Shown here piece by piece: positions 1-64,000 of a DNA stretch of 64,000 nt (positions within the stretch are counted from its first letter, which is position 1; each line of letters starts with the position of its first letter). Source of the DNA: Peterkaempfera bronchialis (GTDB lineage Bacteria > Actinomycetota > Actinomycetes > Streptomycetales > Streptomycetaceae). A program made the position numbers and the translations under genes. The DNA lies in NCBI RefSeq assembly GCF_003258605.2, contig NZ_CP031264.1:5642001-5706000 (forward strand), read 5' to 3'. The notes beneath the pieces were generated by a model. That model was not told where the DNA came from, did not search any database, and saw only the letters and a list, made by a program, of their open reading frames with translations.

Positions 1-12
1 CCGGGGGTCCGC

Positions 13-456
13 TCAGGGGCGGATACCGGAACGCCCGGGCGGCAGCGACAGCATGCCCCGGTGCCGCCCACCCGGGCCGCGCCCCTGGGACGGCGGAATG
101 TGCCCGACGGGCATCCAGCCGCCCCCCTGGGCCGGGCCGGAGGGCGGCGGCGCCCCATGCTGATGCCCCTGCGCGAAGTGCGGCGCGGCATAGCCGTGCC
201 CGCCGTGGGTGTAGTCCGGCTGCTGCTCCACCCGGGCGCCGTACGGCCGCCGCAGGCCGAAGCCGACGAACGCCAGGTCCTCCTCCCCGGACCGGTCACC
301 GGGCAGCGCCCGGAACAGCCGCCGGTACTCGGCGTACAGGGCGTCGTAAATGGGGGTGGCGGAGACGGGGTACTCCGCCTCGTACGCCGGCCGCATGCTG
401 GGGATCACATGGGAACCGGCCTGCCGGAGGGAGGGGGAGGGGTCATAGGTCTGCAC
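13..456 (-). CDS. hypothetical protein, Gly/Pro/His-rich C-terminal half
   Basis: This 147-residue protein has an ordered-looking N-terminal ~70 residues (Tyr/Leu-rich, with LYAEYRRLFRALPGD) followed by a low-complexity tail rich in Gly, Pro, Gln and His. I see no signal peptide, membrane segment or catalytic motif and do not recognise a family. It lies just downstream of, and in the same direction as, the next minus-strand gene, with an 86-bp gap, so co-transcription is possible. Codon use is typical of the neighbours. Confidence that it is a gene rests on the uninterrupted frame and the non-random N-terminal composition. Confidence 0.55.
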   Translation of the reverse strand: MQTYDPSPSLRQAGSHVIPSMRPAYEAEYPVSATPIYDALYAEYRRLFRALPGDRSGEEDLAFVGFGLRRPYGARVEQQPDYTHGGHGYAAPHFAQGHQHGAPPPSGPAQGGGWMPVGHIPPSQGRGPGGRHRGMLSLPPGRSGIRP

Positions 457-542
457 ACACGGCCAACGACCGGGGCGCCTTCGGGATGCGGCCTGCGGGC
501 CGGTGACCTGCGGTCACCGGCCCGCTCGGAGCAGTCGGAGGA

Positions 543-1421
543 TCAGGTGCCGGCCAGCGGCAGCACCGCACCGGCGAGCACGCCCTGCGCGGCGGCCCGG
601 TCCAGGGCCTGCCGCAGCAGGTCCTCCCGGGGCTGGCTGCCGATGGTGCCGACCGGCGCGGCGTACATGTAGACCTGCGCCTGCCGGCTGGCCGCCGCCC
701 GCCAGGTGTCCGTCACCTGCAACGGCTGGTGGGCCTGCCACCAGGCGACGGTGCCGCCGTGCGGGGCGGGCTGGAGCACCGCGTGCAGCTGGCCCAGCGC
801 CATCAGCACCGACCAGCCGGCCAGCGGCGCGGGCGCCCGGTCCACGTCCTTCACCGTGCCGAAGCCGTGCTCCAGCAGCAGGTGCAGGAACTCGTCCTGA
901 CCGGAGGTGCTGCCCGGCCGCCCCACCGGTACGGTCGGCTCGACCACCAGCGCCGCATGCGGGGTGTCGCCGACCAGGACCAGACCGCAGGTGATGGAGA
1001 GCACCGCGGGCTGACTGCCGTCGCCCTGCGCACCACCCGGCACCGAGGCCGAGGCGGCGACCGAACGCTGGTGCAGCTGGTGCTGCTGGTGCTGCTGGGG
1101 ATGGGGTTGGACCTGCTGCCGGTCCTGCGGCTGGGTGCCCTGCTGCCCGCCGTTGATGCTGCGCATCGCCCCGCGCAGCTGCTCCTCGGTCACCGGCACC
1201 ACCTGGGACGGGATGCAGCGGGCGTGGGCGAAGGCCAGTACGGCGGTCTCCTCGCCCATGAACAGCACGGTGCTGGTCTGCTCGCGCAGCGAGTCGCCCG
1301 GGGTGCGGCAGGACGTGCAGTCGTAGGTGTCGGGAGCGTGGCCGCCGGCGAGCAGCCGGTCGGCCTCGTCGTCGCCGATCTCGGCGCGGACCTCGTCGCT
1401 GACGTCGAGCATGCGCGGCAC
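543..1421 (-). CDS. hypothetical cytoplasmic protein with an N-terminal CxxC motif
   Basis: The chosen start is the GTG at 1421, preceded 5 nt upstream by GAGGAG. An in-frame ATG at 1412 and a longer frame to 1472 lack such a site. The 292-residue product starts VPRMLDVSDEVRAEIGDDEA and has a CTSC pair near residue 35, a Gln/His-rich linker in the middle, and a C-terminal half of mixed alpha/beta character. No secretion signal or membrane segment is evident. I recall similar actinobacterial proteins of unknown function, but assign none. It is divergent from the Rpf gene at 1972. Confidence 0.7.
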   Translation of the reverse strand: MPRMLDVSDEVRAEIGDDEADRLLAGGHAPDTYDCTSCRTPGDSLREQTSTVLFMGEETAVLAFAHARCIPSQVVPVTEEQLRGAMRSINGGQQGTQPQDRQQVQPHPQQHQQHQLHQRSVAASASVPGGAQGDGSQPAVLSITCGLVLVGDTPHAALVVEPTVPVGRPGSTSGQDEFLHLLLEHGFGTVKDVDRAPAPLAGWSVLMALGQLHAVLQPAPHGGTVAWWQAHQPLQVTDTWRAAASRQAQVYMYAAPVGTIGSQPREDLLRQALDRAAAQGVLAGAVLPLAGT

Positions 1422-1679
1422 GGGGACTCCTCGGATCGATTCCTGGGATCGGGGCTCCGGGTGCGGATGCACCCGGCCTCAGTTCCCAACGGGCGGATGT
1501 GTCGGGAGTCACGGTTCAGCCCCCCGGTAGTCGTGAATTCGGCGCAATCCGACTGCGGAGGGTGCATCGATGCTCGCTCCTTGTCGACCCTGTGCCGGAT
1601 GTCATAGGCCGGGCGGTGTGGGTCGGGTCACACCGGGGGGCCGAGGTGGCCGAAGAATTCCGGCATAGCGCCCGCAGCG

Positions 1680-2592
<913 letters not shown>

Positions 2593-2744
2593 CCCCGCCC
2601 GCCGAGCACCCCGGTGGGGCCCGGACCACGACCGGGCCCCACCGCGCCACCGCGCCGCCGGATCGGCCGACCGGTGAGCCGACCGGTGGAACCGCACGGC
2701 GCGGCGCGGGAGGCGGGCATGGCGGCGTCCGTAGCGTCACCCCC

Positions 2745-3095
2745 GTGCGTTCCCAGGCAATCCGCTCGGCCGCCGCCACCACCCTGACCGCCGCCGCTCT
2801 GGCCGCCGCAGCGCCACTCCCGGCGGCCGACGACCCGGTCTGGGACCAACTCGCCGCCTGCGAGAGCGGCGGCCAGTGGGACGCCAACACCGGCAACGGC
2901 TACTACGGCGGCCTCCAGATCTGGCTACCCACCTGGCAGTACACCGGCGGCCTCCGCTTCGCGCCCCGCCCCGACCTCGCCCCACGCGACCAGCAGATCA
3001 CCGTCGCCCAGGAGATCCTCCGCCGCCAGAGCTGGACCGCCTGGCCCACCTGCGCCCACCGCCTGGGCCTCCTCGCCCCCACCACCCCCACCTGA
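2745..3095 (+). CDS. small secreted Rpf-domain protein
   Basis: This 116-residue protein starts at the GTG at 2745. No ATG is available in frame, and a better RBS is not evident, so the start is provisional. A hydrophobic Ala-rich signal peptide (~30 residues) precedes a single Rpf domain carrying WDQLAACESGGQWDANTGNG and YYGGLQIWLPTW. It has the same catalytic CESGG as the upstream paralogue but no LysM, so it probably acts as a diffusible wall hydrolase. It lies 152 bp downstream on the same strand. It resembles the small RpfC-type protein of streptomycetes. Expression may read through from the upstream gene or use its own promoter. Confidence 0.8.
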   Translation: MRSQAIRSAAATTLTAAALAAAAPLPAADDPVWDQLAACESGGQWDANTGNGYYGGLQIWLPTWQYTGGLRFAPRPDLAPRDQQITVAQEILRRQSWTAWPTCAHRLGLLAPTTPT

Positions 3096-3098
3096 GCC

Positions 3099-3750
3099 CC
3101 GCCCCGCCCCCACATCCGGAACCTCCCTCGCACTCGCGCCTCCGTCCTCCCCTCCCGCCGGTCCCCCCTGCCCCCACCCTCGCCCCCCCCGCGCCAGTCC
3201 CCGGTTCCCCCCGCCACCCTCACCTGACCCTCGCCCTCCCCGCCCACCCCATCCCCGGATTGGCCCCCATCCCCGGCTGCCTCGGAGCTTCACCCCCACT
3301 CACGTCCCCACCCCCTCCGCCCCTCCGCCGCCGCCGACCTCGTGCTCCCCGGACCTCGCCCGCGCCCCCACCTCTGCCCCCTCCAACGTCCGTCCGCGCC
3401 CCCGCTCCTCCGCCCCCTCACATCCGTCCCGGGCCCCCGTTCTCCTGTCCCCTCCCTCGTCCGCCTCAGGCGCCCGCTCTCCCGCCCCCACACCTGCCCC
3501 GCGCCCCCACCTCTGGCCCCTTCCAACGTCCGCCCTGCGCCCCCGCTCTTCCGTCCCCCCGCATCTGCCCTGCGCCCCCCGCTCCTCCGTCCCTCCACGC
3601 CCGCCCTGCGCCCCTGTTCTCCCGCCCTCCCACGTCCGCCTCGGGCGCCCGCTCTCCCGCCCCCCACACCTGCCCCGCGCACCCGCTCTTCCGCCCCTCC
3701 CACGTCCGCCCAGCGCCCCCGCTCTCTCACCCCCCACGCCCACAAGTGAG
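3099..3750. repeat. pyrimidine-rich imperfect tandem repeat (~36 bp unit)
   Basis: The plus strand is almost pure C/T with regular G and A. From about 3360 to 3740 it forms roughly ten degenerate units of 32-37 bp, each beginning CGCCCCCGCTCYTCCG and containing an ACRTCCGCC-like core. The first part (3099-3350) is C-rich but less regular. No genuine gene is seen here. Open frames on both strands are by-products of the composition; the minus-strand ones read as Gly/Arg/Glu repeats with a ~12-residue period. Confidence 0.75.
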
Positions 3751-3853
3751 GGGAATGCAGCGGCACCCAGCAGACTTCTTCTCTGCGGAGAGGCGGCTCA
3801 GCAGCCGGAGACCCCGCCACAGCCCTGCCGCCACGGGAGAGGAACCACAACAC

Positions 3854-4717
3854 ATGGGCAGCCCCGTCGACCACCTCGTCGACCTGCTTGATCTGGAGCA
3901 GATCGAGCTCAACATCTTCCGCGGTCGCAGCCCCGAGGAATCACTGCAACGCACCTTCGGCGGACAGGTCGCCGGACAGGCACTGGTCGCCGCCGGCCGC
4001 ACCGTCGACAGCGAACGCCCCGTGCACTCGCTGCACGCCTACTTCCTGCGCCCAGGTGTCCCCGGCGTACCGATCGTCTACCAGGTCGACCGGATCCGCG
4101 ACGGCCGCTCCTTCACCACCCGGAGAGTCCTCGGCATCCAGCAGGGCCGCAGCATCTTCGCGCTCACCGCAGACTTCCACCGCCCCGAGCCTGCAGCCTT
4201 CGAGCACCAGATAGCCATGCCCGACGTGCCCGATCCCGACGACCTGCCCAGCGCCCTCGAAGAGGTCAGTGCCAGGATCGGCGAGCGACCCCCCTTCATC
4301 AGCCCCCGCCAGCCGTTCGACATCCGCTATGTCGAGCGGTTGCGCTGGACCAAGGAGGAACTGGTCGGCGTCGAGCCCCGCAGCGGTGTGTGGCTCCGCA
4401 CCAACGGCAGGTTGCCCGACGACCCGCTGATCCAGGTCTGCGCCCTCACCTACGCCAGCGACATGACCCTTCTCGACTCGGTGCGCCTCCCCGTGGAACC
4501 CCTCTGGGGCCCCCGCCACTTCGACACGGCCTCGCTCGACCACGCCATGTGGTTCCACCGCCCCTTCCGCGCCGACGAGTGGCTGCTCTACCAACAGGAG
4601 TCGCCCGTCGCCACCGGCGCGCGTGGCCTCGCCCGTGGGCAGATCTTCGACCGGCAGGGGCGCCTGGTCGTCTCCGTGATGCAGGAAGGACTCTTCCGGC
4701 CCGTCGCCGACGACTGA
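3854..4717 (+). CDS. tesB: acyl-CoA thioesterase II (TesB family)
   Basis: This enzyme hydrolyses acyl-CoA thioesters to free acids and CoA in the cytoplasm. The ATG at 3854, with upstream GGAGAGGAA, gives 287 residues, the family's usual length. The double-hotdog fold is recognisable: N-terminal NIFRGRSPEESLQRTFGGQV with the (F/V)GGQV signature, HSLHAYFLRPG, then DGRSFTTRRV and IFALTADFHR. The C-terminal hotdog has DHAMWFHRPFRADEWLLYQ, the TesB active-site Asp region, and ends in ARGLARGQIFDRQGRLV. It stands alone just upstream of the DUF1684 gene (35 bp), with which it may be co-transcribed. Confidence 0.93.
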   Translation: MGSPVDHLVDLLDLEQIELNIFRGRSPEESLQRTFGGQVAGQALVAAGRTVDSERPVHSLHAYFLRPGVPGVPIVYQVDRIRDGRSFTTRRVLGIQQGRSIFALTADFHRPEPAAFEHQIAMPDVPDPDDLPSALEEVSARIGERPPFISPRQPFDIRYVERLRWTKEELVGVEPRSGVWLRTNGRLPDDPLIQVCALTYASDMTLLDSVRLPVEPLWGPRHFDTASLDHAMWFHRPFRADEWLLYQQESPVATGARGLARGQIFDRQGRLVVSVMQEGLFRPVADD

Positions 4718-4752
4718 CCCGCACCCGCCGACCCCAGAGGAGCCCACCCCCC

Positions 4753-5553
4753 ATGACCACCCCCACCTCCACCACCCCGGACGCCTGGAACCACTGGCGC
4801 GACACCCGCGTCGCCGCCGCAGCAGCCCCGTACGGTCCACTCGCCCTCACCGGCACCCACTGGCTGGCAGAACCGCCCGCCACCCCGGCCGAACTGCCCG
4901 ATGTCCCCGGCCGCTGGTCGGCCGGCGCCGACGGCACCGTCGTCCTCACCGCCGTCGCCGCCGACGGCCTCATCGCCGACGGAGCACCCGTCGACGGCAC
5001 CGTGCGGCTGCGCCCCGACACGGACCCCGCCCCCTCCGTCGCCGAGGCGGGGGAGCGGCGCCTGATACCGATCGCGCGGGAAGGTGTCCTGGCCGTCCGC
5101 GTGTACGACCCGGCCGCGCCCGCCCGAGCAGCCTTCGCCGGTATCGACGCCTACGACTGGTCGGCCGCCTGGGTGGTCCCGGCCCGCTTCACCCCGTACG
5201 ACGACGACCGCACCGTCGCGGTACCCAACGCCGACGGCAAGCAGCGCGCACTCGCCCTCGCCGGTGAGATCGCCTTCGACCTGGGCGGTGAGACCCGCAC
5301 CCTCACCGTCGGCCGTACCGCCACCGGCCTCAGCGCGGTGTTCGGCGACGCCACCAGCGGCCGGGAGACCTACCGCTTCCGCTTCCTCACCCTGCCCGCC
5401 CCGGACGCGGACGGCCGCACCACGCTGGACCTCAACCGCGCCCACCTGCCCCCGTGCGCCTTCGCCGACCACTTCATCTGCCCCTTCCCGCCGCCGGGCA
5501 ACGTCCTGCCCATTCCGGTGCAGGCCGGGGAGAAAAACCCGATCCGCCGCTGA
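4753..5553 (+). CDS. DUF1684 domain protein
   Basis: This 266-residue protein matches the DUF1684 pattern: a start region with W..WR..R, then PYGPLALTGTHWL, and a C-terminal half with DLNRAHLPPCAFADHFICPFPPPGN, the conserved block of the family. The ATG at 4753 follows AGAGGAG. There is no signal peptide, so it is predicted cytoplasmic. The biochemical role of DUF1684 is not established as far as I know, and I do not propose one. It sits between the thioesterase and the MFS gene on the same strand, suggesting one operon. Confidence 0.85.
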   Translation: MTTPTSTTPDAWNHWRDTRVAAAAAPYGPLALTGTHWLAEPPATPAELPDVPGRWSAGADGTVVLTAVAADGLIADGAPVDGTVRLRPDTDPAPSVAEAGERRLIPIAREGVLAVRVYDPAAPARAAFAGIDAYDWSAAWVVPARFTPYDDDRTVAVPNADGKQRALALAGEIAFDLGGETRTLTVGRTATGLSAVFGDATSGRETYRFRFLTLPAPDADGRTTLDLNRAHLPPCAFADHFICPFPPPGNVLPIPVQAGEKNPIRR

Positions 5554-5683
5554 CCCCCCTCCCCGCCACCTGCCGCGAAGACGAAACCCACGTGCCCACA
5601 CCCCCCTCCACCCCGCCCCCCTCCACCCCGCCCCCTCCACCCCGCCCCCCACCCTCCCCGCCACCGCCCCACCACCCGGCCGC

Positions 5684-6922
5684 CTGCGCCACTTCGCCCG
5701 CAGCGCCCTCGCCGACATCACCCCGCTGCGCACCAGCCCGCACTACCGCCGCGTGTGGTTCGGCCAGACCGTCTCCTCGGTGGGCCAGCAGATGACCGCC
5801 GTCGCGGTCTCGGTGCAGGTCTACGCCCTCACCGGATCAAGCTTCGCCACCGGCCTGGTCGGCCTCTTCTCCCTCGTCCCGCTGGTCGTCTTCGGCCTCT
5901 ACGGCGGGGCCATCGCGGACACCGTCGACCGCCGCAAACTCGGCCTGATCGGCTCGGCGGGCCTCGCCCTGGTCTCCGCCGTACTCGCCGCCCAGGCCGC
6001 CCTCGGCGTCCGCCAGGTCGCCGTCCTGTACGCCGCCGTCGCCCTCCAGGCCGTCTTCTTCGCGGTGAGTTCCCCGGCCCGAAGCTCGATGGTGCCCCGC
6101 CTGGTCCCGGCCGAGCAGTTGCCCGCCGCCAACGCCCTGGCCACCGTCTCCATGAACCTCGGCCTCACCGTCGGTCCCATGCTCGGCGGCGTCCTCATCG
6201 GCGTCTGGAGCTACCAGGCGGCGTACCTCGTCGACACCCTCGCCTTCAGCGCCACCCTGTACGCCATGTGGCGGCTGCCCGCGATGCGCCCGCAGGGCGA
6301 CCGCAAGGGCCGCGCCTCCGTCCTGGAAGGGCTGCGCTTCCTGCGCGACCGTCCCAACCTGCGCACCAGCTTCCTCGCCGACCTGGCCGCCATGATCTTC
6401 GGCATGCCGCGCGCCCTCTTCCCCGCCATCGCCGTGGGGTTCTACGGGGGCGACGCCCGCACCGTCGGCCTGCTGGTCTCCGCCCCGGCCGTGGGCGCCC
6501 TCGCCGGAGCCCTCTTCTCCGGCTGGGTCGGCCGGGTCCACCGCCACGGCCTCGCCGTACTCAGCGCCGTCGCGGCCTGGGGACTCGCCATCGCCGGCTT
6601 CGGCCTGGTCCGCAACCTCTGGCTCGGCCTGCTCCTGCTCGCCGCCGCGGGGTGCGCCGACACCGTCAGCATGATCTTCCGCAATACGATCATGCAGGTC
6701 GCCGCCCCCGACGACATGCGGGGGCGCCTCCAGGGCATCTTCGTCGTCGTGGTGGCCGGCGGCCCCCGCCTCGGCGACTTCGAATCCGGCAGCGTCGCCG
6801 CCCTCACCACCCCCGCGTTCTCCGTCGTCAGCGGCGGCCTCGCCTGCCTGACCGCGATCCTCCTCCTCACCGCCCGCTGGCCGTCCTTCGCCCGCTACGA
6901 CGCCCGCCACCCCACCCCCTGA
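5684..6922 (+). CDS. MFS efflux transporter (EntS/DHA3-like); 5' end uncertain
   Basis: This is a membrane exporter of the major facilitator superfamily with about 12 hydrophobic helices. Visible motifs include TVSSVGQQMTAVAVSVQVYA in TM1, the loop 2-3 motif GGAIADTVDRRKLGLIG, a Pro/Asn-rich stretch LPAANALATVSMNLGLTVGP, and a C-terminal MRGRLQGIF block typical of the EntS-like group. The true start is unclear. No ATG or GTG lies in frame between about 5560 and 5753. The likely start, GTG at 5592, is in another frame, separated by C homopolymers at 5601-5670. I give the nearest in-frame CTG as a provisional boundary. Homologues carry ~20-30 residues before TM1, so this end should be re-examined. 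The substrate is unknown. Confidence 0.8.
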   Translation: MRHFARSALADITPLRTSPHYRRVWFGQTVSSVGQQMTAVAVSVQVYALTGSSFATGLVGLFSLVPLVVFGLYGGAIADTVDRRKLGLIGSAGLALVSAVLAAQAALGVRQVAVLYAAVALQAVFFAVSSPARSSMVPRLVPAEQLPAANALATVSMNLGLTVGPMLGGVLIGVWSYQAAYLVDTLAFSATLYAMWRLPAMRPQGDRKGRASVLEGLRFLRDRPNLRTSFLADLAAMIFGMPRALFPAIAVGFYGGDARTVGLLVSAPAVGALAGALFSGWVGRVHRHGLAVLSAVAAWGLAIAGFGLVRNLWLGLLLLAAAGCADTVSMIFRNTIMQVAAPDDMRGRLQGIFVVVVAGGPRLGDFESGSVAALTTPAFSVVSGGLACLTAILLLTARWPSFARYDARHPTP

Positions 6923-7059
6923 CCAGCGCGCCACGCCCCACCCGCCCACCCCACCCGGCAGCGAGCACCCCCCCAAGTGCTGTATTGTTTTCCACGTCAC
7001 CGGGACACCGGAGACAGGCCGCGAAGCAGGAAGCCGCAAGGCAGAGCGCAGCGAGGCCA

Positions 7060-7134
<75 letters not shown>

Positions 7135-7143
7135 GCGAGTCGG

Positions 7144-7186
7144 AAGGCCGTTGGCCGGGAGTTTTCCCAGGTCAGCGGCCTTTTGC
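7144..7186 (+). terminator. Rho-independent terminator after tRNA-Pro
   Basis: AAGGCCGTTGGCC pairs with GGTCAGCGGCCTT (one G:T pair, one mismatch) around an inner GGGA/TCCC hairpin and is followed by TTTT. It sits 11 nt beyond the tRNA and would end its transcription. Confidence 0.65.
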
Positions 7187-7226
7187 ATGACGGCCCGTCA
7201 GGGACCGGGAATTGGTTCGCATACTG

Positions 7227-7248
7227 TTTGGGACCAGTTTGGGACCAG
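7227..7248. repeat. tandem 11-bp repeat TTTGGGACCAG x2 (putative integrase arm site)
   Basis: There are two perfect adjacent copies of TTTGGGACCAG about 95 bp inside attL. The same unit, again as a tandem pair, occurs about 190 bp inside attR (32846-32867) and once beyond it (33224-33245). This fits arm-type binding sites of a tyrosine integrase. The region 7187-7491 holds no gene that I can support. Confidence 0.6.
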
Positions 7249-7491
7249 AGTGCCCAATCCGGGGATCATGGCCTTTTTCAAGCACCCGATTTGCCCGAAT
7301 TGGCAATCACCCTGAGTGGCCGAGATCAGATCGTAATAAACGATTTTCGGCCACCTTTTCGCGTGAATCCAGCCACGTGTGGCGAGAGTTGGCCACACGT
7401 GACGACTGCACAGATGGCGGGTTTGTGTCCGGATCGACACCTCCGCCTTCCCGGCCGAGGTTGCGCTTGCCGAAAATGTCATCCGGCCTGT

Positions 7492-8526
7492 TCAGGCCGC
7501 ATGTTGGTACTCGTGGAGGAGGCCGCCGAGTCGGTCGGTTCGGCGTATGTCGAGGCGAGCGATTTGCTCCGGATTGTCGATCGGCCGGGGAAGCGGATAG
7601 AGGGGGCGGGCGTTCGCGATCCCCTGGTGTGGCCTGTGGGAGTTGTAGAACTTCTCGAACTCCCGTAGGGCGTGGAGTAGATGCCGCTCGTTCCAGATCA
7701 GGGTCCGGTCCAGCAGTTCGCGGCGGCAGGTCTGCACCCAGCGCTCCATGAGGGAGTTCATGCGGGGGATCCGGACGCCGCTGAGCACGACCTGGATCCC
7801 CGCGTGGGCGAGGATGGCGTCGAACAGTTCGGGGAACTTTCCATCCCGGTCCCGGATCATGTAGCGCGCCCGGGAGCCGGCGTCTTCGAGGTCCATGACG
7901 AGGTTCTTCGCGGCCTGCGTCACCCAGGACGCGGTCGGGTGTGCGGTGGCGCCGAGGATCCGGATTCGTCGGTTGGCGTGCTCGATGACCGCGAGCACGT
8001 ACAGGCGGGCTCCGGGCAGGGTGACCGTTTCGAAGAAGTCGCAGGCGAGGAGTGCGTCCGCTTGGGAGCGCAGGAAGTTGGCCCAGGTGCTGGAGGTCCG
8101 CTCGGGTGCCGGTGGGATGCCGGCCTCCTTCAGGATTTCCCAGACGGTGGACGCGGCGACCTTGATGCCGAGGACGAGCAGCTCGCCGTGCAGACGCCGG
8201 TATCCCCACTCCGGATTCTCTGCGGCCAGGCGCAGCACCAGGGCGCGGATGGAGCGCACGGTGCGCGGTCGGCCCGGGCGCTTTGGCCGGGACCGGGCGG
8301 CGTGACGGCGGGCGACCAGGTCGCGGTGCCAGCGCAGTACGGTGTCGGGCCGCACCAGCAACCGCATCCGATGCAGCACTTGTGTCGGCAGGCCTTGCAG
8401 CAGCGCGGCCAGGAATGCCCGGTCGCTCGCTGCGAAGCGGACCCGCTGTCCGCTGAGCTGCCGCTCCAGAACGCTGATCTCATGGCGAAGAGCCAGGATC
8501 TCCACGTCCTTCTCACGGTCGCTCAT
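7492..8526 (-). CDS. transposase with integrase-core (rve) DDE domain
   Basis: The protein shows a helix-turn-helix N-terminus (MSDREKDVEILALRHEISVLERQL), a linker HTH (WGYRRLHGELLVLGIKVAASTVWEIL), then an rve-type catalytic core. Core residues include DALLACDFFETVTL (first Asp), a second Asp/Asn block near MIRDRDGKFPELF, and the Glu region RMNSLMERWVQTCRRELLDR, followed by YNSHRPHQGI. The preferred start is the internal ATG at 8526; a longer frame begins at 8589. The C-terminal coding end (EYQHAA) is also found as a scrap at 60120-60183. It lies at the left edge of the island and appears intact. Confidence 0.85.
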   Translation of the reverse strand: MSDREKDVEILALRHEISVLERQLSGQRVRFAASDRAFLAALLQGLPTQVLHRMRLLVRPDTVLRWHRDLVARRHAARSRPKRPGRPRTVRSIRALVLRLAAENPEWGYRRLHGELLVLGIKVAASTVWEILKEAGIPPAPERTSSTWANFLRSQADALLACDFFETVTLPGARLYVLAVIEHANRRIRILGATAHPTASWVTQAAKNLVMDLEDAGSRARYMIRDRDGKFPELFDAILAHAGIQVVLSGVRIPRMNSLMERWVQTCRRELLDRTLIWNERHLLHALREFEKFYNSHRPHQGIANARPLYPLPRPIDNPEQIARLDIRRTDRLGGLLHEYQHAA

Positions 8527-8685
8527 CGGCAGCAGCCGCAGCAACGCGAACGCGTTCGTCACACCCAGGTACGCCAGTCGTAGCAGCACGGTCGATCATC
8601 ATGTCGCGGAGCTCGTCGGCTCCGCCAGAGCGCCTATCCGACTGACGAGGGCGGCACTTGTGCACCCTGCCTCCCACCAGGCCGG

Positions 8686-9126
8686 ATGAGGTTCTCGGCA
8701 AGGGCACTGCCGTGCTGCCACCGCTCCTGGGCGCACGACGGCCGGTGCGTCTACCTGCACGGCTATGAGCGCAGCTTCGAGCTGGAGTTCGCCTGCGCCG
8801 AGCTCGACCCGGCCACCGGATTCGTGATCGACTTCAGTGCGCTCAAAGGCGTCCGCGCCCGCCTCGCCGAGCAGTTCGACCACACCACGCTGGTCGCCGA
8901 GGACGACCCGGAGCTCCCGCTGTTCCGCACCCTCGCCGAGCGCGGCATCGTGGACCTGCGGGTCATGCGGCACACCGGCATGGAGGGCGCCGCCGTCTGG
9001 GTCCTCGCGGAGGCCAGCCGTCTGGTCGAGGAGGCCACCGGCGGCCGGGTCTGGGTCAGCCGGGTCGAGGCCCGCGAGTCGCGCAAGAACGCCGTCGTGC
9101 TCACCGCCTCCCCAGGGGGGCGCTGA
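8686..9126 (+). CDS. 6-carboxytetrahydropterin synthase (QueD/PTPS)-like protein
   Basis: This 146-residue protein has the 6-pyruvoyl-tetrahydropterin synthase fold signature: CCHRSW, then DGRCVYLHGYERSFELEF, GFVIDFSALKG, EQFDHTTLV and a C-terminal VSRVEARESRKNAVVL. The family normally coordinates Zn with three His, including both in HGH; here the second is Tyr (HGY). Activity on dihydroneopterin triphosphate is therefore uncertain. It could make a queuosine-like precursor or another pterin. Its stop is followed 2 bp later by the next ATG, so it is translated with the hydrolase gene. An IS element lies immediately upstream, and the N-terminus may have been shortened by it. Confidence 0.8.
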   Translation: MRFSARALPCCHRSWAHDGRCVYLHGYERSFELEFACAELDPATGFVIDFSALKGVRARLAEQFDHTTLVAEDDPELPLFRTLAERGIVDLRVMRHTGMEGAAVWVLAEASRLVEEATGGRVWVSRVEARESRKNAVVLTASPGGR

Positions 9127-9128
9127 CC

Positions 9129-9959
9129 ATGCCAAGCCGCCGCTCGGACGGGGCGGGCGGCCCGCTGCTGCACCCCGTGCTGCCGCAGCCCGCCCGTCGG
9201 CCCCGGGAGCAGTGGCTGCTGCTCCCGGGCCTCGGCCAGAACGGCGCCTGGTGGATCCCGGCCGCCCGCTGGCTGGCCCGTCCGGGCGTCGGCCTGCTCA
9301 CCGCCGACCCGGCCGCCCTGGCGCGGTCCTGCACCGCGCCGCGCGGCTCGTACGAGCGGCTGGACGAGATGGCGGGACGGCTGGCGGCGGCCCTGGCGGG
9401 GCACGGCGTGAGCCACGTCGTGGGGCACTCGGCGGGCGCGCCCGCCGCGCTGCTCACCGCCACCAGTGCGGCGCTGGCCGGGGTGGTCCTGCTGGAGCCC
9501 GTTCCGGCGCACTTCGGGTCGACCCGGCGGGCGCCCGAGGACGGGCCGGGCCGCCGACTGGTCCCGGGCGGCGGCGACCCCCTCGCGGAGCTGCGACGGC
9601 TCCATCCGCTGGCGGACGCCGCCACCCTGCGGACGATCACCGCCGCGGCCCCGGGCTGGGGCCGCCCGGTGCCCGTGGCACCGGCCGACTCCGCAGGCGC
9701 CGCCCGGGCCGCGGTGCGGGCCGCCACGGTTCGGAGGAAGCTCGCGGAGTGCCGCACGCCGCTGCTGGTGCTGCGCGGCGCACTCTCCGCGATGCTGCCG
9801 GAGGACGAGGCCCGGGCGCTCGCCGCCTGCGCCCCGCGGGGCGGCGCGGGCGCGGTGCCGCGAGCCGGTCACGCGCCCCACGTCGATCGCCCGCGGGAGA
9901 CGGCCGAGGCGCTGGCGGCCTTCCTCGGGTCGGTCTCTCCGGGGGCCCCTACCGTATGA
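9129..9959 (+). CDS. alpha/beta hydrolase
   Basis: This 276-residue protein has an alpha/beta-hydrolase core: WLLLPGLGQNGAWW (oxyanion-hole strand), the nucleophile elbow GHSAG at about residues 101-105, PLLVLRGALSAMLPEDEA with the acid region, and GHAPHVDRP providing the catalytic His. It has no signal peptide. It starts 2 bp after the QueD-like gene and is followed 38 bp later by the reductase gene, so the three form an operon. The substrate cannot be told from sequence. Confidence 0.85.
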   Translation: MPSRRSDGAGGPLLHPVLPQPARRPREQWLLLPGLGQNGAWWIPAARWLARPGVGLLTADPAALARSCTAPRGSYERLDEMAGRLAAALAGHGVSHVVGHSAGAPAALLTATSAALAGVVLLEPVPAHFGSTRRAPEDGPGRRLVPGGGDPLAELRRLHPLADAATLRTITAAAPGWGRPVPVAPADSAGAARAAVRAATVRRKLAECRTPLLVLRGALSAMLPEDEARALAACAPRGGAGAVPRAGHAPHVDRPRETAEALAAFLGSVSPGAPTV

Positions 9960-9997
9960 CCCGTCCCGTCTGACCTGTCACCGCACGAGAGGAACAC

Positions 9998-10660
9998 ATG
10001 GTGAGGATCGCGATCCTGGGTACCGGAGCCGTCTGCCGGGTCCTGCTGCCGGCCTTCGCCCGGCTCGGCCACGAGGTGGTCGTCGGCACCCGGGATCCGG
10101 CGGCGACCGCCGCGGCCAACCCGGACCTGATCCGCGCCGCGGCCCGCCACACCGGTGCGGCACCGGTGCCGTTCGCGCAGGCCGCAGCCGGCGCCGACCT
10201 GGTGGTGAACGCCATCTCCGGGCCGTTCGCCGTGCAGGCACTCACCCCTCTGGCCGAGGTGCTGCGCGGTGTCGTCCTCATGGACGTCTCCAGCCCCTTC
10301 GACTTCACGGCAGAGGACGCCGTGCTGGACCCGGCCAACACCGACAGCCTTGGCGAACGGCTCCAGCGCGCCCTGCCCGACACGCCTGTGGTCAAGACCC
10401 TCAACACCCTCGCCGCCGTGGTCATGACCGCACCCGGCCTGGTCGGCGGCGGCGACCACTCGGTCTTCGTCAGCGGCGACGATCCGCGGGCCAAGGCCGT
10501 CGTCACCGGTCTGCTGGAGGCCCTGGGCTGGCGTGATGTGATCGACCTCGGCGGCATCCGCACCGCCCGGTCGACCGAGATGATGCTGCAGGCCTGGCTG
10601 GACCTGAGCCGGGCGCTGAGCACGGACTTCTTCGGGTTCAAGATCGTCCGTAGTGGTTGA
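9998..10660 (+). CDS. NAD(P)-binding oxidoreductase (F420-dependent NADP reductase-like)
   Basis: This 220-residue Rossmann protein has the dinucleotide-binding start VRIAILGTGAVCRVLLPAFA and VVVGTRDP. The middle has ADLVVNAISGPFAVQAL, then VVKTLNTLAAVVMTAP and a C-terminal WRDVIDLGGIRTARSTEMM, the pattern of NADPH-dependent F420 reductase-like proteins. RBS GAGAGGAAC lies before ATG 9998. It is the third gene of the QueD-hydrolase-reductase operon. An IS4 fragment begins directly after its stop. The real electron partner is not known. Confidence 0.8.
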   Translation: MVRIAILGTGAVCRVLLPAFARLGHEVVVGTRDPAATAAANPDLIRAAARHTGAAPVPFAQAAAGADLVVNAISGPFAVQALTPLAEVLRGVVLMDVSSPFDFTAEDAVLDPANTDSLGERLQRALPDTPVVKTLNTLAAVVMTAPGLVGGGDHSVFVSGDDPRAKAVVTGLLEALGWRDVIDLGGIRTARSTEMMLQAWLDLSRALSTDFFGFKIVRSG

Positions 10661-10774
10661 CGTCAACACCGTTGCGTTAGGCCTTTGACCTGCGGCGCAA
10701 CCCTGCCGTGAAAGATGAACGGGACTCCTGATAGATCACCTTGCGACCAAGCCAGAAGATCATCGGGAGTCCCG

Positions 10775-11083
10775 TTGCAGGAGCAGTCTGCCACCATGCC
10801 CGCCGCTGGGAGTGCACCGGGTGTGTACGCGCCGGGCCAGCTGGGCGAGTTGACCCAGATCGTGGACTTCGACCTGGTCGACGCGGTGCTGGAGGAAACC
10901 GGGGCGCGGGAGAAGCGGGTGCGGCTGCTGCCCGCCCGCGTCATGGTGTACTTCGTCCTGGCCCTGGCCTTGTTCGAGCACTGCTCCTACCGGGCGGTGT
11001 GGGACAAACTGACCGCGCACCTGCCCGTGGCCGTCATCGCGCGCCCGGCCGTCTCCTCGCTCTCCCGGGCCCGGCGCCGCCGG
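10775..11083 (+). pseudogene. IS4 family transposase, N-terminal fragment
   Basis: The frame starting at TTG 10775 reads GELTQIVDFDLVDAVLEETG, then RVRLLPARVMVYFVLALALF and YRAVWDKLTA, the N-terminal domain of IS4-type transposases. It stops abruptly at 11083, where an IS481 end begins, and the catalytic domain is missing. An inverted repeat (AACGGGACTCC at ~10720 and GGGAGTCCCGTT at ~10765) flanks the start and could hide it in an mRNA hairpin, as is common for transposases. Confidence 0.75.
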
Positions 11084-11571
11084 TGTACTGACCCGTGAGG
11101 TTGGGGACGCGGCTGGCGGGTGGCTCGCCTGCGAGTGCGGTGTGTCCGCGGTGGTGATTGTAGGTGTGGAGCCAGGCGGGGAAGGCGTCGCGTCGCTCCT
11201 GCTCGCTGCGGTAGGGCCTGGCGTAGGCCCACTCGTCGAGCAGGGTGCGGTTGAAGCGTTCGACCTTGCCGTTGGTCTGCGGCCGGTAGGGACGGGTGCG
11301 CTTGTGCGCGATCCCGGCGGCCGCGAGGACATCGCGCCAGGCGTGGGACTTGCAGCAGGAGCCGTTGTCGGTAAGGACGCGTTGGACGGTGATCCCGGCC
11401 TGGGCGAAGAACGCCTGGGCGCGGGTCCAGAACGCGGCGGCGGTCTCCTTGCGCTCGTCCGGCAGGATCTCGCTGTAGGCCAGGCGGGAGTGGTCGTCGA
11501 CGGCGTTGTGCAGGTAGCTGTAGCCCTCGCCGGAGCTGTTCTTCTTCCCGGCGGGGCGGCCGAGCTCCGGC
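11084..11571 (-). pseudogene. IS481 family transposase, C-terminal fragment
   Basis: The minus strand reads GYSYLHNAVDDHSRLAYSEI, ERKETAAAFW, RVLTDNGSC, HKRTRPYRPQTNGKVERFNR and YNHHRGHTAL, the C-terminal half of an IS481 DDE transposase. It is closely related to the intact copy at 31692. The outer end at 11084 (TGTACTGACCCG) corresponds to the intact element's terminal repeat. The first half of the element is gone, and the remnant is fused to the integrase gene at about 11562-11570. Confidence 0.8.
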
Positions 11572-12672
11572 GTCGGCCATCCAGGTCAGGCCGGTGTGGC
11601 GCAGGTCGTGGCGGTGTAGGTGTTCGTAGCTGAGGTCCCGGGTGACGTCGTCCCAGTGGGTGGCGTCGCGCAGGACTTCGGTGCTGATGCGACCGCCGCG
11701 CGGGCCGGTGTAGAGGCGGGCGTCCGGGTCGCCTCGCGCCGCTTGGATCCGCCTGACGATGAGCGGGCGCAATGGTTCGATGATCGGGATGAGGCGGGCG
11801 ACTCTGCCCTTGGTGTGCTTGTCGACCAGGCCGCCGGGAGCGGAGGTGGTCTGTCGGCGGCAGGTCAGGAGCCACTTGTCGGTATCGATGTCGCGGGCCC
11901 GGACTCCGGAGACCTCGCCGATCCGTGTGGCAGTGCAGGCGCTGTGGACGACGACATCACCCCATCCGCGATAGCGGTTGTATGAGGCCGCGACCAGGGC
12001 ATCGGCGAGTTGGGTGAGGGCGTCCCAGTCGCGCAGGGCGAGGGAGCGGGGGTCTCGCAGTTCGTCTTCGACCTGCTGGTATTCGCGCTGCCAGCCGGTG
12101 ATGTGGGCGGGGTTGCGTTCGAGGATGCCGTCCACGATGGCCTGCTCGAAGATGCGGGAGAGCATGGCGAGAGTGTTCTTGATCGTGGAGCGGCTGCAGC
12201 CATCGGCGATCCAGTCGAAAACTGCCGCAGTGATGAGAGCGGTAGTGATCAGGCGGAGGGGGAGCCGCCCGAGCTCGGGCTCGATCCGCAGGTGCCAGCC
12301 GGCGAGGTAAGGGGCGTGTGTGGTGGTTTCCAGGCCGGTCAGGATGACCGGGAGGCGGAGGTTGACGTAGTCGCCCAACGGCATGGAGGCCAGGGACGGG
12401 AGGACGGGGCTGCCGGTGGCGTCGGCCAGGATGGTCAGCCATTGGGTGACCAGTGTCGGGTCGAGCCCATTGTGGACGGCCCCTGCCAGGAAGCTGGCCC
12501 AGGCCTGCGTCTGGGCCGGGGTGGCCTGGGCGGCCGGCGGCCGGGGGTTGGTGAGCGGTGAAGTGCGGTATTGCGAGCGCAGGGCGCTCGGCGGAGCCGG
12601 AGGGTCGGCGGTGGTGATCTCGCTGAACGGATCCGGGGCGGCTGATTCCCAGGGATGCATTGAAGTACTCAT
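11563..12672 (-). pseudogene. int: tyrosine recombinase (integrase), C-terminally truncated by an IS481 fragment
   Basis: This is the probable integrase of the tRNA-Pro island. A SAM-like/core-binding N-terminal half (residues ~50-230) is followed by catalytic motifs: the first Arg in CTATRIGEVSGVRARDID, the beta-strand Lys region (TKGRVARLIPI), and HRHDLRHTGLTWMADAGA (HxxR box). The frame then runs out of the family after ADAGARP, into out-of-frame IS481 sequence. The second His/Trp and the catalytic Tyr are therefore missing. Without that Tyr, strand cleavage is not possible, so the island cannot excise with this protein. It is divergent from the Fic gene. Confidence 0.8.
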
Positions 12673-12731
12673 GCGCCATGGTTACGCCGATTCTGCTTGC
12701 TTGTTTGATGCCGTCATGGTGTCATTGCTTC

Positions 12732-13868
12732 ATGCTCTATGGTGTGCCCTCGCTGCAGGACATCGACCAGTCCGTCCTCGCGGAGATCGACGAGATGCGC
12801 GACCGGCTGCGTCTCCATCTGCGCACTTCACGTCGCTGGGAAGGGCAGCTGCGGCGTAACCTCACGGCGCGGGCGATCGCAGGATCGAACACGATCGAGG
12901 GCTACGCCGCGAGCGTGTCGGACGTCGAGGACATCATGGTCGGCGAAGCGCCGATCGATGCGAACGACACCGTCACGGCCGAGATCGAGGGTTATCGGCA
13001 GGCGATGACCTACATCCAGCGCCTCGCCGAAGCGGGCGACGACTTCGCGTACAGCAAGGGCCTGCTCAACGCGCTCCACTTCATGATGCAGGGCCACCAC
13101 CTGATCAAACGGCCCGGCTGGTGGCGTACCGGGCCGGTGTACGTCACCTCCGCCGAAGACCCGACCATCGCCGCGTACACCGCCCCTGATGCCCAGCAGT
13201 TGGCAGTACTGACTGACGAGCTGGTCGAGTGGCTGAACGAGGGCGACCTGAATGCTCCGGGACTGGTGCGGGCCTCGATGGCGCACCTGAACCTGGTAGC
13301 GATCCATCCGTGGTCGGACGGAAATGGGCGGATGTCTCGCGCCCTGCACACCCTGGTCCTGGCCCGTGAGGGGATCATGGCGCCGGAGTTCTCCAGCATC
13401 GAGGAATGGCTCGGCCGGGCCCGCAACACCTACCGCTACTACGACATCCTCGCTGATGTCGGTGGACCGGTCTGGACTCCGGACCGCGACACCTTGCCCT
13501 GGATCCGGTTCTGCCTGCGCGCCCACCACCAGCAGGCCCAGAGTGTCGAGCGCCAGGTGAACACCACCCGCGAGGTCTGGACCGCCCTCGACGAAGCCGT
13601 CGAGCAACGCGGCTGGCCCGACCGCATGCTCTACGCCCTCTACCCCGCGGCCATGGGAAACCGCCTGCGCCGCGCCACCTATCAGGCCGACGCCGGACTC
13701 AGCGAACAGCAGGCCCAACGCGACATCCGCGAACTTGTTCATGCCGGCTGGCTTGCTGCCCGGGGCGAGGCCCAGGGCCGCTACTACACCGCCGGCCCTG
13801 ACCTTCCTGAAGCCATCCTTCGAGGCGTACGGGAACCGCGGCCCCTTCGCGATCCTTATGCCTCCTGA
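12732..13868 (+). CDS. Fic family protein (predicted AMP-transferase) with N-terminal inhibitory motif
   Basis: This 378-residue protein (start MLYGVPSLQDID; an upstream ATG at 12660 would add an unlikely Cys-rich leader) contains the Fic core HPWSDGNGRMSR at about residues 191-202. This matches HxFx(D/E)GNGRxxR except for Trp in the aromatic position. An N-terminal SNTIEG near residue 52 fits the (S/T)xxxE(G/N) inhibitory helix, whose Glu blocks productive ATP binding. A C-terminal winged helix (QADAGLSEQQAQRDIRELVHAG) is likely DNA- or partner-binding. Fic proteins transfer AMP, or related groups, to target Ser/Thr/Tyr residues. The target is unknown. It lies in the island, divergent from the broken integrase, with no visible antitoxin gene, consistent with self-inhibition. 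Confidence 0.88.
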   Translation: MLYGVPSLQDIDQSVLAEIDEMRDRLRLHLRTSRRWEGQLRRNLTARAIAGSNTIEGYAASVSDVEDIMVGEAPIDANDTVTAEIEGYRQAMTYIQRLAEAGDDFAYSKGLLNALHFMMQGHHLIKRPGWWRTGPVYVTSAEDPTIAAYTAPDAQQLAVLTDELVEWLNEGDLNAPGLVRASMAHLNLVAIHPWSDGNGRMSRALHTLVLAREGIMAPEFSSIEEWLGRARNTYRYYDILADVGGPVWTPDRDTLPWIRFCLRAHHQQAQSVERQVNTTREVWTALDEAVEQRGWPDRMLYALYPAAMGNRLRRATYQADAGLSEQQAQRDIRELVHAGWLAARGEAQGRYYTAGPDLPEAILRGVREPRPLRDPYAS

Positions 13869-14038
13869 GGTACATCCAGTGGATGCAAGGGCGGTCAGGA
13901 GGAATCCTGTGTCGGGGCCAGCCGGTGCAGGTGGTCGCTCCGGTCGATTCCGGGTGTCCGGTTGACCAGACGCCGCACCTCTGTTGCCCATCTCCTCCAG
14001 ATCGCAGGCATTAGGGCGACCGTGAGGGCTTTCCAATC

Positions 14039-14842
14039 TCACGCTGATGTGGCGAGCTGCAGGGCCAGGACGGCCTTGACGATGTTGGTGATGCGGGTGG
14101 TGCTGCAGCGAAGCTTGCGCAGGAGGCGCCAGGTCTTGAGGGTGGCCATGGCCTGCTCGCCGACCGCGCGGATCTTCGCGTGAGCGCGGTTGACGGCCTT
14201 CTGACCTGAGAAAAGCTTGTCCCACCGGCCTCGGTAGGGGACGCGAACGGCCGGGCCTGCGCCCTGGTAGGCCTTGTCCGCCCAGCACGGGATGCTCGCG
14301 GTGTTGAGCGCGTCGAGGATGCCGTGGGTGCGGGCAGCCTTGATGTCGTGTACCGCGCCGGGCAGGGCCGGTGACACCCAGATCACCTTCCCGAAGGCGT
14401 CGGTGAGGACCTGGACGTTCATGCCGTGGCGCTTGTGCTTGCCGGAGTAGAAGGGCCGGTCGGCGGCGACGCGGTCGATGGGCGGCAGGGTGCCGTCCAG
14501 GATCACGAACGCCTTGGTCGCGGCGACGGCTACCGCCTCCTCCAGGGTGGGCGCGAGCTCGGCCAGGACCTCGACGGCCTCGGTGACGTAGTGGTGGGCG
14601 GTGGCCAGTCCGACGCCGAACCCGGCAGCGAGTTGCGTGAAGGTGTGGCCGCAGCGCAGGTGGGCCAGGCTCATCAGCGCCTGCCGGCCGCAGGTCAGCC
14701 GCCGCCACCGGGTCCCGATCCGGCGGCGTCGGGTGGCCAGTTCCCTTCCCAGCAGCCGCAGCGCGGAAGTGGACAGATCCAGCCCGGACGGGTAGACAAG
14801 CACACGAAGCTCCTGGCGGAGAAGGTTGATCTTGGTCGACAA
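14039..14842 (-). CDS. IS5 family (DDE_Tnp_4-type) transposase
   Basis: The 267-residue frame carries an N-terminal helical domain and HTH (AHLRCGHTFTQLAAGFGVGL), then the catalytic block KAFVILDGTLPPIDRV (first Asp), FYSGKHKRHGMNVQVLTDAF, PGAVHDIKA (second Asp) and WADKAYQGAGP, with a C-terminal Glu region near the HAKIRAVGEQAMATLK stretch. It looks complete. It inserted immediately downstream of the pPIWI-RE operon, leaving about 140 bp of unassigned sequence (14843-14983). The 170 bp before it (13869-14038) hold nothing I recognise. Confidence 0.85.
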   Translation of the reverse strand: MSTKINLLRQELRVLVYPSGLDLSTSALRLLGRELATRRRRIGTRWRRLTCGRQALMSLAHLRCGHTFTQLAAGFGVGLATAHHYVTEAVEVLAELAPTLEEAVAVAATKAFVILDGTLPPIDRVAADRPFYSGKHKRHGMNVQVLTDAFGKVIWVSPALPGAVHDIKAARTHGILDALNTASIPCWADKAYQGAGPAVRVPYRGRWDKLFSGQKAVNRAHAKIRAVGEQAMATLKTWRLLRKLRCSTTRITNIVKAVLALQLATSA

Positions 14843-14983
14843 CCCATCTACCAGGAGCTTCGTCGTGTTGTCACCTCAACGGTCTTGCCTCGCACGGAGG
14901 TTGGAAAAGGCTCCGTGGACCCTCCTTCCGGCAGTTCGCAGGGCGATTGGCCGGAAGCAGGGACGGAGAGGGACCAGTTGGTG

Positions 14984-17743
14984 CTATTCCGCCACTGATG
15001 GACTACCGACTTCGGCGTCGTCGCTTGTTGCCGCCCCGCTCGTCGGCGTCGCTTCTCCAGCAAGCGGCAGGAGGTACTCCTCGGCCAGCTTCGCGAGGTG
15101 AAGAGGCAGTGGCCGGGAGAGCGGGTGGTACTCGTCGTGGAGGCGCAACTGGTGGACGGCCGCAGCCAGCAGCGCCGGTCGGTCCATGGGGCGGTCGGTC
15201 CGGCGAGCCAGTTCCAGAGCCTGTTCGGAGAGGCAGCCGAGTACGGTGAGTTCGAGTGCTTGCGGGTTCCAAGCGGTGGCGGCGGGGGCGTGTGGCCAGC
15301 GTGCGGTCGGGACGATTTTGCGCAGGTCGGTGCGGACCTTTCCACCGGTCGGCGGCTTCCCGACTGTGCTGGTGAAGACCCGGTTGTCAGGGTCGGCGCC
15401 CCGTGGAGCCCACAATCCGATAGACACCCCTGGAGTGTCGTCCTCCTGGGCCCCCGGGGCGTACCACTCGGCGGTCTCCTCTCGGCTGTTGGCATCCCGG
15501 AGGAGGACCACACGCAGATCGGCGCCGAACAGCGAGAGCCGGGCGGGTCGTTCTCCGTGGAAGACCAAGCGGTCCTTGGCTAGTTGACCATTGTTCAGGC
15601 CGAGCCAGACCTTGCGCAGGTTGCCGCTGTTGGCGAGCAACAGGGTGGGACGGTCCCGGACTTGGTACAGCAGTGACCTGATCTGCCGTTCGGCCTCGTA
15701 GCGGGTCTCCGTCTCCGTCGCGCGGGCCCGGTTCGTCTCCTCTCGGTGAACCGGAGCGGCGCCGGAGGTAGCAATGGTGAGCAGCAGTCGGGCGTACGGG
15801 ACCCAGCTCTTCTTGGCCTCGTCCCAGCCCTGGATCGGGTGCACCGGGTCGCGTGGGCGGATGCGGAGTGCGACGAGGTGGCGCCCGGCCTGCCGGGTGG
15901 CGGCGCCGGTCTGATGCCGGATGTGCCAGAGCGCCAGGTACTGCATGTCGTCGGTCAGGGCCTCGTCGAGCTTCTGTTCCGGAGGGACCATGGCGCCGAG
16001 TTGGCGCATCCCGTCCGCGACCGCGGAGTCGGCCCGTTCTGGCAGTGGGCCGTCGGCGTCCTCCGGGACGACGATGAATTGACTCACGCGCCCGGCTCCA
16101 GCGGACCCGAGACGCAGTGCCGATTTGGGATCGGTATCAGTAGCCGGGAAGCGGTCGCGTCCGAGGATCTCCACGAATGCGATTCCGACCGTCTCCCGAT
16201 GCGCGCCAAGCCTGTCGGTCATTCGCACCGCGCGTTCTCGAACGGCCGTCGCCACCGAATGGGCGCGAGAGAGGCTGGCTTCCCGGACCACCCGGAGGGC
16301 GCTGCCGAGAGACTCCAGCGTACGGGCATGGAGGACTACACACAGCCCGTCAGCGTGCCACTCGTATGTGCCGTCCGCATCGGGGACGGTGGACGGGAGG
16401 TCGAGCCATCGGCGCAGTGCGGCGATGAGTCCGTCCCGGGTTTCCTCGGTCTGCCAGACCACGTCCACGGACAGCGGCTGACCGTCGAGTACCGCGCGGA
16501 TGGCGGCGCGCCTGGCCTCGACGCGCAGCCGGGCGCGTTCGGCAAGCTTCTCCGGGGACTTGGTGTATGAGGCGGCGAGCAGTCTGGGGTTCGACCGGCG
16601 GTGTACCCGTTCGAGGGCAGGTACCCGGCGCAGGAACGGGCGGATGCCCTCTTCGACCCACTGGTCGAGGAGCATTCGCTCCAGCGGCATCAGGCCAGCG
16701 CCGACCCCGTGCTTGCCGAAGCCTGTGTCATAGAGAATGCCGGCAGCCACCCCGCCCCGGCCTGCCAGCCACTCGGTCGCCTCGCCGGTCAGTTCGGCGG
16801 GCTTCGGATACACGTGCTGGATGTCCAACTCCGGCAGGAGGTCGACCAGGCTCTGCCTGCTCCACACGGGCACGCGGAGGGTCCGGTCGAGGAGGATCGA
16901 GTTGACGGCGAGCCGGCGCCGCGGCTCGGAGGCCTCGGACCAGGGCATCGGTGCGTCGAGTAGGACGGTTGCCCCACTGCCGTTCTGCAGTTTCACCGGA
17001 GAGCCAGTGGCCCAGCGCCGCACGCCGTACGAGACGTGTACCCGGAAGCGATCCGTGAAGGGGACGGTCTGTACGGTGACCGTTACCAGTGCTGAGTAGT
17101 ACCAGGCACGCTTGTGCCTGGTGTAGGCGCGCGGCGGCCAGCTGACCAGTTCGACTCCTTGGTCCCGGGTGACCTGGCGGAAGCGCAGTTCGACGCCGTC
17201 CATCAGCAGAGGCCTGGCCGCGAGCAGTGCGCCGATCTTCTCCGGAAGCAGGTGGTAGAGGCGTCGGTCAGGTTCGGCGGTGCCGCCCGCGGAGAGTTCC
17301 GTGGCGGCGAGGTCGACGGACTCGTGGCGCCAACTCGGGGTCACCTCGTCGATCAGGGCGAGTGCCCGGTCCAGCGCGACTTCGTGCCCGGCGGCCCGCA
17401 CCGGATCTTTGTCCGCACCAGGAGGCAGGGTCATTACCCAGGAGGCCAGGAGCGGGGCCACCAACTCGGCCGGCTGGTCGTCGGTGGCGTAGAACCACGG
17501 CACCTCGGAGCTGGACCCCGCCCCCCGGCCGGTTGCCAGTACACCGGGTGCGGTGGCCCTCAGCAGTGCGTTGAGCCTGCGGATCGGCAGGCCGGGAGGC
17601 TGGTTCCGGCGCCACCGGCGGTGGTAGAGGTCCAGGAACTCGGTGCGCCACTCCTCGGGGAAGTGCATCACGCGGAACTGCTCGGACCACGGCCCGTGGT
17701 CGGGGTCGGGCTCGTAGGCGGTGTGGTGGATCAGTGAGTACAT
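14984..17743 (-). CDS. pPIWI-RE protein (Argonaute/PIWI-related, RNase H-fold C-terminus)
   Basis: This 919-residue protein is the last gene of the four-gene operon. Its architecture fits the pPIWI-RE family: an N-terminal X-like region (~1-330), a MID-like middle (~430-560), and an RNase H-fold PIWI module (~640-895). Recognisable features are the QYLALWHIRHQTG block, ARLLLTIATSG, a basic/acidic stretch around residue 670 (ETNRARATETETRY), and the C-terminal AVHQLRLHDEYHPLSRPLPL then HLAKLAEEYLL, a family hallmark. pPIWI-RE proteins are known from comparative genomics to have conserved Arg and Glu residues and to be encoded with a DinG-type helicase and REase-fold proteins. A role against plasmids or phage through RNA-DNA duplexes has been proposed. 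The ATG at 17743 overlaps the helicase gene by 13 bp, so translation is coupled. The nuclease residues cannot be confirmed by eye. Confidence 0.82.
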   Translation of the reverse strand: MYSLIHHTAYEPDPDHGPWSEQFRVMHFPEEWRTEFLDLYHRRWRRNQPPGLPIRRLNALLRATAPGVLATGRGAGSSSEVPWFYATDDQPAELVAPLLASWVMTLPPGADKDPVRAAGHEVALDRALALIDEVTPSWRHESVDLAATELSAGGTAEPDRRLYHLLPEKIGALLAARPLLMDGVELRFRQVTRDQGVELVSWPPRAYTRHKRAWYYSALVTVTVQTVPFTDRFRVHVSYGVRRWATGSPVKLQNGSGATVLLDAPMPWSEASEPRRRLAVNSILLDRTLRVPVWSRQSLVDLLPELDIQHVYPKPAELTGEATEWLAGRGGVAAGILYDTGFGKHGVGAGLMPLERMLLDQWVEEGIRPFLRRVPALERVHRRSNPRLLAASYTKSPEKLAERARLRVEARRAAIRAVLDGQPLSVDVVWQTEETRDGLIAALRRWLDLPSTVPDADGTYEWHADGLCVVLHARTLESLGSALRVVREASLSRAHSVATAVRERAVRMTDRLGAHRETVGIAFVEILGRDRFPATDTDPKSALRLGSAGAGRVSQFIVVPEDADGPLPERADSAVADGMRQLGAMVPPEQKLDEALTDDMQYLALWHIRHQTGAATRQAGRHLVALRIRPRDPVHPIQGWDEAKKSWVPYARLLLTIATSGAAPVHREETNRARATETETRYEAERQIRSLLYQVRDRPTLLLANSGNLRKVWLGLNNGQLAKDRLVFHGERPARLSLFGADLRVVLLRDANSREETAEWYAPGAQEDDTPGVSIGLWAPRGADPDNRVFTSTVGKPPTGGKVRTDLRKIVPTARWPHAPAATAWNPQALELTVLGCLSEQALELARRTDRPMDRPALLAAAVHQLRLHDEYHPLSRPLPLHLAKLAEEYLLPLAGEATPTSGAATSDDAEVGSPSVAE

Positions 17744-20700
17744 GAGGAACCTCGTCCTTCAGTGGTTTCGGTCAGGCAGCGGTTGAGGGCGGTCCACAGC
17801 GGCCGGTAGAGGGCCTGGACAATGCGGCGCTCGGCCTTCGGCTCCGAGCTGTCTGGGCCGAAGTAGGGGGTGAGCACGGCGTGGATGCTGTACAGCAGGC
17901 TCGTCTTCGGCGTGTCGGTGGGCCCGGTCGGGTCGGCCGCTGCCAGGCAGGGCGCGAACGCGGCATCGACGAAGGCGACCCGGGTGGGTACCGCGCCTCG
18001 GACGGAGCGGCCGATGACCTGCCAGATCAGTACCAGCATGTCCCAGGTGACCTGGACGCGGTCCTCTTCGCCGAGGTGACTCCAGGCCATGCTCCTGGCG
18101 AGGACGTGGAACCACTTGGACCGGGCGGCGTCGCGGAACCTGCGCGCACCCAGACCGAGTGTGGGCGCGTCGCGCACCAGATTGGAGAACCCGGTGCCGT
18201 CCATCAGCCGGACGATCCAGTCGTTGATCGCGTGCACCGCGAGGCCGAGGTCGTCGGGGCGGGGGTTGGGCCGGGCCAGGAAGTAGACCGAGCCGATCGC
18301 GGCCTCCTTGCTGTCGACGGCAAGGATGTTGTGCCCGCGCTCCACAGCGAGCAGCGGCGCCACCAAGATCTCGGCGTCCGTGGCGGCGAGCGTCTCGACG
18401 TCACCGCGGCGCAGTACCGGGGCGTGGTGCTCGTCGTCCAGTGGACGGGCGGCGGCATCCGGGTCGTCGTCGGACACCAGCCGCCGGACTTTGCCGCGCC
18501 AACGCTCGTTGAGTGTGTGCAGCGTGTCCGCCACCAGTGCGGCCTCGTCGTAACTGCCGACCAGGAGCAGGATGTGCCGACGGGGTTCCGGTAGTCGATG
18601 CAGTTCCCGAAGGAGGCGCCCCTGGCCCCGGTCGTTGCGGCCGAGCTCGGTGGCCATCCGGCGCAGCACGTCTTCGCGCCGGTCGATCGGCGCTCCGGAA
18701 AGCCGCAGGGCCTCGCTCGGACTGTCGCAGGTGCACCGCGCCGGGCAGGCGCAGGCCTCCCGAACGAACTCGAAGCGGAACTCGCTCTGGCCGGCGATCC
18801 GTTCCAGTTCCGCAGGGTCGGGTTCGATCAGTGTGCCGATCGGTACCGGAACGTGGTAGCGGCTGGACTTGTCGGCCCAGCTGCTGCCAGACATCAGCAG
18901 GACGTTGGTCCCCGGTAAGCCGTCCACCGTAGGTAGGTCCGGCATGGCGCGCAGCAGTTCACGCCCCACCCCGCTGCAGCGGAAGAAACGGAGCTCGCCG
19001 CTGCGGACACCGCCCTCGTCGCGTCCCTCCAGGAGGAACTGGAACCCGATCACATTGCCCATCGGGGACTCGGGGACCATCGGCGCGTAGTCGAGGGGGC
19101 GACGGTACATCTCGTTGAATCCGAGGCAGAGTGAGTCCGCGACCCGCGGCCACATGGTGTTGATCAGGGCGAGCTTGGGTTCCAGAGCACTGAGCAGCAG
19201 GGTGAACTCGAACCGGTCGAGCAGGGCCTCCAGCCAGTCGTCCGAGTTCTCAGGCAGGGGAGCGCGTCGCCGTTGCTTCGTGTCCTTGGCGGCACTCTCC
19301 TGCCGCCCTGTCGGCGTGGCCCGGTCCCCGTTCACCAGGGCCCTGAGCTCGCGGTACCGGTCCTGGTTCTCCTGACTCGCTCCCAGGAGCGGGGCGAGGC
19401 CGAAGAGGTCGCACACCACCTCTCGCAGCCGGGTGCGAGTGTGCTCGCGGTAGTTGGTATGGAGCAGTTCGCCGAGCAACCCGAGCAGTGGCAGGGTGTC
19501 GTCCTTGGGCGGCCGCCGGTCGCCGAAAGGGTTGTCCCGGAAAGCGTCCAGGAGATCCATCAGGTGCTTCCGCGGTTCCCGGTGCGGGTGCTCGACGGTG
19601 GGGCCGACCCGGTCGTCGAGGTTCTCCGGCAGGGGGAAGCGCTCTTCCAGCAGGCGCAGTTGGAGGGTTCCGGCACTGAAGTAGCCGGTTCGGACCCATT
19701 TGCGCAGGTCGAAGTCGCGGACCAGCATCGCCACCAGCCGGTCCGCGGCAGCCTGGGTGGTGTTCACCGCCGCCGACCAGTTCTCCACGTCGCGATCGGA
19801 CAGTTGTACCCGCCCGGCGCTGGCCAGCTCTCGGATGCGGTGCTGGTTGACCTCGTCGAGGAACGAGCGAGTGTCGGGGCCGCCGCCGAGCAGCGGGATG
19901 GCAGGGGCGAACATGCGGTCGAGTTGCATCTGCACCCGGTCCGCCTCGTCGACGATCACCAGGTCGCTGCGTCGGCAGGCGAGTTCGAGGTAGCGGATGC
20001 GCTCCGGGTTCTGCGGGTGCGGGACACGGGAATCCACCAGGCTGGGCGGGGTGGATACCCAGATCCTCGCGTCGACCAAGGACCGTGGCCCGTGGTGGCG
20101 CGGGCAATGGGACCAGAACGGACAGACCATCCGGTACGAGGTCCACGGGTCATCGGGGTCCTTCTCACGCTTCCTGGGAGGTTGAAGCCTGGTGCATGGC
20201 GCTTCACCGAAGCCCAAGAGGTCGTCAGCGGGGTGGCCGTCGGCGTGGCGCAGCGCGTTCAAAGCGCAGGAGGTGCTCAGGTACTGGAAGCCTGGATCCA
20301 GGTGGGCGAGCAGGTTGGGCTCGCCGCGTCCTGCCGTCCTGCGGTGGAGTCGTTCGGCGTGCTGCTGGCGGCCCGTTGCTCCGAGGACGGGTGTGGCGGA
20401 GCCGGCAACGTGGGTGTTGTAGAGCTCGACCAGTTTGAGCTGCTCCGCGACGTCGCCAACCACCACCGTCACGTTCCGTCCCTGTCGGGCGAGGTGCACG
20501 GCCAGGACGTCCCGAAGCGTGCTCTTGCCAGCGCCGACGATTCCGAGCAGGTGCTCGATGCCGGACACGGAGAAGCCGCGGGCGGGACGGAAGCGTCCGC
20601 GGCGGCGTGTGGACAGCCGAATCGCCTTCAGACGGGTGACCCAGCCAGCCGGCTTCCGGGCGTCCATGGCCGCGGCCGTGATCAACAGCTTCTTCCACGT

Positions 20701-21288
20701 GAAGGTCAGGGGTCTGCCTGCGTGGACCGGCAGCCGTCCGAGGTCGTGCCCGGGCGGATTGGGGGCTGTGTGTTCCGGGAGCAGCACGGTGGTCAGGTGC
20801 CGGCCGATGGGGAAGGCGTGCCAGCCGGGGTCGGCGAAGGTGGCCGGCTCGCCGGTGAACGGCGGCGCCTGGTTCAGCAGGCGCTCGTAGGAGGCCCACC
20901 GGTCCTCCGCCACCGAGAGCGACGGACGGCGTGCGGCGGGGGCGTCCGGGTCCGGTACGTCGAAGGCCCTGAGTTGGCGGTCCTGCTGCTGGTAGTCCTT
21001 CAACGCCTCGGACCAGGCGAGTCGGCGCCCCCAGGTCCACAGGGCGTAGCGTGCGGTGCGACGGGTGTGTTCCTGCCGGTCGGAGATGTCGTCGCGCTCA
21101 CGGGCGAACGGGTAGCCGCTGAACAGGGTCCAGCCCTCCGCGGCAGGAGCACCGGGGGTGAGCTGCTCCTGGAGGAACAGGCCGAGTTCGATCTCACACA
21201 GGTCGACCAGCTTGCGGCGTGGCAGTTCAGAGCCGGTGGAGCGGAGTTCCCGCACCACCTGGTGCAGGGCCTTGGCAGTGCTACGCAC
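17731..21288 (-). CDS. pPIWI-RE-associated DinG/XPD-like superfamily 2 helicase with Fe-S cysteines
   Basis: This 1,185-residue protein begins with a pPIWI_RE_Z-like N-terminal region. Walker A is GIVGAGKSTLRDV (~residue 248), and Walker B is LVIVDEADRVQ, a DEAD box (~448). Between them lie four cysteines (TSCALN ~341, APCTRL ~364, MVCPFW ~388, SHCPRH ~394), as in the Fe-S domain of XPD/DinG helicases. Motif VI is WQVIGRSVRG (~1090). These predict ATP-driven unwinding of duplex or R-loop substrates. The GTG start at 21288 has GGGAGGA just upstream and overlaps the preceding gene by 8 bp. It is tightly coupled to the pPIWI-RE gene. Confidence 0.82.
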   Translation of the reverse strand: MRSTAKALHQVVRELRSTGSELPRRKLVDLCEIELGLFLQEQLTPGAPAAEGWTLFSGYPFARERDDISDRQEHTRRTARYALWTWGRRLAWSEALKDYQQQDRQLRAFDVPDPDAPAARRPSLSVAEDRWASYERLLNQAPPFTGEPATFADPGWHAFPIGRHLTTVLLPEHTAPNPPGHDLGRLPVHAGRPLTFTWKKLLITAAAMDARKPAGWVTRLKAIRLSTRRRGRFRPARGFSVSGIEHLLGIVGAGKSTLRDVLAVHLARQGRNVTVVVGDVAEQLKLVELYNTHVAGSATPVLGATGRQQHAERLHRRTAGRGEPNLLAHLDPGFQYLSTSCALNALRHADGHPADDLLGFGEAPCTRLQPPRKREKDPDDPWTSYRMVCPFWSHCPRHHGPRSLVDARIWVSTPPSLVDSRVPHPQNPERIRYLELACRRSDLVIVDEADRVQMQLDRMFAPAIPLLGGGPDTRSFLDEVNQHRIRELASAGRVQLSDRDVENWSAAVNTTQAAADRLVAMLVRDFDLRKWVRTGYFSAGTLQLRLLEERFPLPENLDDRVGPTVEHPHREPRKHLMDLLDAFRDNPFGDRRPPKDDTLPLLGLLGELLHTNYREHTRTRLREVVCDLFGLAPLLGASQENQDRYRELRALVNGDRATPTGRQESAAKDTKQRRRAPLPENSDDWLEALLDRFEFTLLLSALEPKLALINTMWPRVADSLCLGFNEMYRRPLDYAPMVPESPMGNVIGFQFLLEGRDEGGVRSGELRFFRCSGVGRELLRAMPDLPTVDGLPGTNVLLMSGSSWADKSSRYHVPVPIGTLIEPDPAELERIAGQSEFRFEFVREACACPARCTCDSPSEALRLSGAPIDRREDVLRRMATELGRNDRGQGRLLRELHRLPEPRRHILLLVGSYDEAALVADTLHTLNERWRGKVRRLVSDDDPDAAARPLDDEHHAPVLRRGDVETLAATDAEILVAPLLAVERGHNILAVDSKEAAIGSVYFLARPNPRPDDLGLAVHAINDWIVRLMDGTGFSNLVRDAPTLGLGARRFRDAARSKWFHVLARSMAWSHLGEEDRVQVTWDMLVLIWQVIGRSVRGAVPTRVAFVDAAFAPCLAAADPTGPTDTPKTSLLYSIHAVLTPYFGPDSSEPKAERRIVQALYRPLWTALNRCLTETTEGRGSSCTH

Positions 21289-22321
21289 GAGTCCTCCCGG
21301 GTCGGTCGCTCAAGTACGGAGCCATGAATTCGCTGACGGATCTGAGCCGCACCTGGGCGCCGTCGGGAAGGTTGTGGCCGAAGGCCTTCCGGTAGCCCGG
21401 TCGGTCGACGACTGCGTCGGGTATCACGACGTCGAGCGGGGAGTCTTCGAGGGTGGCCAACTCGGCGGCCCGGAAGGCGGCCAGCGCAGGTTGTGTGCGA
21501 TTGAACACTCGGACGGCCCTGCCCATCCCGTCCTCGTGGACGAGTCGAAGGCCGCCCGTCCCGGTCGGCACGAGCCGGGACCCACCGGGCAGCTTCTTGC
21601 GTAGGGCCAGTTCGGTGCGGCCGGGGAGGACGAGGAAGAGCCGGACAGCGCGGGGGAGCGCGATCGGGTGTTTGGGTTCCTCCGCCTTCTCTAGCCCTCC
21701 AGGCCGCGTCTGGCACCCTCCCTCGCACCATTCCCCATCCGTTGACTTGGCGAACAGCAGGCACTCCGTGCAGGTGGTGACCGTGCGGCCAGCCGAGAAG
21801 TTCTCAGGCACCGGCTCGTACAGTTCCCGAACCAGTCGCCACGTGCGGATGGTGGTCGGACGCATGAGTTTGGAGCTGTCAGGGTTCAGGATGACGGGGT
21901 GCGCGATCAGGAAGTCCCGACAAGCGGCGAACCGGCCGGGGGTTCCGCAGGCGTCGGTGAGGTCGGCGATCACTCGGGCGGCGGCTTGTTCGACTCTGCC
22001 GAGGCGGCCGTACGAGGCGAGTTCGGCACAGGTTCGGGTCGGCTCGGCCGAGCTTCGGTCGATCAGCCGGGCGTCATCGGTAAGGACGCCTGGTGGGAGC
22101 GCCAGCGGCCACGTCGTGAGGAGATCCCGGCAGCGTAACAGCAGATCGGGAACGCTCAGGGGTGCCGGCCGGTCCTGCTTGAGGCATGTCAGCACAACCC
22201 GATCAAAGGCGAGTTGAGTACTCGCCGGATAAGGGAGACGGAGGGCTGCCGGACGGGGAACGTCGCTAAGGTCAAGCACGCCGCGAGCCACCGCCGCCAG
22301 CAGTTCGAAGTCCGGGCTCAC
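21281..22321 (-). CDS. pPIWI-RE module protein with zinc-ribbon (Y) and REase-like C-terminus
   Basis: I place the start at GTG 22321, whose first base is the last of the upstream TAG (TAGTG), with AGGAGG 7 nt before it; a longer frame to 22393 lacks this. The 346-residue product has a helical N-terminal half, then a metal-binding cluster CTEC...WCEGGC (~186-203), as in the pPIWI_RE_Y region. A C-terminal alpha/beta part follows, with FLVLPGRTELALRKKLPGG, VHEDGMGRAVRVFN and LDVVIPDAVVDRPGYRKAFG, which may be the REase-fold domain described for this operon. That last assignment is inference. It is coupled by overlaps to genes on both sides. Confidence 0.7.
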   Translation of the reverse strand: MSPDFELLAAVARGVLDLSDVPRPAALRLPYPASTQLAFDRVVLTCLKQDRPAPLSVPDLLLRCRDLLTTWPLALPPGVLTDDARLIDRSSAEPTRTCAELASYGRLGRVEQAAARVIADLTDACGTPGRFAACRDFLIAHPVILNPDSSKLMRPTTIRTWRLVRELYEPVPENFSAGRTVTTCTECLLFAKSTDGEWCEGGCQTRPGGLEKAEEPKHPIALPRAVRLFLVLPGRTELALRKKLPGGSRLVPTGTGGLRLVHEDGMGRAVRVFNRTQPALAAFRAAELATLEDSPLDVVIPDAVVDRPGYRKAFGHNLPDGAQVRLRSVSEFMAPYLSDRPGRTRA

Positions 22322-23868
22322 TACTTGGCCTCCTGCGAAGGCTCTGGCAGCCGCCGGGCCGAGCACCAGCGTGCCATCTCGCAGCTCTCGCACTCCGCGC
22401 TTGGCGTTGCTTCGAACAGGCGCTCCTGGTGCCAGCCGATGACCTGTCCGCGCAGCACCGCCTCGGCTGCGGCTGCGGTCTCCGGTTCGAACGGGTCGAG
22501 GCTCCGGAGGTCTACGCCGTCGGGGCGCAGCAGTTCGAGCTCAACCCGGTCGGCGGCCAACAAGCCCTTGGCGATGATCCTCACCGCCAGCGCCAGCTGA
22601 GGGTAGGCCGAGAGCAGGTCGCGCGGCATTCTCCTGCCAGCGGAGGTCTTGGTCTCGCGCCATACCCACGAGCCGCGTTCGCGGTACAGCAGGTCGGGCT
22701 CTGTCAGCACCAGCAGATCAGCCGCAGGGTCGTCGAACACCAGGAGGGGTTCCGGTGCCCTCTCGGACTGTGGATCGGCGATGCGGAGCGGGCACACCTC
22801 GGCGTGATGACGCAGAAGGCGGGCGCCGAGGAGACACTGGGACTGCGGTAGCCGGTAGCCGTCGGGGACCCAGTCGGCGGGTACGTCGGAGGTGCACGGA
22901 GTGCGTTCCTCCTGACCGTGCCGGGCGGAGAGGAAGGCATGGACGGCGCGTCCGCGCTCAGCCGCGGCGCTGCGTTCGACGGAGTCGTCCACTGGGAGCC
23001 GCAGGCCACGAAGGTAACCGCGCGCCGGGCAGGAGCTGTGCCCTCGGCCGGTGGTCGGGGACCAGCTTCGGCGTGGCCGGGTGCGATCGGCTATCCCGAG
23101 CAATCCGGGCGCTCGCGGCAGCGCAGGGCAGACGGGTGCCACCCGGCAGGACGCGCAGGCCGACCCGGGTCGGTACTTCGGATGGTCCAGGAGCGCCCGG
23201 ATCGCGTGCGCCCCGTCCTGCCGATAGAGGGCCAGCGCTTCTGCCCGGATGCCGTCGAACAGCACTTCGGTCCGGCCATCGGAGAGCGCGAACTGCGCCA
23301 CCCGGACGTGCTCCAGCCGATCGTCGGGATCGCCTTCCGCCACGATCAGGGCCGCGATCGCCCGCTCGGCGTCCGTACGGTTCCGCAGTCGGTTCACCGG
23401 GAGCCGGAGTTCTCGCAGGCGGCCGTCCGCCGATTCGAAGCACCGCCCCCAGGCGCTGATCCGGTACTCCGTGCTCGCGGGCCCGCCGCCTCGTGAGTCG
23501 CGGTGCCGGTAGCTCCAGTGACGCGGGGCCGGCCGGAGCGCCTGGCTGTCGGCGAACGCCGTCTCGTACATCCGGAGGGCATGCCGGGTCCATTGGCGTA
23601 CCCCGTCGTGGGTGGGTCTGGTGGACCTGCCCGACCCTGTGTCGTCGTCCGGCAGTTCGATCCGGTCGAGCTCGGCCATGAACGGGCCGTTGGTGAACGT
23701 GTCCAATGCCTCGGGTTTCCATGCGGCCGATCGGGCCGGGCGCATTCCGCGAGCCTTGAGCGCATCCGACGCCGGGCACCGGTAGCGTTCCGGTCCGAAC
23801 ATCCCCAGGCGGATGTCGACCAGGGAAGAACGTCTGATCAGGCCTTCGGGTGGCCAGGTTCCTGCCAT
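22321..23868 (-). CDS. PD-(D/E)XK nuclease, Cas4/AddB-like with two cysteine clusters
   Basis: This is the first gene of the pPIWI-RE operon. The ATG at 23868 lies behind GAGGGAGAG; a GTG at 23880 is the alternative. The 515-residue protein carries CASCRVAPVC at ~237-246 and CESCEMARWC at ~492-501. Between them is a PD-(D/E)XK core: RGRAVHAFLSARHG (helix with His), LLVLTEPDLLYRER (metal Asp) and VWRETKTSAG (E-x-K), followed by AYPQLALAVRII (the QhxxY-like helix). The cysteines could ligate an Fe-S cluster, as in Cas4/AddB nucleases. A DNA exonuclease or processing role is inferred. It is divergent from the kinase gene, with only 72 bp between the starts. Confidence 0.78.
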   Translation of the reverse strand: MAGTWPPEGLIRRSSLVDIRLGMFGPERYRCPASDALKARGMRPARSAAWKPEALDTFTNGPFMAELDRIELPDDDTGSGRSTRPTHDGVRQWTRHALRMYETAFADSQALRPAPRHWSYRHRDSRGGGPASTEYRISAWGRCFESADGRLRELRLPVNRLRNRTDAERAIAALIVAEGDPDDRLEHVRVAQFALSDGRTEVLFDGIRAEALALYRQDGAHAIRALLDHPKYRPGSACASCRVAPVCPALPRAPGLLGIADRTRPRRSWSPTTGRGHSSCPARGYLRGLRLPVDDSVERSAAAERGRAVHAFLSARHGQEERTPCTSDVPADWVPDGYRLPQSQCLLGARLLRHHAEVCPLRIADPQSERAPEPLLVFDDPAADLLVLTEPDLLYRERGSWVWRETKTSAGRRMPRDLLSAYPQLALAVRIIAKGLLAADRVELELLRPDGVDLRSLDPFEPETAAAAEAVLRGQVIGWHQERLFEATPSAECESCEMARWCSARRLPEPSQEAK

Positions 23869-23940
23869 ACTCTCCCTCACCTCTTTTCCATTGCTCTCCG
23901 AACCCGTGTACCGGGCAGATCTGGTCTTGGAGTTTGCGTC
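23869..23940. promoter_or_regulatory. divergent control region between pPIWI-RE operon and kinase gene
   Basis: The 72 bp must hold promoters for both directions. It contains the inverted repeat CCCGTGTACCGGG (~23909), a possible operator, and the kinase ribosome-binding GGAG at 23929-23932. No convincing -35/-10 pair is evident. The shared region suggests the two transcripts are co-controlled. Confidence 0.4.
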
Positions 23941-24831
23941 TTGCGTCCTGGCACCCTCCTGAATAACCGCTTTCGTGTCCTACGGGAACTCGGCGAAGGC
24001 GGCGAAGGTGAACTCTTCGTTGCCCGTGATGAATACGACCGCCGGGATGTTGCTGTCAAGGCTCAGTTTCGACGCTTTGGTCAATCATTGACTGATTACG
24101 CCAGGGAAGCCGAGCCGCTCGAGGATGAGCTGGTCCGACTGCAGTTCATGGAATCGGTGCCTGGTATTCCCCGCGTGCTGGGCGAGGGCTCGCACGATGG
24201 TTGGGGCAAGCGGCGATACATCGTGATGGAACTGATCGACGGTTCCACACTCCGGTCCTGGATGGGCCGACACCAGCCGGTGCTCGCCACCGACGCGGCC
24301 TGTGTGGTGGCTCAGCTCTGCGATACCTTGGCGCTGGTGCATGAGCGCTACGTTCATCGGGACGTGACGCCGAACAATGTGATGATTCAGCCCGACGGGC
24401 GGATTCGACTCCTCGACGTGGGCAACTCCACAGATTTCTCGACACCGAACTATGACCCCCGCGGGACGCCCGGCTACGCCGCTCCCGAGCAGTATGTGCA
24501 GGACTCCGATACCACCGCGAAGTCCGACGTCTTCGCGCTCGGTGCCCTGCTCTTCGAGATGGTGACCTCGGAACTGCCCTACAGCCGTGTCGAGGGCCCA
24601 CCCGGCGAGACGGAGCCGGCCTTCCCGAACGGACTCGATGCCCATGTGCCCGAAAAGCTGAAGAGCCTCGGTCTCGCCATGGTCGCCGTCGACCCGCGCG
24701 AGCGCCCCGAGGTTTCGGAGGTTCGCGGCTACCTCGCCACCTGGCTGCCGATGTTCGGCGACCCCCGGAGCCCGAAGGCCGCCCGTCCCGACCCCTCGGC
24801 GTACTTCCGGCTGGTCGTGCCAGCCCGATGA
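23941..24831 (+). CDS. Ser/Thr protein kinase (PknB-like, cytoplasmic)
   Basis: The TTG at 23941 follows GGAG by 8 nt, giving 296 residues, a bare kinase domain without a membrane segment or PASTA tail. Motifs seen: Gly loop LGEGGEGELF (~17-26), VAVKAQ (ATP Lys), EAEPLEDEL (alphaC Glu), MELIDGSTLRSW hinge, catalytic loop HRDVTPNNVMI (~139-149) with Thr where Lys is usual, DVG in place of DFG (~160), and GTPGYAAPEQ activation/APE segment. Asp of HRD, Asn of PNN and Asp of DVG are all present, so activity is plausible. It is divergent from the pPIWI-RE operon and convergent with the SARP/NB-ARC gene (15 bp between ends). The link to the operon is inferred from position. Confidence 0.85.
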   Translation: MRPGTLLNNRFRVLRELGEGGEGELFVARDEYDRRDVAVKAQFRRFGQSLTDYAREAEPLEDELVRLQFMESVPGIPRVLGEGSHDGWGKRRYIVMELIDGSTLRSWMGRHQPVLATDAACVVAQLCDTLALVHERYVHRDVTPNNVMIQPDGRIRLLDVGNSTDFSTPNYDPRGTPGYAAPEQYVQDSDTTAKSDVFALGALLFEMVTSELPYSRVEGPPGETEPAFPNGLDAHVPEKLKSLGLAMVAVDPRERPEVSEVRGYLATWLPMFGDPRSPKAARPDPSAYFRLVVPAR

Positions 24832-24846
24832 GCCCGGGATGGAGGG

Positions 24847-27561
24847 TCACGAGAGTTGCCGCTGACGCTCCACCGCAGCGTCGAGGTTTTTCTCACCAAG
24901 CCTCGCCAGGAGCAGACGAGCTTCTTCGACGACCTGCTCGGCGTCCTGGTCGCGGCCCAGCGCGCTGAGCGAGTCTGAGAGCCGGACCAACGTCCTGGCC
25001 TCCCGACTCGGGTAGGCCATCGAGCGGTAGAGCGTCAGCGCGTGACCGTAGGCGGTCACCGCCGCGTCGTGCTCGCCGATCGCAGCCCGAATACGGCCCA
25101 TGGTGAACGAGCCGTGTGCTTGGCCGTTGAGATCGGCGGTGCCTTCCAACAGGGCTAACGACCGGCGGCAGTACTCGAGGGCTGAGAAGTGGTCGCCGGC
25201 TTGGTGGTGGACGTTGGCGAGCCCGTCGAGCGCGGCTCCCTGTCCGAGCCGGTCGTCCTGCGTTTTGAAGCCTGCCAGAGCGGCCCTGAGTTCCGCCACC
25301 GCCGGGTCGGTGACGCCGTCCTCGTGCAGCATGATGCCCAGGCTGTAACGGCCCAGCGCGGTGCCCTTCAGGTCGCCGTGGTCCTGGCTGGTGCGGACCG
25401 CCCCACGCAGTTCCGCCATGGCCCTCGCACGATCGCCGAGTCCGCGGTGGGTTCCGGCGAGCAGGCGTCGGATCATGGCCACGTCTTCCGGCCCGGCGAT
25501 CCGTTCGGCTGCCGGGAGGGCGTTGGTGAGGTGACCGAGGGCGTCCAGGTATCGGTGGGACCGCCATTGATAGGTCAGCAGAGTGAGCGCCAGGAGCCAG
25601 GTGTACCGGTCGAGTCGGATTCTCCCGGCCATCTGGAGCGCGGCGCTCAGGGTGGCGTACTCGGCGTCGAACCAGGCCGTCGCGGCCGCGTGGTCCCTGG
25701 GTGAGACCACGGGGAACTCCCCGTTCGCCGTGATCGGCAGCCGGCGATCCGGGTCGAGTACCAGATCACAGGACCAGGCGTTCTGCAGCAGGAACTCCAG
25801 TACTCGGCGGAGGCTCTCGTCATAATCTCCAGGAGCTTGCTGATCGGCCAGCTGCGTGGCGTAAATGCGGACCAGGTCGTGCATGGCGTATCGGTCGAGG
25901 GTTGGCTCGGTCACCAGACTCATGTCGATTAGGTCGTCCAACGATCGGCCGACCGTCGCATGGTCGTGCCCCAGCGCCTGAATCGCGCGCCAGCTGATCG
26001 TCGGGCCAGGATGCACGGAGAGTTGCCACAGCAGCTTGGCGGCAGGCGTGGGCAAGAGCCGGTAGGAACTCTCCAGCAGGGAGCTGACGTTCAACTCGTC
26101 GGTACGCAGGTCGAGAGGACGCAGCCCGGAACGATCCTCCAGTAGTCTGCGGACGACGCCCGGCAAGTCCTGGGGCTGGCGGCGGCCGATCTGGGCGGAC
26201 ACGATGCGCAGAGCGATCGGCAAGCCGGAGCAGTAGTCGAGCAAGGAGCCGGCGAATGGTCTGGCAAGTCCCATCCGTTCCTCTCCCAGGGATGCTTTCA
26301 ACAACTCGCCGGCCTCGTGGCGGTCGAGCGGCGCGAGATCGATCGGCTTCGCACCTTCCTTGACCACCAGCCCCTCCAGCCGCCGGCGGCTGGTGACGAT
26401 CGCGGCGCTTCGGCCCTGACCGGGCAGCAGAGGTCGGACCTGTGCCTCGTCCCTGGCGTTGTCCAGGACGACCAGCACTCGGCGGTCCGATAGTGCCGAA
26501 CGGTACGCCGATACCAGCCCGTCGACGTTCACGGTGGCCGGGGTCGTCCGCAAGTCGTTCAGGAACCGGACCAGGACGGAGGCGACTTCCTCGGGCTCGA
26601 GGGTGGAGAATCCCCTCAGGTCGATGTACAGGACCCCGTCCGGAAAGTTCGGTGCGAGGTGCTGGGCTGCGGCCACCGCGAGGAACGTCTTCCCGACGCC
26701 CGCCAGGCCCGCCACGACGGCGATCGGCCCCGACCCGGGCTCCCTGCCCAGCACGACGTCGGCGAGGAGCTTCAGCTCTGATCGGCGGCCAATCAGCTGC
26801 TTTTGCTGGGCTGGCAGCTGGTTCAGCCGCTCGAGGACTCCCAGATCCGGGGGCTTGATGCCGGACGTGAGGATGTTCTCCTGGCTCGTCCTTGCCAGAA
26901 GCAGATGGGCGGTCGGCCGGTTGAAGCGGAGCTTCCATTGAGCGAGCAGTGGGTCGATGGCGTAGTGGCGGCCCAGCGCACCCAGTGACTGGACTTTGAG
27001 GCCAAGTAGCGTCTCGCTGTCGGGCCAGTGCACCAGTGCGTCGTCGGCCCGCTGGAGCGCGATGTGGGGTTCGGAACACTCCAGGTCGGTGCGCACACAG
27101 TCCGCGAAAGCGTCATGCAGCTCGCGGAGGATCCAGGATCGCCGCTGGGCGAAGGCTTCACCCGGCAGGTCCTCCAGCGGAGCACCTCCGCGCCATTCGG
27201 CCAGCGAAGTCAACAGCGCGCCGCGCCGCTTCTGTGGATTCCCGGTGCGGAGCGCGGTGGCGTACTGGCTCCGGAAGCGGACCAGGTCGACGCTCGCGGG
27301 GTCGACCTGGATGTGGGTGGCGCCACCGCTGTTTCCCACCTCCAGTCCCACGGCGCGGCGCAACCTGAGACAGTACTGCCGGATGTTCGAGGGCTTCGTG
27401 TCTTCGCCCGGCCAAAGGAATCGAACAATTTCTCGATGGGGAACCGGTTCGCCAGGGGACAGCAGTAGAAGAGCCAGAAGCTCGCGGGTCTTGCCTGACG
27501 GGACATCGACCGATTGTCCGTCATCGAGTGCGGCCAACTGTCCGAGCAGGTGGAACTTCAT
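24847..27561 (-). CDS. AfsR/SARP-type regulator with NB-ARC (STAND) ATPase and TPR domains
   Basis: The ATG at 27561 (MKFHLLGQL) is the natural SARP start; a GTG at 27690 would add 43 atypical residues. The 904-residue protein has an OmpR-like winged helix (~1-95; SGKTRELLALLLLSPGEPVP and PSNIRQYCLRLRRAVG), a BTAD all-alpha region (~95-240), and an NB-ARC ATPase with Walker A GLAGVGKTF (~283), Walker B RRVLVVLDNARDE, SRRRLEGL and GLPIALRI. About six TPR-like repeats (~640-890) follow. AfsR in S. coelicolor is known to be activated by a Ser/Thr kinase (AfsK). The adjacent kinase gene therefore suggests a kinase-SARP pair. The target genes are unknown but could include the pPIWI-RE operon. Confidence 0.88.
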   Translation of the reverse strand: MKFHLLGQLAALDDGQSVDVPSGKTRELLALLLLSPGEPVPHREIVRFLWPGEDTKPSNIRQYCLRLRRAVGLEVGNSGGATHIQVDPASVDLVRFRSQYATALRTGNPQKRRGALLTSLAEWRGGAPLEDLPGEAFAQRRSWILRELHDAFADCVRTDLECSEPHIALQRADDALVHWPDSETLLGLKVQSLGALGRHYAIDPLLAQWKLRFNRPTAHLLLARTSQENILTSGIKPPDLGVLERLNQLPAQQKQLIGRRSELKLLADVVLGREPGSGPIAVVAGLAGVGKTFLAVAAAQHLAPNFPDGVLYIDLRGFSTLEPEEVASVLVRFLNDLRTTPATVNVDGLVSAYRSALSDRRVLVVLDNARDEAQVRPLLPGQGRSAAIVTSRRRLEGLVVKEGAKPIDLAPLDRHEAGELLKASLGEERMGLARPFAGSLLDYCSGLPIALRIVSAQIGRRQPQDLPGVVRRLLEDRSGLRPLDLRTDELNVSSLLESSYRLLPTPAAKLLWQLSVHPGPTISWRAIQALGHDHATVGRSLDDLIDMSLVTEPTLDRYAMHDLVRIYATQLADQQAPGDYDESLRRVLEFLLQNAWSCDLVLDPDRRLPITANGEFPVVSPRDHAAATAWFDAEYATLSAALQMAGRIRLDRYTWLLALTLLTYQWRSHRYLDALGHLTNALPAAERIAGPEDVAMIRRLLAGTHRGLGDRARAMAELRGAVRTSQDHGDLKGTALGRYSLGIMLHEDGVTDPAVAELRAALAGFKTQDDRLGQGAALDGLANVHHQAGDHFSALEYCRRSLALLEGTADLNGQAHGSFTMGRIRAAIGEHDAAVTAYGHALTLYRSMAYPSREARTLVRLSDSLSALGRDQDAEQVVEEARLLLARLGEKNLDAAVERQRQLS

Positions 27562-27637
27562 GTCAACCCCCAATGTCAAAGCGCGAATTGCCCGATGGCT
27601 GCGCCTAGGACAGCATCGCACGAGCCGTCGAAAGCTC

Positions 27638-27655
27638 TTTAACGTTTGGTTAACG
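27638..27655. promoter_or_regulatory. putative SARP-binding heptamer direct repeats
   Basis: TTTAACG and GTTAACG are separated by 4 bp (11-bp period), 77-94 bp upstream of the SARP gene start. SARP proteins are known to bind heptamer direct repeats with this spacing, so autoregulation is a reasonable inference. The motif is short and AT-rich against the high-GC background, which adds support. Confidence 0.45.
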
Positions 27656-27830
27656 CCGAGGAGTTGATGGTCCGTGTGGGTATCTGCCACGCTGCTGCGT
27701 CATCGGCCCGAGTTCGATGATGGTCGCCTGGTGCGCCATCGAGTCGGCAGTATCCTGACCGGCTACCGGAATCCATCCGGTGAAGTGGCTCGGACCCGTC
27801 AGTATCCAACGAACCACTCAAGAGACGACT

Positions 27831-28052
27831 ATGACTTCGATCCAGCGCAAGAGCCGGCACCGCAGCACGCGCCCGGCGACCACCCGCTCGTCCAAGGCGA
27901 CGATCCCGCCGCGCCGGAAGCGTCGGCCCCGCCCGAATCCGGTTCCGGCGCCGCAGCAGGGCGCCGCAGCAGCATACCCGGGCCGACTGAGGCCGGTCCG
28001 TCCGACGGCTCAGCGGATCTACGAGATCGAGCTCTTCGGCGATCTCGAGTAG
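27831..28052 (+). CDS. small basic hypothetical protein
   Basis: This 73-residue Arg/Pro-rich frame starts MTSIQRKSRHRSTRPATTR and ends AQRIYEIELFGDLE; ATG 27831 has a weak AAGAGA upstream. It has no recognisable domain. The non-repetitive acidic tail suggests it might be a real gene, possibly nucleic-acid binding. It is divergent from the SARP gene. Confidence 0.35.
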   Translation: MTSIQRKSRHRSTRPATTRSSKATIPPRRKRRPRPNPVPAPQQGAAAAYPGRLRPVRPTAQRIYEIELFGDLE

Positions 28053-28103
28053 GGGTGCTTCTGCAGATGTTGGGAAGACACGCCGACGAGGAGGTCGGGA
28101 GGC

Positions 28104-28397
28104 TCAACCGAGTCGTCGGCGTGTCCGACAAGCCCGGTGATCGGCCACGCCCTGGCCGTCAGCGAGCAGCAGCCCGTGCTCCCGGATGCTGTCTGCCTCG
28201 TGGTCCAGCAGACGGGTGCAGCGCCGTGCCCGGACCAGGTGCCCGGTAAGCAGCGTGGCCATCGCGGCCAGGTCGGCATAGTCACCGATGTCGGTGTCGA
28301 CGAAGCAGTCCCGGGGGATCCGGGCGGCGGCGTGCCGCTGGGTGAACTCGGTTACGAGGCCGGCCAGCGGGGTGGGCCAGGTCGTCAGGTCGTCCAC
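28104..28397 (-). CDS. hypothetical fragment
   Basis: This 97-residue frame begins MDDLTTWPTPLAGLVTEFTQ and includes DIGDYADLAAMATLLTGHLV, a sequence that reads like a folded helical protein, then drifts into Arg-rich residues. I do not recognise it. It may be the 5' part of a gene cut off downstream. Apart from this frame, the region 28053-28552 shows nothing I can name. Confidence 0.3.
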   Translation of the reverse strand: MDDLTTWPTPLAGLVTEFTQRHAAARIPRDCFVDTDIGDYADLAAMATLLTGHLVRARRCTRLLDHEADSIREHGLLLADGQGVADHRACRTRRRLG

Positions 28398-28552
28398 GTC
28401 GAGGACGGGGGGCGGAGGTCATGACGGGCATCATCCTGTAAGGCGGCGACGCCGGGGCCGCCGCCGCTTTGGCCGGGTCCTGATGGCCTACACCGCCGGT
28501 GACAGGAAGTGCCACGGCCCGGTGAAAACCGATCGGCCCCGGTTGGCCCAAA

Positions 28553-29446
28553 GTGGATGATGGAGGGGTGTACGACGGAGAAGACCATGACGAGAACGGC
28601 CTGACGTTCGATCAGGCTGATGACGAGCAGCGCCGACGTGCGGAGAAGTACGCTGAGTGCACTGCCCAGCTGAGTGCCGCCCCCGACCCGGCCGGCGCGG
28701 AGTCGCTGTTCGACACCGGGTTCACCAACGGCCTCATGGCGATCGTCGTCCACGAGTGGCCCGGCCAGGAGCACGACGCCCGCGGCCGGACGCTCCCGGC
28801 GAGCGCCCTGCTCAAGCTGATCGAGCAGAAGGCCGCCGACGGCGTCCTGGCCGAAGCCGCCGATGCCCCCGGCACGTACGTGATCCCGGAGCCCAACCCC
28901 GTCAGCTTCTCCTGGATGGAGGACGGTGAGGAGATCTCGCTGGACACACGTATCGACGTGGCCACGCTCCGGGACGGGCTGGAAGCCACCCAGCACATCC
29001 GGCACGCCCGAGCCGGCAGCAGCACGCGCTGGCTGGAAGAACGGCACATCGAGGCCCTGGTCGCACTGGATTACCGCCAGGCCCTTCATGCCCTGAGCAA
29101 CGAGGAGGAGAACCGGGACTGGGAACGGGTCCGCGCAGAGGACCGGCACTCCGTGGAGCAGGCGGTCGACCACCTGGCCTTGATCGGCGACGACGAGGCC
29201 GACCGCCGGGCTGAGGCTGCCCGGAGACTGCACACCGGGTACCACCCGAAGGAGAACCCGGACGGGGTGGAACTCTCGGACTGCCCGGTCTGCTGGCGAC
29301 AGGCGTTCAGCGCCACCCGCGAGGACGAACTCGCCATGGGACAGGGGCCTGGGCAGTGCTTCGCCTGCGGCTACGAGCGAAGCCCGTCCATGTCGTACCA
29401 CCTCGCCACGATCGAGCACTTCAAGGTGCGCTGGGGCGACTACTGA
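28553..29446 (+). CDS. hypothetical protein with C-terminal zinc-ribbon cysteines
   Basis: This is a 297-residue acidic protein (GTG start at 28553; another GTG at 28568 is possible). A helical N-terminal domain contains ESLFDTGFTNGLMAIVVHEW, the middle is charged and helical, and the C-terminal part has CPVC (~243) and CFAC (~266), likely binding one Zn. No catalytic motif is visible. It lies beside the DUF4209 gene in the island, same strand, 186 bp apart, and may be its partner. I do not assign a function. Confidence 0.7.
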   Translation: MDDGGVYDGEDHDENGLTFDQADDEQRRRAEKYAECTAQLSAAPDPAGAESLFDTGFTNGLMAIVVHEWPGQEHDARGRTLPASALLKLIEQKAADGVLAEAADAPGTYVIPEPNPVSFSWMEDGEEISLDTRIDVATLRDGLEATQHIRHARAGSSTRWLEERHIEALVALDYRQALHALSNEEENRDWERVRAEDRHSVEQAVDHLALIGDDEADRRAEAARRLHTGYHPKENPDGVELSDCPVCWRQAFSATREDELAMGQGPGQCFACGYERSPSMSYHLATIEHFKVRWGDY

Positions 29447-29632
29447 CCCGCTGTCGCCATATGTCCTGGGGTCGCACCATCAGGTGGCGGCCCCAGAGGC
29501 TGTTGTTCAGCGGCTACTTCTGAACTGCCCTTGATAGCTGGAGCTGGAGCCGCCGAGTTGCCAGGGCGAACGAAAATCGGTGCGCGCCGACCACGGCTGC
29601 TCCGATACCGCTGGTGACGAAAGAGAGGCCCC

Positions 29633-31297
29633 GTGCCGCAGATCGAGCAGAAGGTACTCACCGCACTCATGAAGGCGGCGCAGGGCAGCGGGTCCCTCAT
29701 AGCCACCTCGTCCGCCCTTCGGCGCGCGGACGTCGGCTCGGACGCGGCCGCCGAACAGCGTGACGTACTGGTTGCGGCCCTGCTCCTGCGGCCGTCCGTG
29801 GGGGCGAAGGGGCGGAAGGGGGCGCAGACGGGGCGGCTTGGTCAGCCCGCACCGGCCCAGCTGGAGATCTGGAGCCTGTATGGGGACGAGGTGGGTGATC
29901 CCCTTGTGCGCGGCCACCTCCATCATCTGCTCCTCGACGCTGGCCACGGCCGTACGCCCGACCACGTCCGCAGCGCAGCGAACGGGTACCTCGACGCGGC
30001 GCGGCTGCTGCTGGAAGCCCCCGGGGACGGCCACGGGCTGTCACGGGCCGCCAGGTACCTGACGAAGGCCGGGGAGCTGTCCCGCCGGTTCAACCATCCT
30101 CTTCCTGACCGCGCGGCCACGGACGCCCTCGCCCTGGCCGAGCGCATCCTGGACGGAGACGAGAACGACGGCCGGGCCCTGCTGGGGCTCCTGAAGAGGC
30201 TACGGGATTCGCAAGGCATCGCCATGGCCCTCGCGGACCTCGCCGAGCGGGCGGCTGAGCACTTCACCTACGACGTGGACGACCGGCTCGGCTTCCTTGA
30301 GCTGCTGCGGGAGATTGCTCCTCCCAGCCGCCGTACAGAGATCGACACCGCCGTGGTCCACGCCCTCCTCGATGCAGCTGATACTGCCGATGTTGGGTAC
30401 CGGCGTCTGAACTTGCTGGAGAGGGCGGCGACCGAGGCGCAGCAGCGGGGGCTGCCCGACCTGCGGGAACGTGCCGGGATGGCGCAACAGCAGACCACGC
30501 TGGAGTGGACCGTGATCCGCAAAGAGGGCACTCTCCCGCCCATGATGGTCGCCAGGCAGCGGGCGCTGGTCGATGCCGCCCCGGATCTGCGGAACGCGCT
30601 GTGGCTCACCGTGCCGGACGTCCACCCAGTGATGCGTGCGCAGGCCCAGCTGGAGGCCGACGGCGCGTTCGAGGGCCTGCTGCGGATCCCGAGCTCACGC
30701 ATCAACCCGGCAGGACCCGTCTTCGTCCACCGGCCCGCGGAAGCCGACAACGACCACGCCGTGAAGGCGCAGGTCCACGGCCTGGGCCTGCTCGGAAGGC
30801 TGATCGCGACCCAGCTCGACCGTATCCACGAGCGCTTCCGGCCCGACGAGTTCGAGATGATCGACGCTCTGGAGCACGAGACGGTGCTGCCCGAACCCCG
30901 CGCTCGGATCCTCGCCCGGGCCTTCCTCTACTACTGGCTGGGGGAGACCGACGCCGCGGCGTGCGTCGCACTGCCCCAGGTCGAGCAGATCCTCCGGGAA
31001 CTGCTGCGCCCCCGGGTCTCCATCATCTCCGTGGCCAAGGGGCAGACCCCCGGCGGAGTCGCCATGCTGGGCGGGCTGCTGCAGAGCATGCCGGAGGCCG
31101 GGTACCCGGAGGACTGGAGCCGAGCGCTGGACCTCCTCCTGGTCGATTCCGACCGCGGGATGAACCTGCGCAACGACGTCCTCCACGGCCTGACCGGCAC
31201 CCCGCCCAAGCACCACGTCGCGCTCATCCTCCAAGCGGCGCTCTACCTGCTCAGCCACGCGCACGGGCAGCGCGCAGTACCCGGAACGATAGCCTGA
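29633..31297 (+). CDS. DUF4209-like protein with HEPN-type RNDVLH motif
   Basis: This 554-residue, almost wholly helical protein starts at GTG 29633 behind AGAGAGG. The C-terminal block LLLVDSDRGMNLRNDVLHGL matches the DUF4209 signature, and RNDVLH fits the HEPN RNase motif (R, polar residue, four apart from H). HEPN proteins often act as RNases in toxin or abortive-infection systems, so an antiviral role is a reasonable inference. The remainder (~1-430) has alternating helices that could be a sensor. It is the last cargo gene before the IS scraps at the island's right end. Confidence 0.72.
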   Translation: MPQIEQKVLTALMKAAQGSGSLIATSSALRRADVGSDAAAEQRDVLVAALLLRPSVGAKGRKGAQTGRLGQPAPAQLEIWSLYGDEVGDPLVRGHLHHLLLDAGHGRTPDHVRSAANGYLDAARLLLEAPGDGHGLSRAARYLTKAGELSRRFNHPLPDRAATDALALAERILDGDENDGRALLGLLKRLRDSQGIAMALADLAERAAEHFTYDVDDRLGFLELLREIAPPSRRTEIDTAVVHALLDAADTADVGYRRLNLLERAATEAQQRGLPDLRERAGMAQQQTTLEWTVIRKEGTLPPMMVARQRALVDAAPDLRNALWLTVPDVHPVMRAQAQLEADGAFEGLLRIPSSRINPAGPVFVHRPAEADNDHAVKAQVHGLGLLGRLIATQLDRIHERFRPDEFEMIDALEHETVLPEPRARILARAFLYYWLGETDAAACVALPQVEQILRELLRPRVSIISVAKGQTPGGVAMLGGLLQSMPEAGYPEDWSRALDLLLVDSDRGMNLRNDVLHGLTGTPPKHHVALILQAALYLLSHAHGQRAVPGTIA

Positions 31298-31389
31298 TCC
31301 GCTCGGGCGCGGGCCGGCCGCGCCCGAGCCGTTTCCCGAAGGAGCGCCCCGGCCCGTGGCAGCCCGCGCACGCAAAACGGGTTGACCCC

Positions 31390-31584
31390 GGCCGGAGCAT
31401 CGACTCCCGTATTGCCCCGCGTGGCACGAAGATCCCGATCCGGACCGGCGGCCGGTGGGTCGTCGAATGTGCGAACTCCTGGATGAACGACTTCGGCAAG
31501 CGCCGGAGAGCCGCTGCCGAGTTCTTCCTCGCTCTGGCCGCCATCGTCATTACGGTCCGCTGGCTGATCCGACGCGCCTGGCCC
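31390..31584 (+). pseudogene. IS5-like transposase, C-terminal remnant
   Basis: The frame reads GGRWVVECANSWMNDFGKRR and AEFFLALAAIVITVRWLIRR, the C-terminal Glu-containing helix of IS5-type transposases (RWVVERT..W..NFRR pattern). The preceding catalytic part is absent. It is cut on the right by the IS481 element at 31591, which inserted into it. Confidence 0.6.
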
Positions 31585-31590
31585 TCTAGC

Positions 31591-32673
31591 TGTATTGACC
31601 ACGAGCGTTGTTGACAGTCCTCGGGGCTTGATCAAAGCGAAGACCTCCGATGCAGTGGAGCTGTCTAGGACTGCACCGCACGGAGGTCTTCGTGTCCCAC
31701 CGTAATGCCCGCCTGACCGTTCACGGCAGGCGGCTCCTTGTCGAGCGTGTCCGATCGGGGCGTCCCGTGGCGCACGTGGCCGCCGAGATGGGCATCTCAC
31801 GCGCCACCGCCCACAAGTGGGTTCGCCGCTGGCGTGAGGAGGGGGAACCGGACCTTCACGACCGGCCCAGCCGCCCGCACACCACCCCGCACCGCACCCC
31901 GGCCGCGGTCGAGGCCCAGATATGCGCCCTGCGCCGGGAGCGCAAGCTCGGCCCGGCCCGCATCGGCCCCATCCTGGGCCTCGCCCCCTCCACCGTCCAC
32001 CGAGTCCTGGCCCGCCACGGCCTGCACCGCCTCGCCTGGCTGGACCGCCCCACCGGCCAACTCATCCGCCGCTACGAACGCGCCCGCCCCGGCGAGCTGG
32101 TCCACGTCGACATCAAGAAACTCGGCAACATCCCCGACGGCGGCGGCCACAAGGTCCACAGTCGCCAGGCCGGCGAGGCCAACCGGTATGCGACCACCGC
32201 CGAACGCAGCCCCAGCGGCACTCCGAAGATCGGCTACAGCTACATCCACACCGCCGTCGACGACCACACCCGCCTGGCCTACAGCGAGATCCTCACCGAC
32301 GAGCGCAAGGAGACCGCCGTCGCCTTCTGGCACCGCGCCCAGCGGTTCTTCGCCGGGCTGGGCATCACCGTCGAGCGGGTCCTGACCGACAACGGCTCCT
32401 GCTACCGCTCCCGCCTATGGCGCGACACGCTGACCGCGGCAGGCATCACCCACAAGCGCACCCGACCCTACCGGCCCCAGACCAACGGCAAGGTCGAACG
32501 CTTCAACCGCACCCTGCTGGACGAGTGGGCCTACCTGCGGCCCTACACCAGCAACACCGAACGCACCGCCGCCCTGACCGACTTCCTGCACGGCTACAAC
32601 TACCATCGCTGCCACACCGCACTCGGAGGCCAGCCCCCGATCACCCGCGTCAACAACCCTGCGGGTCAATACA
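31591..32673 (+). mobile_element. complete IS481-family insertion sequence with 6-bp target duplication
   Basis: The ends are inverted repeats: left TGTATTGACCACGAGCGTTG and right, reversed, TGTATTGACCCGCAGGGTTG. Directly outside both ends is TCTAGC (31585-31590 and 32674-32679), a clean target-site duplication. The length is 1,083 bp. The precise ends and identical duplication indicate a recent, intact insertion. Confidence 0.88.
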
Positions 32674-32678
32674 TCTAG
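31692..32678 (+). CDS. IS481 family transposase
   Basis: The GTG at 31692 follows GGAGG and gives 328 residues. An N-terminal HTH (RSGRPVAHVAAEMGISRATA), a second HTH (RIGPILGLAPSTVHRVLARH), and the DDE core with ELVHVDIKKLGNI (first Asp), YIHTAVDDHTRLAY, RVLTDNGSCYRS (second Asp) and PQTNGKVERFNRTLLDEW (Glu) are all present. The coding frame runs off the end of the element, and the stop codon TAG lies in the target duplication. It is a close relative of the fragment at 11084-11571. Confidence 0.92.
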   Translation: MSHRNARLTVHGRRLLVERVRSGRPVAHVAAEMGISRATAHKWVRRWREEGEPDLHDRPSRPHTTPHRTPAAVEAQICALRRERKLGPARIGPILGLAPSTVHRVLARHGLHRLAWLDRPTGQLIRRYERARPGELVHVDIKKLGNIPDGGGHKVHSRQAGEANRYATTAERSPSGTPKIGYSYIHTAVDDHTRLAYSEILTDERKETAVAFWHRAQRFFAGLGITVERVLTDNGSCYRSRLWRDTLTAAGITHKRTRPYRPQTNGKVERFNRTLLDEWAYLRPYTSNTERTAALTDFLHGYNYHRCHTALGGQPPITRVNNPAGQYI

Positions 32679-32845
32679 CGCTGGAACACTCCCACGAAGC
32701 CCCCGCATCCGACGACCTACTGGCGAACGCTCTGAGCGGCTCCTATTCGCCCCAGACTTCGCGGTAGGTGGACCTTCAGGCCGAGGTTCGGGTGGTCTCG
32801 CCGGCGTGTGACATCTGGAGCGCTGTCACTCGGAGTGTCTGGCGC

Positions 32846-32867
32846 GTTGGGACCACTTTGGGACCAA
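32846..32867. repeat. tandem 11-bp repeat TTGGGACCAC/TTTGGGACCAA (putative right arm site)
   Basis: This is the same unit and 11-bp period as 7227-7248, in the same orientation, about 190 bp inside attR. The region 32680-33058 otherwise holds no gene I can support. Confidence 0.55.
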
Positions 32868-33058
32868 GCGCATTGATCGCCAGTGAGCACATACGGACGG
32901 ATCTGGACGTACCTGACTGAGATAACATCTGGGCCTCCGTCAGCCCGCGTGAACCGAGCGAGCGGCCCACCTTGCAGCTCAACTCACATGCCTGGTAGGC
33001 GGGTTGGCATCCTGCTCGGGACCGGTTGAGTAGGAGGCCAATGAGCAAGTTATGAACT

Positions 33059-33108
33059 CACTTGACTGGGGGTCAAGGAGTTGCAGGTTCAAATCCTGTC
33101 GTCCCGAC
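33059..33108. repeat. attR: partial tRNA-Pro copy
   Basis: This is the 3' 50 nt of tRNA-Pro from the anticodon arm onward, 48/50 identical to 7085-7134. The 5' half (acceptor and D arms) is missing, so it is not a functional tRNA. It marks the right boundary of the island. Confidence 0.85.
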
Positions 33109-33118
33109 AGTGATGTCG

Positions 33119-33163
33119 GAGCCTCTGATCTGGGTGAAAGCCCAGGTCAGAGGCTCTTTTTAT
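33119..33163 (+). terminator. Rho-independent terminator downstream of attR
   Basis: GAGCCTCTGATCTGGG pairs with CCCAGGTCAGAGGCTC (one G:T) and is followed by a T-run. It occupies the same position relative to the tRNA 3' end as the terminator at 7144-7186. It could be the original tRNA terminator displaced by the island. Confidence 0.7.
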
Positions 33164-33223
33164 GAAATCCTGGAGAGTGCGGGCGGCGAGAATGGACCCG
33201 GTCAAGTGCGCCAAGGACTTGCC

Positions 33224-33245
33224 CTGGGGACCACTTGGGGACCAG
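33224..33245. repeat. third tandem repeat pair CTGGGGACCAC/TTGGGGACCAG, outside attR
   Basis: It has the same 11-bp unit as the two arm-site pairs but lies 116 bp beyond attR, at nearly the distance that the first pair lies beyond attL. It suggests that a second, related element once occupied this side. The stretch 33246-33774 shows no recognisable gene. Confidence 0.5.
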
Positions 33246-33774
33246 ACGTCCCGCACGGCCCTCACGGGCGTCACGTTCTGCCGCCCTGAGGCCGCGCCCG
33301 CGAGGCTGGTGAGTTCCCTGCGAGCGGGCGCGGGAATGGCTTTCCGTCGGGGATTTTCCCAAGTCGCGAGGCGATTCGCCGTTTTCTTCGCTTGTCTCTG
33401 CTCCACAAGATCACCAGTACTCTGAGTGACGAAGTTCGTGACCTCGTCGTTGTCTTGGGGATCACGGTCCCGTCGGGATCGTGGTGGACAGGTGGGGATG
33501 ACAGGGGAGGCGGAGAGGACGAAGCCCTGCACGGCATCAAGTGCCGTGCAGGGCTTCGCGGCTGGCGGTGTCGGTGCCCGTGGGCGCCGTCGGGGTCCCG
33601 GGGGGGTGTGGCCGAAGGGGGCGAGCCGCGTGCCGCCTTCCGGAGCGTCGGCGGTGGCCGCTTGCGAGTGGCCCGGCAGGAGGGGCATGTCGCTGGCGTC
33701 GGTGGGGCGGGAGTTGAGGCCGTGCCAGATGTGGTCGAGGTGCCGGACGCGGGGAAGGCGGAGGTGAGCCGGGC

Positions 33775-34493
33775 CCTCCGGTCCCCGAACAGCTCTGGCG
33801 GCAACTTAAGCCCGCGCACCCGCTGGAGCTTGTTCACCTCCGCCAGCAGGCTGTCCAGCCCCAACGCGCCCGGGTCCGCCTTCAGCTCGGTGAAGAACGT
33901 GCCCCCGCCGCCCGCGCTCTCCTCGTCCGCTCCGGCGTCCTCGGCGATCAGGTCGTCCAGCCGGGACCGGGTCGCCGCCGACAGCCGGCCCACGGTGGCC
34001 GCGCAGAACCGCTCCTCAAAGGTGCTGACCGCCCCGCCCACCAGCCGGGTGATCTGTCCCGGGGCCGGCGGCTCCAGCCGGTCCTTGCGGCAGCGCGCCA
34101 CCACCGCCTCCGCGAGCCGATCCCGGTTCAGCTCCACCCCGCACAGCTCGACCGCCAGCCACTCGGCGAGCTGGGCCTGGTCCCCCTCGGAGCACTCACG
34201 GAAGCCGAACGCGCCCTGGATCTCTATCCGGTGCCGCTTGATCGCCCGCCCCGACCAGTCGTACGCGGCCCACTCCTCCGCGGGCACCTTCACCTGCTGG
34301 GCGACGTACGACACCGCCGGCACCGGGATCTCCCCGGCGTCCCCCGCGGGAACCGGGCCTCCACCTCGAAGAACTTCAGCAACAACGCGAACCCCAACCG
34401 GTTCGCCCCCGACTTGTTCCGCAGCCGCTCCTGGTCCTCCTCCAGCAGCGTCCAGACCTCGATCAGGTCCTCCGGCTCCCACTCTTGCCGCAC
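33775..34493 (-). pseudogene. tnpA: Tn3 family transposase (TnpA), N-terminal remnant, frameshifted
   Basis: From a GTG at 34493 (GGAGGGAG upstream) the minus strand reads EWEPEDLIEVWTLLEEDQER and NRLGFALLLKFFEVEARFPR. After a frame change near 34350 in a G-run it continues IPVPAVSYVAQQVKVPAEEW, AYDWSGRAIKRHRIEIQGAF, and FFTELKADPGALGLDSLLAE then LPPELFGD. These are the DUF4158 and following region of Tn3 transposases. Sequence is lost at ~33775, with the catalytic domain missing. It is a non-functional scrap. Confidence 0.75.
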
Positions 34494-34610
34494 CCCGCGC
34501 TCCCTCCGGCCGTCATGACCGGACAACCTCGCCGAGCACGGCCCCCGATGAGCCCAGAAGATCAAAAGCCCTGACAAGCACACCCCAGATCCGCTACAGA
34601 GAGCTACTTG

Positions 34611-36452
34611 TCACTTCGCCGTAGCTTCGGGAGGACAGGGCCGTGTTTGTCGCTCGGCGTCGCGGATGGCGCGAGCGGCGTTGATGAGCCCGATGTGGCT
34701 GAAGGCTTGGGGGAAGTTGCCGAGGGCCTCTGCTGTGGTGGCGTCGGTCTCCTCGGCCAGCAGGCCGAGGTCGTTGGCGTGTGCGAGGGCGGCTTGGAAG
34801 ACATGTCGTGCACGGGTGGTGTGGCCGGTGAGGGCGAGGGCTTGGGCGAGCCAGAAGGTGCACAACAAGAACGTGCCTTCTTCCCCTTGCAGCTCGTCGG
34901 TGAGGTAGCGGCGGACCAGGCCGTTGCGGTCGGTCAGCTGCGTGGCGACGGCCAGCACGGTGGACTGGACGCGGGGCTCGTGCGGCGGCAGGAAGCCGAC
35001 GATGGGCAACATCAGCGCGGAGGCGTCGAGTTCGTCACTGTCGAATGCCTGGGTGAAGGCGCCCAGGCCGGGGCTCCAACCGCGTTGTTCGATGGCTTGG
35101 CGGATCAGGTCGCGCTCGTGCTGCCAGTGGGGCAGGCGTTCGTCGGCCTGGAGGGCGGGGGCCATGGTGATGGCGCGGTCCAGCGCGACCCAGCACATCA
35201 GCTTCGAGTGGAGGAAGTGTCTGCTGGGTCCGCGTCTTTCCCAGATGCCCTGATCCGGCTGGGTCCACTGCCGGGCGGCTGTCTCGGCTGCCTGGAGCAG
35301 GAGGGTGCGGGTGGCCGGGTCGAGAGGCTCATCGGGCGGAAGGGTCTGGTGGGCGGCGTCGAGGAGCTCGCCGTAGACGTCGAGTTGGCGTTGACGCCAG
35401 GCGTCGTTCCCGATCCGGACGGGGCCGCTGTTGCGCCAGCCGGTCAGGTGGAGCAGGAGCCGCTCGCTCAGGTCACGTTCCCCGCCGATGCCGTACATGA
35501 TCTGCAGGTCGGCGCCGCGGTCGAGTTGGGTTGCCGCGGCCCGGGCGAGGAAGCCGAAGAACCGGTTCCTCTCCTTCTCGCAGGCGGCTGTGGAAAGCGC
35601 CTGAATGGTGAAGCTCGCGTCGCGGACCCAGGTGTAGCGGTAGTCCCAGTTGCGCATCCCGCCCGTCTTCTCGGGCAGGGAGGTGGTGGCCGCGGCGACG
35701 ATGGCCCCGGTGGGAGCGAAGGTCAGGGCTCGCAGCACGCGTCCGCTGTGGCCGACCTCGTCCTGCCAGGGGCCGACGTAGCCGCGGTGGAGCTTTGACC
35801 AGGAGCGCCAGCCTTTGATGGTGTCGGACATGCGGCGCCGGATCCGCCCTGCCCGCCAGCCCGCTGGCTCACTTTCCCACGCCGGCCCGACGTGCAGGGC
35901 GAATTCGAGGCGGTGCCCCGTCGAGAGCGGGATTCGGCCGTGCGCTGTGGAGCCGTTCACCCGCAGGTCGACGGGGCTCGACAGCAGCAGGACATAGGCG
36001 CCCCCGTACGCCGCGAGCCCGCCTCGCACGACTGAGAGGAGTGGGTGGACGAGTCCGTACTCCGGGCGCGGCGCGTAGGAGGTCTCGATGTCCACCTGCC
36101 CTTCGGTGCAGGTGATCTGCCGTAGGAGCATTCCGGGGGAAGCGGTGCCGAGCGCGTGCCCGCGTTCGCGCCGCCCCAGGGCAAGGGCGTCGTGCAGGAC
36201 CGCCGTACCGCCGGTCGTGCGGAAGGTCGTCTCCAGAACAAGGGTGTCCTCGACGTAGCGGCGGCTGATATCGGCCGGGCCGGTGGGGCGGATGGACCAG
36301 TGGCCGGCGTCCTCGTCGAGGAGTCGAGCGAAGATCGCCGGGCTGTCGAACCGGGGCAGGCACAGCCAGTCCACCGAGCCGTCAGAGGTTACCAGCGCGG
36401 CCGAGCGGCAGTCGGACAGCAGAGCGTGGTCACCGATCGGTCGCGCACTCAT
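34611..36452 (-). CDS. glycoside hydrolase family 15 protein (glucoamylase/trehalase-like)
   Basis: The start MSARPIGDHALLSDCRSAAL at 36452 matches the family's usual N-terminus; an ATG at 36470 adds six residues. The 613-residue protein shows DGSVDWLCLPRFDSPAIFAR, a beta-sandwich N-terminal domain, then the (alpha/alpha)6 catalytic domain with NWDYRYTWVRDASFTIQAL (general-acid region), QIMYGIGGERDLSE, KLMCWVALDRAI and the C-terminal EEGTFLLCTFWLAQALAL (base Glu region). It has no signal peptide, so it acts in the cytoplasm on alpha-glucosides or trehalose. It stands alone. Confidence 0.92.
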   Translation of the reverse strand: MSARPIGDHALLSDCRSAALVTSDGSVDWLCLPRFDSPAIFARLLDEDAGHWSIRPTGPADISRRYVEDTLVLETTFRTTGGTAVLHDALALGRRERGHALGTASPGMLLRQITCTEGQVDIETSYAPRPEYGLVHPLLSVVRGGLAAYGGAYVLLLSSPVDLRVNGSTAHGRIPLSTGHRLEFALHVGPAWESEPAGWRAGRIRRRMSDTIKGWRSWSKLHRGYVGPWQDEVGHSGRVLRALTFAPTGAIVAAATTSLPEKTGGMRNWDYRYTWVRDASFTIQALSTAACEKERNRFFGFLARAAATQLDRGADLQIMYGIGGERDLSERLLLHLTGWRNSGPVRIGNDAWRQRQLDVYGELLDAAHQTLPPDEPLDPATRTLLLQAAETAARQWTQPDQGIWERRGPSRHFLHSKLMCWVALDRAITMAPALQADERLPHWQHERDLIRQAIEQRGWSPGLGAFTQAFDSDELDASALMLPIVGFLPPHEPRVQSTVLAVATQLTDRNGLVRRYLTDELQGEEGTFLLCTFWLAQALALTGHTTRARHVFQAALAHANDLGLLAEETDATTAEALGNFPQAFSHIGLINAARAIRDAERQTRPCPPEATAK

Positions 36453-36747
36453 GCGTCGCAGCCCGTCCACCTTGGGCCGGGCGCGGCCCGGCTGGTACGA
36501 CGTGAGCGGTCGCCTGCGCCGCGGGTCTCTCCAGGCGCCTGACGAGTGTCATGGATCCCAGCCTCCCTGCACGGCGGATTCACCCCCACCCAATCAGCAC
36601 GATCGGTGGATCGCATGTGCCGACCGCCGGCGGTTGCCCCGACCGGGTGGCGCGACCTGGTGCCGCGTCCCGTGCTCGGCGTCTGGCCGGTGTACGTCGT
36701 GTCTCCTCGCCACCGCGTGGTCACGCCACCGCGTGGCCGGCCCCGCC

Positions 36748-37428
36748 TCAACAACGACGTCCCGAGGATGAGCCCCGGCGGCCGAGGGTGAGGAAGCACC
36801 GGTTGCCGTACTTCCACTGGTCGGTCACGCTCAGGGCCAGGTCCTCGGCGATCCTGCGGAGTGCCGGTGCTCCCAGACGTGCCCAGGGAAACGGGGGACC
36901 CTGGTGGTTGTGGATGTCTTCGAACCGGGCGGTGCAGCGCTCCTCGACGTCGTGAGGGCCGACCTCGACGATGAGGACACCCGTCGCGGTGACGAGCCGG
37001 ATGCACCGGCGCAGCAGGGCGTGCGGGTCGCCGCCGATGCCGATGTTGCCGTCGATGAGCAGGGCGGTCTGCCAGTCTCCCTCGGCCGGTAGCCGGTCGA
37101 ACACCGATCGGCACAGTGCGATTCCGCCGAGACCGAGGGTGTGGGCCACCGCGCGGGGAGCCGCGTCGACGCCCAGCGCGAAGATTCCGCGACCCAGGAG
37201 TGCCCTGCACAGCCGGCCCGGTCCGCAGCCGACGTCGAGAACGGGGCCGGCGCAGCGATGGAGCACGGATTCGTCGGCCGCGGTGGGCTGTGCGAACCAG
37301 CGATGCACAGGCATCCGGATCCGGCGCCCGTCCCCCAGGCGTAGGTAGACCGGTTCGCGGCCGCTGCGCAGGGCCAGTGCGTAGGGGTCTGCGTCGGCGC
37401 GGGAGGACGGGTCCTCGCCGGAGGTCAT
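36748..37428 (-). CDS. class I SAM-dependent methyltransferase
   Basis: This 226-residue protein contains the SAM-binding motif I VLDVGCGPGRLCRALLGRG and GVDAAPRAVAHT, followed by ALLIDGNIGIGGDPHALLRR (motif II region) and GVLIVEVGPHD. ATG 37428 overlaps the upstream stop as ATGA, so it is translationally coupled to the membrane protein gene. The substrate is unknown. The same gene neighbourhood (membrane Mo oxidoreductase, methyltransferase, GT2, DUF2064) occurs in other actinobacteria as far as I recall, implying a shared pathway. Confidence 0.85.
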   Translation of the reverse strand: MTSGEDPSSRADADPYALALRSGREPVYLRLGDGRRIRMPVHRWFAQPTAADESVLHRCAGPVLDVGCGPGRLCRALLGRGIFALGVDAAPRAVAHTLGLGGIALCRSVFDRLPAEGDWQTALLIDGNIGIGGDPHALLRRCIRLVTATGVLIVEVGPHDVEERCTARFEDIHNHQGPPFPWARLGAPALRRIAEDLALSVTDQWKYGNRCFLTLGRRGSSSGRRC

Positions 37429-37931
37429 GGTGCGGCGTGGTGACCCGGTGCGGGTCGTTCCTTGGCGTGGGTGGCTCGACGGACACGGCGTAGTTTGAGT
37501 GCGAAGGCCAGGGCGGAGGCGACGAAGAGCACGCCGGTGACGGCCAACCATCGGCCGAGGTAGACGCCTTCGGTCAGTCGTGCGGCATCGGGATAGGGGA
37601 TCGACAGGTCGAAGATGAGGGGGAACCAGACGAGCAGGAGCACGCCGGAGAGGAAGGCGGGTACGCGCAGGTAGTTGATCCACGGCACCTGCGGTTCGCG
37701 TGCGGCCTGGTGCCGGAGAAGCTTGTGGGCCGACAGGTCGGCGAGTGAGTACAGGGGCAGCAGGATCAGGTCGTGGAGGACCGCCGCGCCGACGAACCAG
37801 ATCGCGACGGCGAGCGGGCGGACGGCGAACAGGCGCACCATGACGTAGCCGGTGACGGCGAACGAGGCGATCAGGACGAGAAGGTGGAGGGGGCTGGAGC
37901 CGTACCAGCGGACGAAGCGCGCCATGGTCAT
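37425..37931 (-). CDS. four-helix integral membrane protein
   Basis: This 168-residue protein has about four hydrophobic segments (LHLLVLIASFAVTGYVMVRL; PLAVAIWFVGAAVLHDLILL; FLSGVLLLVWFPLIFDLSI; LAVTGVLFVASALAFALKL) and a basic tail. ATG 37931 overlaps the stop of the Mo-oxidoreductase gene (ATGA). It is probably a partner of that membrane enzyme. No family was recognised. Confidence 0.8.
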   Translation of the reverse strand: MTMARFVRWYGSSPLHLLVLIASFAVTGYVMVRLFAVRPLAVAIWFVGAAVLHDLILLPLYSLADLSAHKLLRHQAAREPQVPWINYLRVPAFLSGVLLLVWFPLIFDLSIPYPDAARLTEGVYLGRWLAVTGVLFVASALAFALKLRRVRRATHAKERPAPGHHAAP

Positions 37932-39361
37932 GTCCTGAAGGTGAGCCGGTGCACCCACTTGGTGTTGTTCACACCGGGGTTGGCCGGGACGATGATGCGG
38001 GCCGGGTAGCCGTGGTCGAGCGAGAGGTCCGCGCCGTTGACGTGCAGGGCGAGCAGCGAGCGGGGGTCGTGGATCTGGTTGCTCCGCAGGAGCACCGAGC
38101 TGTAGGGGCCGGGCGGTTGGACGGACTCCACCAGGACGCTTCCGGCGTGGGGGAGGCCCGCCAGGGCGGCGAAGTCGGCCAGCCGAAGGCCGCTCCAGTG
38201 CTGGTCGGAGGTGGACCAACCCTCCACGCAGGCGATCGGCAGTGCGGCGGCATGCTGGCGCATCGCCAGGAGCTGTGCGCGGGTGAAGACGAGCGTCGGC
38301 CCGTGGCCCCGGACCTCCAGCCGCCAGTCCGGCCCGACGTGGGCGGGGGTGACGCCGACGGCTGCGGCCGTCTTGTTGATCTGGAAGTCCTTCGGGCCGC
38401 CTCCCGGGTCGCGGTTGTGCGGCGCGAGAAGGGCGGTGCGCCGCAGTCGGCCGCCGATGCTCTGTCCTGCGGTGACCACCAGGAGGAGCAGCGACCCGCT
38501 CCCCACCATGGCGAGCGCGCCGCGCCGGGTCATCGTCGGTGCTGCGGGCGCGGTCGGCACCAGACCGTCGGGGTCGGGGGGCTCGGGCCGAGTGCCGGCG
38601 AGCCCGGTGCGCAGTTCCGTCAGCAGGTTGCGGGAGCGCAGGGCGCGGATCATCCGGCCGAGTTTGAGGCACACGTGGACGACGAACGCGGCGATGAACA
38701 CCCAGGCGCCGTAGAAGTGCAGGGTGTAGAAGGAGCCGGGGAAGACGTAGAACAGCTGGATGTTCATGATGCCGGTGACGAATTCGAAGATCGCCCCGCC
38801 GACCAGCATGAGCAGGGACAACCGCTCCAGTCCGTGGGCGATGCTGCGGACCGGAAGCCACTCGAACAGCTTCGGGATCACTGACCACAGCTTGGCCAGC
38901 AGCACGGGCACCAGGACCACGCCGAGCGTCACGTGCACGCCCTGGGTCAGCCGGTACAGCCAGTACGGATGGGTGGGCCAGTCGAAGAGGTAGAAGCCCA
39001 GCAGGCCCTTGTCCGGGGTCTGGTCGTTGATGCGGCCGAGCCCCGGGTTGTAGGCGGCGTAGGAGAGCACCCCGGTGACGAAGAGCAGCGGGATGCCGAT
39101 CAACAGCACCAGGCCGAACGCGGACGTCAGCCAGGGCCCGCGGATGGGACTGCGCCAGAAGCCGGGACGGAACGGTCCCGGGGGCGGCGGAGTCTGCTCG
39201 ATCCGCCGTACGAGGGCCCGGGCACGAGCGGCCCCCTTGCCGGCCCGCGCCGCCGTGGCAGCGCGAACCCGCTCGAAGCGCCCCCGCTCGCGGCCCTTGT
39301 TCGGTCTCGGGCGCTGCGGCCCGCCTGAGCCCGGGGCCGGCCGCTTTTCGCCACTGTCCAT
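37928..39361 (-). CDS. membrane molybdopterin oxidoreductase fused to cytochrome b-type domain
   Basis: The 477-residue protein joins two parts. After a basic N-terminal leader come about five membrane helices with His residues suitable for haem (YWLYRLTQGVHVTLGVVLVP, YTLHFYGAWVFIAAFVVHV), like cytochrome b561/NarI-type domains. Past a sixth helix (ALAMVGSGSLLLLVVTAG) is a sulfite-oxidase-type molybdopterin domain: FQINKTAAAVGV, WRLEVRGHG, IACVEGWS (the Cys of which should ligate Mo, ~374), WSGLRLADFAALAG and HGYPARIIVPANPG. It probably moves electrons between the membrane pool and a small substrate. It is first in an overlapping three-gene operon. Confidence 0.88.
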   Translation of the reverse strand: MDSGEKRPAPGSGGPQRPRPNKGRERGRFERVRAATAARAGKGAARARALVRRIEQTPPPPGPFRPGFWRSPIRGPWLTSAFGLVLLIGIPLLFVTGVLSYAAYNPGLGRINDQTPDKGLLGFYLFDWPTHPYWLYRLTQGVHVTLGVVLVPVLLAKLWSVIPKLFEWLPVRSIAHGLERLSLLMLVGGAIFEFVTGIMNIQLFYVFPGSFYTLHFYGAWVFIAAFVVHVCLKLGRMIRALRSRNLLTELRTGLAGTRPEPPDPDGLVPTAPAAPTMTRRGALAMVGSGSLLLLVVTAGQSIGGRLRRTALLAPHNRDPGGGPKDFQINKTAAAVGVTPAHVGPDWRLEVRGHGPTLVFTRAQLLAMRQHAAALPIACVEGWSTSDQHWSGLRLADFAALAGLPHAGSVLVESVQPPGPYSSVLLRSNQIHDPRSLLALHVNGADLSLDHGYPARIIVPANPGVNNTKWVHRLTFRT

Positions 39362-39572
39362 CGGCTGTCTCCTTCGTCCCCGGCCGGCTCCCGAAGGGGA
39401 TCGGACCCCGTCGTACCATCACTGTCTGTCAAGTCACCAGGTACAAACTGGCACAGATCGGGTCGGCCTTCCGGGTCTGGCGTGCATGCGGGTGGCCGTT
39501 GCCAGCCGAACGGTCGAACGTGCGTTCTGTGCGGCTCGACGGATCCCCGCCCGGTGGCCTCATGATGGTGGG

Positions 39573-40016
39573 GTGCGACGCCTCAGCACATGGCGCAGCG
39601 CTTCCACCCAGCCCGGCCGCACCGCGCTGACCGGGGAAGTGTTCTGGTTCGTTGTGATCGGCGCCGCCTCCACGGTGGCCCAGGCCCTGCTGTACTGGGT
39701 GCTGCGCCACTGGTCGCCGACCGTCCTGGCCGATTTCGCCTCCCTGCTCGTCGTCACGGTCCTCAATACGGAGGCCAACCGCCGGCTGACCTTTCGCGGG
39801 TCCGCGGTCCGGGCGCTCCAGGCGCATCTGGCCGCAGGCGGCCTGTTCGTGCTGGCGTACCTGGTCACCGCTGGCGCTGTCCTGCTCTTCCGCCACTACC
39901 GGCCCACCGCCTCACCAGCGGCGGAGACCCTGGTGCTCGTACCGAGCTTCGCCCTGGTGACCGTGATACGTTTCGCCGTCCTGCGGCTGGTGGTCTTCAG
40001 ACGCCGCCACCGATGA
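39573..40016 (+). CDS. GtrA-like membrane protein
   Basis: The GTG at 39573 gives 147 residues with four hydrophobic helices (EVFWFVVIGAASTVAQALLY; DFASLLVVTVLNTEANRRLT; LFVLAYLVTAGAVLLF; LVPSFALVTVIRFAVLRLVV) and the NTEANRRLTF motif of GtrA proteins. Members are thought to move polyprenyl-linked sugars across the membrane. It is consistent with the neighbouring GT87, GT2 and epimerase genes. It is convergent with the GT87 gene. Confidence 0.82.
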   Translation: MRRLSTWRSASTQPGRTALTGEVFWFVVIGAASTVAQALLYWVLRHWSPTVLADFASLLVVTVLNTEANRRLTFRGSAVRALQAHLAAGGLFVLAYLVTAGAVLLFRHYRPTASPAAETLVLVPSFALVTVIRFAVLRLVVFRRRHR

Positions 40017-40051
40017 CCCGCTCGTGCCCGATGCGGCCGACACGCCTGCCC

Positions 40052-41428
40052 TCACGCAACGTCGCGCCGCCGGTCTCCACGGCCACGCGCCCTCGCCCGG
40101 ACGAGTGCGCCGGCGAGCACCGTCACGGCGGCCAGCCCGTACGCGGAGGCCTGGACGCCACGCCACTGCAGTGCGTCCGCGACATACAGCACGGTGCCAG
40201 CGGCGGCGACGGCGAGCCACTCCCATGGGCCACCCATGGCCACGAGGGCCACGACGAGCAGCGCGTACCAGTAGTACGCGGGCGAGGTGAGCAGCAGCGC
40301 AGTGCCCGTGACCAGCAGCGATCCGCGCCACGGCTGCTCCGGATCGCCGCGCCGCAGGACGTGCCAGGCGCTGATCGCGACCAGCGCGACGGCGGCTGGT
40401 CCGGCCCACGCGTTCGGCAGCACCAGCCGCAGCAGCGCGAACCGTTCGACGTCGCCCGGCTCGTACCCCTCCTCCCGCAGATAGCCGGGGAGATATCCCA
40501 GCACCGCGGAACCGGATGCCAGCAGGTACGGGAGATAGGCGAGCGCCACCACGCCGACGGCTGCGAGCGCCGGGCTCGCCGTCTCCCGCAGCCGGGCACG
40601 CGGGGTCGCGTCCGGGGCCAGCACCCCCGACAGCGCGCCCGGAAGGGTGAGCGCGGGCAGCAGCTTGACGGCGATCGCCGCCCCGAGCAGCGCTCCACGG
40701 CGTGCTCCCGCGGCCGTGCCGAGCGCGGCCACCGTGAGCAGTACTCCGAGCGTGTCCACATGGGCGTCGTTGACCGCGGCGAACGGCACCGCCGGACACC
40801 ATGCCCACAGCGCCACCTGCCGCGTGTCACCACCCGTGCGCTGCTGCACCAGCAGCAGTGCCACCGTCGTGGCGACGGCGAGCGCCGCACCGGCGAGTTG
40901 CAGTGGCTTGTGCCGCCCGCCTGCCGGGGAGACGACGTGCAGCAGCAGGAACCACCCCTCGGCCACAGGCGGATAGATCGTGCGCTCGGACGGCCTGTTG
41001 ATGTGCGTGCACGCACCCGGCACTGGGTGGAAGTCCCACCCACGGCACGCGGTCCCGGCGGGGAAGAGCCACGGATCACGCAACCGGGCGAGCCGTGGCG
41101 CGTCCGGCGGGTAGGCGTACGGGGAGACTCCCGCGGCCTGCACCCGGCCGTCCCACGCGTAGCGGTACATGTCGTCGCTGGTGCGCGGCGGCGCCGAGAG
41201 CGCCGCCGCGCACAGGGCGATCCCGCCGGCCAGGATCAGTGCCACGGCGGTGCGCACCGGCACGCGGCGCACAGTCCACGCCGCGCCCGCGAACAGCGCC
41301 CACGCCGCGGCGTACCAGTACGGCAGCGCAGCTGGACGGCCGAGATCACCACCTGCGCGGACGGTCACGGCGACGACGGCGACGAGGGCGGCGAGCAGTG
41401 CCGTGGCGCAGAGCGTGCGTACTCCCAT
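40052..41428 (-). CDS. glycosyltransferase family 87 (polyprenyl-phosphate-mannose type) membrane protein
   Basis: ATG 41428 (MGVRTLCATALL) gives 458 residues with about ten membrane helices. The first external loop has SDDMYRYAWDGRVQAAGVSP, typical of GT-C/GT87 enzymes, in which acidic residues lie after TM1-2, followed by YPPVAEGW. These enzymes use lipid-phosphate sugar donors at the outer face of the membrane. The acceptor is unknown. It is divergent from the epimerase gene (79 bp). Confidence 0.82.
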   Translation of the reverse strand: MGVRTLCATALLAALVAVVAVTVRAGGDLGRPAALPYWYAAAWALFAGAAWTVRRVPVRTAVALILAGGIALCAAALSAPPRTSDDMYRYAWDGRVQAAGVSPYAYPPDAPRLARLRDPWLFPAGTACRGWDFHPVPGACTHINRPSERTIYPPVAEGWFLLLHVVSPAGGRHKPLQLAGAALAVATTVALLLVQQRTGGDTRQVALWAWCPAVPFAAVNDAHVDTLGVLLTVAALGTAAGARRGALLGAAIAVKLLPALTLPGALSGVLAPDATPRARLRETASPALAAVGVVALAYLPYLLASGSAVLGYLPGYLREEGYEPGDVERFALLRLVLPNAWAGPAAVALVAISAWHVLRRGDPEQPWRGSLLVTGTALLLTSPAYYWYALLVVALVAMGGPWEWLAVAAAGTVLYVADALQWRGVQASAYGLAAVTVLAGALVRARARGRGDRRRDVA

Positions 41429-41507
41429 GTCCTTCACAGTGGCAGCCGCGAACGCGCCGGAGGGTCTCGCGCCGCCGCGTGTCGGATCCGGCCGTAGTCT
41501 TGAAGGC

Positions 41508-42587
41508 GTGCTGGTCCTTGTCACAGGAGGGGCCGGGTTCATCGGCTCCCACGTTGTCCGTGCGCTGGTCGAGGCCGGACACGGGGTGCGCGTGCTGGAC
41601 GCGGTCCTGCCCGCGGCGCACGGCGCGGCGGCCTGCCCGCCCCCGCAGCCGCCTGGTGTCGCGTTCGTGCGCGGTGACGTGCGAGACCGGGCGGTGGTCG
41701 AGGAGGCGCTGCGCGCGGTGGACGCGGTCTGTCACCAGGCGGCGATGGTGGGCCTGGGCCGGGACTTCGACGACGTGCCCGCCTACGTGGGGTGCAACGA
41801 CCTGGGCACCGCCGTCCTGCTCACGGCTATGGCCCGGCTGCGGGTGAGCGAACTCGTCCTGGCCGGGTCGATGGTCTACTACGGCGAGGGCCGCTACGAC
41901 TGCGCCCGGCACGGGACGGTCAGGCCCGGCCCGCGCCGGGCCGCCGACCTGAACGCTGGGCGGTTCGAGCCCGTCTGTCCGCGCTGCGGCGATCCGCTCA
42001 CCCCCGGCCTGGTGCCGGAGGAGGCGCCGCCGGACCCGCGCAACGTCTACGCGGCGACGAAAGTCGCCCAGGAGCACCTGGCCGCCGCCTGGGCGCGGGC
42101 CACCGGCGGCCGGGCGGTGGCTCTGCGCTACCACAACGTCTACGGGCCGGGGATGCCGCGCGACACCCCGTACGCCGGGGTGGCCTCGCTCTTCCGCTCC
42201 GCGCTCGCCCGAGGCGAGCCGCCCCGGGTCTTCGAGGACGGCGGTCAGCGCCGGGACTTCGTCCACGTCGGGGACGTGGCCGCCGCCAACGTGGCGGTGC
42301 TCGGCGCGGTCGGCGCCGCGATCCCGGACGGCACACTGCGCGCCTACAACGTCGGCAGCGGGATCCCGCACACCGTGGGCGAGGTGGCCGCCGCGCTCTC
42401 CGCGGCCTGCGGCGGGCCCGAGCCGGTGGTGGCCGGCGAGTACCGGCTGGGCGACGTCCGCCACATCACCGCCTCCTCGTCACGGCTGCGCAGGGAACTC
42501 GGCTGGCTGCCCCGGGTACCGTTCGCCGACGGCATCCGGGAGTTCGCGAAGGCCCCCCTGCGCGGCCGGGCGTCGGTGCGTCGGTAA
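41508..42587 (+). CDS. NAD-dependent epimerase/dehydratase (SDR, UDP-sugar type) with CxxC insertion
   Basis: GTG 41508 starts a 359-residue extended SDR: VTGGAGFIGSHVVRALVEAG (NAD fold), GDVRDRAVVEEALRAVD, VLAGSMVYYGEG and catalytic YAATKVAQE (YxxxK), then ALRYHNVYGPGMPRDTPYAG and RRDFVHVGDVAAANV. These suggest a nucleotide-sugar 4-epimerase or dehydratase. An insertion with FEPVCPRCGDPLTP before the YxxxK is unusual and may bind metal. Part of the glycan gene set. Confidence 0.87.
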   Translation: MLVLVTGGAGFIGSHVVRALVEAGHGVRVLDAVLPAAHGAAACPPPQPPGVAFVRGDVRDRAVVEEALRAVDAVCHQAAMVGLGRDFDDVPAYVGCNDLGTAVLLTAMARLRVSELVLAGSMVYYGEGRYDCARHGTVRPGPRRAADLNAGRFEPVCPRCGDPLTPGLVPEEAPPDPRNVYAATKVAQEHLAAAWARATGGRAVALRYHNVYGPGMPRDTPYAGVASLFRSALARGEPPRVFEDGGQRRDFVHVGDVAAANVAVLGAVGAAIPDGTLRAYNVGSGIPHTVGEVAAALSAACGGPEPVVAGEYRLGDVRHITASSSRLRRELGWLPRVPFADGIREFAKAPLRGRASVRR

Positions 42588-42799
42588 GGCGCGTGCGGGA
42601 GGCGGCCTCGAACCCGCATCCACCGGAACCGCTGCGGCCCGCATCGGCCCGAAGCGCCCGGGTGCCCGAACCCCCCGCCGCCGGCGAAGACGGTGCGACG
42701 CCACCTGCCCGCGCCGCACGGCAACGGTAGCGCGCATGAGGTCATCCGGGTGCTTTATTCCATTTCCCTCCATATGCGGCAATCCGTACGCTGACAGAC

Positions 42800-43498
42800 G
42801 TGATCGAAAGGGATCGGCCCGTTGTGGACGTCGTGCTGCCATGCCTTGACGAAGTAGCCGCCCTTCCCTGGGTGTTGGAGCGGATACCGCCCGGCTGGCG
42901 CGCCGTGGTCGTCGACAACGGCTCGACTGACGGCTCCGCCGAGCTCGCCGCGTCCCTGGGCGCGCACGTCGTGGGTGAACCGGTGCGCGGCTTCGGTGCC
43001 GCCTGCGCGGCCGGGCTGCGCGCCGCCACCGCGCCCGTGGTCTGTTTCTGCGACTGCGACGCCTCCCTCGACCCGGGGCAGCTGCCGGCACTGGCCCTCG
43101 CCGTCCTGGACGGCGCGGCGGACCTGGTACTCGGGCGGCGCAGGCCGACGACACGCGGCGCCTGGCCGGTCCACGCCCGGCTCGCCAACCGCGAGCTGGC
43201 CAGGCTGATCCGCCGCCGCACCGGCCTGCGCCTGCACGACCTCGGTCCGATGCGGGTGGCCCGCCGGGAGGCCCTGCTCGGCCTGGACCTGACCGAACTC
43301 AGGTCGGGGTACCCGTTGCAGATGGTCATCCGAGCCGCCGACGCCGGATGGCGGGTGCGCGAGGTCGACGTGCCGTACCACCCGCGCACCGGCCGCTCCA
43401 AGGTCACGGGCACCTGGCGTGGCACCTGGAACGCGGTGCGCGACATGCGCGCGGTCCTCAGCGAGCCGCCCCGGCGTCTGGCAGGAGCCCCCCGGTGA
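42800..43498 (+). CDS. glycosyltransferase family 2 protein
   Basis: The GTG at 42800 gives 232 residues. The GT-A core shows VDVVLPCLDEVAALPWVLER, AVVVDNGSTDGSAELA, FGAACAAGLRAATAPVVCFC with DCDAS (the DxD), and RLHDLGPMRVARREALLGLD. It is probably a polyprenyl-phosphate or glycolipid glycosyltransferase. Its stop overlaps the next start as GTGA. Confidence 0.87.
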   Translation: MIERDRPVVDVVLPCLDEVAALPWVLERIPPGWRAVVVDNGSTDGSAELAASLGAHVVGEPVRGFGAACAAGLRAATAPVVCFCDCDASLDPGQLPALALAVLDGAADLVLGRRRPTTRGAWPVHARLANRELARLIRRRTGLRLHDLGPMRVARREALLGLDLTELRSGYPLQMVIRAADAGWRVREVDVPYHPRTGRSKVTGTWRGTWNAVRDMRAVLSEPPRRLAGAPR

Positions 43499-44193
43499 GC
43501 GGCCCGGTCGGGCTGACCGCGCTGCTGGTGATAGCCAAGGAGCCGCGGCCCGGGCACGTCAAGACCCGGCTCACCCCGCCGTTCACCCCCGCCCAGGCCG
43601 CCGCCCTGGCGGAGGCGGCGCTCGCCGACACCCTGGAGACCGTGCTGCGCTGCCCGGCCCGCCGCCGGACGCTCTTCCTGGACGGTACGCCCGGACGCTG
43701 GCTGCCGCCTGGCATCGAGGTGATCCCGCAGGCGTCCGGCAGCCTGGACGAGCGGCTGGCCGCGGCCTTCGCCGCCGTAGCGGACGGCCCCGCCCTACTG
43801 GTCGGCATGGACACCCCACAACTCACCCCGAAGCTCCTCGCCCCCGTACTGGATCCCGATGCGTGGCGGGAGTGCGACGCGTGGTTCGGCCCGGCGGAGG
43901 ACGGCGGGTTCTGGGCGCTCGGCCTGGCCGCGCCCGACCCGGCGCTGCTGCGAGGCATCCCGATGTCCGCCCCGTACACCGGTGCCGCCCAGCGCGACCG
44001 ACTCACCGGAGCGGGTCTTCGGGTACGCGACCTGCCGCTCCTGCGCGACGTGGACACAGCGCCCGACGCGGACGCGGTGGCAGCCGCGGCGCCGGGATCG
44101 AGGTTCGCTACCCGCTTGAAGTGCTACTCCCGCGACCTTGTCTCCTTCCAGAGGTCCACGAGGACAGACGCTCGGCCACCCAGGGGCGGCTGA
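43495..44193 (+). CDS. DUF2064 / TIGR04282-type glycosyltransferase-like protein
   Basis: GTG 43495 overlaps the GT2 stop. The 232-residue protein matches DUF2064: LLVIAKEPRPGHVKTRLTPP, ALAEAALADTLETV, ALLVGMDTPQLTPKLL and WFGPAEDGGFWALGL, then LLRDVDTAPDADAVAAAAPG. Family members resemble nucleotidyl- or glycosyltransferases and commonly pair with a GT2 gene. The last ~28 residues (CYSRDLVSFQRST...) lie beyond the normal family end and are probably run-on into debris. Confidence 0.85.
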   Translation: MSGPVGLTALLVIAKEPRPGHVKTRLTPPFTPAQAAALAEAALADTLETVLRCPARRRTLFLDGTPGRWLPPGIEVIPQASGSLDERLAAAFAAVADGPALLVGMDTPQLTPKLLAPVLDPDAWRECDAWFGPAEDGGFWALGLAAPDPALLRGIPMSAPYTGAAQRDRLTGAGLRVRDLPLLRDVDTAPDADAVAAAAPGSRFATRLKCYSRDLVSFQRSTRTDARPPRGG

Positions 44194-45572
44194 GACGGAG
44201 GGCGAGTTCAGCGATCAGTGCCGGTGCTCTACCTCGCGGTCCGGGAGCAGAACGGCAAGTCCGTCGACCCCGGATTGCCGGACACCACCGACGTCCCGGT
44301 CGCCGCAAGGTACTCCCAGACCCGGTCACGCACCGATTCCGGAATAGGCTCATGGAAGGCTGCCATCGCGCTGATGCGCTGTGGTGGCCAACTTCAGCCC
44401 GCCAGGAGGAGCTGGCAGCCAGCACCACCCCGTGCTTTGCGCTCGCGCGTCCTGGCGGAGGATCAGCAGCGGGGGTGCCTCCCACGGCCGGCGCGGACAG
44501 TGGCGAGGGAGGGACCTGCTTCTCCTCCCAGCAGCCACGGTCAGCAGCTCATCGACCGGGGGTGTACTCCCGTCGCCCCTGCGACTCCCGCAGTGTCCTG
44601 CTCGGCAGCGGTAACGCTTGCCCGGCGCCTGAGGCAGAAGTGACCGAGGCAGAGGTCACGGGGACTGGTATCGAGGTCATCCAAAGACTCCGAGCGAGCA
44701 CGGGTCCACGTCTCTATCTCTCTCGAACCACACGCACTTTACCGTCGGGAGGACGAGGTGCCACTCCCCACCGAGAGGAGAGCATCTTGATCAAGAACAA
44801 GCCCCGACCCCTTTCTTCAAGTTGGTGCCCCGCAGGCGGGGGCTGGAGAGAGCTGCCTCGGCCGGCACCACGAGCCTGGGGCGGCGGAGACCGCGATCCA
44901 CCACCCCGATGTGGACCATCGAGTCCTCCCGCCGGACCACCACCGTCACCGTCTCCCCGTGTGCCGCATGGCTGATGGCGTTCGTGAGAGCTTCCGAAGG
45001 CAAAGGATCAGGTCGTCCGCGATGGCGCCGAACCCCCAGCCGATCAACGCCCTCGACGGAGAAGACCTCCTCGCTCACCTCGCTCGGATACCGCCGACAC
45101 GCCTGCGGACAAGACGGAGGCGGCGGAGCTGCCATTCACCGACCAGGACCTCCGCAAGGCCGCCCGGAGCCCACGCCGGCCTCGTCCGCGAGCGCGCCGC
45201 GATCACCCAGCTGCCGCGCCCGCGCCCGCGAAAGGCACGCCAGGCTCGTTGAAGTCGCCAGCCGGGTCGCCGCCGACCGCAAGGCTCAGCACCTCCCGCG
45301 ACAGGCCCGATACGAGCAATGGCGGCAGCTCGATGAACAGGAAGAACTCGAAACCGCAGGTCAGATGATCGAGGAAGAGTCGACCAGCACGAGCGGCTCC
45401 ACAGGCCGCGCAGCTCGTACTGCCCCCCAGTGCCCGCGCCTCGACGACCCCCGCCGAGCGACCCGGCCCCGGGTGAGGGGGTACGGAGGGCGTCGGGAGC
45501 ACGGTGGCCGGACTCCCGTGGCCAGTGGTCTGCGTGGCCGTGGGCGGCGTGGCCCCGGGGCCGGCCGCCGTG
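44194..45572. other. gene-poor degenerate region
   Basis: No intact gene is supported. The minus strand at ~44890-45010 reads PSEALTNAISHAAHGETVTV then VVRREDSMVHIGVVDRG, a scrap of an RsbW-like ATPase (HATPase_c N-box). The plus strand around 45040-45370 has charged low-complexity frames that I cannot name. The rest shows stop codons in all frames or composition-driven frames. Confidence 0.55.
44850..45040 (-). pseudogene. HATPase_c (anti-sigma RsbW-like) fragment
   Basis: PSEALTNAISHAAHGETVTV is the N-box of the GHKL ATPase fold in RsbW/SpoIIAB-like proteins, followed by a strand VHIGVVDRG. The frame enters and leaves without the G1/G2 boxes, so it is a remnant. Confidence 0.45.
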
Positions 45573-47336
45573 TCACTCCTCGGTGGGGCCGAGATCCGGC
45601 GCGTCCCGCAGGTCCACCGAGCCCCGGGCGGTGGCGTGCAGTTCGAGCACGACGATCTCGTTGCCGCCCGCCCGCAGGACCGGGCCGGGTACGTACAGCC
45701 GCTGCTGAGGGCCGCGCGACCAGTAGCGGCCCAGGTGGAAGCCGTTGACCCAGGCGCAGCCCTTGGTCCAGCCGGCCAGGTCCAGGTAGGTGTCGGCGGG
45801 CCCGGCCGCCTCGAACGTGCCCCGGTGGAAGGCCGGCCCGACACCGGGGGCGGTGGCGGACTCGTAGCGCAGCGCGCCCAGGTCGTCCAGCGGCAGCGGC
45901 CGGCTGGTCCAGCCGCCCCGCAGCGGGGCGCCGTTGACGCTGACGGGTCCGGTCAGGCCCTTGCGGTCGTGGATGGCCCGGCCGTAGTTGACCCGGCCCT
46001 GGTTCTCCACCAGCACCGCGAGGGCGGCGCCGCCGGGCGGCACCGTGAGGGCGAGCGTCTGCTCGTGGCTCTCGCGCTCCAGTACGCCGACGGGCTGGCC
46101 GTCGAGGAAGATCTGGGCGCGGTCGTGCACGCCGGGCGCGTGCAGCAGCACCGGCCCCGGGGTGCCGAGCCGGGTCTCGTACAGCACGAAACCGAAGTCC
46201 TGGCCCAGTTCCTCCATCGTCAGCGGCCGGTCGCCGGGCACGGCGGCGCCGAGCAGGTCGAGGGCGGTGAACAGCGGCGCGCGTTCGTCCAGCTCGATGC
46301 CGAGGAGGTTCAGCTTCTTCGACGGTTCGGGCAGCGGCGCCTCGGGCACGGGGGCGTGCCGGGCGATGACCTCGCGGAAGGCGGCGAACTTGGCGGTGGG
46401 GTCGCCCGCCTCGTCCAGCGGGGAGTCGTAGTCGTAGGAGGTGACGGTCGGCCGGTAGGTGTGCTTGTCGTTGGCGCCGTTGGTGAAGCCGAAGTTGGTG
46501 CCGCCGTGGAACATGTAGAGGTTGACGCTCGCGCCCGCGGACAGCATCGCGTCCAGCTCTGCGGCGGCGTCGGCCGCCGGGCGGACGACGTGCGCGCCGC
46601 CCCAGCGGTCGAACCACCCGTTCCAGAACTCGGTGCACATCAGCGGGCCCTCGGGCTGGTGTGCGCGCAGCACGGCCAGATTGCGGTCGGCGCCGCTGCC
46701 GAAGTTCACGGTGCTCAGCGCCCCGGGGACACTGCCGCGGGCCAGGTCGGCGGGCTGGTCGCAGGTGAACAGCGGTACGTCGACCCCGCGTTCGCGCAGC
46801 GCCGTGGTCAGGTGCCCGAGGTAGGCCGTGCCGTCCTCGGCCTCGGCGCCGTAGGCCCCGAACTCGTTCTCCACCTGTACCGCGAGCACCGGGCCGCCCC
46901 GCGAGCCCAGATACGGCAGTACGTGGGGCAGCAGCGCGTCGAAATAGCCGTCCACCGCGGCCAGAAAGGCCGGGTCCGCGCTGCGCAGCCGGATGCCGGG
47001 GTCGGCCAGCAGCCAGGACGGCAGTCCGCCGCCCTCCCACTCGGCGCAGATGTACGGGCCCGGGCGCAGCAGCACATACAGGCCCTCCTCGCGCGCGAGG
47101 TCGAGGAAGGCGGTCAGATCCAGCATGCCGTCCCACCGGAAACGGTCCGGCCGCGGCTGGTGCAGGTTCCACGGTATGTAGGTGTCCACCGTGTTCAGCC
47201 CAAGCAGCCGGGCCTTGCGCAGCCGGTCCCGCCACTGGTCCGGGTGCACCCGGAAGTAGTGCAGGCCGCCGGAGATGATGCGGAACGGCTCATCGTCGAG
47301 ACGGAAGTCGTCTCCGTCGATACGCAAAGCGGGCAT
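45573..47336 (-). CDS. beta-galactosidase, glycoside hydrolase family 35
   Basis: This 587-residue cytoplasmic enzyme has no signal peptide. GH35 landmarks: SGGLHYFRVHPDQWRDRL, GLNTVDTYIPWNLHQP, VLLRPGPYICAEWEGGG, VQVENEFGAYG (acid/base Glu, ~156) and CTEFWNGWFDRWGG (nucleophile Glu, ~235), then MFHGGTNFGFTNGAND. C-terminal jelly-roll regions contain LDLAGWTKGCAWVNGFHLGR. It hydrolyses terminal beta-galactosides, releasing galactose. A 16-bp LacI-type palindrome sits at 47378-47393, 42 bp upstream of the start, so it belongs to the same regulon as the transporter. Confidence 0.95.
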   Translation of the reverse strand: MPALRIDGDDFRLDDEPFRIISGGLHYFRVHPDQWRDRLRKARLLGLNTVDTYIPWNLHQPRPDRFRWDGMLDLTAFLDLAREEGLYVLLRPGPYICAEWEGGGLPSWLLADPGIRLRSADPAFLAAVDGYFDALLPHVLPYLGSRGGPVLAVQVENEFGAYGAEAEDGTAYLGHLTTALRERGVDVPLFTCDQPADLARGSVPGALSTVNFGSGADRNLAVLRAHQPEGPLMCTEFWNGWFDRWGGAHVVRPAADAAAELDAMLSAGASVNLYMFHGGTNFGFTNGANDKHTYRPTVTSYDYDSPLDEAGDPTAKFAAFREVIARHAPVPEAPLPEPSKKLNLLGIELDERAPLFTALDLLGAAVPGDRPLTMEELGQDFGFVLYETRLGTPGPVLLHAPGVHDRAQIFLDGQPVGVLERESHEQTLALTVPPGGAALAVLVENQGRVNYGRAIHDRKGLTGPVSVNGAPLRGGWTSRPLPLDDLGALRYESATAPGVGPAFHRGTFEAAGPADTYLDLAGWTKGCAWVNGFHLGRYWSRGPQQRLYVPGPVLRAGGNEIVVLELHATARGSVDLRDAPDLGPTEE

Positions 47337-47377
47337 GGGGTGGTGGTCCTCTACCGTCGGGCTGAAGCTCGTGGTCG

Positions 47378-47393
47378 ATGTTTACGCAATCAT
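47378..47393. promoter_or_regulatory. LacI-type operator upstream of GH35 gene
   Basis: ATGTTTACGCAATCAT: 13 of 14 fixed-or-degenerate positions agree with the consensus of the five sites here. Confidence 0.7.
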
Positions 47394-47467
47394 CAGCTTG
47401 TGAGTCTGACCAGGGGTCCCAGTTGTGTCAAGGCGTCTCGGATAACGCGCGGTTCCGTCGCGAGGGC

Positions 47468-48571
47468 TCAGCGCCGACCGCGCGGCGGCGCCGTGCTGGC
47501 ACGGGTCACCAGGCGGGTCGGGACCAGAGTGGTGCCCCGCTCCGCCGCGTTGTTGCGGATCTGCCGCAGTACGCTCTCCACGCAGCGCCGTCCGACCTCG
47601 GGGAAGTCCTGGTGCACGGTGGTGAGCGGCGGTACGAAGGACGCGGCCTCGGGGATGTCGTCGAAGCCCACGACGCTGACGTCCTCCGGGACACGCCGCC
47701 CGTGCTCGTGCAGCGCGCGCAGCACTCCCAGGGCCATCTGGTCGTTGGCGACGAAGACCGCCGTGCACTCCGGAGCGGCCGCGATGCGCTGCCCGGCCAG
47801 ATAGCCGGACTCCGCGGACCAGTCGCCGCGCAGCGGTTCAGGCGCCTCGCGCCCGGCCTCGGCCAGCGCCGAGCGCCAGGTCTCCACCCGCCGCTCGGCG
47901 GAGAAGGACGCCTCGGGCCCCGCCACGTGCCAGACGGTCTCGTGTCCGAGGTCGAGCAAGTGTTCCACCGCGGCCCGGGCGCCGCCCGCCTGGTCGGTGT
48001 CGACCACGCAGTAGCGGTCGCCGGCGTTGGAATCCACCACGACGACCTGCGCGTTCGGCGGCAGCGACACCATGGCGGCGTCGAGCAGATGGACCTCCAT
48101 GATGATGACCACACCGTCCACAGCCAGTTCGCCGAGCCGGGTGAAGGCGCCGCGCACCTCGTCCTGGGACGGCACCGTGACCGGCATGAGCGTGGTCGCG
48201 TACTCTTCCTGGGCGGCGGACAGTGCCACTGCCTCCAGCGTGCGCATGTTGCCGGTGGTGGACATGTTGAAGAGGATCACGCCCAGGGTGCGGAACTCGC
48301 CGCGCTTGAGTGCCCGGGCCGCGCTGTTGGGCCGGTAGCCGAGTTCCTTCATGGCCGCGAGCACCTGCTGCCGGGTCGACTCCACGACCCCGGGGTAGCC
48401 GTTCGACACGCGGGAGACCGTCTGCGCGGACACCCCGGCCAGTCGGGCGACGTCCGCCATGGAGGCCCCGCGCCTGCGTCCGGCCCGCCGGTCCGGCGTC
48501 TGCCGGTGAGGCCCGCCGTCTCCGGTCCGGTCGGTTTCAGCAATGCCGTCCACCGGAGTCGCGCACCTCAC
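47468..48571 (-). CDS. LacI family transcriptional regulator (paralogue 1)
   Basis: The 367-residue protein has a leader of ~37 residues, then the LacI HTH (MADVARLAGVSAQTVSRVSN), hinge helix LGYRPNSAARALK, and a periplasmic-binding-like sensor domain (DGVVIIMEVHLLD, VVVVDSNAGDRYCVVDTDQA, TAVFVANDQMALGVL, SVVGFDDIPEAASFVPPLTT). It is very similar to the protein at 52390-53469, sharing the HTH nearly residue for residue. This predicts the same operator. A perfect-arm palindrome (48646-48661) lies 75 bp upstream, suggesting autorepression. It presumably senses the imported sugar. Confidence 0.92.
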   Translation of the reverse strand: MRCATPVDGIAETDRTGDGGPHRQTPDRRAGRRRGASMADVARLAGVSAQTVSRVSNGYPGVVESTRQQVLAAMKELGYRPNSAARALKRGEFRTLGVILFNMSTTGNMRTLEAVALSAAQEEYATTLMPVTVPSQDEVRGAFTRLGELAVDGVVIIMEVHLLDAAMVSLPPNAQVVVVDSNAGDRYCVVDTDQAGGARAAVEHLLDLGHETVWHVAGPEASFSAERRVETWRSALAEAGREAPEPLRGDWSAESGYLAGQRIAAAPECTAVFVANDQMALGVLRALHEHGRRVPEDVSVVGFDDIPEAASFVPPLTTVHQDFPEVGRRCVESVLRQIRNNAAERGTTLVPTRLVTRASTAPPRGRR

Positions 48572-48645
48572 TGCTGTCGTCGGCCACTTGTCGGCACGAG
48601 TTTAGGTCGCGCGGAGCGGTCTTGCACAGAAGTCGGCACCGACGT

Positions 48646-48661
48646 ATGGTTACGCAACCAT
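48646..48661. promoter_or_regulatory. LacI-type operator, perfect palindrome
   Basis: ATGGTTACGCAACCAT, extended to GTATGG...CCATAC on both sides with arms of eight matched bases around ACGC. It is located between the first LacI gene and the ABC-binding-protein gene. Confidence 0.75.
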
Positions 48662-48824
48662 ACCGCAGTCTCCGACCGTGTCCAGCGGGACAGCGGGACA
48701 GCGGTACGGCCGACACCGGTGACGGCGGCCCGCCGGTACAGCGAGGTGCGAGGCGCGCGTCGGGGTGAGAGAGCGGCGGGACCCGGATCTCCGTGCCCCG
48801 CCGCTCCCCTTTGTCGTACGGGTG

Positions 48825-50186
48825 TCAGTCGACGCTGAAGCCCTGATCCTTGCCGTACTTGACCGAAGCGTCCTGCCAGGCCTTGAGCCCGCTGGTCAGA
48901 GTGGTGGAGGAGACATAGGCCTTGCCGACCGTGTCGTTGAAGATCGAGTTCGCGTAGACCTGGTACGGCAGGTAGGACCAGCCGGGCACGACGTTCTTGG
49001 CGGACTCGGAGAAGACCTTGTTGGCCTGCTGGCCGCCGAAGTACGGGAACGGTGTGTCGAGGAACGCCTGGGAGTTCAGGTCCGCGGTCGTCGCCGGGAA
49101 GGCGCCGCCCTTGATCCGGGTCTGCACACCGGCGCCCTGGTCGGCGTACTGGAGGAAGGCGTAGGCGAGTTCCTTGTTCTGGCTCGCCTGCATGACGGCC
49201 AGCGAGCTGCCGCCGTTCTCGGCGCTGGCGTTCTGGCCGGCCTGCCACTGCGGCAGCGGGGCGGCCCGCCAGTCACCGGAGGCGGCTGCCACGCCGGAGC
49301 TGAAGTTGGCCGGCATCCAGGCGCCGGTCGCCAGGGTGGCGATGGTGCCGTCGGCCAGGCCCTTGTACCACTGGTCGCTCCAGCCAGGGACGGTCGAGAG
49401 CAGGTGTTCGGAGACCAACTGCTGCCACACCTTGGTATACGCGGCGGTGCCCGGGTCGTTGCCGAAGTCCACCGAGACCTTGGTGCCGTCCACCGTGTAA
49501 GGCTTGCCGCCCGCCTGCCAGATCAGGCTGGTGGTCATGCCGGCGTCGCCGGTGTCGCTGGTGATGTACGCCTTCGGGTCCGCCTTGTGCAGCTTGCGGG
49601 CCGCGTCCAGATAGGCGTCCCACGTGGTGGGGACGGCGATCTTGTACTTGTCGAAGACCTTCTTGTTGTAGAACAGCGCCATCGGGCCGGAGTCCATGGG
49701 CAGCCCGTAGACACCGCCGTTGATGCTGACGGAGTTCCACGGACCGGGGGAGTAGACCTCGGACAGATCCTTGGCTCCGTACGGACTCAGGTCTGCGACG
49801 GACTTGCCGAGGGCGAACTGGCTGAGCGCGTAGTACTCGATCTGTCCGACATCGGGCACTCCCTTGCCGGCCTGGACGGCGTTCTGCAGCGCGGTGTACT
49901 GGTCGTTGCCGGTACCCGCGTTGACCAGCTTCACATGGACCTTGGGGTACTTGGTCTGGAAGTCGGCGACGACCTGCTTGAGGGTGGGCTCCCAGGCCCA
50001 CACCGTGAGGGAACCGCCCTTGTCCAGCGCGGACTGAACCGCGTTGGCCCCCGAGGTCTTGGTGCCGGAGCCGGAGCCGGGATCGGAGCCGGAGTCGTCG
50101 GAAGAACCGCAGGCGGTCAGCCCGAGGGTGGCGGCGCAGAGCACCGCGACCCCCTGTGCCCAGCGGCGAAGCGTCTTGTTCGTCAT
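48825..50186 (-). CDS. sugar ABC transporter substrate-binding lipoprotein
   Basis: This 453-residue protein has a lipoprotein signal (VAVLCAATLGLTACGSSDD; Cys in the LTAC lipobox is the lipidated residue). The mature part has the type-1 extracellular solute-binding pattern: LTVWAWEPTLKQVVADFQTK, VPDVGQIEYYALSQFA, YGLPMDSGPMALFYNKKVFD, VPTTWDAYLDAARKL and GGSSLAVMQASQNKELAYAF. It captures oligosaccharides outside the membrane for the two permeases encoded just upstream in the same operon. No ATPase gene is present; the shared MsiK-like ATPase typical of streptomycetes would be needed (inference). Confidence 0.93.
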   Translation of the reverse strand: MTNKTLRRWAQGVAVLCAATLGLTACGSSDDSGSDPGSGSGTKTSGANAVQSALDKGGSLTVWAWEPTLKQVVADFQTKYPKVHVKLVNAGTGNDQYTALQNAVQAGKGVPDVGQIEYYALSQFALGKSVADLSPYGAKDLSEVYSPGPWNSVSINGGVYGLPMDSGPMALFYNKKVFDKYKIAVPTTWDAYLDAARKLHKADPKAYITSDTGDAGMTTSLIWQAGGKPYTVDGTKVSVDFGNDPGTAAYTKVWQQLVSEHLLSTVPGWSDQWYKGLADGTIATLATGAWMPANFSSGVAAASGDWRAAPLPQWQAGQNASAENGGSSLAVMQASQNKELAYAFLQYADQGAGVQTRIKGGAFPATTADLNSQAFLDTPFPYFGGQQANKVFSESAKNVVPGWSYLPYQVYANSIFNDTVGKAYVSSTTLTSGLKAWQDASVKYGKDQGFSVD

Positions 50187-50306
50187 CTCATCTCACTCCG
50201 TTGTGCGTGGTGATCTGCGGCGCAGGCCCCGGCGCACCGCAAGGGTGTGGCAGGGAAAGGACCAGCAGGGGACATGAGGGGGAAATACGGCGGCCGGTAC
50301 CGGCGA

Positions 50307-51245
50307 TCACTCCTTGACGCTGCCGGCGGCGAGTCCGGACTGCCAGTAGCGCTGGAGGAGGAGGAAGGCTGCGATCAGCGGGACGATGGTCAGCAGCGAC
50401 CCGGTGATCACGAGGTGGAACACGGGCTGGCCGCCAACGGTGGACGCCTGCGCGTTCCAGGCGTTCAACCCCACTGTGAGGGGGTACCAGTCCGGGTCCT
50501 TGATCATGATCAGCGGCAGGAAGTAGTTGTTCCAGGTCGCGACCATGGTGAAGAGCAGCACGGTGACGATGCCCGGTGCCAGCAGCGGCAGGCTGATCCG
50601 GAAGAAGGTGCGGATCTCGCCCGAGCCGTCCACCCGGGCGGCCTCCAGCAGTTCGTCGGGGATCGCCTCGGAGGCGAACACCCACATCAGGTACAGGCCG
50701 AAGGGTGAGATCAGCGACGGGATGATCACCGCCCAGGGGGTGTTGGTCAGGCCCACCTTGCTGAACATCAGGAAGGTGGGCACCGCCAGCGCCGTACCCG
50801 GCACGGCGACCGCGCCGATGACGACGGCGAACACTCCGCGCTTGCCGGGGAAGTCGAACTTCGCCAGGCCGTAGCCGCCCAGTACTGCCAGGAACGTCGC
50901 GCCGCCCGCGCCCGCCACCACGTACAGCAGGGTGTTCAGCAGCCAGCGGACGAAGATGTGGTCGTTGTAGGTGAATGTCTCCCTGATGTTGTCCCACAGC
51001 GCGAAGTGGCCGCTGAACCACAGGCCGAAGGAGTCCAGCAGCTTCGGCTGGGTCTTTGTCGCGTTGATGAACAGCCAGGCCAGCGGAACCAGGGTGTAGA
51101 GCACTACGAGGCTGGTCAGCACCGTCAGTAGGACGCTGCGACGGGGCCGGCCGGGGGAGCGGTGGCGCAGGAGACGCGGGGTGCGCGGCACCGGGCGCGG
51201 GAGGGACGGGGACGAAGGGGTGACCGTGGTGCCGGTGGCCGTCAC
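50307..51245 (-). CDS. carbohydrate ABC transporter permease (MalG-type)
   Basis: This 312-residue protein has six hydrophobic helices and the EAA-loop consensus EAARVDGSGEIRTFFRISLP near the C-terminal side, typical of MalG/CUT1 permeases, with family start LVPLAWLFINATKTQP. The GTG start at 51245 directly follows the upstream stop with no gap. It pairs with the 51246-52169 permease. Confidence 0.93.
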   Translation of the reverse strand: MTATGTTVTPSSPSLPRPVPRTPRLLRHRSPGRPRRSVLLTVLTSLVVLYTLVPLAWLFINATKTQPKLLDSFGLWFSGHFALWDNIRETFTYNDHIFVRWLLNTLLYVVAGAGGATFLAVLGGYGLAKFDFPGKRGVFAVVIGAVAVPGTALAVPTFLMFSKVGLTNTPWAVIIPSLISPFGLYLMWVFASEAIPDELLEAARVDGSGEIRTFFRISLPLLAPGIVTVLLFTMVATWNNYFLPLIMIKDPDWYPLTVGLNAWNAQASTVGGQPVFHLVITGSLLTIVPLIAAFLLLQRYWQSGLAAGSVKE

Positions 51246-52169
51246 TCACGCCTCCTTTCTCATGCCGCGCAGCTGGACGACATAGGCGACGATCATCGTG
51301 ACGACCCCCATGACGATCGCGACCGTTGCGGCGTAGTTGTGCTGCTGACCGGAGAAGGACAGCGAGTACGTGTAGAGGTTGGGTGTGAAGTAGGTGGTGA
51401 TGGCGTTGGGCGCCAGGGACTTGAGGATGCTCGGCTCGTTGAAGAGCTGGAAGCTGCCGATGATCGAGAAGATCGTGGCGATGACCAGCGCACCGCGGAT
51501 CGCCGGGATCTTGATGGCGGCGATGATCCGCCACTGTCCGGCTCCGTCGATCTCGGCGGCCTCGTAGAGCGACTGCGGGATGACCCGTAGCGCCGCGTAG
51601 AAGATGAGCATGTTGTAGCCGACGAACTCCCAGGTGACGATGTTGCCGATGCTGGCGAGTACCAGATCGGGGGAGAGCGGGTCGGGCAGGGAGACTCCGA
51701 AGTGGTCGTTGATGTTGGCGACCAGGCCGAAGCGCTTGCCGTACATGAAGCCCCACATGAGGGTGGCGACGACGGCGGGGACCGCATAGGGCAGGAAGAC
51801 CGAGATGCGGAAGAAGTTCTTGCCGTAGAGCCTGCCGCTGTCCAGCGCCAGGGCGACCAGCAGGGCGATGCCCAGCATGATCGGCACCTGGACCACGAGG
51901 AACAGGCCCACCCGGGCCAGTCCGGACCAGAACTCGTGGTCGCGGAACGCCTGTTGGTAGTTGTCGAATCCGACGAAGGAGTTCCCGCCGATGAGCCGGT
52001 CGCGGAAGAGGCTCAGGTAGATGGAGTACGCGATCGGTGCGAGGAAGATCAGCGCGAACACGATGAGGAAGGGGCTCACGAATCCCCAGCCGATCCAGCG
52101 GCGTCTCCTGGGACGCCCCGAGGCTGGAGCGGCCCGTCCTGCCGCTGACGGGGGTGTAATGACTGCCAT
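51246..52169 (-). CDS. carbohydrate ABC transporter permease (MalF-type)
   Basis: The ATG at 52169 (MAVITPPSAAGRA) is preceded by GAGGGATGG; a longer frame to 52220 is less likely. The 307-residue protein has six helices, SIYLSLFRDRLIGGNSFVGFDNY and the EAA loop YEAAEIDGAGQWRIIAAIKI. It is first in the permease-permease-lipoprotein operon. Operators at 52226-52241 and 52271-52286 lie 57 and 102 bp upstream. Confidence 0.93.
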   Translation of the reverse strand: MAVITPPSAAGRAAPASGRPRRRRWIGWGFVSPFLIVFALIFLAPIAYSIYLSLFRDRLIGGNSFVGFDNYQQAFRDHEFWSGLARVGLFLVVQVPIMLGIALLVALALDSGRLYGKNFFRISVFLPYAVPAVVATLMWGFMYGKRFGLVANINDHFGVSLPDPLSPDLVLASIGNIVTWEFVGYNMLIFYAALRVIPQSLYEAAEIDGAGQWRIIAAIKIPAIRGALVIATIFSIIGSFQLFNEPSILKSLAPNAITTYFTPNLYTYSLSFSGQQHNYAATVAIVMGVVTMIVAYVVQLRGMRKEA

Positions 52170-52225
52170 GACCCATCCCTCGCGTTTGCTGCCCGAGCCC
52201 TGTCGCCGCCCGCCGGCCAAGCTGG

Positions 52226-52241
52226 ATGATTACGTAAACAT
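52226..52241. promoter_or_regulatory. LacI-type operator upstream of ABC operon
   Basis: ATGATTACGTAAACAT: same 16-bp palindrome family as the other four. It lies 57 bp upstream of the first permease. Confidence 0.72.
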
Positions 52242-52270
52242 AGCGGCCCCGACGGCTTGGTCGGACGTGG

Positions 52271-52286
52271 ACGTTTACGCAAACAT
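52271..52286. promoter_or_regulatory. second LacI-type operator in the ABC/LacI intergenic region
   Basis: ACGTTTACGCAAACAT, 45 bp from the previous site, a spacing of about four helical turns. It may serve the divergent LacI gene at 52390 as well. Confidence 0.7.
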
Positions 52287-52389
52287 TGATTAGCGTGATG
52301 CTGGCATCGCTGATCGGTGAGCGTCAAGGGCTGTGCCGAGGTTCCACTCGGCTGCCGATCTTCGGACGACGGGGGCGAAAGGGGCAGGC

Positions 52390-53469
52390 GTGGACGACGC
52401 AGCGGAGGGTTCGGGGGTGGCCCTCTCGGCGGCCGGGAGCTCGCGACCGCAGGCCGCGCGTCGGCGGCGGGGCGCCTCCATGGCCGACGTGGCCCGCCTG
52501 GCCGGAGTGTCCTCGCAGACCGTCTCGCGCGTCTCGAACGGGTCCTCCGGGGTGGTCTCGGAGACCCGCGACCGCGTGCTGGCCGCGATGAAACAACTGG
52601 GCTACCGGCCCAACAGCGCGGCGCGCGCGCTCAAGCGCGGCGAGTTCCGCACGCTGGGCGTCATTCTCTTCACCCTCTCGACCACGGGAAACGTGCGCAC
52701 GCTGGAGGCCATCGCCACGTCTGCCGCCGAGCAGGGGTACGCGATCACCCTGCAGCCGGTGGCCGTCCCGACCCAGACCGGGGTCCGCGGGGCCTTCACG
52801 CGGCTGGGGGAACTGGCCGTGGACGGCATCATCGTGATCATGGAGGTGCATCTGCTGGATGCGGCCACGGTCACGCTGCCGCCACATGTCCAGGTCGTGG
52901 TCGTCGACTCCGACGCAGGCGACCACTACAGCGTGGTCGACACCGACCAGGTCGGCGGCGCGCACCTGGCCGTACGTCACCTGCTCGGCCTCGGGCATTC
53001 CACGGTGTGGCACCTCGCCGGGCCCGAGGGCTCCTTCGCCGCTCAGCGCCGTGCTCGGGCGTGGCGGGACGCGCTGGCGGAGGCGGGACGGCAGGCGCCG
53101 CCGCCGGTCCGCGGTGACTGGTCGGCCGAGTCCGGCTACCGGGAGGGGCTGCGGCTGGCGGACAACCCCGACTGCACCGCGGTGTTCGTCGCCAATGACC
53201 AGATGGCGCTCGGACTGCTGCGTGCGCTGCATGAACGGGGCAGGCGGGTGCCGCAGGACATCAGCGTCGTGGGCTTCGACGACATCCCCGAGGCCGCGTC
53301 CTTCGTGCCGCCGCTGACCACCGTCCGCCAGGACTTCGCCGAGGTCGGCAGGCGCTGCGTGGCGGGTGTGCTGCGGCAGATCGCGAACGCGGCGGCGGAG
53401 CCGGGTACGGTGCTCGTCCCCACTCGGCTGGCTCTGCGCGCCAGCACGGCGGTGCCGTCGCGGCGGTGA
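52390..53469 (+). CDS. LacI family transcriptional regulator (paralogue 2)
   Basis: GTG 52390 (VDDAAEGSGVAL) is one possible start, with a longer frame to 52333. The 359-residue protein has HTH MADVARLAGVSSQTVSRVSN, hinge LGYRPNSAARALK, and a ligand domain matching paralogue 1 throughout (VIIVIMEVHLLDAATV-like, HYSVVDTDQVGG, TAVFVANDQMALGLL, SVVGFDDIPEAASFVPPLTT). It is divergent from the ABC operon. Having two near-identical repressors in one locus suggests duplication, with one possibly serving the large enzyme. Confidence 0.92.
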   Translation: MDDAAEGSGVALSAAGSSRPQAARRRRGASMADVARLAGVSSQTVSRVSNGSSGVVSETRDRVLAAMKQLGYRPNSAARALKRGEFRTLGVILFTLSTTGNVRTLEAIATSAAEQGYAITLQPVAVPTQTGVRGAFTRLGELAVDGIIVIMEVHLLDAATVTLPPHVQVVVVDSDAGDHYSVVDTDQVGGAHLAVRHLLGLGHSTVWHLAGPEGSFAAQRRARAWRDALAEAGRQAPPPVRGDWSAESGYREGLRLADNPDCTAVFVANDQMALGLLRALHERGRRVPQDISVVGFDDIPEAASFVPPLTTVRQDFAEVGRRCVAGVLRQIANAAAEPGTVLVPTRLALRASTAVPSRR

Positions 53470-54353
53470 GGTGGGGGAGGGGCGCCAACCGGGGCGGGAC
53501 CCGGCGGCGCGGGCAGGCGGGTGGAGCCGGGGCGGCGCTCCGGACTGACCCGACCCGACGGTTGTCTCATCCGGTTGCCCTTCGGCAGGCGGCCACCGAA
53601 GCTGCCGAACCGAGCGCCCGAGTCGCCTACCTGCTACGGCACCACGTCCTCGACCACTCGGCGAACGGGGATTCGGGGCAACTTCGCTGAGACGGCACGA
53701 GGCAACGTGGGTCCGGGGCATCGTCAATGGGACCGCCGTAGCTCTCCCATCTCACCCAACCTGCTCCAGAGCAGGTCAGGGCCACTATCGCGGAGCAACT
53801 TCGCTGAGACGGGACAAAATCCTTGCGCGTAGCCCCGCTCCTGGTGCACAGTTGCCGCCGATGGTTGCGCAAACATGCGAGGAGGTGTCGTTCGATCCGG
53901 TCGCTCGGTCACCGCCTCGACATCCGACGCGGGTGGCCGCAGACGTTCGGACGATCGTCTGCGCGCGGCGCGGACGCCGGCCGAGGGACGGTGTTCGCGG
54001 TCTTCCCCACCGGCCGATCGACCCCTGCGACCGGAGGTCAACCGGCCTGACGGTGCGGGCACCTTGGGGCCGAGACGTCTCGCCCGCCGCGGCCGGACGC
54101 ACGTCGACCGCTGCCATCTCCGATGCCCTCTGGGCAACCGCTGCCTTCAGGGGCCGCCGGTCGGCCAAGACGCCTGCCGCCACCCGGGCAGACGGCCTGG
54201 CAACCAGGAAGGAAGGAGGGAGGGTCGGCTCAGCGAAAAAAGCCGGCTCGTAGTTCGGTCATCTCACGGGACGGACGGTGTCGTCGCTTTCGCGAGTTCA
54301 CTCCAGCCCGTCCGCAGCATTCTCATTCATCGGGGATTGAGAAAGGAACTACG
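53470..54353. other. long leader/intergenic region with operator and duplicated 18-mer
   Basis: No supported gene lies in these 884 bp. The 18-mer GCAACTTCGCTGAGACGG occurs twice (53679-53696 and 53795-53812), 116 bp apart. A LacI operator lies at 53861-53876. Long frames at 53785-54137 are not persuasive. Confidence 0.6.
53861..53876. promoter_or_regulatory. LacI-type operator upstream of the large secreted glycosidase
   Basis: ATGGTTGCGCAAACAT, fifth copy of the locus consensus, 478 bp upstream of the TTG start. It links the large enzyme to the same regulon. Confidence 0.7.
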
Positions 54354-57300
54354 TTGAGTCATCAGTCCATACGTGGCCGACGATCGAGGGCCCTGTTCGG
54401 CAGACCAGGCGTCGCGGCACTCGCCTGTCTGGCGATGTCCGTGCCGCTGGTGGGCTTGGCGCAGGCCCCCGCCCACGCGGATGGCACGTCCGCCCAGACC
54501 TTCGTCGTCGACAACTCGACCGGATCGACGCAGGACGGCACGCCGATGGGCTCGCCGGGCGTGAAGGTGGGGGATACGTACTACACGGTCGGCGGCAGCG
54601 CGATCGCGGCCTCGGCCGGCGGTTCGTCGAACCTGGTGCTGTACGGCGGAAAGGACTGGTCGCACAAGCAGCCGGTTCATGACGCGGACGGCAACGAAAT
54701 CGTCATCGCCGGGCCGGACACGCACTTCAAGGACCCGAACACAGGGGACGAGATCTACCCCTTCGCCAATGCGAAGTCGGAACGCGTCGCCTTCTCGCGG
54801 ACGCCGAACGGCAAGTTCATCGTGTGGGTCCACTGGGAGATGAACTCCGACTACAACGCCTCCGAGACGCTCGGACTGATCGCCGACAAGGTCACGGGGC
54901 CGTACTCGGTGTATCAGAACCATCAGCGTCCGGGAGCGGGCACCGTGGACGCCAAGGGCGGCCACCACGTCAAGAGCCTCGACGACAGCGTCCTTCCGTC
55001 GGCGGACCTGAACACGGACAACCCGGAGGCGTTCGGCGACCGGGTCGGCAGGCTGATCGGCGATCCCTACTCCATCGGCGTGGACGGCAACAGGCTGGAG
55101 AAGCCGGCTGAGGCCAGCTATCCGGAGGCCATCCAGCTCTACAACACCAGCAACGGCGGCAGCCCGGAGGTCAACGGCAGCAGCGTCAACCCGGTGCGCT
55201 GGGAGACCCGGGCCGGCTGGAACGTCTCCGGCGACGCGGGCTTCGGCACCTCCGCGACCGGAGGCAACTGGTGGACCTTCAACTTCAACGACCTCAAGGA
55301 CACGCTGCGCCTCAAGGCGCGTGCCGTGCGCATGACGGACTGGGACACCAGCGCCTGGACGGCCGCTCAGGCGAAGAGGGATCCGAACGGCGACAACGGC
55401 AATCTGACGGCGGGCACCTATGTGCAGCGCTACCCGGCGGTCAAGACCGACGATCCGGCGAATGAGGGCAAGTACGCCGCCGGCGTCGACGGCAGTGCCT
55501 ATGTGGGCAGGACGACCGACGGCGTCGATGCCGTCGTCTACCCGCAGGACGCGCCGGCGGGTGGCGGTTCCAGCCAGTTGACCTTCACCCCCTGCGCCGG
55601 AGACGGGAACCTGTCGTTCGCCGTGTCCTTCCAGGAAGGCACGAGCGGCCACTTCGTCTGCGACGGTGACAGCAGCGACGCTTCACGCTGGTCCACGTAC
55701 AACCAGTCGAACGCCTCGGCCACCTTCACGTTCGCCCAGGGGTACATCAAGGGTGGCAAGGCCACCGTGAAGTTCTCCGAGCAGGCCCCCGACGGCATCC
55801 TGGTCGAGGGTCGTGCGGCCGGTGGCGACTGGAAGCAGCTCGGCACGACGAGTGTCGGCAAGAAGCTCGGCACGTACGACGTCACGCTGGACCCCTCGAT
55901 CGCCTTCGACCAGGCTCGCGTGACCCTCCAGGGGCAGTGGATGAAGGCGAATGAAATCACCTTCTCCGGTCTCACCACGGTCGGCCCGGTGTCCATCGGC
56001 GGCATCACCTATGGAGCCGGCGCGAGCAAGGTCTCCGGCTTTGATCCGTCGACGCTCGCCTACAAGGTCAGCGTCCCCGACCTCACCGCCATCGGCGAGG
56101 TCAAGGCGGTGAACCCCCAGGGAACGGCCACGGTCGACCAGCCGGCAAAGGCCAACAACTACGTCGCGACGATCACCGTGAAGAGCGCCGACGGGTCCGT
56201 GGTCAAGACGTATACGGTCACCTTCGCGCAGAGCGACAGCTCGGCCATAGGCGCCTACGACCCGAACGTCAAGGACAGCATCTTCCCCGAGGTCGGTGAG
56301 ATCGACGCCTCCAAGACCATGAGCACCCTGGTGTCGGTCGACATGAACAAGCCGTCCGACGGTGCCGGCGCCGCCAAGCCCGCCGCTCCGCTGATCTCGC
56401 CGCAGCTGAGTGAGAACAACGTCGGTGGCGTGCTGGTGCTGCGCGGCAATTCGGATCCGCAGAAGGCGGATGCGATCTACGCGACGAACACGTCGCCGGC
56501 CACGTACGACGGCACGATCTGGCTGACGAACGACGGCTCAGACCCGACCGACCCGAACAACCCGAATCGCATCGCCTACAACACGCGCTGGAACCCGTAC
56601 CCGATCGTCGTGACCCAGGGCAACAATGGCTCGACACTGGTCGACGGGGAGTTCACGATCAAGGCTGCCACGCAGACCGGCAGCGAGGACACCGGCGACC
56701 TGAAGTACTCGGACGTGGTCTCGCAGACGTTCCGGTACGCGAAGCAGGGAACGAGCGAATACGGCAGCGTCCCGATCTTCCAGCCGGTGTCGTCGCATCC
56801 CGCCGGGAGCTACCAGAACTCCCCGGGGTACCAGGAGATCAAGGTCTTCGAGCCGACGTACGGCACCGAGGTCTACTACACGATGGACAACTCCACCCCG
56901 ACCCCGGCCCGCTACGGACAGAACATCGGGTACGGCAGCCGCGACTACACGATCATCAATGACACCGTGGAGTCCGGCGGCGACGGCAAGGCCTACTTCA
57001 TCACCGCGGCCGACGACCAGTACATGCGTGTCTGGCAGCTCAACGACAACATGACGGCCGTCGTCAGTGACAAGGAGTACGACCTCGACGTCGGCAAGCA
57101 CCGCGAGGCCCCGCAGCTGATCCGCGGGCCCCACGGGACCCACCTGTACCTGCTGACCTCCGGTCAGTCGGGCTGGTACAAGAACCAGGCCGAGTACCAG
57201 AGGACGACGGGCAGATTCATCTCGGACGGCTTCGACAATTCCGCATATCCGCGCGACAAGTACGGCTACCGCGACGGTAGTGGCGCGTGGACGAATCTCC

Positions 57301-59819
57301 AGCCGTTCGCCGATGGCACCACGTACAACAGCCAGGTCGGCGGCGCCTACAACCTGGGTACGAAGGACGACCCGAACTACCTGTTCAGTGGAAGCCACTG
57401 GGTCGTCGGCGATCTTGAGGACTCCTTCTCGATCTGGCTGCCGATGACCATTGACGATGACGCGGACGGCAGCGGCGCCCAGGTGTCGGACCAGCTGGTC
57501 AGCGTCGAGGGACGGGGCAACCAGGGCAAGCCCGCGACGTCGAGCTTCCCCGCGTACAAGTCCGACAAGGGCCTCGTCACCGTCAAGTACAGCGGCAAGG
57601 TGTTCATCACGCTCGACGCGGACGGCAAGGGCAAGGTCACGACGGACCCGACCGAGGAGAACATCAAGTTCGCCGTACCGGACACGTATGCCGACCTGCA
57701 GAAGCCTGAGTTCAAGGCCAATCCCGACAACCACACGCCGCGCGTGATCGACTACCAGCGGGAGCAGCAGTTCGACCCGGAGAAGTGCGACATCCCGGAC
57801 ACCAACGGCTGGCAGACCTGCAATGACGGCGTCTCCGGCGAAAGCCGGGCCAACGCGGCGACGTGGACCAACGGGGCCGGCTATCTGCTCGGCACCGACG
57901 ACCGGCCCCTCAAGGACGCCAATGGCAACCTGATCCGCGATCCCCGCCAGGTGGCCGACCAGTCGCTGATCAAGCGGACCTCGCTGAAGGATGCGGGCAT
58001 CATCCGCAACTACAGCATCAAGGCCGCCTTCGACGGCAAGGACTGGGATCTGGACAACTACGACGGCAACGAAGAGCTTTACCAGGGCACAGGCAACGAC
58101 TTCTTCACCACCTTCGACCTCGGTCAGAAGCGTGATCTCAGTACGATCGGCCTGTCGTTCAAGTCGGTGGGCGGTTCCGACAACGCGCACCGCTACGGCA
58201 TCTACGCCACGAACGACGTGGACGCCAACGGCAAACCGACCAACTGGCGGATCATCGCCAACAACAAGCAGAACAACGTCCCCGGCTTCCAGGCGCACAA
58301 CCTGGACGGCGACACGTACCGCTACGTCAAGTACGCGAACGTCGACAACGTGGACATGTCGCACGGCAAGACCGGCCAGGCCTGGTCGCGCGGCCTCTAC
58401 GAGCTGACCATCAGTGCCAAGAAGGTGATCCCGCTCGAGGTCACGGCTCTCAGGTCCGCCGTCGCGCAGGGCACCACGCTCTCGCAGATGACGGACACGT
58501 TCACCGCGAAGAGCCTCGCGGCGCTCGGTGAGAAGCTCACGGTGGCGCAGAGCCTGCTCGACGAGCTCCAGCTCGAAGGCACCGCGACCAAGCACACGCA
58601 GGACGAGGTCGACACGGCGACCACCCAGCTCACCAACGCGATCAAGAACCTGCGGACCGCGGGCTCAACGGCGTCGGTGGACTTCGCGGCGCTCGCGAAG
58701 GCGATCGACGACGGTCAGGCCAAGCTGGACCAGTCCGCGAACTACACGCCCGAGTCGATCAAGGTTCTGCAGAAGGCCGTCGACCAGGGCAAGAACATCC
58801 TCGCCCAGGTCGACGACCCGAACCTCAAGCAGGCCCAGGTCGACGAGGCCACTGCGAAGATCGACGACGCGCTCGCGGGCCTCGCGCTCGCGACGACCGG
58901 ACCGGAGATCAAGAAGGTGTCGGTCGCGGACGGGGACACCGTGAAGGGCAGGACGACCTTCACCGTGACCCTGGGCGGTGACGCGAAGGACGTGTCCTAC
59001 ACGTACATCGAGCTCAACAAGGGCGCATCGCACGTGTGGGTCACGGACAACACCAAGGCGCCGGGCAGCACCAACAGCGGCCTCAAGCCGACACTCGTGG
59101 TCGACACCGAAACGCTCCCGAACGGGTCGTACGGCCTGAAGATCGACGCCGTGGGGACCAATGGCAGGACGACCGAGAAGACCGTCTCCTTCGTGATCGC
59201 CAACAAGGGGAGGTCGACCGTTGCTGCGGCCGCGTCGTCGACGAAGTTCGGCACCTCCGCGAAGGTGACCGTGAAGGTCACCGGACCGGGCGGCACCCCG
59301 ACCGGCACGATTCGGGTGACCGATGGCAAGGCCCTGGTCGGGTCGGCGAAGCTCGCGTCGGGCAAGGCGACCGTCACGGTGTCGAAGACCCTGGCGGTGG
59401 GCTCGCACACGCTGACGGTGGCGTACTCGGGTGACAAGGCGTTCAAGGCGTCGACGGGCACCGTGAAGGTCAAGGTGGCCAAGACGTCGTCCAAGACGGC
59501 CGTCTCGGTCTCGCCGAAGTCGCCGAAGCACACGCAGAAGGCGACGGTCACGGCCCAGGTCACGACGGTGAAGCCGGCGGGCTCCGTCGTCATCAAGGTC
59601 ACCCAGACGGTCAAGGAGACTGTCGTCAAGCACGGCAGGAAGGTCACGACGACGACCACCAGGACGGTCGTGTCGAAGACGCTCACGGTCTCCTCGAAGG
59701 GCAAGGCCAGCCTCACGCTGCCGAAGCTCGCCAAGGGCACCTACACCGTGACCGCCACCTACAGCGGGTCGTCGACGGCGACGTCGTCGAAGGCCGGCAC
59801 GGTCCTCATCGTGAAGTAG
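54354..59819 (+). CDS. large secreted multidomain glycosidase (GH43-like, chitobiase-C/F5-8-like, FIVAR, Ig-like)
   Basis: The TTG at 54354, with AAAGGAAC upstream, gives 1,821 residues with a signal peptide ending near PAHAD (~42). A beta-propeller GH43-like domain follows: GVKVGDTYYTVGG, KDWSHKQPVHDADGNE, ERVAFSRTPNGKFIVWVHW, PGAGTVDAKGG. The chitobiase/beta-hexosaminidase C-like repeat is TYGTEVYYTMDNSTPTPARY (~835). An F5/8-type-like region lies at ~1210-1355, two FIVAR helical repeats at ~1362-1515 (TKHTQDEVDTATTQLTNAIK), an Ig-like domain, then two Big_3_5 Ig-like repeats (TLTVAYSGDKAFKAS; YTVTATYSGSSTATS). No sortase motif or membrane anchor is seen at the end. Likely a polysaccharide-degrading exoenzyme, perhaps on galactan, given the GH35 partner; substrate is not provable here. 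FIVAR/Ig architecture is more typical of gut actinobacteria. Confidence 0.82.
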   Translation: MSHQSIRGRRSRALFGRPGVAALACLAMSVPLVGLAQAPAHADGTSAQTFVVDNSTGSTQDGTPMGSPGVKVGDTYYTVGGSAIAASAGGSSNLVLYGGKDWSHKQPVHDADGNEIVIAGPDTHFKDPNTGDEIYPFANAKSERVAFSRTPNGKFIVWVHWEMNSDYNASETLGLIADKVTGPYSVYQNHQRPGAGTVDAKGGHHVKSLDDSVLPSADLNTDNPEAFGDRVGRLIGDPYSIGVDGNRLEKPAEASYPEAIQLYNTSNGGSPEVNGSSVNPVRWETRAGWNVSGDAGFGTSATGGNWWTFNFNDLKDTLRLKARAVRMTDWDTSAWTAAQAKRDPNGDNGNLTAGTYVQRYPAVKTDDPANEGKYAAGVDGSAYVGRTTDGVDAVVYPQDAPAGGGSSQLTFTPCAGDGNLSFAVSFQEGTSGHFVCDGDSSDASRWSTYNQSNASATFTFAQGYIKGGKATVKFSEQAPDGILVEGRAAGGDWKQLGTTSVGKKLGTYDVTLDPSIAFDQARVTLQGQWMKANEITFSGLTTVGPVSIGGITYGAGASKVSGFDPSTLAYKVSVPDLTAIGEVKAVNPQGTATVDQPAKANNYVATITVKSADGSVVKTYTVTFAQSDSSAIGAYDPNVKDSIFPEVGEIDASKTMSTLVSVDMNKPSDGAGAAKPAAPLISPQLSENNVGGVLVLRGNSDPQKADAIYATNTSPATYDGTIWLTNDGSDPTDPNNPNRIAYNTRWNPYPIVVTQGNNGSTLVDGEFTIKAATQTGSEDTGDLKYSDVVSQTFRYAKQGTSEYGSVPIFQPVSSHPAGSYQNSPGYQEIKVFEPTYGTEVYYTMDNSTPTPARYGQNIGYGSRDYTIINDTVESGGDGKAYFITAADDQYMRVWQLNDNMTAVVSDKEYDLDVGKHREAPQLIRGPHGTHLYLLTSGQSGWYKNQAEYQRTTGRFISDGFDNSAYPRDKYGYRDGSGAWTNLQPFADGTTYNSQVGGAYNLGTKDDPNYLFSGSHWVVGDLEDSFSIWLPMTIDDDADGSGAQVSDQLVSVEGRGNQGKPATSSFPAYKSDKGLVTVKYSGKVFITLDADGKGKVTTDPTEENIKFAVPDTYADLQKPEFKANPDNHTPRVIDYQREQQFDPEKCDIPDTNGWQTCNDGVSGESRANAATWTNGAGYLLGTDDRPLKDANGNLIRDPRQVADQSLIKRTSLKDAGIIRNYSIKAAFDGKDWDLDNYDGNEELYQGTGNDFFTTFDLGQKRDLSTIGLSFKSVGGSDNAHRYGIYATNDVDANGKPTNWRIIANNKQNNVPGFQAHNLDGDTYRYVKYANVDNVDMSHGKTGQAWSRGLYELTISAKKVIPLEVTALRSAVAQGTTLSQMTDTFTAKSLAALGEKLTVAQSLLDELQLEGTATKHTQDEVDTATTQLTNAIKNLRTAGSTASVDFAALAKAIDDGQAKLDQSANYTPESIKVLQKAVDQGKNILAQVDDPNLKQAQVDEATAKIDDALAGLALATTGPEIKKVSVADGDTVKGRTTFTVTLGGDAKDVSYTYIELNKGASHVWVTDNTKAPGSTNSGLKPTLVVDTETLPNGSYGLKIDAVGTNGRTTEKTVSFVIANKGRSTVAAAASSTKFGTSAKVTVKVTGPGGTPTGTIRVTDGKALVGSAKLASGKATVTVSKTLAVGSHTLTVAYSGDKAFKASTGTVKVKVAKTSSKTAVSVSPKSPKHTQKATVTAQVTTVKPAGSVVIKVTQTVKETVVKHGRKVTTTTTRTVVSKTLTVSSKGKASLTLPKLAKGTYTVTATYSGSSTATSSKAGTVLIVK

Positions 59820-59842
59820 CGCTGCCGGACCGATAACAGACG

Positions 59843-59876
59843 AAGCCCGCCCGAGGCACGGCCTCGGGCGGGCTTT
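59843..59876 (+). terminator. Rho-independent terminator of the glycosidase gene
   Basis: AAGCCCGCCCGAGGC and GCCTCGGGCGGGCTT pair perfectly around ACG, starting 24 nt beyond the stop. A short T tract follows. Confidence 0.85.
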
Positions 59877-60119
59877 CACGCCATTGAAGAGAGTGGCCAC
59901 GTGGCCGGCTGCCAGACCCCGCATCGAGCTCGACACAGGGCGGGCCCACCGGTGGTAGGGCACGAGCCGGCACTCCACCGACTGTACGGACAGCGGGAGC
60001 GCGGGCGCCCCGTACGGGGAGCCGCCGGTCTCGGCGCAGGCCGTCGCGGTGACCCCGGCGATCCCGCGGATCCGGCACCCCGGCAAGGCTGTAGGTGCCA
60101 AGAGCCACGTCCGTGCTGG

Positions 60120-60183
60120 TCACGCTGCATGTTGGTACTCGCGCAGGATGCCCCCGAGGCGGTCGCGTCGGCAGACGTCGAGT
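60120..60183 (-). pseudogene. scrap of the island-type rve transposase (C-terminus)
   Basis: The minus strand ends in DRLGGILREYQHAA then TGA, matching the C-terminus of the transposase at 7492 (DRLGGLLHEYQHAA). Only about 20 codons remain. Confidence 0.6.
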
Positions 60184-60189
60184 CATCCA

Positions 60190-60511
60190 GGCCGCGGTCT
60201 CCTCCCAGACCGGGGCGGACATCCGCCGCTGGGCGAAGAAGAACAAGGTCGAGCTGTGCTTCACCCCGACCCACGCTTCCTGGGCCAACCCGATCGAGGC
60301 CCACTTCGGCCCGCTGCGGCAGTTCACCCCGGCCAACTCCCACCACCGCAGCCACCCCGCGCCAACCCAGGCACTGCACCGCTACCTGCGCCGGCGCAAC
60401 ACCAACGCCCGCCACCCCGACGTACTCGCCGCCCAACGCAAGGAACGTGCCCGCATCCGCAGCGAAAAGGGCATCCGCTGGGGCGGACGTCCCCTCAACA
60501 CCGCAGCCTGA
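60190..60511 (+). pseudogene. IS630 family transposase, C-terminal fragment
   Basis: The frame reads ADIRRWAKKNKVELCFTPTH, ASWANPIEAHFGPLRQF and RYLRRRNTNARHPDVLAAQR, the C-terminal DDE_3 part of IS630 transposases (Glu in IEAHFGPLRQF). N-terminal catalytic Asp residues are missing, so it is non-functional. Confidence 0.72.
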
Positions 60512-60583
60512 CCAACTGCGAACCGCAGCCCCCGAGCGCCGAAGGGGGCAAGTTCAGGAGAAGGACAGCGACAGAAGGATGAC

Positions 60584-60961
60584 TCAGGAGGCGGACGGCT
60601 CGATCTCCCCCGCAAAGACGATGACCTGGTCGATGAGGCTCCGCCGCAGATGGACGACGTCCGTTCCCGCCAGCCGGGGGCCTCCATCCGGCGTGGTGAA
60701 GACCCACTGGTACCGGGCCCACTCGTCAGGCATGTCCACCTCTGAGCAGCGCACCATCGTGCCGGTCCCCGCCGGGTGGCGCCGGATGTCCAGCACGAAC
60801 CGCTCGACCGCCGCGATTCCTTCGCTGCGGCCCAACGGCCCCCAGAAGACCACGTCTGAGGTCAGGGCCTGGGAGAGCAGGGCGGTCACATAGCTGTCGT
60901 TCGAGGCGTTGAACGCGGAGATGAACGTGTCGATCGCGGAGCGTGCGGTCTCTTCCTGCAT
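60584..60961 (-). CDS. SnoaL/NTF2-like small protein
   Basis: This 125-residue protein starts MQEETARSAIDTFISAFNAS and contains SQALTSDVVFWGPLGRSEG and VERFVLDIRRHPAGTGTMV, ending WVFTTPDGGPRLAGTDVVHL and LIDQVIVFAGEIEP. The cone-like SnoaL fold binds small hydrophobic ligands and can be an isomerase, a cyclase or a non-catalytic protein. No active-site residues are clear. Confidence 0.75.
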   Translation of the reverse strand: MQEETARSAIDTFISAFNASNDSYVTALLSQALTSDVVFWGPLGRSEGIAAVERFVLDIRRHPAGTGTMVRCSEVDMPDEWARYQWVFTTPDGGPRLAGTDVVHLRRSLIDQVIVFAGEIEPSAS

Positions 60962-61082
60962 GCCCCAGTAATACCAGCCGTTTCGCGTGCGCTCGACCCG
61001 CGAGCCGCCTTCCGATCACGGTGAACCACCCCGGTCACAGCACTAGCCCAGCTCAGTGACAGGTCCGCCTGCGAGCTGAAGC

Positions 61083-61622
61083 TCACGGCGGAAAGTAGTC
61101 GTGAAGAAGTTGGGTGGACGCGAACGCGTAGGTCCGGACGGGGTCGAGGTGCGGTTCGTAGGGCCCGAAGCAGTCGGCCGCGAGGGTCGCGACCGGAGCG
61201 CCGCAGGGACAGGCCCGGTTGAGACCCTCGGAACAGAGGAAGACGGTCATCCCCTCGTTGTAGTGCTCAGGACTGCTGCTTCGCATCCTCGTTCCGCTGC
61301 TCGGAGTCGATGCGCGCGACGACGCCACGGAATCGGGCATGCCGAGGTGGACGGTGGTGCGCCGGGTCACGAAGTCGCGCATGGCGGCGAGCTTCTGCGA
61401 GGCGGCGGCGAGGCTTGCCTCGATCGCGGCGACCTCGCCGAGCCAGCCCTGCCGCAGTCTCCCGAGCCCCCCAGCTGCCCCGCTCTCCTGTGGGACGCGA
61501 AGGGTGGTGTAGCTCTCGGGGCGCTTCTCGGGCTTCGCCGCATACGGATTCAGGGGGCCGTCGACTCTACCGACCGCTGGAGCCCGTGAACCTGCTCTGA
61601 ACTGCGACGATTCATAGACTAC
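61083..61622 (-). CDS. hypothetical, possibly composite frame
   Basis: The part from about 61622 downward reads SSQFRAGSRAPAVGRVDGPL and LRQGWLGEVAAIEASLAAAS, helical and plausible, then continues to 61083 with a short Cys pair (CPCG). There is no good start codon at the left of the plausible section. It may be a decayed or mis-assembled gene. Confidence 0.3.
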   Translation of the reverse strand, partial: VVYESSQFRAGSRAPAVGRVDGPLNPYAAKPEKRPESYTTLRVPQESGAAGGLGRLRQGWLGEVAAIEASLAAASQKLAAMRDFVTRRTTVHLGMPDSVASSRASTPSSGTRMRSSSPEHYNEGMTVFLCSEGLNRACPCGAPVATLAADCFGPYEPHLDPVRTYAFASTQLLHDYFPP

Positions 61623-61794
61623 ATGTCCGCGACGGCGAGTTGGGTGGTGGTGTTGTTGTCGCTCGTTCGTGTGGTCGTCGTGCCGCGGGCAGAAGCCGGT
61701 TGCATGAGGTGTCGCAGAGCAGGGCCCAGGCCCAGGCCCTCCGCCTCGGAGAAAACCGGTCGTGCAAAGCACTGGGGCCCGACACGATGCGGCC

Positions 61795-62541
61795 ATGACT
61801 ACAGATCTCTTGCTGGACCGAGCCCGCCGACTATGGGTCGAGCTGGCGGTGGTGCCTGTGCAGTTCTCCTCCCCGGACGGGGTGAACGTGGCGGTTTCCC
61901 CCGGATCACGGCTGTGTCCGCCGTTGTGGACGGGGATCGTGCTCCTCGGTGACGCCGGCATCGTCACTGTGCCGAGCGATCAGATCGCCGAGCTGATGGC
62001 GGGTCCCGCAAGGAAGCTGTCCCCTCAGGATCTCGTCGACGCGGATCGCCTGCGTGAGATACTGCCCGTCCTTGATGTACTGGGGCCTGCGTCTCTCTTC
62101 TATCTTGACCGGGCTGACTTTCGGCCCATGCATGCTGGCGCCGCTGTCGAGGAGGTGCCAGGCGACGACGATGGACTGGCCGCGCTGCTGGCCCGTGCCG
62201 GTGAAGAGGACGCTGGGGAAAGCGGTTTGGAGGACATCACCTCTCCCGCATGCGTCGTGCATGACGGTGACGACGTGGTTGCCGCAGCCGGCTATCGCGC
62301 ATGGCCGCAGTCGGTGGCCCACCTCGGCGTCCTGGTCGCGCCGCACTGTCGCGGCCGGGGGCTGGCACGAGCGGTGGCCTCTGCGGCGGTGGCCCGCGCG
62401 CTGGACGCCGGGCTGCTTCCGCAGTGGCGAGCACGCCCGCACCCGTCAAAGCGTGTAGCGCTTGCGCTGGGCTTCCGGGAGTTGGGGGCCCAGCTCAGCG
62501 TTCGCCTCGATGACGGCGGTCCTCATGGCCAGGGCAGGTGA
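61795..62541 (+). CDS. GNAT family N-acetyltransferase
   Basis: The ATG at 61795 gives 248 residues. The C-terminal half is GNAT-like: VVAAAGYRAWPQSVAHLGVL, VAPHCRGRGLARAVASAAVA (acetyl-CoA loop R/Q-x-x-G-x-G/A) and SKRVALALGFRELGAQLSV. The N-terminal half could recognise substrate. Substrate unknown. Confidence 0.8.
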   Translation: MTTDLLLDRARRLWVELAVVPVQFSSPDGVNVAVSPGSRLCPPLWTGIVLLGDAGIVTVPSDQIAELMAGPARKLSPQDLVDADRLREILPVLDVLGPASLFYLDRADFRPMHAGAAVEEVPGDDDGLAALLARAGEEDAGESGLEDITSPACVVHDGDDVVAAAGYRAWPQSVAHLGVLVAPHCRGRGLARAVASAAVARALDAGLLPQWRARPHPSKRVALALGFRELGAQLSVRLDDGGPHGQGR

Positions 62542-62569
62542 GGCCGCCGTCCGAACTCGACCGCAGTGA

Positions 62570-62690
62570 GCGTCCCGCACGAGCGGGCGTCCCGGGCGAT
62601 CAGGGTGTTGCCGTCTGCGGCGTCGAGAACCGCCGAGGTAAAGGTGTGCCGGAAGGCATGGGTGGCTCGGCGAGGTTGAAGGGCTGCAGA
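62570..62690 (-). pseudogene. possible tyrosine-recombinase box II scrap
   Basis: The minus strand reads THAFRHTFTSAVLDAADGNT then LIARDAR, resembling the HxxRH region of integrases. It is very short and lacks neighbouring motifs. Confidence 0.3.
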
Positions 62691-62824
62691 CCACCCTCGC
62701 GGGAGCGAACGACAAGCTCTCCCAGATCGACCGGCGGGCTCCGCGAACCGTTGACCTCCCCATGCAGACCCCCCGAAACCAAGCCCCGAGGTCGGATGTC
62801 AGGGGCAGGTGAGAGGGTGCGGCC

Positions 62825-63412
62825 ATGAACATCGACGACTTCTGGACCGTCATCGAAACAGCACGCACCGACGCCGCTTCGGCCTCCGGAGACCCGGGCC
62901 AAGCGTTCGCATCGGCCCTGGTTGAGCGGCTTGCGGCGACCTCGAAGCAGACGATCCTCGAATACCAGCAGCGCTTCGATCAGTTGCACGGGGCGATCTA
63001 CCGCTGGGACATGTGGGCTGCTGGCTATCTGATCGGTGGAGGATGCTCCGACGACGCCTTCATGGACTTCCGCGCCGGACTGATTGCGCAGGGCCGACAG
63101 TGGTACGAGCGGGCCGCCACCGCACCCGATGTTCTCGCCCAGCATCCAGACGTCATCGCTGCGGCGGCCGAAGGCAGCGACGAGGCGCTGTTCAACGAAA
63201 CCGTCAACTACGCGGCCTCCTACGCCTACGAGCGCATCCACGGCGACGAAGACGACTGCACCTTCTACGACGACTACGACCAGTTCTGCGGACCCCGCAC
63301 CGACCAGGCGCCGGCCGATATGGGCGAGAGCTTCGATTTCGACGACGCCTCGGAAATGCAGTCCCGTTTCCCCGGACTGGCCCGCCTCTTCCTTGAGCAC
63401 AGCGAGGCCTGA
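62825..63412 (+). CDS. DUF4240 domain protein
   Basis: ATG 62825 starts MNIDDFWTVIETARTDAASA; the domain is followed by RWDMWAAGYLIGGGCSDDAF, DFRAGLIAQGRQWYERAA and a PDVLA-like segment. These are the DUF4240 hallmarks. Function is unknown. 195 residues, acidic C-terminus, no secretion signal. It may be related to SMI1-type or toxin-immunity proteins, but I have no positive sign of that. Confidence 0.85.
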   Translation: MNIDDFWTVIETARTDAASASGDPGQAFASALVERLAATSKQTILEYQQRFDQLHGAIYRWDMWAAGYLIGGGCSDDAFMDFRAGLIAQGRQWYERAATAPDVLAQHPDVIAAAAEGSDEALFNETVNYAASYAYERIHGDEDDCTFYDDYDQFCGPRTDQAPADMGESFDFDDASEMQSRFPGLARLFLEHSEA

Positions 63413-63529
63413 GCCCACCGGACCCCTTCGCCGCCAAGTTCAGAGAACAGATCGCCGTGCGCACCAACCGCTACTCGGTACTTAGTACTCCAGCTGTGGA
63501 TCGCGATCTTCATGTCTGGGATGCGACTT

Positions 63530-63840
63530 GTCGCCGGTAATGGCTCCCGGTCCACCGCCGTGTGTCCCCGGGCGCCGGCACAGACGAGGTAGACCGCGGC
63601 CGGGGAGTTCTCGATCCGTCCGGCGGTGCCGGTGTACTGGCGCTGGACCCCGACGGTGTGGATGCCCTTCTTCACATCGCCGGGCTCGTCGACGACGAGC
63701 ACCGCGGCTTCGTCGTGGAGGTGCTCGACGACGTATTCGCGCACGTCATCGCGGACGGCCTCGGCATCCCAAGGTACTCCAGGACGTGGCGCGGGACATC
63801 GAGCGTGGCAGCATAGGCCAGCAGTCCGCCCGCCTTCAGC
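63530..63840 (-). pseudogene. IS701 family transposase, internal fragment
   Basis: The minus strand has EAAVLVVDEPGDVKKGIHTV, GVQRQYTGTAGRIENSPAAV and YLVCAGARGHTAVDRE, the DDE_5 catalytic N-terminal half of IS701 transposases (first Asp in VVDE). A frame change near 63775 leads to HVLEYLGMPRPSA-like sequence, and the right-hand part of the gene is gone. Confidence 0.7.
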
Positions 63841-64000
63841 CGTCGTACGGGACCCAGGCACGCTTGCCTGCAGGGTTTTCGCCGTACCAGTAGTGCGGTG
63901 CTCCCTTGATGCTGGTGGTGTGGAACGGGTGGCCGTGGTCGTCGATGCGGATCGTGCCGGTGCGGCCCTGGGAGGACCAGTCGAGTTCGAGGTACCAGCG
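63837..64000 (-). CDS. partial gene running off the window (C-terminus only)
   Basis: The minus strand reads RWYLELDWSSQGRTGTIRID, then HPFHTTSIKGAPHYWYGENP and AGKRAWVPYDG, ending in TGA at 63839-63837. The N-terminus lies beyond position 64000. Family not recognised. Confidence 0.5.

What the first reader, a model, noticed from the sequence alone, without database searches (positions are those of the whole stretch)
14984..27561. pPIWI-RE operon flanked by kinase and SARP/STAND genes: candidate uncharacterised immune system
Four overlapping minus-strand genes encode a Cas4/AddB-like PD-(D/E)XK nuclease, a zinc-ribbon/REase-type protein, a Fe-S DinG/XPD-like helicase and a pPIWI-RE protein. 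pPIWI-RE modules have been described by comparative genomics and proposed to attack invasive nucleic acids through RNA-DNA hybrids. I know of no full mechanistic characterisation. Added here are a divergent cytoplasmic Ser/Thr kinase, only 72 bp from the operon start, and an AfsR-like regulator convergent with it. Kinase or STAND control of a PIWI-type system would be a new design.
Basis: partly seen in the sequence, partly recalled or inferred. Interest (0 to 1): 0.92.

Follow-up and report, generated by a model that had tools for sequence, protein, structure and literature searches.

The report
Six-gene PIWI defence cassette with kinase
A bacterial Argonaute-like (PIWI) gene set, thought to attack foreign DNA, always travels in one actinobacterial lineage with its own protein kinase and an AfsR-type switch protein, forming a mobile six-gene unit that I found no description of and that suggests this kind of immunity can be turned on and off by signalling genes.

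Summary
Window 14984-23880(-) encodes the known four-gene pPIWI-RE ('Ppr') core: PprPDDEXK, PprRE, PprDinG, PprPIWI. Beside it lie an intact soluble Ser/Thr kinase and an AfsR-like SARP/NB-ARC/TPR activator. The kinase and SARP beside the operon are the best matches in 12 of 12 genomes, among 19-50 kinase hits each; the six genes' distance matrices correlate at 0.97-0.99; sampled pairs show purifying selection; a ~13.05-kb block is shared at 97-98% between genomes with unrelated downstream flanks. Here the cassette sits in a 26-kb integrase island at tRNA-Pro. New mechanistic point: the PIWI lacks the first RNase H aspartate and PprRE has lost its D-x-K, so the Cas4/AdnA-like PprPDDEXK is the only nuclease with an intact catalytic motif. 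Distant PIWI-RE lineages carry other modules (N6-methyltransferase+kinase; c10-c13). I file it as a new variant of pPIWI-RE systems. Immunity and kinase/STAND control are inferred, not shown.

The parts
14984..17743 (-). PprPIWI: pPIWI-RE protein, 919 aa (domain X, MID, RNase H). RE-family residues R788 and E831 kept; no Asp in either opening strand of the RNase H domain
17731..21288 (-). PprDinG: domain Z + XPD/DinG-like helicase, 1185 aa; Walker A (GIVGAGKST), DE box, CP.W..CPRH cysteines and motif VI (QVIGR.VRG) conserved
21281..22393 (-). PprRE: domain Y + zinc ribbon + REase fold, 370 aa; REase D-x-K lost in this clade
22321..23868 (-). PprPDDEXK: tandem Cas4/AdnA-like domains, 515 aa; D392, E405, K407, Q424 and two four-Cys sets (C280/493/496/502; C31/238/241/247) invariant in 36 of 36. 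The ORF extends to GTG 23880
23869..23940 (.). 72-bp divergent spacer between kinase and operon (presumed promoter/operator; no motif established)
23941..24831 (+). Soluble Ser/Thr kinase, 296 aa; glycine loop, VAVK lysine, HRD, DVG, APE all present
24847..27561 (-). AfsR-like SARP: winged helix + BTAD + NB-ARC (GLAGVGKT) + TPR, about 904 aa, convergent with the kinase
10987..12672 (-). Tyrosine (phage-type) integrase of the island
7109..7134 (+). attL: last 26 bp of tRNA-Pro (tRNA 7060-7134)
33083..33108 (+). attR: exact 26-bp copy of the tRNA-Pro 3' end (50 bp at 96%)
12660..13868 (+). SoFic-like Fic gene carried in the same island

Best explanation
This is a mobile six-gene defence cassette: a pPIWI-RE effector core plus an on-locus control pair. 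Shown: the six genes form one conserved, co-inherited, selected unit; the PIWI and PprRE nuclease sites are degenerate; the Cas4/AdnA-like PprPDDEXK and the DinG-like helicase keep their catalytic motifs. Inferred: the SARP is a STAND-type activator (as AfsR is) that drives the operon from the 72-bp spacer when its TPR/NB-ARC part senses a signal, and the kinase sets its activity, either as activator or, as AfsK phosphorylation does to ATP-bound AfsR in vitro, as brake. Once made, the Argonaute-like PIWI holds a guide and recognises RNA-DNA hybrids or complementary foreign DNA without cutting, DinG unwinds it, and PprPDDEXK degrades the exposed strand and may also make guides.
For: Six-gene order identical in 45/45 loci; clade of 46 PIWI rows (97% SH-aLRT) all with kinase+SARP except one locus (L077) where the kinase is present and the SARP would lie beyond the held sequence. 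Best kinase and best SARP in 12/12 genomes are the copies beside the operon. dN/dS 0.15-0.48 for all six genes in five pairs. Distance-matrix correlation 0.97-0.99. 13.05-13.1 kb shared block with unrelated downstream flanks. Argonaute fold, best match MpAgo with guide RNA, E 6e-10. PprPDDEXK resembles AdnA and the Argonaute-associated Cas4-family protein ACE1. Loss of the PIWI Asp and of the REase D-x-K. AfsR is autoinhibited by NOD-TPR, relieved by ATP and modulated by AfsK (PMC10936776). Island with att repeats, integrase and SoFic-like gene.
Against: No expression, phosphorylation, DNA-binding or phage data. No SARP-type repeat or significant dyad could be shown in the spacer (15 of 200 shuffles as good). 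AfsR itself is only weakly affected by AfsK phosphorylation alone (PMC10936776). SARP proteins are common in Streptomycetes and their known targets are mostly biosynthetic genes. A PIWI-RE knockout in Pseudomonas stutzeri showed a replication-stress phenotype; immunity was not shown (PMC10991935).
Confidence: 0.48

Rival explanations
1. The kinase is a working part of the defence reaction (phosphorylating core or host proteins on infection, as BREX PglW, MADS MAD6 or PD-T4-6-type kinases are thought to), and only the SARP is a regulator.
For: Best PADLOC matches of the kinase are PD-T4-6 and mad6. Kinases also occur beside more distant PIWI-RE cores that lack the SARP and carry an N6-methyltransferase instead (OWN2, L049, L051, L052, L054, L126), so a kinase tracks the core more widely than the SARP does.
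Against: Matches to kinase families are general (protein kinase fold); the kinase-SARP pair is strictly coupled in the window's clade; some PIWI-RE clades have no kinase in the flank held.
Confidence: 0.28
2. The core is not immune but handles R-loops or replication stress in the host, and the kinase-SARP pair tunes it to growth or development.
For: P. stutzeri PIWI-RE deletion is sensitive to ciprofloxacin (PMC10991935); DinG-type helicases act on R-loops (PMC3702460).
Against: Patchy distribution (49 of 392 genomes of the order, 9 of 395 of the class sample), absence from the two other genomes of the genus, transfer as a block with unrelated flanks, and place in an integrase island with a SoFic-like gene fit a defence gene better than housekeeping.
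Confidence: 0.12
3. Kinase and SARP are an independent module that merely hitch-hikes beside the operon.
For: The kinase is divergent from the operon and the SARP gene is separated from it by the kinase, so neither is in the operon; the SARP is absent from the methyltransferase and c10-c13 clades.
Against: 45/45 identical order, best matches in 12/12 genomes, co-inheritance into Nocardiopsis nested within Streptomyces, purifying selection on both.
Confidence: 0.07

Closest known systems
pPIWI-RE three-gene island (Burroughs, Iyer & Aravind 2013, PMC3702460)
   Same: REase-Y, DinG-Z and pPIWI-RE genes in the same strict order with overlapping or close ends
   Different: A fourth gene (PprPDDEXK) first in the operon; kinase and SARP/STAND partners, which I did not find mentioned there; PprRE catalytically dead in this clade. 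A cyanobacterial relative has only the three genes
PADLOC-DB 'Ppr' models (PprPDDEXK, PprRE, PprDinG, PprPIWI)
   Same: All four core proteins match these models over nearly their full length
   Different: No model of that name set was matched by the kinase or SARP; they match only general kinase and TPR models
AfsK/AfsR of Streptomyces coelicolor (PMC10936776)
   Same: Ser/Thr kinase gene near a SARP-NOD-TPR activator; nearly full-length alignment to AfsR 8k60/8jke
   Different: Kinase is small and only a kinase domain; the pair is tied to a nuclease-helicase-PIWI operon, not to antibiotic control; the SARP scores 290 bits against an AfsR cut-off of 1430
Argonaute-associated Cas4-family protein ACE1 with pAgo (PDB 9iab/9iac)
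   Same: Cas4-fold nuclease encoded with an Argonaute-fold protein; PprPDDEXK model matches ACE1 at E 2e-6
   Different: pPIWI-RE is a separate PIWI family, lacks the catalytic Asp here, and comes with a helicase; PprPDDEXK has two Fe-S-type domains
MADS and BREX (kinase-containing, methylation-based systems)
   Same: Kinase related to mad6; distant PIWI-RE clades combine a kinase with an N6-methyltransferase related to mad2
   Different: The window's clade has no methyltransferase at the locus, and the core proteins are different

Membership tests
pPIWI-RE family | X-MID-RNase H architecture with conserved R and E | tested here: met
   Pfam domains X, MID, RNaseH all above cut-off; R788 and E831 each in 35 of 36 rows, taken to be the family R and E by position
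pPIWI-RE family | Argonaute fold | tested here: met
   AlphaFold model, pLDDT 85.8, matches MpAgo, RsAgo and human Ago
pPIWI-RE family | Guide-dependent nucleic-acid binding | not testable with these tools
   needs purified protein
Catalytic PIWI-RE (as PsPIWI-RE) | Two catalytic aspartates (D525, D610 in PsPIWI-RE) | tested here: not met
   none of 36 rows has D or E at the core columns of either opening RNase H strand (600-608, 622-630); only a second-Asp-like D750 remains, in 26 of 36. Not every family member is catalytic (PMC3702460)
pPIWI-RE three-gene island | REase-DinG-PIWI strict order, overlapping | tested here: met
pPIWI-RE three-gene island | REase domain with catalytic residues in PprRE | tested here: not met
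   D310/K312 of the distant-clade profile align to non-catalytic residues (R/F in the window); profile alignment of 100% probability
SARP (AfsR type) | Winged-helix DNA-binding domain + BTAD + NOD + TPR | tested here: met
   BTAD (over cut-off), Trans_reg_C 3e-4 (under cut-off), NB-ARC, TPR; LWPG winged-helix block conserved in orthologues; AfsR 8k60 alignment
SARP (AfsR type) | Binds direct repeats and activates transcription | tested here: inconclusive
   spacer alignment and dyad test gave no firm site
AfsR proper | NCBIfam AfsR equivalog cut-off 1430 bits | tested here: not met
   290 bits
Anti-phage defence system | Protection against phage or plasmid | not testable with these tools
   only genomic context, which fits

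The most novel reading that the evidence does not exclude
A nuclease-dead PIWI immune system in which guide-based recognition is separated from cutting (Cas4-like PprPDDEXK as sole nuclease and possible guide maker), and which is switched by a dedicated kinase plus AfsR-type STAND activator; more broadly, pPIWI-RE cores swap control modules (kinase+STAND, kinase+methyltransferase, c10-c13) between lineages.
Probability: 0.35. Interest if true: 0.87.

Novelty: new variant of a known kind. Interest (0 to 1): 0.72.

Why it matters
pPIWI-RE systems have been predicted since 2013 and remain almost untested. A conserved kinase and STAND activator, 45 orthologous loci and a clear allocation of catalytic residues make the mechanism directly testable in laboratory Streptomyces. 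If the control is real, it would be the first case I know of where an AfsK/AfsR-like pair, known from antibiotic regulation, runs an Argonaute-type immune system.

Tried and rejected
Chance neighbourhood of kinase and SARP: rejected. Phage origin: no PIWI relative in viral contigs by a close-relative search, no viral structure match at E<=0.001. Plasmid home: only six distant records, no close one. Spacer operator: dyads in several spacers, but not clearly more than shuffles give; a TCGARCC-like heptamer was seen by eye in part of the clade, not tested statistically and not claimed. PDB relatives of PIWI and PprPDDEXK by sequence: none convincing; only fold search worked. Literature on the kinase/SARP link or on MADS: nothing found in the held library; no ACE1 paper found.

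Full report
What is there. The window lies in a 7.09-Mb actinobacterial chromosome. ORFs at 14984-17743, 17731-21288, 21281-22393 and 22321-23880 on the minus strand overlap each other and match, read back in transcription order, PprPDDEXK, PprRE, PprDinG and PprPIWI. A kinase gene on the plus strand diverges from the operon across 72 bp, and an AfsR-like SARP/NB-ARC/TPR gene converges with it. The alignment of homologues puts the kinase start at TTG 23941 and the PprPDDEXK start at ATG 23868 (inference).

Is the kinase/SARP pair really part of it? I searched 392 genomes of the order (49 with a PIWI match) and the named genome collection (62 loci). In all 12 nearest relatives of the first set (PIWI 42-69% identical) the kinase and SARP occupy the same place. 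In the combined set, the PIWI tree places 46 rows in one clade (97% SH-aLRT); 45 have kinase and SARP and the one exception, L077, has the kinase while the SARP would lie beyond the held sequence. Order and orientation are identical in 45 of 45. In 12 genomes with 19 to 50 kinase matches each, the best kinase match is always the copy beside the operon; the same holds for the SARP among 7 to 54 matches. If each kinase match were equally likely, the 11 non-self cases would have a chance of about 1e-17, a naive figure because the genomes are related. Distances of the six genes correlate at 0.97-0.99 and Nocardiopsis copies nest within Streptomyces copies. All six genes show dN/dS of 0.15-0.48 in five pairs. 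Several Streptomyces share a 13.05-13.1 kb block at 97-98% with no similarity in the following 10 kb. Two caveats: the SARP frame is broken in L041/L092 and L084, and L108 (Kibdelosporangium) has broken PIWI and DinG and no kinase; these look like decaying copies or sequencing errors.

Mobility. The 3' 26 bp of tRNA-Pro (7109-7134) recur exactly at 33083-33108, with none expected by chance; between them lie a phage-type integrase, three IS transposases, a SoFic-like Fic gene, the cassette and a PDC-S39-like gene. Chromosomal synteny with the nearest relative L071 stops at the end of the tRNA. Another genome of the genus has a 12-kb stretch bounded by the same kind of repeat at the same tRNA, and that genome has no PIWI-RE. 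So the cassette is cargo of a tRNA-Pro island.

Which parts can cut? In the PIWI, no acidic residue is found in 36 diverse rows at the core columns of the two opening RNase H strands, where the first catalytic Asp must lie; an Asp at the second position (D750) is kept in 26 of 36. Mutation of either of the two aspartates abolished cleavage by the characterised Pseudomonas PIWI-RE (PMC10991935), so the window's PIWI is predicted to bind and not to cut. PprRE: more distant clades carry a (V)D-x-K-D motif with K312 invariant and D310 nearly so; in the window's clade the aligned residues are not catalytic, by a profile alignment of 100% probability. PprPDDEXK keeps D392, E405, K407 and Q424 in all 36 rows and two separate four-cysteine sets, which I read as tandem Fe-S PD-(D/E)XK domains with only the second active (inference); its model (pLDDT 91) resembles AdnA, ACE1 and a Cas4 protein. 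DinG keeps its helicase motifs. The kinase keeps all catalytic motifs. The PIWI model is an Argonaute fold with Marinitoga Ago-guide RNA as best match.

How it probably works. AfsR is held inactive by its NOD and TPR parts, released by ATP and modulated by AfsK phosphorylation, which raises ATPase activity and counteracts ATP (PMC10936776). By analogy, the SARP here is a sensor-activator for the operon and perhaps the kinase; the sign of the kinase's effect is open. The effector step follows the 2013 proposal that PIWI-RE senses RNA-DNA hybrids and recruits DinG (PMC3702460), but the nuclease must be PprPDDEXK rather than PprRE or PIWI. The resemblance to Argonaute-associated ACE1 (structure titles; its role in guide handling is from memory) suggests that PprPDDEXK may also produce guides. 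Regulation, guides and immunity are inferred; the unit, its conservation and the residue losses are shown.

Wider pattern. Other actinobacterial PIWI-RE cores keep the four genes but carry other divergent modules: kinase + N6-methyltransferase (+ c19), including a second PIWI-RE operon in this same genome at 3.70-3.72 Mb, and c10-c13 with an AAA/helicase-like protein. A cyanobacterial relative has only the three-gene form.

Verdict. The core is a known kind; the six-gene form with kinase and STAND activator, and with PIWI and REase both degenerate, is a variant I found no description of in the held library. Absence from that library is not proof that it is unpublished.

Noticed in passing
own genome G000:C1 3705086-3719800 (L003/L004): A second pPIWI-RE operon in the same genome (PIWI about 33% identical) with a different divergent module: N6-methyltransferase (the genome's only PF02384 match), kinase and an unknown 589-aa gene (c19).
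   Followed up: partly
L050, L053, L055, L056, L123, L129, L130: A PIWI-RE subclade with a four-gene module c10-c11-c12-c13 beside the core; c13 is AAA/helicase-like, c10-c12 have no Pfam or PADLOC match.
   Followed up: partly
L104, L106 (Nonomuraea): Distant PIWI-RE loci with a kinase nearer to the methyltransferase-type kinase but with a SARP-like gene: a possible intermediate.
   Followed up: no
window 7109-33108; G002 C77:61319-73719: tRNA-Pro looks like an integration hot spot in this genus: different islands in two species.
   Followed up: partly
window 12660-13868 and 29633-31297: SoFic-like Fic protein (PADLOC 5e-43) and a DUF4209/PDC-S39-like protein in the same island: probably further defence cargo.
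   Followed up: partly
PprPDDEXK, window 22321-23868: Two invariant four-cysteine sets (C31/C238/C241/C247 and C280/C493/C496/C502) suggest two iron-sulphur clusters in one protein.
   Followed up: partly
L077 and L108: Copies interrupted or decayed (extra sequence within the operon in L077; split PIWI and DinG frames and no kinase in L108).
   Followed up: no
window 54435-59819: Strongly coding 1794-aa ORF, not examined.
   Followed up: no
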